A DNA stretch of 36,929 nt. It comes from a virus. The stretch lies in the IMG/VR virus record IMGVR_UViG_3300042522_001307, positions 1 through 36,929 of that record; one strand, written 5' to 3'. Under the pieces are notes generated by a model that made no database searches, was not told the DNA's origin, and saw nothing but the letters and a program-made list of their open reading frames with translations. Both the position numbers and the translations under genes were made by a program. Below are positions 1 through 36,929 of the stretch, piece after piece. Position 1 is the stretch's first letter, and each line of letters starts with the position of its first letter.

Positions 1-29
1 GTTTTCCAAACCCAGACTTGGAGATTGCT

Positions 30-548
30 ATGAAGAGCATTACGGGCATTTTCTTTGGCGGCATTCTTTTGCTCTCATCAATTGGACTTAATTTAGTCCA
101 GTACAATGCACAGAATAAGAGCAATTTCTTGACTGAGATTGAAGGCAAAAGAAGCAGAATCTTGCAAGACCAAGTCACAGAATTGATGTACAACTTGCAA
201 GAAAAAACGATGCAAGCAGAACTTGCTAAAAATGAAGGCTTCAATGAAGGCGTTAACAATGTAATCAAAAACGCTGACCCTAATGCCAACCAATGGTCTC
301 AAACATGGCATAATGGATATTACCGTGGTTTAGAGCAAACTGCTGTTACAAAGGATCTTGAGTATGAAAAAGGCTATGACCTCGGCTTCAACCAAGGCCA
401 AAGAGAAAACATGAAGGCCATTACCACAATTTTGAAAAGCGGTAACGATATTCAAACCGCTATGCAAAAGTTTGCTGATGATTTAATTAGCAAAGATGCT
501 GGTAAAGTTGCTGAAACCGAAAAGGCAAGCTTGAAGAAGAACAAGTGA
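30..548 (+). CDS. Small single-pass membrane protein, unknown function
   Basis: I do not recognise a family. Residues 1-22 form one hydrophobic segment (GIFFGGILLLSSIGLNLV) preceded by a lysine, as in an N-in signal anchor, so the rest is probably periplasmic. The body is charged and helical (about residues 30-65, coiled-coil-like), then carries three aromatic/glycine motifs: GFNEG, GYYRG and GYDLGFNQG. The C-terminus is lysine-rich (KKNK). An in-frame TTG lies at position 18, but the ATG at 30 has a GGAG six bases upstream and is the better start, giving 172 residues. The next gene follows 8 nt after the stop and has the same architecture, so the two are probably co-transcribed and may act together at the inner membrane. 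An i-spanin-like lysis role is possible from topology alone, but no spanin signature is seen. Confidence 0.7.
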   Translation: MKSITGIFFGGILLLSSIGLNLVQYNAQNKSNFLTEIEGKRSRILQDQVTELMYNLQEKTMQAELAKNEGFNEGVNNVIKNADPNANQWSQTWHNGYYRGLEQTAVTKDLEYEKGYDLGFNQGQRENMKAITTILKSGNDIQTAMQKFADDLISKDAGKVAETEKASLKKNK

Positions 549-556
549 GGCAACTG

Positions 557-1072
557 ATGAAAAACATTTACGCACCTGCTTCAATGATTTTTTCTTGGTT
601 TATACTGGGTGCAGCAACCCTTTATTTTTATCAAGAAAGAAATCATTATCGTGATACTGCAGAGCAACTAGCAGTTATCACTACAAAACAAATTTTCGAT
701 GATAAGAAAAATGCGTATGGCGCAGAAGATCTTATCAACGCACGAATGCAGGGTAAACACGATGGCAAAATTGAAGCCATGTTAATGGTGGAAAATTTGC
801 CTGTCAGTTTTACTGCTGAACAAGTTGAGAAAATAATTGGCATTGCCGAAAAGCAGCCCTACAACCAACAAGAAGAAAATTCAAACTTCTTGGGCCTACT
901 TTGTAGAGCAGCTTATCATAAAGGTGTTTCAGTTGGCGATGAAAACGCTAAACAAGAAAAAGAAGATGAATATGCTAATGGCTATCATGCTGCTATTGAG
1001 CAGTATGCATGTCCAGAAACTGGGAAAATACAAATCCCCCAGTCAGTCTTAGAACAATCTAAAAAGAAGTGA
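557..1072 (+). CDS. Second small single-pass membrane protein, unknown function
   Basis: Unrecognised family. The N-terminus (MKNIYAPASMIFSWFILGAA) is a short basic stretch plus one membrane span, followed by a helical, charged, probably periplasmic domain of about 145 residues. Glycine motifs resemble those of the preceding protein (MQGKHDG, YHKGVSVG, YANGYHAA), and the tail is again lysine-rich (KKK). Two cysteines (LLCRAA and YACPE) could form a disulfide if the domain is exported. A GTG at 545 is in frame, but the ATG at 557 has GTGAGG seven bases upstream, so I take 557 as the start (171 residues). The two proteins may be distant paralogues. There is no lipobox, so it is not an o-spanin. 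Confidence 0.7.
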   Translation: MKNIYAPASMIFSWFILGAATLYFYQERNHYRDTAEQLAVITTKQIFDDKKNAYGAEDLINARMQGKHDGKIEAMLMVENLPVSFTAEQVEKIIGIAEKQPYNQQEENSNFLGLLCRAAYHKGVSVGDENAKQEKEDEYANGYHAAIEQYACPETGKIQIPQSVLEQSKKK

Positions 1073-1078
1073 AATTTT

Positions 1079-1378
1079 TTAGATTAGGAAAAGGTCGTCT
1101 TTGTCTATGGCAAAGACGCCTTTTTTCGTTTTAACTATTGCACTTTCACCGTTGACTTCTTTGATAATACCACCGTTTTTGAGAAAATATTTGGCGATAT
1201 CTAACACCGAATTTTCTCCCATCTTGAGGCAGTCAATTCGCTCTACCAAAGTTTTTAATTTCAACTTAGTGTTTACAAAAGCACCTTCTGACAAGGAATC
1301 TTGTTCTTCTTTGTCATCTATCCACTTCTTAAATTCCGCCATAAAGTTAGGCGAAAAGAATGATTTGTTTTTCTTCAT
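1079..1378 (-). CDS. Hypothetical protein, last gene of the minus-strand operon
   Basis: A 99-residue protein that I cannot assign. It starts with a basic Lys-rich stretch (MKKNKSFF), has an acidic stretch near residues 20-30 (DDKEEQDSLSEG), a helical middle part, and a C-terminal segment that looks like a small beta structure (GGIIKEV, SAIVKTKKGVFAI, DDLFLI), roughly like a KOW/SH3-type barrel. Its ATG overlaps the stop of the upstream gene in an ATGA arrangement (4 nt), which indicates translational coupling. The final codons coincide with the convergent terminator hairpin. There is no membrane segment and no signal peptide. Confidence 0.6.
   Translation of the reverse strand: MKKNKSFFSPNFMAEFKKWIDDKEEQDSLSEGAFVNTKLKLKTLVERIDCLKMGENSVLDIAKYFLKNGGIIKEVNGESAIVKTKKGVFAIDKDDLFLI
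1089..1126 (+). terminator. Rho-independent terminator between convergent operons
   Basis: CGTCTTTG (1096-1103) and CAAAGACG (1111-1118) form a perfect 8-bp stem with a 7-nt loop. The stem extends through AAAAGG/CCTTTT with one bulged T at 1095, and six T residues follow at 1121-1126. This is a good terminator for the plus-strand gene pair. Only 6 nt separate the two convergent stop codons, so the hairpin sits inside the last codons of the minus-strand gene. Read on the minus strand, the stem is followed by TTTTCC, so it could also end the long structural operon, more weakly. Confidence 0.8.
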
Positions 1379-2274
1379 AATAACTTTTCAAAAAATTCAT
1401 TTTCTGATATGTATTTAGAAAATTTGAAACTATTTTTCAAACCAGTATGCCAAATATTTGAATATTTATTTCCAAATTTATACCAAAATAGGTTGCCATC
1501 AACAATTTCATCAGCTGTTCTTTGCACTTCATACTGATGAATGCCATTTTCTATTTCTATAGTTCCGGGTCTATGCTCCTTGTATGCAACACTGCAAAAA
1601 CCAAGAAATATGTCGCCACCACCACACTGGTGCGCCAAATTAATGGCAGCACATATTGGATTCCTATAGTCATCAATGTGCGTAGAACTGTCTTTTGAAA
1701 TTAAACTTTCATAGTAATCATCTGCCACACTGTCATATAAATAAACTATGTTTTTATAGTTTCTTATAAAATTATGATATGACTTTCTGTTGCCTATCAG
1801 TTTGGGAAACCTTGAAATAGGAAGTGCTGTCAAACTAGCCTTGCTTGGATTGTTAAATACAAAATATTCTGGAAAAACAAATGATTGCCAAAATCTGGCT
1901 GCTTGATTCACTACAATTACACAAACATCGCTAGCAACTCTTTCCAACATCTTGTGATTTTCAAATCCAAGTCCATCTGATACAATAAGCCATTTTCTAA
2001 ATTTAGAAAAAAGACTAGTATCTAATATTCCCAATCTTAAGTTCGTATTTTTTATTTCATTGTCTATTAAATCTCTGACATCTACATCATGATAAAAATT
2101 ATTGACATCTTGAGGCTTAACACTTGCACTGACATAATTTCTAATCCAATAATTGCCTATTTTAAGATATTCATTTGTATTTTTATGTTTTTTAAATATT
2201 ACTTTGACTTCTTCATCGTTGTAAGCTTTCACTATCTGTTCGATTACTGAAACCTTTTCAATCGATCTATTCAT
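1375..2274 (-). CDS. MptE/DUF115-like Rossmann-fold protein (putative)
   Basis: About 299 residues from the ATG at 2274. A start at 2301 would add nine residues but overlap the upstream gene by 35 nt instead of 8, and GAGGGA lies upstream of 2274. The middle resembles the MptE-like (DUF115) fold seen in some sialyltransferase-like and flagellin-modification proteins: a strand plus glycine turn (WLIVSDGLGFE), a second strand (CVIVVNQAARFW), EYFVFNN at the place where the family has PD-x-x-x-x-xD, and NPICAAINLAHQCGGGDIFL followed by GFCSVAY, matching the family's helix and strand with a small-residue turn before the xLxY end. The usual GxGPSL and GxDL motifs are only partly kept, so activity is uncertain. 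It lies directly downstream of the giant appendage genes, which fits a sugar-transfer or modification role, but that is inference from fold and position. Confidence 0.5.
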   Translation of the reverse strand: MNRSIEKVSVIEQIVKAYNDEEVKVIFKKHKNTNEYLKIGNYWIRNYVSASVKPQDVNNFYHDVDVRDLIDNEIKNTNLRLGILDTSLFSKFRKWLIVSDGLGFENHKMLERVASDVCVIVVNQAARFWQSFVFPEYFVFNNPSKASLTALPISRFPKLIGNRKSYHNFIRNYKNIVYLYDSVADDYYESLISKDSSTHIDDYRNPICAAINLAHQCGGGDIFLGFCSVAYKEHRPGTIEIENGIHQYEVQRTADEIVDGNLFWYKFGNKYSNIWHTGLKNSFKFSKYISENEFFEKLL

Positions 2275-5200
2275 TTTTTGACTTTCCCTCAAGTAAATCA
2301 TCTAAGTCCACACGAATAATCGAGTCTGTTGGAACTATTTTTAATTTGTTATTTTCTTGTATAAGGTCATCTGCCATAGTTATAGGATCTTTTGCAACAC
2401 TCAAACTTTGTGTAGTTGGAGTTTTTTCAGATATACTTGTCAAAGTCTGTGAATTAGGTTTTTGGCTTTCAGCATTTATTGATTGAGCGACTGGAGCGTT
2501 TGCGCTTGACATTGTTTTTACAGATGTAATACCAGCTGGTACATATTGACTGCACTCTTGACAACAAATGACTTCTGGGTGCCCTTCAATAATGCCAGTA
2601 TGAGAGCATAGGCCAAACTTGTCACACTTTCTAATGGCACAGCTTCCACAACCTTGTTTAATCATTTTGAGCGGCTCTTTGCCAGCAAATTGACATAGTT
2701 TAACTTTGTCTTTTTTAATTGCAGATAATTTTGATATTAGGGTTTCTTGTGTCGTTAAAACATCACTAGTGCTCGGTGTTATGCTTGGCGGCGGAGTCGG
2801 AACAGGTGTATGTTCAACATATGGAGTTGGAGATGCTGACCATAAAAATTTACTTTCTTGTAGCAAATTTTGAGCATTAGGATTTGAATTGACTGCATCG
2901 TCTATATAAAAACTGTTCCAATCATCTAGGCCGTCTGGAACAAATGAAGTTGTTATGCCGGGCAAACAAGGATTGGAGTAAGTATCTCCGGCGTTTGCTG
3001 GAAAACATGCGACTGTGCCGGGGGGATTACACCCACATCCAGCAGCACAAGGTTTTGTCTGTGACCAAGTACCATCACCGTTGCAAGTCCATTGGCATTG
3101 TTTAGGCCAAGGATCGGTTGTTGAACACCTGTCAGCGGGAGGATTGTTTGCACATGGTACCGTTAAAGAATTTCCTTGAAAATTTGCTGGCAAATAACAG
3201 CCGCCGCATTCTGGCGAAGTGCATCTGTTGCTATTTGGGTAAGGCAAAACATAATAGCTTTTACCATTCCATGCAATATCACAACCTTGACAAACAGTAC
3301 AATCCCTTTCTATATACCAACCGTCTACCGTTGGATCACCAGTTGGAGCTGCCGGACAAGAGCAACCATTAGTGGGAGTGCATGTGTTGGTTCCAAAACC
3401 AACTGGTTGGTAGCTGCCATTTTGTACATTTCCTGTAACTATACATCCTGTACTAAAATATATTTGTGTAGGGGGTAATTTTGCAAATGAAGCGGCTAAA
3501 TCGCTGACCGTTGGACAACTACAGGTATCGGTGCCTGTGGCAACACACTGACCGCTTGTAAGTTCCCAATTACCAGTATTTGGATTTTTGTTATAGTAAC
3601 AAGAACCTAAACAGCCTTTGCCAACCCATTTGAATACACATTTACCACAACCCTCTGAAGGAACACATGAGCCGGGCAAAACTTGCCCTTGTGTATTATA
3701 ACTGCAAGGTGCTGTTGGTGGTTTACATGTACATGAATTTGGTGGACACCCTAGTCCACAAAAATTTGCATTTTGAGAACTTAATCTCCAAATATAGCCG
3801 GGCTGAAAATTGTCAACTACTGCAGTGCATACCCAAGAACATCCCAAGCCAGCTGAACAACTACAAGGAGGAGAAGTCGCCTTGGGAACACAAGGCACTT
3901 TCTTATATTGTAAAGGCCAGTAACCGTAACCAGAATAGCTTGCCGTGCTTGAACATTGACATGAACTAAGACAGTTGTTTCCAACATAGTTCCAAGTGCC
4001 TTCTAGAGCTTTTTGAGATGAATTATAGTAATAACAAGGGGTTGTGATTTGCTTTCCGTTAGATGGATTGCTAGGTAATATTCCACCAGATTTAGCATCT
4101 TCTACTGTAACACAGTTGCATGTAGAAGAGCCGCAGTTTGCGGCCAATGTCCATTGTGCCAAATCAGAATAATATGTATAAACGCAAGTTCCACTACCGC
4201 AGGTAGGAGCATTGAATTGAAAAGTGCAATCACCGCAACCAGATGTAGGACTTGGTGTGGGCGTTGGGTTAATACATTGATTGACTAAGAATGACTCGCC
4301 CGGTTGTTGGCCAGCAGGAGGTGGTGTAGGCGTAGGAGGACACTGACAGTTAGCATCTGGGTTGCAGAAGTCATAATTATACCATGCACCTCCATAACAA
4401 CTGAGATTGAATGTTTCACCATCATTTGGAGAATCAGGTAACAGACCCGCATCTTTAGCAGCCTGTGCTGACAAACAATTCATATTATCACAACCACAGA
4501 AACTCGCAGGGTCTAAGCGCCATCCAAAAGTACCTGTATATTCATAAATGCATGTTTGGTCAGTAGGGTCAGGATCGCATGGATTATTTAAATCTGTAAT
4601 ATATTCATCTATACAAGTTCCACATTCGGGTTCACAGCTTTTTGATATTATTTGAGACGTACTTGTTATAGCTTGTAGTGTAGGTGCAGGAGGGCACTCA
4701 CAGCCATAATTGCAATTGCCCAGCGAAGTTTCTCGATAGCACTTGGTATGCCTTGTTATGTTATTTTGAGAGCTTCTTGGCAATACACCTTTGGCTACTA
4801 ATATGGACGGATCTGGACAGATACATCCGCTGTCACTTTCACAATATGAATCATCAGGAGCATATGACCACACCCCTGTTCCGGGGGTATAAAAATATGT
4901 GCAAAAACCTCCGCTACATTGTGTTAAATTATTGTTTGTCCAAACAAATTTTTGACAATTGGTATTAATAGTTGCATTATTTAAGCCATCTGCTGGAAGT
5001 TTCCCATAAGAAACCATCCATCGTGCTTCCGGACAACCACAATTTTCACCTGCTGTGGTGCATGATTGACATTCTGCACACCTGTCCCAGCTACTAGTAT
5101 TAAAATTCCAATAGTAAGTGCAAACACCACTACCACAGTCTTCTATAGATGGCATGAAATTACATGAACCACAATTGGGAAGCGGAGTAGGGGCAGGAGT

Positions 5201-7375
5201 AGGTTTGGGGGTTTTGCTAGGCTTAGGAGTAACTGGTATAGGCCTGCCCGGATCAACAGGAATTACAATACCTCCTCCACCACCAGAACCACCCCCGCCG
5301 CCACCGCCTTCACCGGGCCATGGGTCGCCACCCGGGCCGAATGGAACACTCACCTGTGGTGTTGGGTTAGGTGTTGGCAAAGGTGTAGCAGTATTTTTTG
5401 GTGTAGCAGTAGGTGCGTTTGTGAGTCTTGGAGTTGGCGCTGGAGTTTTTGATGGTCTAGGTGTGGCACCACAAGGTGACGGAGTTGGAGTTGGGAAATC
5501 ACAAGGCCCTTCGCCATTGCTGTTTACTCTGACACACGCTGAACTTACATAAGCTAAATTTGTAAATGATGAATCGCTAGGTCCAACGCCAATGTATACA
5601 TTCCATGAACCTTTTACCAAAGGTTGATCGGTAAATGCAGATAAGTTATTGCCGTAACCGTTAAATCCAGAAGGTGCAGGCGCTGGTGAAGATAAAGTAA
5701 CTAAGCCGCCTGCACTTGCTGATGTTGTGTTATTGTTGGCATTAGGTGCATAGTTTCCAGTTTTCAAAGGAACACTAAAATCGTATATGTTATTTGCACC
5801 ACCATCTTCAAAAGTTAAAGTCACAGGTTGATTCATTATGAATTGGGGAGTAGATATGTTTCCTGCCGTATTACCGCCCATAATCAAACATGTGTTGCCG
5901 TTAGGATCTACCACCAATACTTTTACTAAATCATATCTGGAATAAGGAGTAGATGCTCCAAAAGTCTGTACAAAGAAATCATGAAGGACAACAGAAACCT
6001 TAGCAATTTTTTGATTTGCACCAGCACAAACGTTACATCCTTGATCTGTTATGCCTCCAGCTGTATTTGGCGCTCCTGATTGTATAGAACCGGTGCAATT
6101 TGTGCAGTAATCGCTAGTTAAAGAGATGGCTATATCTGCGTTGCTAATGCTTATGACACTAGGAATGTTGCTGTTTACCCGAATCACTGTGGGTGAGATA
6201 TTTATGATACTGGGAGCAATCAAGCTAATGCTCATATTTGATGGCGCAATAATGCTTATAATGCTTGGCAAATCGGAATTTATATCAATTATACTGGGCA
6301 AATCATCTATAACGGTAATAGTAGTTGGTATGTTGTCTATTATGTTAATTACAGATGGAATAACTACAGAACTTGTTATGACTATGTTGCTAGGAATTAC
6401 CGGAACATCTTCGAATGTAATTACACTGGGTATTCCATAGTCGCTGACAAAAGATATAGTAGAAGGAACTATAATTGGTCCAAATGGTCCTATGTCCAAA
6501 CATGGGAAAACTATGGGTGGGAAAATTATATTTTCTTGTACTGGATTCACTACGTCTAAGTCAAAACTTGGGAAATCTGGCAACACTGGCACTATGACTG
6601 GGAATGAAAAGCCAACCAAATTATTTTGTTGTAAATCATTTAAGTCCACTCTTTGTGCACTTGTTTGCAAAGTCTCACAAGAGGTAGCATTAACAGTTGC
6701 TACTGGGTCAATTCTTTTGTTTGGAGGATAAAAGTGTGTTCCAGTAGTGGCTTGAGTTTCAGTGGAACCATCGCCGAAATCTATGACAAATCCACTATAC
6801 TGGTCAGTTCCAATAATATTTAAGACATAAGATATTTCTGTTCCCTGTATGGGGCTTTCGCTGGTTACAGTATAATAGAACTCCATCTGAGGACATCCCG
6901 CATCATCGGTGTATGCAGGCAAATTATTGATGTAGGATAATTTCCAATAAATAGATTGCTTATCGGTTGTGTCATTTGTGCCTATAAAAGTTTCTGTATT
7001 AACCAAGGCTCTTGCTAAGTTATTATGATGTTCTGCAATGACGTAGCCTCTTACTGAGGTACCTGCATTATAATTTACCGCTGGCGTTCCATTGGTTCTT
7101 CTTATGCAATTATTGAAGCTTACAACGGCTCCTGCAGTAGGACCACTCAGTCTAGTGACTGAAGAATAATAAATTAATTCGCCTTCGATAGTAACATAGC
7201 CGCTATCGGCCCATATTTGAAATTTACCAGCTTCTGTTGGCACTACATTTATTGTTGTTTCCCAAGAATTCAAAGTCGCAGACAAAACTGTTTCAGAGGT
7301 ATCGAATACCTTGAATAATGTTGTGTCAGTATCCAAATTACTAGGATAGGACGATATAGGTAATATTGTGCCCAA
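2267..7375 (-). CDS. Giant cysteine-rich tail appendage protein, copy B
   Basis: A 1702-residue modular protein. Order: N-terminal docking module (about 1-135, ending in AEHHNNLARALVNTETFIG); PKD-like domain (about 170-240, VIDFGDGSTE); decapeptide repeats of type IPSxIxIxxD (about 300-418); jelly-roll resembling the proprotein-convertase P domain (about 457-618); Pro/Thr-rich linker with a poly-Gly tract (about 620-745); cysteine-rich modules (about 734-1475, near 80 Cys); second Pro/Thr linker; C-terminal eight-Cys cluster (about 1555-1612) and a conserved tail (VPTDSII). Translation starts at TTG, since no ATG lies nearby and the reading frame matches the paralogue from that codon. The domains suggest a surface-exposed, host-binding virion component. 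No signal peptide or enzyme motif is seen. It is a tandem paralogue of the upstream gene, 9 nt away. The role is inferred from architecture and position. Confidence 0.8.
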   Translation of the reverse strand: MGTILPISSYPSNLDTDTTLFKVFDTSETVLSATLNSWETTINVVPTEAGKFQIWADSGYVTIEGELIYYSSVTRLSGPTAGAVVSFNNCIRRTNGTPAVNYNAGTSVRGYVIAEHHNNLARALVNTETFIGTNDTTDKQSIYWKLSYINNLPAYTDDAGCPQMEFYYTVTSESPIQGTEISYVLNIIGTDQYSGFVIDFGDGSTETQATTGTHFYPPNKRIDPVATVNATSCETLQTSAQRVDLNDLQQNNLVGFSFPVIVPVLPDFPSFDLDVVNPVQENIIFPPIVFPCLDIGPFGPIIVPSTISFVSDYGIPSVITFEDVPVIPSNIVITSSVVIPSVINIIDNIPTTITVIDDLPSIIDINSDLPSIISIIAPSNMSISLIAPSIINISPTVIRVNSNIPSVISISNADIAISLTSDYCTNCTGSIQSGAPNTAGGITDQGCNVCAGANQKIAKVSVVLHDFFVQTFGASTPYSRYDLVKVLVVDPNGNTCLIMGGNTAGNISTPQFIMNQPVTLTFEDGGANNIYDFSVPLKTGNYAPNANNNTTSASAGGLVTLSSPAPAPSGFNGYGNNLSAFTDQPLVKGSWNVYIGVGPSDSSFTNLAYVSSACVRVNSNGEGPCDFPTPTPSPCGATPRPSKTPAPTPRLTNAPTATPKNTATPLPTPNPTPQVSVPFGPGGDPWPGEGGGGGGGSGGGGGIVIPVDPGRPIPVTPKPSKTPKPTPAPTPLPNCGSCNFMPSIEDCGSGVCTYYWNFNTSSWDRCAECQSCTTAGENCGCPEARWMVSYGKLPADGLNNATINTNCQKFVWTNNNLTQCSGGFCTYFYTPGTGVWSYAPDDSYCESDSGCICPDPSILVAKGVLPRSSQNNITRHTKCYRETSLGNCNYGCECPPAPTLQAITSTSQIISKSCEPECGTCIDEYITDLNNPCDPDPTDQTCIYEYTGTFGWRLDPASFCGCDNMNCLSAQAAKDAGLLPDSPNDGETFNLSCYGGAWYNYDFCNPDANCQCPPTPTPPPAGQQPGESFLVNQCINPTPTPSPTSGCGDCTFQFNAPTCGSGTCVYTYYSDLAQWTLAANCGSSTCNCVTVEDAKSGGILPSNPSNGKQITTPCYYYNSSQKALEGTWNYVGNNCLSSCQCSSTASYSGYGYWPLQYKKVPCVPKATSPPCSCSAGLGCSWVCTAVVDNFQPGYIWRLSSQNANFCGLGCPPNSCTCKPPTAPCSYNTQGQVLPGSCVPSEGCGKCVFKWVGKGCLGSCYYNKNPNTGNWELTSGQCVATGTDTCSCPTVSDLAASFAKLPPTQIYFSTGCIVTGNVQNGSYQPVGFGTNTCTPTNGCSCPAAPTGDPTVDGWYIERDCTVCQGCDIAWNGKSYYVLPYPNSNRCTSPECGGCYLPANFQGNSLTVPCANNPPADRCSTTDPWPKQCQWTCNGDGTWSQTKPCAAGCGCNPPGTVACFPANAGDTYSNPCLPGITTSFVPDGLDDWNSFYIDDAVNSNPNAQNLLQESKFLWSASPTPYVEHTPVPTPPPSITPSTSDVLTTQETLISKLSAIKKDKVKLCQFAGKEPLKMIKQGCGSCAIRKCDKFGLCSHTGIIEGHPEVICCQECSQYVPAGITSVKTMSSANAPVAQSINAESQKPNSQTLTSISEKTPTTQSLSVAKDPITMADDLIQENNKLKIVPTDSIIRVDLDDLLEGKSKNE
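3920..5470. repeat. Long direct repeat, downstream copy (partner 9080-10633)
   Basis: The two giant paralogous genes are nearly collinear here with an offset of 5160 bases. Example: the 60 bases from 4381 are identical to the 60 bases from 9541, and those from 5162 match those from 10322. Identity is highest over the first cysteine modules and the Pro/Thr linker. It drops sharply below about 3900 (downstream cysteine modules) and in parts of the N-terminal half. Short indels in the Gly/Pro linker shift the offset to 5163 near 5460. Confidence 0.85.
5271..5309. repeat. Poly-glycine coding tract (CCN repeats on plus strand)
   Basis: A near-uninterrupted run of CCT/CCA/CCC/CCG triplets on the plus strand encodes GGGGGG-S-GGGGG in the minus-strand appendage gene. 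It lies between two Pro/Thr-rich linkers, so it is probably a flexible hinge. The paralogue has the same tract at 10431-10463 with a different length, consistent with slippage. Confidence 0.8.
6130..6465. repeat. Array coding for IPSxIxIxxD decapeptide repeats (copy B)
   Basis: The minus strand encodes successive units IPSVITFEDV, IPSVINIIDN, IPTTITVIDD, LPSIIDINSD and LPSIISIIAP, with less regular units on either side. The central units have a strict 30-base period. The pattern [IL]-P-[ST]-x-I-x-I-x-x-[DN] suggests a stacked beta structure or stalk. I do not recognise a named family. Confidence 0.75.
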
Positions 7376-7384
7376 AGTTACTTT

Positions 7385-10300
7385 CTACCTTTCATTGGCT
7401 TCCTTTTTGCCATCTATTAGTTCATCTACGCTTATATGTATTACAGAATCAGCCGGTACAACTTTTATCTTATTATTGGCGCTAATTTCATTTTCTGCCA
7501 TAGTCATAGCATCTTGTATTGGTTGAACTTCACGCATCACTGGCGAATCCGCAGATATTTTGCCCACTTGAGAATTTTGTGTGTTTAAGTCAGAAACAAC
7601 ACTAGAAGATAATGGATTGTTTTTATTGTTAGGCAAATTAATGTTGCCCGTTTTATTTGGACTATAACTAGTGCAATTCTGACAGCAAATTACCTCAGGA
7701 TGTCCTTCGATTATGCTAGTATGAGAACATAGTCCAAACTTTTCACATTTACGTATAGCACAAGTTCCACAACCTTGTTTTACCATGCGTGCAGGTTCTT
7801 TATCTGCATACTGACACAATTTAACACGTTCCTTGGATATAGGAGCAAGTGTTGTTTTCAGATTTTCACTTGTTGTCAAAATATCTGAATAAATAGGCGT
7901 AATACTAGGAGGAGGTGTTGGTGCCGGTGTGTGTTCGACATAAGGAGTAGCCGTTGGAGTAATATTTGCTATTAAACTTACAGGCTCTGCATTATGGACA
8001 TATATAGGTTCGACAAATGTCAGATTTATTGGGTTAGCCACAGGGCCGCAAGTACCCAAGGCTTTCAATCCATTCGTTGTTCCGTCATAAAAAGGCGGAA
8101 CACATCCGCACGACAAAGCCTGAGGACTAAACGTTTCTTCTGATTCATAGGAGGAAAAATCCATGTCATTGTCAGTGTTGTAAAGCATTAAAGAAGAACC
8201 ATACTTTATGCATGCTTGACTGGAACCACTATCGTATATCCACGTTTTGGCGGCGGCATCCCAAGTAAAGTAGCAATTTCCTATACAACCATTGTTTGGA
8301 AGGGAGCAGCTGCTATTAACAACTAAGCCAACGTTCGCTGAAGTGCAAGTATAACCAGCTGAAAGAGGGTAGCAAGCACATTCACCTCCTGTTAAACACA
8401 AACCTGTAGGAACCCATGTGTAAGATCCTCCAGATTGTGTGCATGTAAATGCACATCCGCCACTGCATGCTTCATAACCACATGGAAGTGAAATCGTGTC
8501 AGTTGAGTAGGTTGTAGGTGGAGATTTGCATCCCGAAGGGAGGCATGGAAACCCGCAATTCCCAACAACGACAACATATTGTGTGCCATTCCATTTATAA
8601 AGACATGCGGCGCATCCGTTTTGGCAACTAACATATCTTTTATAGCCATAATCAGCTAGACTTCCGTCATAAACTTGCGGGCAACTACAATTCGGACCAC
8701 AATAATTATCAAATAAAACCCAAGAGCCAGCAGTTGGATCGGGATTAACACACCCAGTATAAAAATCTAATGTACCCGGTGCCAGCTGACCAATTGTCGT
8801 CTGAAGTTGCGCTACAGATGGACATGTGCAGCCGCCCGTACATTGGCCTGTTACAAACTGCCACTGATTGGTTAGCGTGTCAAACTGATAGTAACAATTC
8901 TTAGAAACAGAGCCTGTAGAGCAACCTGTGCCAGCCCAATAGTAGATGCAGCTAGAAGCAGAACATGCTGTAGTGACGGCTGGTGTTGGCAAAGGACTAG
9001 GTTGTGGACCACTAGCACTAGGAGTGGGTGTGGGAGATGGCTTGGGTTCGCAATTTTCAATCTTTATTTGTCCGGGGAAATATCCAAAACCAGAATAGCT
9101 TGCAGTATTCAAGCACGTGCAATCGCTGGTACAAGTGTTCCCTGTATAGTCCCAAGTACCCTCAAGCTTTTGTTGATTTGAATTGTAAAAATAACAAGAA
9201 GTATTTACTTGTTCGCCATCACCGGGATTCTCAGGCAATAATCCCATAAATATAGCATCTTCAACATTCATACAGTTACATGTAGAAGACCCACAGTTTG
9301 GACCTACTGTCCATTGTTCCAAATCAGAATAATATGTATAAACGCAAGTTCCACTGCCACATACTGGAGCATCAAATTCAAATATACAGTCTCCACAACC
9401 TACTGTAGGACTTGGTGTGGGTGTTGGGTTAATACACTGATTAACTAAAAATGAATTGCCCGGTTGCTGACCAGCAGGAGGTGGTGTAGGCGTCGGAGGA
9501 CACTTGCAGTTAGCTTCAGGGTTACAGAAGTCGTAATTATACCATGCACCTCCATAACAACTGAGATTGAATGTTTCACCATCATTTGGAGAATCAGGTA
9601 ACAGACTCGCATCTTTAGCAGCTTGTACTGACAAGCAATTCATATTATCACAACCACAGAAACTTGCAGGGTCTAAACGCCATCCAAAAGTACCTGTATA
9701 TTCATAAATACATGTCTGATCAGTAGGGTCAGGATCGCATGGATTATTTAAATCTGTAATGTATTCATCAATGCAAGTTCCACATTCGGGTTCACAGCTT
9801 TTTGATATTATTTGCGATGTACTTGTTATTGTTTGAACAGTAGGCGGATCTGGACATTCACATCCTTGGTTACATTTACTAATTGCTGTTTCTTGGTAGC
9901 ACTTAGTATGTCTTGTTATATTATTTTGAGAACTTTTTGGCAATACACCTTTGGCTACTAATATCGATGGGTCTGGGCAACTACATCCGCTACCACTTTC
10001 ACAATACGAATCATCAGGAGCATACTCCCATTGTCCTAACCCGGGAGTATAAAAATATGTGCAAAACCCTCCGCTACATTGTGTTAAATTATTGTTTGTC
10101 CAAACAAATTTTTGACAATTAGTATTGACAGTTGCATTATTTGAGCCATCTGCAGGTAGTTTTCCATAAGAAACCATCCATCGTGCTTCTGGACAACCAC
10201 AATTTTCACCTGCTGTGGTGCATGATTGACATTCAGCACATCTACTCCAACTTTTACTGGTAAAGTTCCAATAGTAAGTGCAAACTCCGCTACCACAATC

Positions 10301-12529
10301 TTCTATAGATGGCGTAAAATCACATGAACCACAATTGGGAAGCGGAGTAGGGGCAGGAGTAGGTTTGGGGGTTTTGCTAGGCTTTGGAGTAACTGGTATG
10401 GGTCTGCCCGGATCAACAGGAATTATAGTACCTCCGCCTCCGCCTCCACCGCCCCCTCCTCCAGTTCCCGGCCATGGTTGACCACCCGGGCCAAAGCCGC
10501 TGGGTGCTGGTGTAGGAATGGGCGTTTTATTGGGCGTTGGTAAAGGCGTTCCGGTATTTTTTGGTGTGGCAGTCGGCGCATTTGTGCGCCTTGGGGTCGG
10601 TGCTGGAGTTTTTGAAGGTTTAGGTGTGGCACCACAAGGTGACGGAGTTGGAGTTGGGAAATCACATGGGGCTTCTCCATTGCTATTCACTCTGGCACAA
10701 GCGGAACCGACGTAACATAAATTTGTATATGTGGCGTCGTTAGGCCCAACACCTATGTAAACGTTCCAAGCACCTTTGACCAAAGGCTGGTCAGTAAAGA
10801 CAGCAAGGTTGCTGCCATATCCATTAAAACCCGACGGCGCAGGAGCGGGAGCGGATAAATTGACTAGTGTTCCAGCATTTCTTGAGCCTGTGTTACCATT
10901 AGCATTTGGATAATATGTGCCAGTTTTTAAAGGAACGCTGAAATCATATATGTCATTCGTAGAGGAATCATCAAAAGTCAAAGTAACCGGTTCTGTCATG
11001 ATAAACTGGGGAGTGCTTGTATTCCCCGCAATATTACCGCCCATAAGCAAACATGTGTTGCCGCTGGGATCTACCACCAATACTTTTACTAAATCATATC
11101 TTGTAGAAGGGTCTTGAGCATTAAAAGTTTGCACTAAGAAATCATGTAATACAACTGTAACTTTAGTGATTTTTTGATTAGCTCCAGCACAGACATTACA
11201 TCCCACATCAGTAGGTCCACCTGCTGTGTTGGGCGCACTAGCCTGAATGCTTCCAGTACAATTTGTGCAGTAGTCGCTTGTCAAAGAAACTGATATGTCG
11301 ATATCATTTACAGAAATTACACTGGGGATGTTACTTTGCACCTGAATCACTGTTGGTGCTAAATTTATAACGCTTGGTGCAATTAAACTTATTGATATGT
11401 TAGAAGGAGAAATTATACTTATTACACTTGGTAAATTGGAATTTACATCAATTATACTGGGTAAATCATCTATAACGGTAATAGTAGTTGGTATATTGTC
11501 TATTATGCTAATTACAGATGGAATTTCAAAGTCACTTGTAATTTTTATGATGCTAGGAAATACAGGAATATCTTGGAATGTAATTACGCTAGGAATCACA
11601 TTTGGATTTATAAGTGATATGGTAGAAGGAATTGATATTGGCCCAAATGGCCCTATGTCTAAGCAAGGAAATACTATGGGTGGGAATTGAATTGCATCTG
11701 GAACATCATTTACAGTTGCCAAGCTAAAATTGGGGAAATCTGGAATGGCTGGAACCACGATTGGGAAAGTGTCGAGTCCCACAATATTCACCTGTTGCAA
11801 ATCATCCAAAGATACTTTTTGTGCAGAAGTTTGAAGCGCATCGCAGGCTGGCGAATTAACGGTGACAACTGGTTCAACTTTTTTATTAGGCGGGTAGAAA
11901 TGTGTTCCGCTCAGAGATTCATTTTCCGTAGTGCCGTCGCCAAAATCAATAGTAAAACCAGTGTATGGCACTGTGCTGTTTATAGCTAAATTGTATGATA
12001 TTTCAGTGCCTTGAATTGGGTCTTCAGTTACGATGGTATAATAGAATTCAAGTTGTGGACATCCAGCATCGTCAGTATAAGGCAATAAACTGTTTATGTA
12101 GTTGAGCTTCCAAAGAATGCTATTTTTATCTGTTGTATTAGTAATTCCTATAAATTCTTCGATGTTGACCAATGCTCTTGCTAAATTGTTATGATGTTCA
12201 GCAATTACAAATCCTCTTACGGACGTGCCGACTGGATTATTTTTTGATGGGACACCATTGACACGTCTTATGCATGATTTGAACTGTGTAACAGCAGCTG
12301 ACACTCTTGTGACTGCTGCGTAGTATATTAACTCTCCTTCAATAGTCACATAGCCTGTATCAGCCCATAATTCTGGCTTACCTGCTGGAACAGGTATTAT
12401 GTTTATAGTTGTTTCCCATGCCAACAAAGTTTGGGACAAAACGGTTTCCGAAGTATTGTATACCTGAAACAGAGTCGTATTGGTGTCAAGCGCACTCGGA
12501 TAAGACGATATTGGTAGAACCGTTCCCAA
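7385..12529 (-). CDS. Giant cysteine-rich tail appendage protein, copy A
   Basis: A 1714-residue paralogue of the downstream gene with the same order: docking module (1-132, EHHNNLARALVNIEEFIG), PKD-like domain (about 165-235, TIDFGDGTTE), IPSxIxI repeats (about 300-413), P-domain-like jelly-roll (about 455-613, with RYDLVKVLVVDPSGNTCLLM and KGAWNVYIGV), Pro/Thr and poly-Gly linker, cysteine modules (about 733-1495), Pro/Thr linker and eight-Cys C-terminal cluster. The first cysteine modules are almost identical to copy B. The later ones differ: here a second Pro/Thr/Ser linker (PSPTPTPSASG) interrupts the array. The start codon is TTG at 12529 with GGGG four bases upstream. Probably an extracellular, host-contacting virion protein. 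The cysteines could be disulfide-bonded once outside the cell or could bind metal. Confidence 0.8.
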   Translation of the reverse strand: MGTVLPISSYPSALDTNTTLFQVYNTSETVLSQTLLAWETTINIIPVPAGKPELWADTGYVTIEGELIYYAAVTRVSAAVTQFKSCIRRVNGVPSKNNPVGTSVRGFVIAEHHNNLARALVNIEEFIGITNTTDKNSILWKLNYINSLLPYTDDAGCPQLEFYYTIVTEDPIQGTEISYNLAINSTVPYTGFTIDFGDGTTENESLSGTHFYPPNKKVEPVVTVNSPACDALQTSAQKVSLDDLQQVNIVGLDTFPIVVPAIPDFPNFSLATVNDVPDAIQFPPIVFPCLDIGPFGPISIPSTISLINPNVIPSVITFQDIPVFPSIIKITSDFEIPSVISIIDNIPTTITVIDDLPSIIDVNSNLPSVISIISPSNISISLIAPSVINLAPTVIQVQSNIPSVISVNDIDISVSLTSDYCTNCTGSIQASAPNTAGGPTDVGCNVCAGANQKITKVTVVLHDFLVQTFNAQDPSTRYDLVKVLVVDPSGNTCLLMGGNIAGNTSTPQFIMTEPVTLTFDDSSTNDIYDFSVPLKTGTYYPNANGNTGSRNAGTLVNLSAPAPAPSGFNGYGSNLAVFTDQPLVKGAWNVYIGVGPNDATYTNLCYVGSACARVNSNGEAPCDFPTPTPSPCGATPKPSKTPAPTPRRTNAPTATPKNTGTPLPTPNKTPIPTPAPSGFGPGGQPWPGTGGGGGGGGGGGTIIPVDPGRPIPVTPKPSKTPKPTPAPTPLPNCGSCDFTPSIEDCGSGVCTYYWNFTSKSWSRCAECQSCTTAGENCGCPEARWMVSYGKLPADGSNNATVNTNCQKFVWTNNNLTQCSGGFCTYFYTPGLGQWEYAPDDSYCESGSGCSCPDPSILVAKGVLPKSSQNNITRHTKCYQETAISKCNQGCECPDPPTVQTITSTSQIISKSCEPECGTCIDEYITDLNNPCDPDPTDQTCIYEYTGTFGWRLDPASFCGCDNMNCLSVQAAKDASLLPDSPNDGETFNLSCYGGAWYNYDFCNPEANCKCPPTPTPPPAGQQPGNSFLVNQCINPTPTPSPTVGCGDCIFEFDAPVCGSGTCVYTYYSDLEQWTVGPNCGSSTCNCMNVEDAIFMGLLPENPGDGEQVNTSCYFYNSNQQKLEGTWDYTGNTCTSDCTCLNTASYSGFGYFPGQIKIENCEPKPSPTPTPSASGPQPSPLPTPAVTTACSASSCIYYWAGTGCSTGSVSKNCYYQFDTLTNQWQFVTGQCTGGCTCPSVAQLQTTIGQLAPGTLDFYTGCVNPDPTAGSWVLFDNYCGPNCSCPQVYDGSLADYGYKRYVSCQNGCAACLYKWNGTQYVVVVGNCGFPCLPSGCKSPPTTYSTDTISLPCGYEACSGGCAFTCTQSGGSYTWVPTGLCLTGGECACYPLSAGYTCTSANVGLVVNSSCSLPNNGCIGNCYFTWDAAAKTWIYDSGSSQACIKYGSSLMLYNTDNDMDFSSYESEETFSPQALSCGCVPPFYDGTTNGLKALGTCGPVANPINLTFVEPIYVHNAEPVSLIANITPTATPYVEHTPAPTPPPSITPIYSDILTTSENLKTTLAPISKERVKLCQYADKEPARMVKQGCGTCAIRKCEKFGLCSHTSIIEGHPEVICCQNCTSYSPNKTGNINLPNNKNNPLSSSVVSDLNTQNSQVGKISADSPVMREVQPIQDAMTMAENEISANNKIKVVPADSVIHISVDELIDGKKEANER
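9080..10633. repeat. Long direct repeat, upstream copy (partner 3920-5470)
   Basis: Partner of the repeat in the downstream paralogue, with an offset of 5160 bases. Most substitutions I compared are silent third-position changes, although several blocks of 50-60 bases are identical. This points to duplication followed by purifying selection, or to gene conversion between the copies. Confidence 0.85.
10431..10463. repeat. Poly-glycine coding tract (CCN repeats on plus strand)
   Basis: CCT/CCG/CCA/CCC triplets encode eleven glycines in the upstream giant appendage gene. Unlike the copy at 5271-5309, there is no serine interruption. It separates two Pro/Thr-rich linkers. Confidence 0.8.
11290..11630. 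repeat. Array coding for IPSxIxIxxD decapeptide repeats (copy A)
   Basis: Same array as at 6130-6465, encoding units such as IPSVISIIDN, IPTTITVIDD, LPSIIDVNSN and LPSVISIISP. The central 30-base units line up with those of copy B, while the outer units have diverged more. Confidence 0.75.
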
Positions 12530-12541
12530 ATTACCCCACTA

Positions 12542-14827
12542 TTAGTATGACCCAAATAACCATTGCGTGCCACTGGGCCTGCTTGACAATTTGGAAAACG
12601 ACAAATCGACATCATTGAACTTGATAAAAGCATTATTACTGTAATCGAAGCTCAAAAAGGCATTGCTTGCAAAATCGGTTGTTGCCACCAAAGCATTGTT
12701 TTCATTGTCATAGTCAGGAACAGTTTTATCTTGAAGATTGGAAAAGGTTATGGAATTATAACCGGGGCCGCCGGTCTTCCAAATGTTGACGGAAGGGTCA
12801 AACGCCAGAACAGATCCACTATTATTAAAAAAGAATAACCCTGTTGTTAGGTTTACTAATTGGCCTTGTGTCTTTACAGGTCCCGGCATATCTGGTAATT
12901 TTTTAAAACTATCAAGAAGATAAGACGTGCTCTCAACTGTTGCATAAAATGACTTTATCATAAAGTCATTTCCTACTGTGGTATTTTTTAAAATATAACC
13001 GCTTCTGCCTCTGAATGCAGTTCTGTATGCACTATAAGCGCCATATATGTTTTGTCCAAATGGGTCGTATTGGGCCGCATTATATTCCAACAAATCCGCC
13101 TGTGCAGTAAAGCTCGCATTCGTGTATGCATATGTCTGCCTGCTGCCATCAATTAAGCTTTGAATATCTACATTTAGGTTAGTTGGGCTGGTGCTGGGTG
13201 GCTGTGTTGCAGCGTTTCCTAGAATGTAATAGATTACGCTAGTGCCATTGAAAGGAATCCAGTTCCAAGGTCTGTTGAATTGGAAGCCGACTGGAGTATC
13301 GTAAGTCTCTTGGAAGCCATTGTAATTCACGCAATTCACAGTTTCCAAGGTGGAAGACTGGGATGCTGTTCTGCCACTTGCCCATGACAAAATGCTAAAT
13401 CCTTGAAGGCCTGATGGAGTGGTGCTTCTCGCATTTAAATTATTGTTGGTATTGAATTCATTTTTGGCTCTTGCCTGTTGAAGAGGATCTGCTATGTAAT
13501 CTAAGAAAGATGAATCTTTAGTAATTACTGTGCTGACAACTTGTTTAGTTTTGAAAGTTTCATTTAAGAATCCGAGTTCAGAAGCATAAACTGATGTTGC
13601 GTATGCACCAGTTCCAAATGTAAACAACCAAGCATTTTGTCTTTCAATCGCATTTATATATTTGTAATTCTGTGTGATTCTATAAGCTTCAGAATCTGTA
13701 TCACACCTTAAAACAACTTGATAATCTCCACCTATTGTATAAAGTGCTTTTGTAACTGGCGTAGTGGTGGCATGGGAAAGAGTATCGGATAAATCCCAAG
13801 TATAAGAGACTATGGGATCTATTTCAGTATAAATTCCGGGGGGAGATTCTATTAGCCATGCTCCATTGTCTGCTCTTAAAGGGTCAGAACCCACAATGAC
13901 CAAATCTGTTGTATATACATCAACATAAGCACCGGTTGGTGCTTTGATATAAGGTGGAATTCTGGTAGGGAAGTTTTTCAAACCCGGCTTTGAAGGGTCA
14001 AACTCTGCATTTCCGGGCCATCCAACAACAATTTCTGCTTCTGCTGGAGCCACATAAAGCGCATCTATCATTCCAACAAATGTAACGGTATCTTGACCAA
14101 ATTTATTTTGCACAGTCATGGAAACAGTGTATATGCCCGGTGAAAGATATGTGTGAGTTATAACAGGGTTGGTTGTCGTCTGGGTTGCTGGCGGAATGAC
14201 ATTTGAATCGCCAAAATCCCAAGTATAAGTTATTGTATTGTTAGGCAGTTCTTCACCCAAATATAAACAGTAACTAGTAAAAGTCACTTCCATGCCGAAA
14301 CCCGGAGTGATTTTCCCCAAAAGAGGCGTTGCAACAAACCAAGCTCTAGGAGTAAAAACTGTTTTAAGTAAAAAATTTGTTCTGCCGTTGATAGTTCCTT
14401 CAAAAGGCAAGATACCTACATCACTTGTAACGCCCAAATATTCTTCTATATTTAAAGTAGCATTTTTGATTGAGTTGTGATGCTGAGCAGTGACGTTCAT
14501 GGAAACATTCGTTGCACCAGCTTTTTTCTCAGTCTTATCAGGAGTTTCGTCCAAGACAGTCAAGTCTGAGAAAGTAAAATTTATATTATCTTTTGCGCCA
14601 TAATAAAATGATGTCGCACGATATTCAGTGGGACTACAGTTTTCTGTAAGTGTTATGATGCCAGTAACTGGAAATTGCGCCATGATAACAGCATCTTGGG
14701 CAACATAAATTATTGTATCGCCCGGAGAATAATCCTTTGCCAGAGGCAAAGTCAAGGCATCGGCAACACTGTAAAGATTAGTGGATGTGTCTAATGTTAC
14801 TGGAAATGTAATTTCAGGAATTGCCAT
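12542..14827 (-). CDS. Tail appendage protein with docking module and PKD-like domains
   Basis: A 761-residue protein. Residues 1-130 are a diverged copy of the docking module shared with the neighbouring genes (TLDTSTNLY near the start, TAQHHNSIKNATLNIEEYLG at the end). Two PKD-like domains follow: about 165-258 (YTWDFGDSN, HTYLSPGIYTVSM) and about 285-380 (YTWDLSD, with the DG lost). From about 390 on I recognise no family. The C-terminal 100 residues contain short strands (LFFFNN, VLAFDPSVNIWKT, NAFLSFDY, NAFIKF) that look kelch- or propeller-like but are too few for a propeller. The start ATG shares one base with the upstream stop (TAATG) and has a strong GGAGGT at 14834-14839. It ends in two stops (TAA TAG) just before the TTG start of the next gene. 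Likely a virion surface protein. Confidence 0.75.
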   Translation of the reverse strand: MAIPEITFPVTLDTSTNLYSVADALTLPLAKDYSPGDTIIYVAQDAVIMAQFPVTGIITLTENCSPTEYRATSFYYGAKDNINFTFSDLTVLDETPDKTEKKAGATNVSMNVTAQHHNSIKNATLNIEEYLGVTSDVGILPFEGTINGRTNFLLKTVFTPRAWFVATPLLGKITPGFGMEVTFTSYCLYLGEELPNNTITYTWDFGDSNVIPPATQTTTNPVITHTYLSPGIYTVSMTVQNKFGQDTVTFVGMIDALYVAPAEAEIVVGWPGNAEFDPSKPGLKNFPTRIPPYIKAPTGAYVDVYTTDLVIVGSDPLRADNGAWLIESPPGIYTEIDPIVSYTWDLSDTLSHATTTPVTKALYTIGGDYQVVLRCDTDSEAYRITQNYKYINAIERQNAWLFTFGTGAYATSVYASELGFLNETFKTKQVVSTVITKDSSFLDYIADPLQQARAKNEFNTNNNLNARSTTPSGLQGFSILSWASGRTASQSSTLETVNCVNYNGFQETYDTPVGFQFNRPWNWIPFNGTSVIYYILGNAATQPPSTSPTNLNVDIQSLIDGSRQTYAYTNASFTAQADLLEYNAAQYDPFGQNIYGAYSAYRTAFRGRSGYILKNTTVGNDFMIKSFYATVESTSYLLDSFKKLPDMPGPVKTQGQLVNLTTGLFFFNNSGSVLAFDPSVNIWKTGGPGYNSITFSNLQDKTVPDYDNENNALVATTDFASNAFLSFDYSNNAFIKFNDVDLSFSKLSSRPSGTQWLFGSY

Positions 14828-15849
14828 TAAGTTACCTCCACTGTTTCAGAAAAAATGGCTCTTGTGACTATATTTCCTTCAATTGTAATTAACACGGAAG
14901 GTCTGTAGGTACCGGGATTTTGATATTGATGTGTCACAACCATTACATTGGGATCTTCACTGAAGATACTTTGCCCATCACCAAATTGCCACAACCTGTT
15001 GACAATTGGACCTTGTGTTTGGTCATAAAATGTAAATGTTGTAGGTGTTCCTGCAGAACTTGTTGCAGTAGCAATACTTGTACCAGTAACAGGAATCACA
15101 TATCCAAAGGGTGTAGTGAAATTATCACTGACGCTTATGTAACTTAATTTTGTGGCTACACCTTGTCCACCTTGATCAGATATAATTCGCAACTGGACAG
15201 TATAATTTCCAGCTTTCAAATAGGTATGAGATGGATTTTTTTCATAACTAGCAGAGCCATCTCCAAAATCCCAGAAAAATCTGTTTATCAACCTGTTTGT
15301 GAAACAATGGAAATTTACTGTTAAGGGAGGAATGCCGGATAAAGGAAAAGCTCTGTAAATTGGCACTGGTGCCAAATATCTATTTTCAAGGTTTTTCAAT
15401 AACCCGGTAACTGTTGTAGTATCAGTATTACTTTCTACACCAACAAACCCTTCTATGTTTAGGACGGTATCCTTCAGGGAATTGTGGTGGTCAGCAAAGA
15501 CACCGCCCTCAACTGCCGTATTAACGGGCCAAGAATTAATCTTGGTGCCCATGAAACCACGATTCAGGTTGTAGAATGTGTTTCTAGTCTTATTTGCGTA
15601 ATATACAAATTCGACAGAGGTTCCTTTTTTGCTGGGCAAACTGAGACGAAAAATTCCTTGTGCGGGAAAATTATCGGTTGTATCGACTATGATTACATCG
15701 GCAGTTATCGATGTAGCACCTTTAGTAACTGTTACGCTGTTGTTATAAACCTCGTATAAGTTATTGAAGCTATCAAGGGCTGCCGGGTATAAAGATAAGT
15801 CTCCGTCTTGATAACCGGCGATATTACTGCTAAGTTTTACTAGGGCCAT
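14827..15849 (-). CDS. Short tail appendage protein: docking module plus two PKD domains
   Basis: A 340-residue protein and the smallest member of the four-gene appendage family. Residues about 15-145 are the docking module (YPAALDSFNNLYEVYNN at the start, ADHHNSLKDTVLNIEGFVG at the end). Two PKD domains follow: about 168-250 (FFWDFGDGSASYEKNPSHTY, AGNYTVQL) and about 255-340 (RLWQFGDGQS, HQYQNPGTYRPSV). PKD domains are Ig-like folds common in surface and carbohydrate-binding proteins. With no further domain it could be a connector or decoration protein on which the larger relatives are built. There is no clear ribosome-binding site. The ATG is 3 nt after the stop of the coiled-coil gene, so coupling is likely. 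Confidence 0.75.
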   Translation of the reverse strand: MALVKLSSNIAGYQDGDLSLYPAALDSFNNLYEVYNNSVTVTKGATSITADVIIVDTTDNFPAQGIFRLSLPSKKGTSVEFVYYANKTRNTFYNLNRGFMGTKINSWPVNTAVEGGVFADHHNSLKDTVLNIEGFVGVESNTDTTTVTGLLKNLENRYLAPVPIYRAFPLSGIPPLTVNFHCFTNRLINRFFWDFGDGSASYEKNPSHTYLKAGNYTVQLRIISDQGGQGVATKLSYISVSDNFTTPFGYVIPVTGTSIATATSSAGTPTTFTFYDQTQGPIVNRLWQFGDGQSIFSEDPNVMVVTHQYQNPGTYRPSVLITIEGNIVTRAIFSETVEVT

Positions 15850-15852
15850 ACA

Positions 15853-16494
15853 TTAGTTATTTTCTTTTAGTAGTTTTTTATTGGCGTTTAAGAGTGCTTC
15901 TTCAATGTTTTTTTTCAAAGCACTGTCCGAAGGAAGAGCCAGACAGCTTTTTAATAGCTCAGGATTAGGCGGTAAGCCTAAAGTTTGCGTTAAAACTAAC
16001 TCTTTTTCAAACTTTTGAGTCCAATATTGAAGCTGGGCAGACTCGTCATCAAAATCCTTATAAGCAACTAATTCTGATAATTTTTCAAATTCTTCCACCA
16101 AAACTTGCATTTCCTTAAGAATATTTTCTCTTTGAGAGTCTAAAGATTGTTTAGTTTTGTAAAGTCTATCAATATTTCTTTTTTGTTTGCTTACTTGTAT
16201 CAATGTTTTTTTCTGTCGTATTTCTTTAAGAGCAGGATTTTTTGCTACTATATTTTTAAGTTGAATTTCTTCCAAATCTAGTTTAGCTATTTCGATATTA
16301 TCTAGCAAATCTTGATAATCTGTCTCTAAAGCTTGCAAAGTTTCTTGTCTGGCCTGAAGTTCTCTGACACACTGCCAAAATTTTCCTATATCACTGCTCT
16401 CTTTGCCTAAAATAAAGTTCCTTATTTGGAAATTAGAATGGCAGCTTGGAATCTTGTGCTTATCTAAAATTTTTGTACATTTTTCTAGTGTCAT
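15853..16494 (-). CDS. Coiled-coil protein, unknown function
   Basis: A 213-residue protein with no family I recognise. Residues about 45-165 are highly charged and leucine-rich with heptad-like spacing (ETLQALETDYQDLLDNIEIA, KRNIDRLYKTKQSLDSQREN), predicting long coiled coils. The N-terminal 40 residues contain three cysteines, and the C-terminal 50 are helical with an LGLPPNPELLK turn. There is no membrane segment. The ATG overlaps the stop of the upstream glycosyltransferase-like gene by 4 nt (ATGA), and the short PKD gene follows 3 nt after its stop. By position it may be an assembly chaperone or a structural linker for the appendage proteins. Confidence 0.6.
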   Translation of the reverse strand: MTLEKCTKILDKHKIPSCHSNFQIRNFILGKESSDIGKFWQCVRELQARQETLQALETDYQDLLDNIEIAKLDLEEIQLKNIVAKNPALKEIRQKKTLIQVSKQKRNIDRLYKTKQSLDSQRENILKEMQVLVEEFEKLSELVAYKDFDDESAQLQYWTQKFEKELVLTQTLGLPPNPELLKSCLALPSDSALKKNIEEALLNANKKLLKENN

Positions 16495-17018
16495 GTTAAT
16501 TTAGCCCCAACTATAGCTTTGAAATTACAACCCTTTTGCAGAGCCTTGTCTGCCCACATTAACTTAGTAAGTTCCAAGTGATTGCTAGTTCCAAATGCAC
16601 CCACTTCCTCATGTACTTTCTTACTCAAAAGTAAGCCATTTAAAGTTGCTTCTACAAAATTCCAATTTCTGTTTACTACAGGGAATAAAATATCTTTATA
16701 GCTTTGAATATATTTTGAATTTTTATCATCAATATTTTTGGGCACAGTAATGCCTGCAAATATAAAATAAACCCATTCTGTTTGTGCGACTTCACAAATA
16801 GAGTCGATGGCGGTTGTTAGGCAATCGCCTTTTTTAATTAACTTTGTGTTATCAAAAGGAAGAGTGCAAATTTCTGAAGTTGGCAATACTGCAACAATTT
16901 TTTCGTATGAGTATTGTAAATTTTTTAAAGAATCAATTGTTTTTTTGATTTCATTCAATCCTTTTTCATGCGCCAGAACACCAACGGTCATATCTAATTT
17001 TTTGCTTTGAAATAGCAT
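16491..17018 (-). CDS. Small glycosyltransferase-2-like (GT-A fold) protein without a clear DxD
   Basis: 175 residues from the ATG at 17018, which has GGAG six bases upstream; an ATG at 17030 lacks such a site. The pattern resembles a compact family-2 glycosyltransferase: first strand MTVGVLAHEKG, helix with KTIDSLKNLQ, strand KIVAVLP, helix with GDCLTTAIDSICEVAQ, strand WVYFIFAGITVP, then FPVVNRNWNFVEATLNGLLLSKKVHEEVGAFG, like the family's segment after the DxD where 'hVGxFd' often appears. The metal-binding DxD position is AGI here, so classical GT activity may be lost or altered. The protein is shorter than usual GT2 enzymes (often 220-300). It lies directly upstream of the appendage genes, which suggests a modifying or scaffolding role for them. 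Confidence 0.55.
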   Translation of the reverse strand: MLFQSKKLDMTVGVLAHEKGLNEIKKTIDSLKNLQYSYEKIVAVLPTSEICTLPFDNTKLIKKGDCLTTAIDSICEVAQTEWVYFIFAGITVPKNIDDKNSKYIQSYKDILFPVVNRNWNFVEATLNGLLLSKKVHEEVGAFGTSNHLELTKLMWADKALQKGCNFKAIVGAKLT

Positions 17019-17068
17019 GTTGCGCTCCATTTGAAGATGTTCAATTAGAAGCTATTAGCTGTTTTTTT

Positions 17069-17872
17069 TCAACCGGCGCTTACAATAAAATCAATAATGA
17101 TTACATCTGCCGCTGTAATTGCAGTATTTAAAGCAAATCCTGTTTTGGCGGTAGTTGGCGTAAATCTGTTTTGTACCCATGGATCAGTAGGATCGGATGT
17201 TGGCACATAAACTAAATTGCTTGGAAAAATTCTTACGCCGTTAATAAAAACTTTCAAACTATTTGTTTCAAAAGGAGCCGAAATTCCTGTTAAATAATTA
17301 ATGTAGTTTGGAGTTGTGTTAGCACTAACTGGAGTAACATTGTCATAGTGTACATGGCCATCTGGTTGAGCAACCACATTTGCAATTATTTCTTGACCAT
17401 TTTGTATAGACCAGTTGACTGTTGCAGAAGGCACAAAAGTTACTTGCCCGTTATCAAATTGTACATTGGGATACACTGCAGAAGACGCAAATGATGGGCC
17501 AACTTGAACTCCAACAGTAACATTTGTAGCATTCTCATCTACTGAAGAGAGTTTGGCTCTTTCTTCACTCGTCATTCTTACATACGAAACATAGTCAGGC
17601 CCAACGCCATCTTCATGATATCCTATGTTATGCATAGCTATGTTGACAGCTAATGGAGTCAAATTACCATATTCATCCATGCTTTGGTTAAGCCTAACCG
17701 GAAGACTTCCAGCCGATCCTCCGGCATCCTCCAACACTTGCGTGTTGATATCAACCTGAGAATTTATAATATTATCTCTTTGTATAAGAGAATCTATAGG
17801 CATATTATCAAAGGTATAATAATATGGCTGATTTGGTTCGTAAACCGGAACGTTATTTGGCAGATTAGGCAT
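17069..17872 (-). CDS. Tail fibre/baseplate-associated structural protein
   Basis: A 267-residue protein. The segment around residues 100-120 (MTSEERAKLSSVDENATNV) is the short helix motif seen in many phage tail fibre proteins (T-x-E-E-x-x-K-L-x-x-I/V-x-x-x-A). The rest is predicted beta structure: an N-terminal arm (about 1-60), a middle domain with FVPSATVNWSI and PDGHVHYDN, and a C-terminal strand-rich domain (SLKVFINGVRIFP, ADVIIIDFIVSAG) typical of fibre or baseplate-attached proteins. No enzyme motif is seen. No strong Shine-Dalgarno precedes the ATG. A 34-nt gap (17873-17906) separates it from the upstream gene and 50 nt from the downstream gene, so this stretch is less tightly packed than most of the operon. 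Confidence 0.65.
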   Translation of the reverse strand: MPNLPNNVPVYEPNQPYYYTFDNMPIDSLIQRDNIINSQVDINTQVLEDAGGSAGSLPVRLNQSMDEYGNLTPLAVNIAMHNIGYHEDGVGPDYVSYVRMTSEERAKLSSVDENATNVTVGVQVGPSFASSAVYPNVQFDNGQVTFVPSATVNWSIQNGQEIIANVVAQPDGHVHYDNVTPVSANTTPNYINYLTGISAPFETNSLKVFINGVRIFPSNLVYVPTSDPTDPWVQNRFTPTTAKTGFALNTAITAADVIIIDFIVSAG

Positions 17873-17906
17873 AATAACTATTTATCGATTAAAAAGAAAT
17901 TTTAGA

Positions 17907-18422
17907 TTAGACAAATGATAAGGTCCAAGTAAATGTCACTTGCATGTCTGCCGATTTAACCAAACTAGGATAAGTTACCATGCTATACAAAGAGTTGTCG
18001 CTGAGTTGCAATGCCATTTCATTTATAGAATATCCAACAGCATCACCAAAAAGAAGAGTGGCGACAAAAACGGCGTTAGTGGTAACAGTTCCATCCACAT
18101 AGCTATTAACGCCTTTACTCACCACTGCAGGACCATAAAGTGCAGTTCTTGCGGGACTTACTACTTTTGGTGTGCCACTTCCATCGACACCTTGACTGCC
18201 AAAAACCATGGCGTTAATGTACAAAGATGGGACCAATTCGCCCGTTGATGTTGTGGTGGCCGCAGGGCAAGTGCCCAAGGTATTCGTGAGTGCTTTTGCC
18301 AAAGCTTCTCTACCAGTTATGAGAACAGTATTGTCAAATTCATGAATGTATTTCTTTCCATTTCCATAAATGATATCGACTTTGATGCTTCCCTTGGCTT
18401 TTAATGAGTCTGTGCTTTTCAT
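17907..18422 (-). CDS. Tail/baseplate structural protein
   Basis: A 171-residue protein. The N-terminus is a strand hairpin (SIKVDIIYGNGKKYIHEFDN) followed by a short helix (GREALAKALTN). The middle has SLYINAMVFGSQG and RTALYGP, and the end has YSINEMALQLSDNSLYSMVTYP and TFTWTLSF. This layout (FG-x-x-G, INEM-x-L, LYS-x-V-T-x-P, F-x-W-x-L-x-F) is familiar from small tail or fibre-associated proteins of myoviruses. I cannot give a specific name. The start overlaps the stop of the gpI-like gene (ATGA), so the two are probably coupled and the product is likely part of the baseplate periphery. Confidence 0.65.
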   Translation of the reverse strand: MKSTDSLKAKGSIKVDIIYGNGKKYIHEFDNTVLITGREALAKALTNTLGTCPAATTTSTGELVPSLYINAMVFGSQGVDGSGTPKVVSPARTALYGPAVVSKGVNSYVDGTVTTNAVFVATLLFGDAVGYSINEMALQLSDNSLYSMVTYPSLVKSADMQVTFTWTLSFV

Positions 18423-21400
18423 GTTAAATCCCCTTCGGCTTTTTGGCCATCTTTAAATTCTATGCTAATTTTAACCTTCTCATTGTTCTTGACAAAATCT
18501 ACAGGTGATTTATTAGAGTTAGATTGTGGCATCATGTAAAAAGACATGCTGTAATTAAATGTCTGGCTCCAAACTTCTTGTCCTGCTCTGGTAACATAAT
18601 ATAAATTCTGGCCAGACAAAGCAGGAACAACTGGAGGTGCGCCTATCGGATTGTAACGGTATAGTGAATAAGAGTATGAAGTTCCTGCAGGGTTGGTATT
18701 AATTGTGCCTACGTCGGCAAAATATCCCAACATTCCAACATATGTGGGAGCAACGCTGGGCAATCCTCCGAAATCAACCTGAATAGTATAAATGTAAATT
18801 GAACTGCCATAATTAACTTCCAGCAAACATTGTTCTGGGATTAATTCTGTCCGTAAAACCACCTGTTCAGGATTGTAGAAAGTAGGCCAAGAAGCCTGTC
18901 CCTTTAATCCAGAAAATTCAAATGTTCCCAAAGCTTCCGTGAGTCTATTGTACACGGTGCCAGCAACCGAAGTTGGCGTTAACCCTATGGTGTAATTTAA
19001 TATGTAAAATGAGAAAGAATCAGTTTGGTCTAAACTATAAATCTTATAAAAATCAGTTCCATTGACAGTAAAGTACATTTCAGGACTAGGAACTGGTACA
19101 CATACATTAGCAAGACTTTGTTGTGGCAGGCTTGCGCTAGTCACCTTGGCGATTTTACATACATTATACACTCCAGTTGTGGAAGTGGTCACAATGTCAG
19201 GACTATAAATTCCCGGTTTAACTATCGAATAAGATAAGTCTTGAACCGATGTTGTGCTGAGCGGATTAGAAATGCTATTTTCTATAAATATTGTATTATT
19301 GTTTACATAAAGAATTTGATAGTCAGATGATCCTATGCGTACACTCCAAGCCTCTATAGAGCCATTTTGATAAACCGTTTTTATATCATAAATAAGATAA
19401 TCGACATTTATATCTGCAATTGAAAATTGATATGAATTGTTTATGGAAAAATTACCGTTAATTAGTTTATTAGAAATTCTGTATGTGAAACTATCGCCAA
19501 CTATAGGATCTATAATGCCAGCCGTTGTGCCATTAAATATTAATTTATAAGGCTCTACTGATAAGAATGGATTAGTATATGAGCCTATTTCTGGACCATC
19601 AAGGATCTCAAGAAAACAATTGCCTAAATCAACAAGCAAACTTTCGTAATTAACTACTTGAGTAACTGGAGCCAATACCAAACTGTCATTATATAGAGTA
19701 ATTGTGCCAGTAGATATAGGAGTTAAAACTTCATCGGCAAAATCAGTTCTAATATAATTGACTCTGCCTAATGTGGCAGGATCGGTGCTGGCGTAAGGAT
19801 CACCGCTGAAATCATACCACAGGGTCTTGCGATTAAATGCAAATTGCGCATCGCCAGCAATAAGATATTCCGAGTAATTATATTTCATTAACCATTGGAT
19901 ATTTTCTACTGGTGGCAACATGTATTCAACTACACCGCCAACAAAATTTAAAGTACGACAATTTGCGTGGAAGGGAGTATAATCACGAAGGATACCTCTT
20001 ACTTCATCCAAACGCCAATCGCTTAGGTTTTGTATAATTACATTTATACCATAATCGGCACTTATTCCACCACTACATGGTTCTTGGAAATCAGTTGCCA
20101 TATCTGAAGGATTAGTGCTGTTTCTTAGGCTACCGTTATATTCATCCATGTTGTAAACGTTTTCCGAGTAAGGAAATTCCGTTCTAATTTGTCCAAAAAC
20201 AACCGGATTATAAAAAGGATTTATAATTGGAACAAAAGAGCTAAAATATGGATCTTGTGTTGTTATCAAACGAACATTCCAGTTCTTTGATGGCATATAC
20301 GAAGTGATTAGGAAATAATCCCTATCATCTTGCAGTATCAAATACTGTAGGAAATATTGACACAGTGAAACCTGCTGGGAAGTCATGGTTTCCGTGACAT
20401 AAGTTATTTTAATGCTGTCGCCAGTCTGCAGTGGCTTGCTTGCGCCATCCCATATCATGCTGGTACTACCATCTGCATTTTGTACAAAATTTATTAATAT
20501 TGTAGACTGGTCCACAAATTCTCGTGGTATGGCTGTTACTGTCGCCAGTTGTAAAATAAATAAACCATCTCCACCATAGTCTGCCATCAGGGTGTCACTT
20601 GTGAATTTATCTAGAGCAAATTCATAAGTGTCTGAAAAAACAAAACTTTGAGTATAAATCTGTGGTAGAGTAACTTGCCAATATTGATAAAAGTCAGTAA
20701 GTACAATACCAGCTTGGTCAAAGGCCTGCACAAGAGCCTCTAAAGTGCCTTTTCTTTTAAATTGTGGTATGGCAGTTATTATCTGCCCTCTCCATCGAGA
20801 AATGTCGTTTCCTCTAAGTTTAAGGGCAAAATACTGCGCAAGAAAATTCAAATAAGGCTCTGGAGTGCAATTTGCATTCAATATATCTATAAGTCTGCTG
20901 GCTTGGTCATCAAGTCCAGTGAATGAACTGGCAACTGATTTATTCAAAGCAGTAAGTGTAAAAACACTTTTGTCTTGTTTGGCGTAGTTGGAGTCATACA
21001 TCCTTGGCATGTAGTTTGTCAGCAAGGTCATGTACTTCTCTGGGGGACATCCATGGGAAGGAATAGCCACTTCGTTTTTTATATTTGGTTCTATGTAAAA
21101 ATGCAAAAACCTTGTATACGCTTGGCTTTTATAAGCCGAAAGCCTCATAGTCCAACTAAAACAAATATAATAATCACCCTCTTTTATAGATCCCGGTTCC
21201 CAAATGAATCTAAAGTGTCCATTAGACAAAACCGGGTCATCAATCACTTGCTGTATTAGAGATGCCGAATTATCTTCCCCATATATCCACATTGGTAAAT
21301 TGCCCGGAGCACAAGTTTCTCCCGCACAATATACAGTATTGGCTTCTGAATAGAAAGTTGTATTTCCGCCAAATGTAGGCAATTGCACATTGTTAGATAT

Positions 21401-21766
21401 TGAATTATTTGGTACAGTTGTATTAACATCTGTTGTATTAGTTCTATTTGGATAAAGAGTTAATGCTCTAATTTCAGATTCGATTCTATCTTTTCTTAAT
21501 AGCAATTCTTGTTTTTGCAACTGACTAGTGCTTGTGCAATATTCTTGCTCAGTTACAAATAGTTGCCTTTCTAAAATTGGCAACACATCTGTTTGCGAAG
21601 TGGAAAAGTCTTTGGTATTAGATTGACTTCTAGATATAAAAAATATTTTTATAGTATCAAAACTTTCCGGTACTTGCGTAAAGCAATCATCTGGACCGGG
21701 TGTATACAGATCAAAAAGTATTTTATCTGTTACTTTTGGACTATTTGTGTATGGTACTAAAGCCAT
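18419..21766 (-). CDS. Oversized gpI-like baseplate protein
   Basis: A 1115-residue protein. Residues about 243-365 resemble the phage tail protein I family (P2 gpI): LLTNYMPRMYD, then FTLTALNKSVASSFTGLDDQ, LIDILNANCTPEPYLNFLAQ and the characteristic RWRGQIITAIPQFKRKGTLEAL. P2 gpI is about 176 residues, so this version carries an extra N-terminal part of about 240 residues (with ERQLFVTEQEYCT helices and an Ig-like strand region) and about 750 extra C-terminal residues of beta-rich sequence I cannot assign. It lies directly after the gpJ/gp6-like gene, the canonical gpJ-gpI order. In the baseplate gpI helps link wedges to fibres, so the large extension may hold the fibre attachment sites or replace separate wedge proteins. 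Confidence 0.8.
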   Translation of the reverse strand: MALVPYTNSPKVTDKILFDLYTPGPDDCFTQVPESFDTIKIFFISRSQSNTKDFSTSQTDVLPILERQLFVTEQEYCTSTSQLQKQELLLRKDRIESEIRALTLYPNRTNTTDVNTTVPNNSISNNVQLPTFGGNTTFYSEANTVYCAGETCAPGNLPMWIYGEDNSASLIQQVIDDPVLSNGHFRFIWEPGSIKEGDYYICFSWTMRLSAYKSQAYTRFLHFYIEPNIKNEVAIPSHGCPPEKYMTLLTNYMPRMYDSNYAKQDKSVFTLTALNKSVASSFTGLDDQASRLIDILNANCTPEPYLNFLAQYFALKLRGNDISRWRGQIITAIPQFKRKGTLEALVQAFDQAGIVLTDFYQYWQVTLPQIYTQSFVFSDTYEFALDKFTSDTLMADYGGDGLFILQLATVTAIPREFVDQSTILINFVQNADGSTSMIWDGASKPLQTGDSIKITYVTETMTSQQVSLCQYFLQYLILQDDRDYFLITSYMPSKNWNVRLITTQDPYFSSFVPIINPFYNPVVFGQIRTEFPYSENVYNMDEYNGSLRNSTNPSDMATDFQEPCSGGISADYGINVIIQNLSDWRLDEVRGILRDYTPFHANCRTLNFVGGVVEYMLPPVENIQWLMKYNYSEYLIAGDAQFAFNRKTLWYDFSGDPYASTDPATLGRVNYIRTDFADEVLTPISTGTITLYNDSLVLAPVTQVVNYESLLVDLGNCFLEILDGPEIGSYTNPFLSVEPYKLIFNGTTAGIIDPIVGDSFTYRISNKLINGNFSINNSYQFSIADINVDYLIYDIKTVYQNGSIEAWSVRIGSSDYQILYVNNNTIFIENSISNPLSTTSVQDLSYSIVKPGIYSPDIVTTSTTGVYNVCKIAKVTSASLPQQSLANVCVPVPSPEMYFTVNGTDFYKIYSLDQTDSFSFYILNYTIGLTPTSVAGTVYNRLTEALGTFEFSGLKGQASWPTFYNPEQVVLRTELIPEQCLLEVNYGSSIYIYTIQVDFGGLPSVAPTYVGMLGYFADVGTINTNPAGTSYSYSLYRYNPIGAPPVVPALSGQNLYYVTRAGQEVWSQTFNYSMSFYMMPQSNSNKSPVDFVKNNEKVKISIEFKDGQKAEGDLT

Positions 21767-21775
21767 TTTGCACCG

Positions 21776-23332
21776 TTATTCATAATGGAATCTCAAAGTA
21801 ATCTGGTCTGGTCGAATAATTTCATAGAAATTGACAATAACTTCATTTGGATTTCTATTAGTATCGTTATCTATTGTAAACTGTATGTCATACCTGTATG
21901 GTTGCGGAATGGCGCTGAGAGCCTTTAAAATATCAATGTTTCTCAACGCTTGGCCGTATTCCCAATTTTGCAAGTTGAAAAATATTGCCAAATCCCTATA
22001 AATCGATGCGCCAATTTCCTCCTCAAAAGGTATAAATTGAGGTGTCAGGAAGACATCTATGTTTAGACTGACTAAAACTATAGTTCCATTCTGTACAGTG
22101 ATGGAATCTGTCATCATTTTTTTTGTTTCTAGGTATTCATATAGCTCCAACTTGAACTGAGAAGTGGGCAGTTGCAACCCATCTGTGCCGCTTTTTACTA
22201 GAACATATATTACAATAAGATTGGCAGAGCATCCGCTGTGTCTCAGTGCGGCAATTCCTTTGCCTGTTTGTCCGTTATAAGGACTGACAAATAGGTCAAC
22301 CAAATTCTTGTAATCACTTCCTGTTACTGCTCTATTTTGTACATTTGCGTATGCTGGTAATTTTCTTCGGATATCTTCAACTGTATCACCATCATATCCA
22401 AATTGCCCTCTTGTATAGTTGGAAAGATTGACTGGTACACTGTATCCTAAAACTTCTAATGGAATAAGTATATCTTGGCTGACAAAGTTGCTAACTATAT
22501 TGCCTACAGTGCCGCCGCCAACTCTGTATACAATGGTAATATTGCTTCCTAAAGATGGAGATATTCCTGCCCTGTTATTTCCAAAACTAACGTACACTTG
22601 ATAATTGCTGTTGTATTCTATCATATACTCGGCCAAAGGCTGACTAGCAGTGAAAAAAGCAACCTGTCGCCATTTTTGACCATCAACATAGACTCGAACA
22701 CTATCCAAAAGAACTGGAGCAAATTCAAGAGTTAATACCTGATTTATTTGACCAGTTCCCACAAAGTTTTGCGTAAACGTTTGGCCTTCCAAACCAACTA
22801 TGTTGCTATTACTCAAGCTACCGGCTTGAATAATAATTGGTTGGTCAAAAATAGGTCTCATATATTGATCGGCAGGAAACAATTCGATTACCAAAGGGAC
22901 TTCGTTGCTGACCAGATTTACATCAAGTGGTGTAGGAATTTCCAAATTTATTTGCTGGGGAGTGCTTATTCTTGCTGTCCATTGACTCTTGGCAGCAATC
23001 GGTGGAGTTGGCTGAAATCCTACCAATTTAGCTAAGCGAAAAGCGCTGTCTAATTCTGTTACCGTGTTGATGAATAGCTCATTAGCTACTTGGTCAATTT
23101 TAAAAGAAAGCGTGTCGCCAACAAATGCCCAGTTTTCTATAAGCATTATTGCCAAACTAGATTCGATAAAGTCTGTAAACTCTGTGCCAAAATTGTCTCT
23201 GCAATAAGTAATTAGCCTATTTTTCAAACTCCAAAAATCTTGGTTTGTGTAATTTAAGCTTACAGGAGTTGGACGATTAGGATTTGTTGTGATTTTATAA
23301 GGAACAACTTCAAAAGGACACAATTCAGCCAT
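21776..23332 (-). CDS. Baseplate wedge protein, gpJ/gp6 family
   Basis: A 518-residue protein with the layout of baseplate J/T4 gp6-like wedge proteins: an N-terminal helical part (SLKNRLITYCRDNF, FIESSLAIMLIENWAFVGDTLSFKIDQVANELFINTV, ELDSAFRLAKLVGFQP), a central beta region, RRKLPAYANVQNRAVTGSDYKNLV (the family's typical R-x-x-x-P-x-x-x-R-A-V-T-x-x-D-Y segment, about residues 320-345) and a C-terminal part with ALSAIPQPYRYDIQF. It builds the inner wedge ring of the contractile baseplate together with gp25 and gp53. Length lies between P2 gpJ (about 300) and T4 gp6 (660). It starts 1 nt after the gp25-like stop, with AGGAG upstream. Confidence 0.9.
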   Translation of the reverse strand: MAELCPFEVVPYKITTNPNRPTPVSLNYTNQDFWSLKNRLITYCRDNFGTEFTDFIESSLAIMLIENWAFVGDTLSFKIDQVANELFINTVTELDSAFRLAKLVGFQPTPPIAAKSQWTARISTPQQINLEIPTPLDVNLVSNEVPLVIELFPADQYMRPIFDQPIIIQAGSLSNSNIVGLEGQTFTQNFVGTGQINQVLTLEFAPVLLDSVRVYVDGQKWRQVAFFTASQPLAEYMIEYNSNYQVYVSFGNNRAGISPSLGSNITIVYRVGGGTVGNIVSNFVSQDILIPLEVLGYSVPVNLSNYTRGQFGYDGDTVEDIRRKLPAYANVQNRAVTGSDYKNLVDLFVSPYNGQTGKGIAALRHSGCSANLIVIYVLVKSGTDGLQLPTSQFKLELYEYLETKKMMTDSITVQNGTIVLVSLNIDVFLTPQFIPFEEEIGASIYRDLAIFFNLQNWEYGQALRNIDILKALSAIPQPYRYDIQFTIDNDTNRNPNEVIVNFYEIIRPDQITLRFHYE

Positions 23333-23333
23333 T

Positions 23334-23750
23334 TCATACTCCTGTAGGTATCTGTATCACTAGATTTTCAACAGCATTTATTTTGTTGGGAACAAAAAAT
23401 CTTATTGCTATATAAATTGTATTGCTATTTAGATTTGCAGCTATGGCTATATCTTGGTTTGTAGAGCCATAAGAATCTGTGACTGTTACTTCTTGAACTA
23501 CTATCCTAGGTTCCCAGATCGCTATTGCGCTGTTTATTGCAGCTTTTACTCTGTCGTAAATAAGAGGATCATTGGGTTCAAAAATCAAATTTCTTAAAGA
23601 GGTGCCGTATTCCGGCATCATGACTCTTTCACCCGGATTTGTAAGGATTAGCTGTAGCAAATCCGCTTTTATGACATTTGTGTCATAAATTGTAGGCAAT
23701 AAACCCTGAGGGGTATTAACTATAGGATACGGACAACCAAGCAAATTCAT
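23334..23750 (-). CDS. Baseplate wedge protein, gp25/gpW family
   Basis: A 138-residue protein with a clear GPW/gp25 pattern: ADLLQLILTNPGERVMMPEYGTSLRNLIFEPND (about residues 29-61), where GER-x-M-x-P-x-x-G and LIFEP are the family's core, then a helix (YDRVKAAINSAIAIWEPRI) and two strands, including IYIAIRFFV. T4 gp25 is 132 residues, so this is full length. It connects the wedge to the inner baseplate and is thought to start sheath assembly. ATG with AGGAG upstream. The 73-nt gap before it is the largest non-coding gap in the operon. Confidence 0.92.
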   Translation of the reverse strand: MNLLGCPYPIVNTPQGLLPTIYDTNVIKADLLQLILTNPGERVMMPEYGTSLRNLIFEPNDPLIYDRVKAAINSAIAIWEPRIVVQEVTVTDSYGSTNQDIAIAANLNSNTIYIAIRFFVPNKINAVENLVIQIPTGV

Positions 23751-23823
23751 CTATAAATTACTCCTAAAATATTATAGTTTTCAGGTAATATTTGTATATA
23801 GTCGCTTTTATATTCCTTTTGAA
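23751..23823 (-). promoter_or_regulatory. Longest non-coding gap of the operon, with a possible internal promoter
   Basis: This 73-nt AT-rich gap separates the spike and gp25-like genes. On the minus strand it contains an exact TATAAT (plus positions 23771-23776) and a good AGGAG before the gp25-like ATG. No convincing -35 hexamer lies 16-18 bases upstream, and no extended -10 TG is present, so the promoter is only a suggestion. There is no hairpin or T-tract of terminator type. Confidence 0.25.
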
Positions 23824-26037
23824 TTATCCCTTATTAATTTGATTCTTTAATTCCTGAATAGTATCGGTTTTGGTAGGTCTGAGAGGTGCCATATTGAATA
23901 TGCTTGCAGCCGTAGCTGTAGGGCTCGCACTCGCAAAAAGCCTGTCACTCAGAACTATAGTTCCTCTTTTGCCATCAAAAACCAAAACAGGACAAACATT
24001 TGGCACTTTTTCTCTAGGTGGCACAGGAAGTCCTGCAGCTTTCAACTCCTCTTCAGCTTTTTTCTGTTCTTCTGTGGGTTCTGAATCGTAATCCTTGCCA
24101 GCAAGAATTAAGCTTCTGGTGTCGCTTACCGAAAGAGCACTTTTATTCTTTGTATATTTTATTTCCTTTGTTATTTCTATGCTGTTACCCTTTATAAGGG
24201 TTATTTTACTACCAGCACTCTTTTCTTCATTTTCAAATCCAATAATTTCAACTGCTGATCCATAGGTTTCAAGTCGATAATCGCCACCGGCTCTTAGTTG
24301 TAAATATCCGTTTTGCTCTTTTCTTTCACGCATGAGAATGAAAGTGCCACCTCTAATATTGCCTTTCTGAGGTGCAAAAATTTCTAGGAATTTATCATCA
24401 GTTGCTTCAGTTTGATTAGTACCATCATACATTCTGATTGCAAATCCATAACCACTTCTCATAAGAACATATGCGTTTTTTGCGTTTGGCTGAGGCTGAG
24501 CAGAACCTATTTCTTTTCTGCAGGGAATGTTGCGATCATTTTGGTTATCAGAAAATACCAAAGTATGCCCAGAAGTACTGACCATACTAATTCCTTGCTG
24601 CTCTGCAGCCAAGGATGGACAATTTGGGCCTACAGATTCATCACTCATTAGGATTTGATTGCCTAAAGCAGTCAGCATTTGTATGCCATTGTTCTGCCCT
24701 CTTACTTGATTATTAGCCCCTAACTTTTCTATATCATTGAGTGTGATGGAATGACCAGTTGCGCTTTTCCAATAGCTTCTGCCCATATATTTGTTAGTAC
24801 AGCCGAAATCAAATGGCTTTGTGCTTCGTTCCCATTCCATGCCTCCTTGGGGAACCTCAACGGAATCATCCATAACAAAAGTATGACCACTGATGGATAG
24901 AAATTGTATGCCACTTTGAGGCAAATTACATGAATTGTTCTGAGGAGTTTGTGGGCCTTTATAAGGACGGCATTCGCTTTGTTGTTTGAAAAACGGATTT
25001 GCGCCAACTTGGCTTGAACCAGTCTGATTTCCAGCAGGTCCTCCCAAAATTCTTCCATTACACTGGGGATTTTCCAATTTGTTTGGATTATTTTCTAAAT
25101 CGTTATAGGCAGCATCAATTAGGCTTGGATTTGGCGTATTTTGAATATCATAAGTTGTAAATACTGGTGCTATAGCTTGTATTTGACCATCTGCTCCAAT
25201 AACGGTCTGAGGCGGCGGATTTGGACTTCCAATTTGACAAGATGTATCTCCACTTCTGGCACCACATACAGGATGAGCCCATTGTCCGCAATAATGAAGA
25301 TGATCGTCCTTCATAATCATCCAGTTGCCACAACCGGACATGATTTCAATTCTCTTCCACTTTCTATTACACTTTGCGTCTCCGTCCACCATTTTTATCA
25401 TGTGTTTTTCTGGTGTTTTGAATCCGTAAATGTTCGGGAAAGTCATTGACTCAAGAAGAAATGGGTTTTTATTAATATCTTCGATGGAAGTAATATCAAA
25501 GCCATTATAACTTTCTGTGTTCCACGGCGGCAGCAACTGCGTACCGTTGTTCGGGCCACAAAGATAACCACCTCTTCTTCCCTGATACAAGTTAAAATAT
25601 TCTTGCATCGGAACGCCATAAAAACCACCTTGTTGACCTACACCGCCTATTGGATTTCCATTCAGCCGAGTCCAAGTGGTTCCAATGTAAAATGGCGACA
25701 GTCTATCACCACCTTCAAATAACAAAGCAACAGTACTGCCTGCAGGAGGAATCCAATTTGATCCGCTATCGTCAATCCCGCCCATAGGCGAAATGGGCAT
25801 CGCAAAAGGCAAGGAAGAAACGACAGTTCGTGGTTGGTGCATGAATGGACAGAAAAATCTAATTCTGTTTTGCTTGTACACATCTAAGGTATCGACACAA
25901 TAGCCTAAATATAGACCAAAGGAACCTTCGCCGCCTTTTGTTCTCGATTCGGCGGCAAAGTTGGACTTTTGTACTTCTTGTTGTAGCGACTGTAATTCAG
26001 TCATTGGTGCTCTAGCTGCCTGACTTGCCTGTGCCAT
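23824..26037 (-). CDS. Baseplate central spike, gp5/gpV/VgrG-like
   Basis: 737 residues from the ATG at 26037, which lies 1 nt after the hub stop with GAGGAG upstream. A longer frame begins at 26091 but overlaps the hub gene. Residues about 40-130 look like the OB fold of gpV/gp5 spikes: GLYLGYCVDTLDVYKQNRIR, FFCPFMHQP, WIPPAGSTVALLFEGGD, PFYIGTTW. The middle and C-terminal parts contain repeated strands of the type SGHTFVMDDS, TGHSITLND, LGNQILMSDES and SGHTLVFSDN, as in the beta-helical spikes of gp5/VgrG proteins, then GYLQLRAGGDYRLETYG and SKITLIKGNSIEITKE. I see no lysozyme domain like that inserted in T4 gp5. Cys-rich patches occur at about 255-300. The C-terminal tail is helical and Pro-rich. 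It should form the membrane-piercing needle. Confidence 0.85.
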   Translation of the reverse strand: MAQASQAARAPMTELQSLQQEVQKSNFAAESRTKGGEGSFGLYLGYCVDTLDVYKQNRIRFFCPFMHQPRTVVSSLPFAMPISPMGGIDDSGSNWIPPAGSTVALLFEGGDRLSPFYIGTTWTRLNGNPIGGVGQQGGFYGVPMQEYFNLYQGRRGGYLCGPNNGTQLLPPWNTESYNGFDITSIEDINKNPFLLESMTFPNIYGFKTPEKHMIKMVDGDAKCNRKWKRIEIMSGCGNWMIMKDDHLHYCGQWAHPVCGARSGDTSCQIGSPNPPPQTVIGADGQIQAIAPVFTTYDIQNTPNPSLIDAAYNDLENNPNKLENPQCNGRILGGPAGNQTGSSQVGANPFFKQQSECRPYKGPQTPQNNSCNLPQSGIQFLSISGHTFVMDDSVEVPQGGMEWERSTKPFDFGCTNKYMGRSYWKSATGHSITLNDIEKLGANNQVRGQNNGIQMLTALGNQILMSDESVGPNCPSLAAEQQGISMVSTSGHTLVFSDNQNDRNIPCRKEIGSAQPQPNAKNAYVLMRSGYGFAIRMYDGTNQTEATDDKFLEIFAPQKGNIRGGTFILMRERKEQNGYLQLRAGGDYRLETYGSAVEIIGFENEEKSAGSKITLIKGNSIEITKEIKYTKNKSALSVSDTRSLILAGKDYDSEPTEEQKKAEEELKAAGLPVPPREKVPNVCPVLVFDGKRGTIVLSDRLFASASPTATAASIFNMAPLRPTKTDTIQELKNQINKG

Positions 26038-26038
26038 A

Positions 26039-27658
26039 TTATTGTGCTCCTCTTCTACTTCTTCTTGGTTTAGCAGAGTCTGGAACAGCAAATACTTTCA
26101 ATTTAGTTACAAAATCACCATTTTCACTGATGGAATGACTAACGCCTTGTATCTGATAATCTAGCCTACTAAAAACATTATTTACATATGGATTTGCAAG
26201 CCATTCCATCGGTGCAGATTGTGCATTAATTCCTTGCACTCCGGGTTGCTGCAGCACACTTGGCATACCTGTGTTGAAATAAATAATGCCTAGTTTCATA
26301 CCTTGGCACCTTGCTATATTTACAAATTCTGGATTTCCCTGAATAACGAGTTCACCTTCTATGTTTGAAGACTGAATTCTGCCAGCGTTTGCAACTAAAT
26401 TGGCGTTAATTGCTCCAGCCTGCTTTTCAACTGCATCCGTTGGGAACCTGTAATTCATAGACGCACCGGGAACAGTGACACTTGTCTGCAAGCCTTCTGC
26501 GCTTTCCTCTGGATTGGCAAGCGAATTTTCAACAAATTCAGGACACGCCTGAACCTTTCTAGCTGATGCTTGTACTTGTTTGCTTGATTGAGCGCCCGTT
26601 CCACCGCCCTGAGCTTTAGCTGCAATATAATATGTGACACTTGGTTTGAAATCAATAACAGGAGAACAATCGCCACCATTAACAATGTAGATGTATTTAG
26701 GACTATCTTTTTGAGGACAATACCTTACTCTGGGATTCTGACACCATTCTGGATTTCCCTCAAGAACCACAATATTTGCAGCGTCTACACTGGGGTCTGT
26801 GAATACTGTCATACCGAGACCTCTGTCGCTTCTTAAACCGTTCAGCCAGCCTCTTATAGCACCAACAGAACTTAAACGATTTGGATCCCATACGCTTTTT
26901 GGACCATTAAAGCCGCCCTCGCTATTTGGAAAACCAAATTCTGTTAATAAACCCCCTCCATCATCTCTAGCAAACAAAACAGCCGTGTTATTTACTACGC
27001 CCCGCTGAGCGCATGTTCTCTCAAGAGTCCTAGACGATGCCACTTTTATACTAGCAGGGTGACGGTTGCTACCCACCGGATCTGCGCTGCGTACCCTGCC
27101 ATTTTTTCTATTTAATAATGTTGCAAGTTCAACATCATAAACCCATGCACCACTAGAATCAGCGGTAACCTTGATGTTTTTTACCAAAAAGCCCAATGCC
27201 CCACCGGGATTAGGCTTTGCTTTCGGATTGATTTTTTGATACGGAGCATAAGTAAAATCAGCCGAACTAAATTTGGTGGCAGTGTTCGACGAGTTAGTCA
27301 AAATCCAACCGAATTCTAATAAAACAGTATTATGTTGTGCGTTACAAGAGTCTTGATATAAAGAATCTAAAAACACACTAAGATCATTGCCAGATGCATC
27401 GTAAATGGTAAATTTGGCCGCAACGTCATTGGTGCCACCAAATTCAAAACTCTTGATAAAAGTTTTATTTTGATACCAAGGAGATGACCTATTACCGACA
27501 GTAATTAGTTTGCCTGCCAGCTTGCTTCTCATCACTACCGTTATAAAGCCAGTTTTAACTGCTTGAGAAAAGTTATTGATAAGCGGTTTTGCTATTACGC
27601 CGCACGCATAAGTTTCCGCTGCACCGGGCAATAAACATGTTCTTCCGGGTAAAGCCAT
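26039..27658 (-). CDS. Baseplate hub protein, gpD/gp27-like
   Basis: A 539-residue protein directly upstream of the spike gene, the usual hub-spike order. N-terminal part: FIKSFEFGGTNDVAAKFTIYDASG (tube-like strands) and LLEFGWIL. The C-terminal part has the hub signature ELVIQGNPEFVNIARCQGMKLG (about 445-470; 'GxLxIxGxP' followed by the small barrel) and ending strands RLDYQIQGVSHSISENGDFVTKLKV, which match the last strands of gpD/gp27-type hubs. A middle region (about 230-400) with several Cys (NPEWCQ, RYCPQKD, GGDCSPV) is an insertion I do not recognise. The protein joins tail tube and spike. ATG with AAGGGA upstream, 8 nt after the preceding stop. Confidence 0.8.
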   Translation of the reverse strand: MALPGRTCLLPGAAETYACGVIAKPLINNFSQAVKTGFITVVMRSKLAGKLITVGNRSSPWYQNKTFIKSFEFGGTNDVAAKFTIYDASGNDLSVFLDSLYQDSCNAQHNTVLLEFGWILTNSSNTATKFSSADFTYAPYQKINPKAKPNPGGALGFLVKNIKVTADSSGAWVYDVELATLLNRKNGRVRSADPVGSNRHPASIKVASSRTLERTCAQRGVVNNTAVLFARDDGGGLLTEFGFPNSEGGFNGPKSVWDPNRLSSVGAIRGWLNGLRSDRGLGMTVFTDPSVDAANIVVLEGNPEWCQNPRVRYCPQKDSPKYIYIVNGGDCSPVIDFKPSVTYYIAAKAQGGGTGAQSSKQVQASARKVQACPEFVENSLANPEESAEGLQTSVTVPGASMNYRFPTDAVEKQAGAINANLVANAGRIQSSNIEGELVIQGNPEFVNIARCQGMKLGIIYFNTGMPSVLQQPGVQGINAQSAPMEWLANPYVNNVFSRLDYQIQGVSHSISENGDFVTKLKVFAVPDSAKPRRSRRGAQ

Positions 27659-27666
27659 AATTTCCC

Positions 27667-28002
27667 TTAATTAGATGGATTTAATATACTAGGTATTCTT
27701 ACTGTAATTCCATTTTTAAAATAAAAAACATCATTTATATTGTTTGCTTGTAAAATTAACCACCAATAGTCTGGTATTCCATAAGCTTTATAACTTACTA
27801 AATCTGGCCTATATTCATAGCCAGCGTTAATATAAACATATCTGTCATCGGCACTTACTGGGATAGTTCTTCTTTGATAAATGTTGAATGTTATTTTCTT
27901 TTGGCTACCGTAAAATAATACTTGAGAATTTATGTATCTACTTGTTGTAACAACATAATCGTTGGGAAGCAAAGATGTGCTATATTCTATAACGTTGGCC
28001 AT
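27667..28002 (-). CDS. Baseplate wedge protein, gp53-like (LysM-like fold)
   Basis: A 111-residue protein. Its C-terminal half, YEYRPDLVSYKAYGIPDYWW-L-I-LQANNINDVFYFKNG, ending TVRIPSI, is the typical gp53/LysM-like pattern of baseplate proteins (RPD-L-x-x-Y-x-x-Y-G-x-x-x-x-W-W, then ANxI-x-x-x-F-x-x-x-x-G and RIP). T4 gp53 is longer (196), so this is a compact version. gp53 clamps the wedges around the hub. It is placed between the adaptor and hub genes, with AAGGGG before the ATG. Confidence 0.8.
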   Translation of the reverse strand: MANVIEYSTSLLPNDYVVTTSRYINSQVLFYGSQKKITFNIYQRRTIPVSADDRYVYINAGYEYRPDLVSYKAYGIPDYWWLILQANNINDVFYFKNGITVRIPSILNPSN

Positions 28003-28027
28003 TTTAAAACCCCTTATATATCATAAA

Positions 28028-28594
28028 TTAGTTTCCAAGCGAAAGTATTCTTTCCGAACCCGGTAATTGACTGGCATCATATACAACTTCAAATGTGCAA
28101 TCTATATCAAATTTATAAGGTATTGGACCAACTGATATAATATTACCATTATATGGTATGCCAATTTTATCTGACCATTGTACATCTACTGGATACTTGA
28201 CACTATAACTCATGAGAACAACATTTATTTCATAATCACCAAGCATGGGGCCACATTTTAACTTGCAAATTGATGGGGGAACAAAAGGTAAATTGCCAGC
28301 ACCATTTCTTGGGTATGTACAGGATTCTATAATTCTTAATGTCTGTAAATTGGTAAGAAGTCTTTGATATGTGTCTGCGTATAAGTGAATAGTCCAACTT
28401 ATTTGTCGTGGACCACCATAAGAAAAAGTATATGCAGGCATGCTTCGGCCAATGCCATTCTGTTGAGCATACGTAGCGGCATGGCCATCGCCAATATCTG
28501 GCATAATATACATGTAAATAGGCTGTAAGCTGCCTACTTTTATGTAACAGTCATCTATGTTATTAAGCTGTCCTGTCTGTGTCGTTGCTAACAT
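28028..28594 (-). CDS. Tail-tube/baseplate adaptor protein (gp48/gp54- or XkdP-like role, putative)
   Basis: A 188-residue beta-rich protein just downstream of the tape measure and before the gp53-like gene, the place where contractile phages encode the proteins that connect tape measure, tube and hub. Segments such as YTFSYGGPRQISWTIHLYAD, TNLQTLRIIESCTYP, PFVPPSICKLKCGP, YEINVVLMSYSVKYP-V-D and KFDIDCTFEV resemble tail-tube-like folds of such adaptors (strand-helix-strand with CxLxxG). I cannot assign it firmly to gp48, gp54 or XkdP. ATG with GGAG about 9 bases upstream. Confidence 0.6.
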   Translation of the reverse strand: MLATTQTGQLNNIDDCYIKVGSLQPIYMYIMPDIGDGHAATYAQQNGIGRSMPAYTFSYGGPRQISWTIHLYADTYQRLLTNLQTLRIIESCTYPRNGAGNLPFVPPSICKLKCGPMLGDYEINVVLMSYSVKYPVDVQWSDKIGIPYNGNIISVGPIPYKFDIDCTFEVVYDASQLPGSERILSLGN

Positions 28595-28610
28595 TTAATT
28601 ATTCTCCATA

Positions 28611-31600
28611 TTAATTAGAGGTGTTAATCCCGAAAGCTGGCTGGTATGTGACATCGCTATCGGGAAGCGTAGTTGAATCTAAAATTGAAGAAATATAACT
28701 TAAAAATCCTTGAGGAGGCGGAGCGGCTTTTGCATTTGCTTTATTAAGTTCGGCTTCTCTCATCATAGTAAGCATTTGTGTCAATGTTGCGTCTGAACTG
28801 ATAGTTGCAGTGGCAATTTGTGCAATATTAGTTTCTGCAGCTGCACTTAAGGTCGCACTGCTTACACCAGCCATGTCTACAGTTCTTGCAACTTGTCTTC
28901 TTTGAGCTTCTGGCGATGGATTTGTTGTAGCTTGCACATTGGCGGTAACACTTACACCACCCTGCAATGCTGCGCCCATGTTGCCCAAGTTGACCATGCT
29001 TCCGCCTAGGCTAGACAGAGCGTTTATTAGGCCTTGTAGTGCTTGGTCTACTCCAGATATTTGTTCAGTTGCTTGTGTTAAATTATCCGTAACAGTCTCA
29101 AGTCCTGATTGTAACATGGCATTAGCAAACATGCCAATTACTTGGAATAATCGCACATAACCAAATGCTTTCTTGGGATCTATTACGCCGATAGGAGGCA
29201 TAGCCATAATCTTAGAAGCTGCTTCAACTAGCAAAGGCCCATTTTTCGCTATAGTATCAGCCATTGATATCATGGCTGGTACAATTTGTGCAGCAACTTG
29301 TACATCTTCGGCGTTATCAAAATTGGCTAAAACAGCATCAACAATACCGCCTAAAAACAAACCAGTATTAGCAAAAATAGTAGATATTGTATCTCTTTGT
29401 TCTGGTAGGTTTTTGGTTTTTGCGGCTAAAGATGCATTAATTCCCTTGTTGGATTCAATCATTTTTGGTAGTGCATCTTTAACACCAGACATAATCTTTG
29501 GAAGATATTCAATCATGGTGCCGATGCCTTTAATAGTATCAGCAGCATCGAGAATATCGTCAGTAGAATACGGTATTAAATACCTAACACCAACTATTTC
29601 TGCAAGTAGTGGTGCCATCTTTTCAAACACAGATTTTAAGCCTTTTATGTTTGCAAGATTTGACAAAGCTTTTTCAGTTTTGCCTGTGTCAACAGGAGCG
29701 GTTTTTCCTTCTCCTTGTGCAACTGTTCCTGCTAATTCCATGCTGGCCATATTAATCGAATGCATCAGGCCTTTATTGGTTCCATCTCCGCCCAATACCT
29801 TAAATATTTCGCCCATACCAACTAGTGTGTCTGCTGCATCCAATACTTGATCAACAGTTATGTTCTTAAAGGCTCCTTCTTTCCCGTACATTGCATCAAT
29901 TATTTGACCTAAGAATCCAAATATTTGTTTGATTTGAGGTAAGGATGCTTCTAAATATTTTACTGCCAAACCTAGTTCTGTCTTGGTATTGGCTAAATCA
30001 ATTTTTTCTGCGTTTTGTATATTGTCTTTAGTTTCGCCCGCCTTGTAACCAACTCTTGCTATGGCTACCAAAGATCCGTTCATAGATTGCAACATATCTT
30101 TTAGGCCCTTCATGGCACCAGCCATGCCCTTTAACATAGCACCGGCTTCTTCATAATCTTCGGGAGACCATGTGCTCTTGCTGTCAAATTTTTGTGTCAA
30201 CAAGGGCTTGAATATGCCACTGTTTAAAAACTTGAAGATGCTAACAATAGGATTGTCTTTTTCTCCAAGTTCCATTTGTTTGGCCATTTCATTGACTGAT
30301 TCGATTAGGCTTTTATCGCCCAAAGTTTTATTGTCAGATATGACAGTCATAATGCCGTGCAGGCTTTCCAGCACATTTTTAACAGCACCAGCCATGTCGC
30401 CTATGGCTTTTATTCTTTTCATCATATCTTCGCTGCCTTGTGCATCAGGAACCAATGCAGAAGCATCTTTAATGCCACTTATCATGGTGCCAACAGCGCC
30501 AATAGCTTCACTTACTTTTCCTGCACTTTGTTTTACCTGCTCAGCAATTGACCAATCACCACTGGTAGCAGCCTTGGTAAGTGGTCCTAGTTGTTTGCTG
30601 AACAACTCCAAGATATTTGCAATAGGCACTACTATCTGATTCATGCCATTCAAACGTTTGATTGTATCGGAGAAATCACTGGCATCCCCAGCGCCGCTAT
30701 TCTTTACTTCTTCTACTATTTTGCCCATGGCATTCATGAATAATCCAACGCCTTTAGCTGCCATTTCTAGCGGCTTGGTATTCTTTTCGCTGAGCACACC
30801 ATAACTCATGGTGCTTTGGAACACAGCGTATTCGCTAAATTTACTAATGGATTCCGTTATGGGGTCTAAAACTGAAGTGACAAGTTTGAGTTTGTCTGCC
30901 GCTCCCGTAAAGTCTGCGCTGGCAAATACTTCATGTGTTGCAACGGCTGTGGCTATACCGCCTACGGCTGTAAGCAATCTCTTCATGCCTTCAGCCATTT
31001 TCTTGATTTGTTCTGTTTGCTCTTCTGTCGGCAAAGCCACTGAAAATAATTTGTTTATTTCATCTAATGCTTTATTAATCATCGGCGGAACGGTTGCCAC
31101 TTGTTGGAGTGAAGTATTTACCTTGGATACAACTGCTCCTGCATCGCCGCCAAATCCTTGATCAAAACCATTCTGCAAATTGGCAACAATATGCCCAGCC
31201 ATGATGCCGACATATTTTAATTTTCCAAACTGATCGATGTATTCGTTGTAAACTGCATCATCACTCATAAATTTATAAGCAGGAGCCTTCTTGAAATTGT
31301 CAACCAGTTTAGCCGCAATATCTGTAAATTGATTCAGTCCCAAAGCCATCTGGGTCAAAGCTGCAGCCATATTATTGAGGTCTTGTGCTGTTTTTACATA
31401 ACTGCCAACATCAGCAGAACCAGTTGTATCTCTAACAGCATTTAAAGCCAAAAAGAACTGTCTCATTCCATAGGCTATGCTTACAGCGGTATCAGCTAGT
31501 TGTTTTCCAACGCCGTCAGTAAACCAACCAGCATAAAAGAATGATATTAAGGTTTTTCCTATATTTTCTGCTGTCTTAAAAAAAGAACTCAATGTTTCAT

Positions 31601-34600
31601 CTAGTTTTACTAAAATAACTTGCGCAGCAGTAGCTTTGTTTGCAGTGTCACCATGCTTCATCATTTCGGTCACTACAGTATCAAAAGAGCTTGTCATAAC
31701 CCCCAATACTCTGCCGAATTGATTTATTTTCTTGCCGCCCTTGTCAGTATCTTCTTCAAGCTTGTCTATATTGCTTGAAGCTCCAGCCCACCAGAACCAA
31801 CCTCTATCAGTTTGTTCAAGCATGATTTTAATAACACCAGTAAATTTCTCCAAAGCACTTTGCACCAAAGTCATAATCGTAGCCATTTTTTCCAAGTAAG
31901 CCGCTGCCAAATATGCTTGTTCTAAATCTAATGTGTCGGCTTTTCCACCTAGCATTTTTAAAATGTCTTCGTATATACCTAGAAATCTTTCTAAGTTTTC
32001 TGTAACTACTTTTGAATCAACTAATTCGATGTTTTGTCCGAAAAATCCTTTAGGACTCAATATTTCAGCAGATTTTTTCATGCCTTCCATGCTTGCAGAT
32101 AAGTTTTTAGAGAATTCACCTAATACACTTAAAACTTCATTAGCCATAACTATATCTTTACGATTTAATTTGGCTGCCTTTATTACCGCAATGACGTTTT
32201 TAACCTCTATCAACATCATTCCCAAAGGCTTGCTTAATTGATTCTTCTTTAACATCTCCTTGGCGGCGCTTTTAATTTCTTTTCCGGGTGCCATATCTTT
32301 TATTTTAACCATGAAATCTTTGATGGATCCTGTCATGGCTGCTATGTCATCGAAGGCTTTCCTCACTCTATCCAAACTAAACATCAAAGACATTGTATAT
32401 ACTAAAATCGCCACGCCTGTCAAGCCGCCTAAAAATTCTTTTAAGGGCTCTTTTATGCCATTTATTTCAGTAGCCATTGCTGTGACTTTTTCAGGCTTGG
32501 GCATTGTCCAAGATAACTTGAATAGATTCCACATGGCGGTAGAAAAAGCACCTATGGCATCTGCCAAGTATTGTAGTTTTATTGCTAAATCCTGCATTCC
32601 AGCAGCGCTTATACCTGCAAAAGCTTGTTGCAAGCCGACCATGTGCTGTCCGAGGATCTGAATTTGAGGTATCAATGCCCCAAGAGTAGAATTGACACCT
32701 TTTAATACAAGCTTTGCTAAAGCGAAAGTTATTACAGCTAATGCACCAATTAACGCCATATATCCAAAGGTTTTAGTCATACTCCAAATAGCATTGGCGA
32801 TTGCCTTAAGTTTTTCGGTCATAGCATCCATTTGAGCTTTATCAAGTGATGTTCCAGCAACAACATCACTGACCATCTGTACTATGCTGATACTAAGCTG
32901 TGCTAATCCAGCGGCTATGGCAGGTAAAATGAATGCTATAGCTAAAGCAGCACCAATTCCAATCAAAGCAGCATAGCCAAATGGTAATAATTTCATTGCC
33001 AAAAAACCAATAACACCTAGGGCTATTAAAACTGGCAATAAACCCATTAATATGCTTTTTGTGGCATTTGAAATAGCGTCAAGTTTTTCAACATCCTTCT
33101 TAAGTTTTTCAGGGTCAACTTTTATATTTTGTAGAACACCAGTTACAGCATCATTTATTGCTACCATTAATTGGGTTAAGCTGGTTGCCAAAATGGGGGC
33201 CAACAGCATGAACAACCCTGCTCCCGCCAAAAAGAATCCAATATATGGCACGGCAGCCCATCCATAATGCCAAGCAACTGCAGCAGCAACACCGGCAGCT
33301 GCAATTAAAATCATTAGCGGTGCTAGTCTTAAAAGTACTTTGTATACGCCGTCAAGGACCAAAAGTGCCTTGTCAGTGTTTTGTTTTATACTATCGGCGG
33401 ATACATCTTTTAATGAATCCATAAATGTCATGATGCCTTTGACAATTTTTACGATGGCATAGCCAATCAACATGATTGTTCCTATACCTGCAGCCAATGC
33501 CATCCATCCGCCTGCCGCCATAGCTAAAAGCGGCACTAAAGCAGCAGCAGCAACGACAACCAGAGCCGAAGCCACCAATCCGGCTATAAAAGAAGTTATT
33601 CCCCAAGTGATGAGATTAAGCCTATAAATCAAGTCTTCAATGTACGCTGTATCTGTGAGGCCTGCCCCTTTCATAATTTTGTCAGCGGCCCAAAATATAG
33701 CCGCTGCGGTTCCGACTACTATGCCCACAAATGCTGGTAGTACAAAAGGCAAAAGTAAAAGAAGGGGAGCAAATTTGCCCATTAAAGCTATAAGTTTTCC
33801 TAATCCTATTGATATGCCTATCATGGCGGCGGCAGCAGCAGCACATGCCGCAACAACAATAACTGCTCCACCGATTATAGTTGTCACTTTGATTGCAATT
33901 TCTTCTGCCATGGCGGCGTCAAGGCCGAAAGTCATGAAATTAGCTATATATAAAATGGCTGATGCAAGCCCAACGATTGCTGCTGTGACTGCTACTAGAA
34001 TTAACGCAAACTTACCTATCGAAATTAGGCTGGCTGGAGTGATGGTTTTTTCAAATGCCTTTGCTGCTAATTCCAATCCCTTGAAAACCAACATAACTTC
34101 TAAGGCAATTATTGTTGCTGCCACAATTATCTTCGTTACTTTCAGCGCCAATTCCAATGGGTCCATATTAAGTGCTGCATCAACCGTTTGTACTATTACT
34201 CCTATTGCTATAATCGCCAAACCTATTGCTGCAACAGCGGTGACAACTCCTACTAAACCTACTGCTAAAGTTTTTAGATGGCCCATCATGGACTTCCAGT
34301 CCATGGAAATTGCTTTAGTGTTAGGAGCGGGCGGCACTGGCATAGCGCCAGATGCAACTGCCCCTGCTGCTCCTCCTGCTGCTCCTGCAGCACTGCCTGC
34401 TGCTTTACCTGCAGCACCTGCTGCGCCTGAGGCACTTGCTGCCGCACCAGCCGTATCTGCGGCTTTCTTCCCTAGGCCCAAGCTGTTTGTAAGTTTACTT
34501 CCCCATAAAAAGAACTGTGAACCCAATAGAGTCATGGCTATAGCCATAGTTCCAGTTGCACCTAATATACCTTTCGTATATTCAAGCATGGGTCCGGCAT

Positions 34601-36632
34601 AATCATCTTTAAAATACTCGTTGTACTCTTCCAAAGTTTGGGCAGTACTTGTCACAGGATCGACATTTGCTTTTTGTGCAGTAGCCAAAGTCTGATTTGC
34701 CTTGTTAATTCTGTCCATTACCAACTGGAACTTTTCGGGACCTTCTTGCAAAGCTGCTGTGATATCAGCTTCAGAAACGCCAGATGTTTGTTTGCCCATC
34801 TTGGCCAATTCTTTGTCCAGATTCTTGACAGCCTCCCTCATGGATGATTCGGCTATTTTTTTGCTACTTCCTGCATCTCCACCAAATGCGGCGACATCGG
34901 CAGCGAATTCTCCCGATCTTTTATCGAACCTTGAAAGAGCTTCATCCATGCTCTTAGCGCCTTTGGCGGCTTCGCTAAGGCCTGTCAAAGCGCTGAGTGC
35001 GGCATTAGTCTTTAGGGAAGTCTCTTGCTGCAACAATGCTGTTTTTTCTTCAAGATTAAGATTTAATTCTCTTTTTTTGTTTAATTCTGTAAGTCGTTCT
35101 GATAGTCCTTTTCCGGCTTCTCTAGTTGCTTCTATAGTTCTTGTTAATTCTCCTAATTCAACACCAAAAGCTGCTTTCAGTTGGATATTGAGTTTCATCT
35201 TCATTTCATCAGGAAGATGTTCTACTGCCTCAAGAGAATCCACTCCGAATTGTTTAAGGACATTTTCCATGCCCTGTCCCAAATCCTTAATTCCTTGTTT
35301 GCTTCTTAATAAAGTCCCTTGTTGTAATTCGGCTATTCTTCCCATAGACCCAGCAGCGTTATACAACAACGCTTGAGTTTGTTGGGAACTGTTCATAATC
35401 AAATTCGCACTACTGGTGGCAGCTTCTAATAAAGGTGTTACAGCCTTAGAAACTCCTAATTTTTGAGCATTGGCAACTATTTCAAGTACGTTATTTGCAG
35501 CTGAAGCAGTCAAAGTTGCAGCATTTTTCAGGTTATTTACGAAATTGCCGCTCTCAGAAACTGCCTTTTTAAGACTTTCCCCAGTTAGCCCAGTATTTCT
35601 GGCAGTTTGCAACATGCCTCTAGCCATTTCACCGGTTTGAGCCACGTTTGTTTTACCACTCAGGTTCATGTCCCTGAAGTGTTCACTTAACTCTCCAGCT
35701 TTGAGACCTAATTGTTTTTCTGCGAAAAGACTTTGTTTGCTTATAGACTGTGCAATTTTTGCATCTTTAATACCTGCACGAAGATTTTTTACATATTCTT
35801 CTTGGTATTTGACTCTGCTCATGCCTGTTTCGGCAACTTGCTTGCCGATATTCATGTATTCTTGCTGCAAACCTCTTGTTTCAGCAGTTATGCCTCCTAC
35901 TTCATAAGCAGCTTCTTTGGCTGCGACGGCAAAATTATTTTCATTTTTAATCATGTTCCATAGATTGCCATCTATGGCCATCATGGCCAGACTGGTTTTC
36001 TCTTGAAAACCAAACATGGTTTCCTCGACACCAGATCGAAAATTATTCATGGCAGTGAGAACATTGTCTATATACTTGTTTTCATCTTCATCATAACCTT
36101 TTTTGCCACGACTGCCTTTTCTACCACCACCACCACCACCACCACCACTGCCACTGCCGCCAGTGTCCCCTCCACCTCCACCTTTTTTACCGCCACCACC
36201 ACCTGCTGCCCCGGAAACACCAGCCGCTTTTTGCTTCTGTTTTTCCATTTCCTTTGCCATCTTTTTTTCTTCTTTAAACACAGTCTTGTCGTGTTTGCTG
36301 AGATTTGTTGAAAGGCAAAGGCATTCATAAAGCTTTTCCATCGTGGTTTTTATGTCGAATAAATATTCTTCGCTTCTATCATCCTTTGATTTGCCGCCGC
36401 TTTTATTGAGCTTTCTTACGGCTTGATTCAAGTCTTTTATAGTATTTTCAAACTCTGGCAAAAAGTTGTTGTTTAACCTGTTCAAGGCTTTTGCCATGTC
36501 TTTATATCGGTCTTTTACATCGGCGGCTGCTTGGGCGAGATTGTTTAGGTTGCCGACGTTGCCCAAAAGAGCCTTGGCAAGGTCATCTGAACCACCACCA
36601 AAATTGCGACCCATACTATCGGAAAATGCCAT
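28611..36632 (-). CDS. Giant tail tape measure protein
   Basis: A 2673-residue protein and the longest gene in the window. Features in order: helical N-terminus (about 1-135), Lys/Gly-rich low-complexity segment (about 137-175), long alpha-helical region (about 180-720), Ala/Gly-rich stretch (about 725-770), at least ten hydrophobic segments of 18-25 residues between about 780 and 1310 (e.g. LAVGLVGVVTAVAAIGLAII, LLLLLPFVLPAFVGIVVG), one more near 1400, then a long helical C-terminal half. This is the standard tape measure architecture: it sets tail length, and the membrane segments act during DNA entry. I see no transglycosylase or peptidase motif. At about 0.15 nm per residue the tail would be near 400 nm. 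Its ATG follows 3 nt after the preceding stop, with AGGA upstream. Confidence 0.95.
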   Translation of the reverse strand: MAFSDSMGRNFGGGSDDLAKALLGNVGNLNNLAQAAADVKDRYKDMAKALNRLNNNFLPEFENTIKDLNQAVRKLNKSGGKSKDDRSEEYLFDIKTTMEKLYECLCLSTNLSKHDKTVFKEEKKMAKEMEKQKQKAAGVSGAAGGGGGKKGGGGGDTGGSGSGGGGGGGGRKGSRGKKGYDEDENKYIDNVLTAMNNFRSGVEETMFGFQEKTSLAMMAIDGNLWNMIKNENNFAVAAKEAAYEVGGITAETRGLQQEYMNIGKQVAETGMSRVKYQEEYVKNLRAGIKDAKIAQSISKQSLFAEKQLGLKAGELSEHFRDMNLSGKTNVAQTGEMARGMLQTARNTGLTGESLKKAVSESGNFVNNLKNAATLTASAANNVLEIVANAQKLGVSKAVTPLLEAATSSANLIMNSSQQTQALLYNAAGSMGRIAELQQGTLLRSKQGIKDLGQGMENVLKQFGVDSLEAVEHLPDEMKMKLNIQLKAAFGVELGELTRTIEATREAGKGLSERLTELNKKRELNLNLEEKTALLQQETSLKTNAALSALTGLSEAAKGAKSMDEALSRFDKRSGEFAADVAAFGGDAGSSKKIAESSMREAVKNLDKELAKMGKQTSGVSEADITAALQEGPEKFQLVMDRINKANQTLATAQKANVDPVTSTAQTLEEYNEYFKDDYAGPMLEYTKGILGATGTMAIAMTLLGSQFFLWGSKLTNSLGLGKKAADTAGAAASASGAAGAAGKAAGSAAGAAGGAAGAVASGAMPVPPAPNTKAISMDWKSMMGHLKTLAVGLVGVVTAVAAIGLAIIAIGVIVQTVDAALNMDPLELALKVTKIIVAATIIALEVMLVFKGLELAAKAFEKTITPASLISIGKFALILVAVTAAIVGLASAILYIANFMTFGLDAAMAEEIAIKVTTIIGGAVIVVAACAAAAAAMIGISIGLGKLIALMGKFAPLLLLLPFVLPAFVGIVVGTAAAIFWAADKIMKGAGLTDTAYIEDLIYRLNLITWGITSFIAGLVASALVVVAAAALVPLLAMAAGGWMALAAGIGTIMLIGYAIVKIVKGIMTFMDSLKDVSADSIKQNTDKALLVLDGVYKVLLRLAPLMILIAAAGVAAAVAWHYGWAAVPYIGFFLAGAGLFMLLAPILATSLTQLMVAINDAVTGVLQNIKVDPEKLKKDVEKLDAISNATKSILMGLLPVLIALGVIGFLAMKLLPFGYAALIGIGAALAIAFILPAIAAGLAQLSISIVQMVSDVVAGTSLDKAQMDAMTEKLKAIANAIWSMTKTFGYMALIGALAVITFALAKLVLKGVNSTLGALIPQIQILGQHMVGLQQAFAGISAAGMQDLAIKLQYLADAIGAFSTAMWNLFKLSWTMPKPEKVTAMATEINGIKEPLKEFLGGLTGVAILVYTMSLMFSLDRVRKAFDDIAAMTGSIKDFMVKIKDMAPGKEIKSAAKEMLKKNQLSKPLGMMLIEVKNVIAVIKAAKLNRKDIVMANEVLSVLGEFSKNLSASMEGMKKSAEILSPKGFFGQNIELVDSKVVTENLERFLGIYEDILKMLGGKADTLDLEQAYLAAAYLEKMATIMTLVQSALEKFTGVIKIMLEQTDRGWFWWAGASSNIDKLEEDTDKGGKKINQFGRVLGVMTSSFDTVVTEMMKHGDTANKATAAQVILVKLDETLSSFFKTAENIGKTLISFFYAGWFTDGVGKQLADTAVSIAYGMRQFFLALNAVRDTTGSADVGSYVKTAQDLNNMAAALTQMALGLNQFTDIAAKLVDNFKKAPAYKFMSDDAVYNEYIDQFGKLKYVGIMAGHIVANLQNGFDQGFGGDAGAVVSKVNTSLQQVATVPPMINKALDEINKLFSVALPTEEQTEQIKKMAEGMKRLLTAVGGIATAVATHEVFASADFTGAADKLKLVTSVLDPITESISKFSEYAVFQSTMSYGVLSEKNTKPLEMAAKGVGLFMNAMGKIVEEVKNSGAGDASDFSDTIKRLNGMNQIVVPIANILELFSKQLGPLTKAATSGDWSIAEQVKQSAGKVSEAIGAVGTMISGIKDASALVPDAQGSEDMMKRIKAIGDMAGAVKNVLESLHGIMTVISDNKTLGDKSLIESVNEMAKQMELGEKDNPIVSIFKFLNSGIFKPLLTQKFDSKSTWSPEDYEEAGAMLKGMAGAMKGLKDMLQSMNGSLVAIARVGYKAGETKDNIQNAEKIDLANTKTELGLAVKYLEASLPQIKQIFGFLGQIIDAMYGKEGAFKNITVDQVLDAADTLVGMGEIFKVLGGDGTNKGLMHSINMASMELAGTVAQGEGKTAPVDTGKTEKALSNLANIKGLKSVFEKMAPLLAEIVGVRYLIPYSTDDILDAADTIKGIGTMIEYLPKIMSGVKDALPKMIESNKGINASLAAKTKNLPEQRDTISTIFANTGLFLGGIVDAVLANFDNAEDVQVAAQIVPAMISMADTIAKNGPLLVEAASKIMAMPPIGVIDPKKAFGYVRLFQVIGMFANAMLQSGLETVTDNLTQATEQISGVDQALQGLINALSSLGGSMVNLGNMGAALQGGVSVTANVQATTNPSPEAQRRQVARTVDMAGVSSATLSAAAETNIAQIATATISSDATLTQMLTMMREAELNKANAKAAPPPQGFLSYISSILDSTTLPDSDVTYQPAFGINTSN
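36122..36150. repeat. CCA triplet repeat encoding glycine (tape measure)
   Basis: Eight consecutive CCA triplets on the plus strand encode a Gly run in the tape measure near residue 163. More Gly codons lie on either side (about 36124-36220). Such a perfect triplet run is prone to slippage, and a change in length would stay in frame. Confidence 0.8.
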
Positions 36633-36635
36633 ACT

Positions 36636-36929
36636 TTACGTTCCTATCATACTTTCTGCCGTTTGATTAATTGCGGTATTTATCTGCTCTTCAATATTCG
36701 AGCGTAATGCCGTCAAGTCTTGCAGGTTTAGCTTCTTGGATGCTGCCAAAATTCTTTTCAAATAATTACAGTCCAATATTCTTAAATTCCTTACACCCGC
36801 TTTTTTATATATTCTAAAAGAGCCTTTTATGTAATTATTTGTTTTTACTTTATCCCAAGAAAAAGACCTGTCTCCACAGGCATTCATTCGATTGACTGAA
36901 ATAAGATTCATTATTTGAGATGAGCCTAT
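36636..36929 (-). CDS. Small protein upstream of the tape measure, probably 5'-partial
   Basis: 91 residues can be read from the ATG at 36911. The frame stays open to the window edge (upstream codons ATA GGC TCA TCT CAA ATA), and no ribosome-binding site precedes that ATG, so the gene probably starts outside the window. The N-terminal part has GDRSFSWDKVKTNNYIKGSF and two cysteines. The C-terminal part is a helix with heptad-like leucines and isoleucines (LNLQDLTALRSNIEEQINTA). The position just before the tape measure is where tail assembly chaperones or tape-measure partners are encoded, but I recognise no family. It ends 3 nt before the tape measure start. Confidence 0.5.
   Translation of the reverse strand: MGSSQIMNLISVNRMNACGDRSFSWDKVKTNNYIKGSFRIYKKAGVRNLRILDCNYLKRILAASKKLNLQDLTALRSNIEEQINTAINQTAESMIGT

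Follow-up and report, generated by a model that had tools for sequence, protein, structure and literature searches.

The stretch of viral DNA analysed here (36,929 nucleotides, IMG/VR record IMGVR_UViG_3300042522_001307, hereafter the window) carries two large tandem open reading frames (ORFs), P0002 and P0001, on the minus strand, with gaps of 9-12 bp and a purine-rich stretch ahead of the TTG start of each. All features are listed in Table 1. The tandem pair of cysteine-rich proteins of about 1700 residues announced in a preliminary description of this DNA was recovered, and both proteins contain the modules in the order given there: docking module, PKD, IPSxIxI repeat, P-domain-like domain, linker, Cys modules, second linker and eight-Cys cluster. 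From the composition of the neighbouring proteins, 13 cysteines would be expected in place of 100 (P0001) and 97 (P0002) (p ~1e-50). The Cys content is 5.9 and 5.7%, respectively, and approaches 10% within residues 725-1515 (neighbours: 0.8%). The two proteins are 77% identical over their first ~1160 residues and 53% identical over the final 184.

Neither protein was spanned by a Pfam, PHROG or PDB sequence match, and no known tail-fibre family of PHROGs or Pfam was matched at E <= 0.1. The PDB sequence matches of the pair were limited to the Gly-linkers of scFv constructs and were dismissed as low complexity; weak Pfam matches to Albumin_I, Pepsin-I3 and Kelch_6 (E 0.04-0.5) were likewise dismissed.

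The window contains a contractile-tail baseplate operon, in agreement with the preliminary placement: gp25, a gp6/J-like wedge protein, a gpV-type OB spike and a weak gpI-like match are encoded upstream of the pair, as is a tape-measure-like ORF of 2673 aa. For the downstream gene P0005, PF01973 matched 9 of 14 homologues and not P0005 itself.

Table 1. Features of the two putative fibre genes and their neighbours (coordinates refer to the window; res, residues)
Feature	Coordinates	Strand	Details
Putative fibre gene, copy 1 (P0002)	7385..12529	minus	1714 aa, TTG start, 97 Cys; transcribed first
Putative fibre gene, copy 2 (P0001)	2267..7375	minus	1702 aa, TTG start, 100 Cys
Docking module, copy 1	12080..12529	minus	family-wide sequence conservation
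Docking module, copy 2 (res 1-150)	6926..7375	minus	conserved family-wide; AF2 confident from ~res 30
PKD-like domain, copy 1	11807..12079	minus	homology to copy 2
PKD-like domain, copy 2 (res 155-245)	6641..6913	minus	AF2 and VIA, PrtV PKD1
IPSxIxI repeat, copy 1	11264..11641	minus	motif count against shuffles
IPSxIxI repeat, copy 2 (res 301-425)	6101..6475	minus	spacing mostly 10-12
P-domain-like domain, copy 1	10640..11263	minus	PF01483 matches in relatives
P-domain-like domain, copy 2 (res 426-632)	5480..6100	minus	PF01483 matches in relatives
Pro/Thr and poly-Gly linker, copy 2 (res 633-724)	5204..5479	minus	sequence
Cys modules 1-4, copy 1 (res 733-1112)	9194..10333	minus	profile
Cys modules 1-4, copy 2 (res 735-1114)	4034..5173	minus	profile; holds the putative gene-conversion tract
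Divergent Cys-rich region, copy 2 (res 1166-1515)	2831..3880	minus	31% identity to copy 1
Eight-Cys cluster, copy 1 (C1572-Y1622)	7664..7816	minus	sequence
Eight-Cys cluster, copy 2 (C1561-Y1611)	2531..2707	minus	after second Pro/Thr linker
P0005, MptE-like family	1375..2301	minus	after the fibre gene in every locus reaching that far
PKD protein P0003, 761 aa	12542..14827	minus	docking end like that of the pair; also found directly ahead of the fibre gene in relatives
Two-PKD protein P0004, 340 aa	14827..15849	minus	docking end in common with the pair
Baseplate wedge proteins gp6/J-like (P0011) and gp25 (P0012)	21776..23750	minus	

Structure prediction, one of the checks proposed in the preliminary description, was carried out with AF2, using a 56-sequence alignment as input for the docking, PKD, shaft and P-domain regions. 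It gave confident models for the docking module (residues ~1-150) and the PKD-like domain (155-245), except for the first ~25 residues, and poor ones for the shaft, the P-domain and the Cys modules. The docking module was aligned by VIA-align to the GP4 portal-tail chain 8jov_1 (Z 9.6, rmsd 3.6 over 100), the JBD30 baseplate chain 8rk3_b (Z 9.3) and the phage VP1 capsid chain 9in6_M (Z 9.0). What it has in common with these three chains is the fold alone, at 14-17% identity and in differing virion positions; virion proteins of various kinds have this fold, which is therefore no evidence of function on its own. Residues ~155-245 were predicted as a PKD/Ig-like beta-sandwich (pLDDT ~90) resembling PrtV PKD1 (VIA Z 9.6, rmsd 2.0 over 73). 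No significant Pfam PKD match was obtained in P0001 or P0002 (PKD_4 reached E 0.09 in the window copy), and the 'PKD' of PMC11823257 is the pyocin knob, another domain.

The IPSxIxI motif occurs 8 times, whereas none of 2000 shuffled sequences held it more than twice; its spacing has a mode of 11 residues across the whole family, and it probably forms a beta-repeat shaft. For the domain that follows, PF01483, the proprotein-convertase P-domain, matched 6 of 11 homologues at E <= 1 (best E 4e-5), and gave no match when searched directly against the window, where the protein has no protease domain. Against the full L010 protein, from one of the related loci, the score was 17.4 bits (curated cut-off, 21), and a P-domain profile searched against the PDB returned insignificant matches only (E 0.7-4.4). 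Because AF2 modelled these parts and the Cys modules poorly, we infer the geometry of shaft and arm.

A Cys-module profile built from the window found six modules in each protein, the fifth of P0001 being marginal (E 0.03). In L009 it found three and in L007 one, and CxC-type units with two aromatics are also present in L006, L008, L010 and L080. The module alignment was nowhere so well conserved that a collection scan could be based on it, and neither the Cys module nor the eight-Cys cluster had a meaningful Pfam match. The AF2 model of the Cys module was too poor for folds to be compared, and its one match, to tick RaCI2 (Z 3.0), was set aside as not meaningful. No relative of the eight-Cys cluster was found in the phages or viral contigs searched; that it may resemble a cysteine motif found in proteins of planctomycetes is not claimed. 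Phage fibres are assembled in the reducing cytoplasm, where disulfides in such density could arise only at a late stage, unless the cysteines serve as metal sites instead; the pair may be cross-linked by disulfides or by metal.

Searched alone against IMG/VR, P0001 gave no match, and relatives were obtained with an alignment of the docking end (A3), which found 73 IMG/VR loci on contigs of up to 459 kb; searches with P0003 and with the P-domain yielded further loci. All loci of sufficient extent keep the gene order P0004, P0003, fibre gene, P0005. Among 50,697 phage records, the sole carrier of a homologue was LR756511.1, a 595-kb uncultured huge phage in GenBank. The source virus of the window is an uncultured bacterial virus, probably of very large size. 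The LR756511.1 orthologue (674 aa) has the gene-order position, the docking and PKD-like end and the IPxxIxI repeats of the window pair; in contrast to the pair, it is present in single copy and lacks the P-domain and the Cys modules, its 31 cysteines lying mainly in PSFDCISFC repeats. The only match among the genome contigs searched belongs to a Neisseriaceae MAG and may be a phage contig that was binned there by mistake.

The 47 distinct complete proteins of the family range from 483 to 3048 aa (median 776). Their first ~245 residues are conserved, whereas the remainder is far more variable and its modules are interchangeable: distal identity was lower than N-terminal identity in 59 of 60 comparisons, with means of 37 and 56% (neighbouring protein P0003, 52%), the pairs not being independent. 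Distal parts comprise long IPxxIxI shafts, PSFDCISFC repeats with up to 110 Cys, the P-domain with Cys modules, RCC1 propellers (L006, E 5e-157) or GYFxGG repeats. RCC1-like proteins have been reported in the jumbo phage phAPEC6, with no fibre role assigned (PMC7247149). Judged from its sequence, the window pair is an elaborate version of a family that is widespread in huge phages and is usually represented by one gene.

In a 64-row tree, the proteins of the P-domain/Cys form made up one clade (100/96), within which P0001 and P0002 were each other's nearest relatives (100/100). The eight-Cys cluster was seen in the window pair only. No description of the family was met in the libraries and papers searched, in line with the earlier remark that no described phage tail protein with such a module combination was known. 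Among the freely available papers searched, none joins cysteine-rich, tail fiber and jumbo phage, and none links the P-domain with a phage tail.

Tandem copies were also found in L006 and L088, hence in at least three phages. The second copies of L006 and L088 group together (99/98), which places that duplication before the split of the two and makes the window pair either a separate duplication or a homogenised one; at least two duplications are required in the P-domain/Cys clade unless homogenisation has occurred. Between P0001 and P0002, dS is ~2.3 (saturated) in the docking end, falls to 0.25 in Cys module 3 and rises again thereafter. Four-fold sites differ at 115 of 202 positions in residues 1-632 and at 28 of 117 in residues 735-1046 (p = 8e-9), with module 3 and the residues directly following it at the core of the low-divergence tract. 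In the conserved parts dN/dS is ~0.1. Together with the saturated docking end, this indicates that both copies are old and maintained, and the low synonymous divergence of the central Cys modules points to gene conversion. The copies would most simply be read as an old pair that has been maintained and whose central Cys modules have undergone gene conversion, and a recent redundant duplication was rejected on the docking-end divergence.

Further along (residues ~1166-1515), identity between the copies is down to 31%. Cysteines are spared from this divergence: of those aligned, 23 of 30 are retained, compared with 62 of 242 other residues (p = 7e-8), which argues that the cysteines are structural. 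This distal region appears to have been replaced or to have strongly diverged between the copies. The preliminary description had taken two similar but non-identical copies to suggest either hetero-oligomers or two host-recognition variants. Of this, the two non-identical copies stand, with the additions that both are maintained, that their centre is homogenised and that a distal part diverges; since they are old and maintained, two functioning fibres are favoured over a recent redundant duplicate.

P0001 and P0002 are probably tail fibres that are attached to the baseplate of a huge myovirus-like phage and act as receptor-binding adhesins. A baseplate operon, a shared docking end, a repeat shaft and a variable far end correspond, as read from the gene sequences, to the anatomy of a tail fibre or receptor-binding protein. 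The fibres of contractile-tailed phages (e.g. of the T4 long-tail-fibre type) are also encoded beside baseplate genes and have a conserved attachment end and a variable, modular distal end; the window pair differs from them in its Cys content of ~6%, its P-domain, its repeated Cys modules and the lack of a tail-fibre PHROG or Pfam match. Host contact is expected because the attachment end is conserved family-wide and the far end is freely variable, and the earlier proposal that the proteins are displayed and contact the host gains support from the same contrast between a conserved docking end and a hypervariable distal end. For the pair we infer a location on the virion, its orientation there, receptor contact and an oligomeric shaft. 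The first ~245 residues (docking module and PKD) would anchor the fibre at the baseplate, beside the two smaller PKD proteins with the same docking module; the IPSxIxI repeat would build a beta-repeat shaft; and the P-domain, the flexible Pro/Thr/Gly linkers and the Cys modules would form an extended distal arm contacting the host. The two copies would be old paralogues kept as separate working fibres. Gene conversion would limit divergence between their central Cys modules, the distal ~350 residues would be left to diversify, and the phage would in this way have two related, different contact surfaces. The poor models of shaft and arm, the occurrence of the docking fold in various virion proteins and the reducing conditions of fibre assembly count against this reading.

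Other readings of the pair were weighed against paired host-contact fibres. The two proteins might assemble together, as a hetero-oligomer or as proximal and distal half-fibres, one fibre needing both. Tandem adjacent genes in one operon, purifying selection on both, the homogenised middle and the tandem pairs of L006 and L088 would fit such an arrangement; it is nevertheless unlikely, as a single copy suffices in most family members and both ends, docking and distal, are complete in each copy, whereas half-fibre pairs split them between genes. We regard as improbable that the pair are virion decorations binding extracellular matrix, mucus or particles generally, with no specific host receptor: PKD, P-domain-like and RCC1-type domains are generic interaction modules and the Pro/Thr linkers are very long and flexible, but the baseplate-operon position, the docking end common to baseplate-adjacent proteins and the rapid distal turnover fit host contact better.

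PF01483 P-domains occur mostly in secreted proteins, and this, with the extracellular-type modules and Cys-rich repeats, would agree with non-virion proteins secreted or displayed by the infected cell. Both proteins, however, begin with MGTxLPISSYP, in which no signal peptide was recognisable by eye, and they combine a place in an operon of baseplate genes with a docking module of virion-protein fold, which makes a non-virion role very improbable.

Taking the pair as host-contact fibres, we suggest tentatively, as a possibility rather than an expectation, that huge phages of this clade have two parallel adhesins cross-linked by disulfides or metal, and that gene conversion between the tandem copies both diversifies their contact regions and makes them alike again; this would be a phage counterpart of paralogous-adhesin variation, with Cys-module repeats matching no known family. 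A Cys density near 10% in a phage fibre raises the question of how such modules fold in a reducing cytoplasm. The tandem pair and its putative conversion tract hint at how a phage could maintain two adhesins and vary them at the same time. More broadly, the pair belongs to a widespread, undescribed family of probable huge-phage fibres in which the docking end is fixed and the distal modules can be exchanged, an architecture by which the host-contact parts of uncultured phages would become recognisable from sequence.

In the fibre genes of four loci (L061, L066, L073 and L005, the last being the 595-kb uncultured huge phage LR756511.1), which form a clade distinct from that of the window, PPSFDCISFC units are expanded in register with the IPSxIxI repeat, and the cysteine count reaches up to 110. 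This expansion is a second route to cysteine-rich fibres, besides the form found in the window. The giant fibre genes of loci L006 and L088 (listed below) are each part of a tandem pair.

Coordinates of fibre and operon genes
Gene	Location	Strand	Description
P0005	window 1375-2301	-	MptE-like (PF01973) family, with orthologues
P0007	window 16491-17030	-	small conserved gene in operon
fibre gene, 3048 aa	L006:9971-19117		GYFxGG repeats and RCC1 propellers
fibre gene, 2946 aa	L088:2539-11379		GYFxGG repeats

Contig or locus ends truncated 22 of the 78 family genes, often shortly past the conserved N-terminal docking end and in many IMG/VR loci (e.g. L011, L013, L014, L017, L031), as if assembly broke at the variable or repeated part of the gene. 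The contig RXKI01000071.1 (L085), which carries a family member and was binned in a Neisseriaceae MAG, is probably a phage contig, and its binning is no evidence of host.

P0007 had no match in Pfam or PHROG; judged by eye, its sequence appears similar to GT2-type glycosyltransferases. The P0005 orthologue immediately follows the fibre gene in all loci extending that far. Because PF01973 includes MAF-type flagellin-modifying proteins, P0005 may modify the fibre or help with its assembly.

Follow-up and report, generated by a model that had tools for sequence, protein, structure and literature searches.

The closest described systems are the Agrobacterium phages Milano and 7-7-1, contractile-tailed phages with disulfide-linked virions in which the disulfides were observed by cryo-EM (PMC10811340, PMC12796354); the tail proteins of Milano are cross-linked by disulfides (PMC10811340). 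The phage analysed here, represented by a 36.9-kb virus record (36,929 nucleotides, all of which constitute the window), resembles both in being contractile-tailed with unusually Cys-rich structural proteins, but differs in the distribution of cysteine: in Milano and 7-7-1 the cysteines are spread over the structural proteins (2.1% in Milano) and make intra- and inter-chain links, whereas in the window phage they are concentrated in two fibre proteins, as tandem modules (about 11% Cys in the array). High cysteine content is confined to these fibres. Neither Milano nor 7-7-1 was among the matches when the phage collection was searched with these proteins by tblastn, and a literature search on Cys-rich phage fibres yielded no match beyond Milano, 7-7-1 and the capsids of single-stranded RNA phages. 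The 12-Cys module array of these two proteins is real and conserved, is apparently uncatalogued, and makes up the distal, exchangeable portion of a modular tail fibre.

The bacterial cytoplasm, where phage fibres are made, keeps cysteines reduced, and a Cys-rich fibre end is therefore unusual. The initial annotation had called such a cysteine load unexpected in a phage tail protein; unusual it is, but contractile Milano and 7-7-1 provide a precedent (PMC10811340, PMC12796354).

Fibre genes in a tail and baseplate operon

The two fibre genes, copies A and B, end the gene series of a minus-strand tail and baseplate operon, in which a Tail_P2_I-like gene is followed by small proteins and then by four anchor-domain proteins, the last of which are copies A and B:

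28611-36632, minus strand: probable tape measure, named from sequence features and position without a profile match
23824-26091, minus strand: baseplate OB-domain protein (Phage_base_V domain)
23334-23750, minus strand: gp25-like protein, also named from sequence features and position without a profile match
21776-23332, minus strand: gp6/J-like baseplate wedge protein (phrog_219, E 2e-29)
18419-21766, minus strand: Tail_P2_I-like protein
14827-15849, minus strand: neighbouring PKD protein with the anchor domain (blastp, alignment)
12542-14827: gene linked to both copy A and the PKD protein at 14827-15849 (blastp, alignment)
7385-12529, minus strand: copy A, paralogous fibre of 1714 aa with 97 Cys
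8033-10333, minus strand: cysteine-module array of copy A, residues 733-1499
2267-7375, minus strand: copy B, complete tail-fibre ORF of 1702 aa with 100 Cys
1375-2301, minus strand: partner gene of 308 aa, directly downstream and overlapping the end of copy B

The baseplate and tape-measure genes of this operon, together with an N-terminal domain common to the neighbouring PKD proteins, uphold the original assignment of copy B to a phage structural protein, and its co-encoding with contractile-tail baseplate genes, which lie upstream, is as expected of a modular tail fibre. Near the baseplate genes, a 179-aa gene (16491-17030, minus strand) is conserved in many related contigs; its product resembles a small glycosyltransferase-type fold by eye and matches no Pfam family or solved structure. 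Copy B is organised as follows, from the N-terminus:

6926-7375, minus strand: N-terminal anchor domain, residues 1-150, common to copy A and the PKD protein at 14827-15849 (blastp, alignment)
6116-6505, minus strand: IPS-repeat segment ([IVL]PS-x-[IV] repeats), residues 291-420
5504-6106, minus strand: P-domain-like region, residues 424-624, preceded by a CxxC...CxxC motif
5177-5500, minus strand: Pro/Thr/Gly-rich stalk, residues 626-733
2951-5173, minus strand: cysteine-module array, residues 735-1475, 80 Cys
4925-5173, minus strand: array unit 1, residues 735-817, 10 Cys, GKLP
4628-4924, minus strand: array unit 2, residues 818-916, 10 Cys, GVLP
4238-4627, minus strand: array unit 3, complete composite module, residues 917-1046, 12 Cys, GLLP
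3890-4237, minus strand: array unit 4, complete composite module, residues 1047-1162, 12 Cys, GILP
3650-3889, minus strand: array unit 5, short variant, residues 1163-1242, 10 Cys
3308-3649, minus strand: array unit 6, residues 1243-1356, 11 Cys, AKLP
2951-3307, minus strand: array unit 7, the most divergent, residues 1357-1475, 15 Cys
2543-2704, minus strand: C-terminal Cys/His cap, residues 1558-1611 (VKLCQ...CCQECSQY), kept in copy A and in the related contigs L043 and L044
2270-2350, minus strand: C-terminal tail peptide (KIVPTDSIIRVDLDDLLEGK), similar to the tail that ends the propeller-like fibre of contig L052

The Pfam family P_proprotein matched two of eight homologues of the P-domain-like region (best E 0.0014), and not copy B itself. 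Profiles of this region, of the downstream gene (1375-2301) and of the gene at 16491-17030 found no convincing solved relatives. The tail peptide is of the type K-I-x-P...DEL[IL]-x-G, which closes both Cys-array and propeller-like (L052) fibres.

Composition and conservation of the cysteine modules

Positions 2960-5180 (copy B residues 732-1472) encode exactly 80 Cys in 741 residues on the minus strand (10.8%, with 1 His and 19 Trp), as the initial count of about 80 in about 740 had indicated, and the other 961 residues of copy B contain 20. Fifteen other ORFs checked in the window, mostly tail and baseplate genes (the capsid genes lie outside the window), contain 68 Cys in 8291 residues (0.82%), and thus the excess in the array is not compositional: at this background, the binomial probability of at least 80 Cys in 741 residues is approximately 4e-61. 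Cysteine enrichment across structural proteins, of the Milano type, was not found in these 15 ORFs.

All five LP markers noted at the outset are present (LP at residues 793, 865, 979, 1100 and 1300), as are the motifs G-x-C-x-Y-x-[YF] and C-x-C-P. The modules are indeed repeated, but not with the proposed length of 65-75 residues, which is close to that of one half-module: a complete unit is a composite of two half-modules, with 112-130 residues and 12 Cys. Its first part consists of C-G-x-C, a strand, C-x(n)-C-x-Y-x-Y, a turn, W, and C...C-x-C; the remainder consists of a short helix followed by LP, T-x-C-Y, a turn, W, C...C-x-C-P, and a final C. The seven units of copy B are about 83, 99, 130, 116, 80, 114 and 119 residues long by profile analysis, and since these lengths are unequal, autocorrelation of the cysteines over the array gives no fixed period. 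Thus, the presumed periodic spacing does not hold in the strict sense, but homologous modules are recovered by profiles across groups of arrays. A complete-module profile locates units at copy B residues 735, 818, 918, 1047 and 1243, a similar series in copy A, and further series in the related contigs L043, L044, L045, L046 and L047. A profile trained on the near phylogenetic group alone detects the principal modules in the far group (22-48 bits), and one trained on the far group detects those in the near group (15-49 bits), compared to a best score of 8.3 bits in shuffled controls (shuffled completely, or with the cysteines held in place). An alignment of 13 modules, mostly 29-45% identical to the first, contains 11 invariant columns, namely nine Cys, G2 and Y27.

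Residue comparisons in which each side of a mismatch was counted, with Gly, Pro, Trp and Tyr tallied separately, indicate that cysteine is retained as other residues change: copies A and B keep 44/44 Cys and 217/342 other residues, copy B and L043 keep 44/44 Cys and 82/446 other residues, and copy B and L045 keep 32/43 Cys and 29/384 other residues. Conservation evidently acts on the protein and not on the DNA, because 16 of the 44 Cys codons common to copies A and B have switched silently between TGT and TGC. The two copies have about 70% identity close to the N-terminus. Identity rises to 84-96% over the stalk and first three units (where third-position identity is also raised), falls to 66% for unit 4 and 33% across units 5-7, and returns to about 70-71% in the C-terminal cap, so that most of the sequence change lies in the distal units and the parts on either side are conserved. 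Silent-site identity is raised in the end of the stalk and the first three units (3890-5173 and 9050-10333, minus strand), and not in most flanking parts, which suggests recent gene conversion between fibres A and B.

Searches with Pfam, PHROG and NCBIfam profiles gave no match over the array except Kelch_6 (E 0.91) and two single-module matches to Pfam, snake-toxin-like (E 0.18) and albumin I (E 0.63), which were dismissed as chance. A known eukaryote-type Cys-rich family, which the initial annotation had named as an explanation that would refute its reading, was thus not matched in any of the three collections, and the only resemblance is a weak one to complement-control domains. A Sushi repeat has about 60 residues and four Cys, with a Trp between the last two; the second half-module of the phage array has a similar pattern (G..V...C...W......C....C.CPP), but the complete phage module has 12 Cys. 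A profile search of PDB sequences returned a CD55 complement-control construct (whole-sequence E 6e-4, best single stretch with an independent E of 0.41), and neither the two full proteins nor the 13 modules matched Pfam Sushi at E<=1; the resemblance is a lead and not a relationship. AlphaFold2, supplied with the 13 module sequences, modelled copy B residues 918-1034 as a beta-rich module (pLDDT 82.8, pTM 0.70) and a three-unit stretch with middling confidence (pLDDT 72.5, pTM 0.35), in which every LP is preceded by a short helix. Foldseek with the module model found no match at E<=0.001 in the PDB and BFVD, and the best VIA Z score for the model was 3.9.

Relatives and exchangeable fibre ends

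When IMG/VR was searched directly, copy B by itself gave no match, and relatives were reached with a neighbouring gene as the query. Apart from the window, the array was detected only in five further IMG/VR viral contigs (L043-L047), always at the same fibre gene position. The module profile matched nothing in 12 related records besides the six array carriers, nor in 398 genomes of the phylum of the L059 genome, a set without any positive genome and therefore uninformative; searches for the array in plasmids, and for single modules and the C-terminal cap in phages, gave nothing of note. Contig L059 (RXKI01000071.1), binned as a Neisseriaceae metagenome-assembled genome, has the same fibre operon; it is probably phage, and its placement may either point to a host or reflect faulty binning.

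Among the relatives, the N-terminal domain is 32-68% identical and the C-terminus consists of a Cys array, propeller-like repeats or IPS repeats, that is, a conserved N-terminal attachment domain is joined to differing C-terminal domains, as in modular tail fibres. The fibres of L048, L050 and L052 end in YFAGG-type repeats, propeller-like by eye, that of L050 also with an RCC1 domain (Pfam E 5e-56), and the fibres of L054, L055, L057 and the 595-kb phage LR756511 (L003) have only IPS repeats at that place. The fibres of L048, L050, L052 and LR756511 thus share with copy B the N-terminal domain (32-47% identity) and the gene position, but their YFAGG-type/RCC1 propeller-like or IPS ends have no Cys modules. 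Because orthologues carry propeller-like or IPS repeats in its place, the array constitutes an exchangeable piece at the distal end of a modular tail fibre. The N-terminal region gives a tree that would fit a single origin of the Cys array, and repeated swapping therefore does not follow. In LR756511.1, the IPS-type repeats of the orthologous fibre (locus 19989-22010) carry paired cysteines (PSFDCISFC, repeated), so that this protein has apparently been enriched in Cys independently. Together these fibres, in which related N-termini bear a Cys array, propeller-like repeats or IPS repeats, form a natural set for the study of fibre-end exchange, and the modules constitute a new profile-detectable family.

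Possible redox state and role of the array

Copies A and B may be modular tail fibres of a contractile phage bearing a host-contacting disulfide array that is oxidised after lysis, a reading to which we give about even chances. The fibre would be docked on the baseplate through its conserved N-terminal domain and extended outward by the IPS repeats, the P-domain-like region and the Pro/Thr stalk, leaving the array as a distal, presumably host-contacting segment of small beta-rich modules, each predicted to run from a hairpin through C-x-C, a short helix, LP and a strand to a second hairpin. The 12 Cys of a complete module would most likely pair as six intramodular disulfides. As phage proteins are synthesised in the cytosol, the chain would be made reduced and would oxidise when virions are released by lysis, which would fix the array as a tough, locked chain of binding modules. 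More tentatively, the modules may be an undescribed Cys-rich repeat family acting as an oxidation-matured adhesin, reduced in the cell and becoming a rigid binding array after lysis, with the redox conditions outside controlling maturation. Phage fibres are usually Cys-poor and held by trimeric beta structure; a fibre end of tandem 12-Cys modules would be another way of building a host-contacting rod and, were it oxidised, a phage adhesin that matures outside the cell. If the disulfide reading is true, the modules could also serve as robust binding scaffolds.

The array cysteines are likely to form disulfides, judging from their numbers. The Cys count is even (12 or 14) in 11 of 13 composite modules, which are non-independent samples (the exceptions have 13 and 15), and extra cysteines come in twos: in L046 a pair flanks a hairpin turn (YEC...GNC), and L044 contains an extra CSSC that is absent from L043. 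The modules could instead be metal-binding domains (Zn or Fe-S, C4-type) that fold in the reducing cytoplasm with the cysteines as ligands, a doubtful alternative: 12 Cys make three C4 sites on paper, the C-G-x-C and C-x4-C spacings resemble zinc knuckles, the C-terminal cap holds Cys and His, and the fibre is presumably made in the cytosol, no signal-peptide-like hydrophobic stretch being visible at the N-terminus, but strict C4 sites do not agree with units of 10, 14 and 15 Cys or with cysteines gained in twos, His is nearly absent (1 in 741 residues), and zinc-binding families were unmatched in profile searches. Disulfides are favoured over zinc because Cys counts are mostly even, gains come in twos and His is scarce. 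DsbA and glutaredoxin were not found in any of the 13 phage records searched, which are fragments, and thioredoxin exceeded the cut-off only in LR756511, a phage without the array; a search for Evr1/Alr matched no control genome and so carries no information on the phage records.

The array probably contacts the host, a role suggested by its position and divergence, and chiefly by the variation of the distal modules between conserved flanks. Were the array a mechanical stalk or spacer for extension and durability, the receptor site would belong to the C-terminal cap or to a different gene; this is unlikely, for although A, B, L043 and L044 all retain the cap past the array, and in L044 a further Cys-poor region separates the last modules from the cap, the part that differs most between A and B is the distal units and not the cap, and a Pro/Thr stalk already precedes the array. 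It is less likely still that the cysteines mainly cross-link adjacent fibres or other tail proteins as a Milano-like redox lock, reduced for infection. The tail parts of Milano are disulfide-linked, and some of the bonds must be reduced for contraction (PMC10811340); the two adjacent Cys-rich paralogues could likewise pair together. However, the mostly even counts within modules suggest internal pairing, and a Milano-like network of partners is not apparent, because the other ORFs checked in the window have only 0.82% Cys, versus 2.1% in the structural proteins of Milano. Chance or low complexity without a domain, to which only the lack of a fixed autocorrelation period could point, is ruled out by the cross-group profile detection, the conservation of cysteine between arrays with its invariant columns, and the confident single-module model.

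The gene directly downstream of copy B (1375-2301) evidently serves the fibre generally and not the array, because its homologues directly follow every type of fibre end seen: Cys-array, propeller-like and IPS-only. MptE-like domains occur in Maf flagellin glycosyltransferases, and 3 of 11 members of the 1375-2301 family have a distant MptE-like (Maf/DUF115) match (best E 7e-5), so that the product may be a glycosyltransferase or a fibre partner, with modification of the Thr/Pro-rich stalk as one possibility. An MptE-like downstream gene was found for L052 and LR756511.
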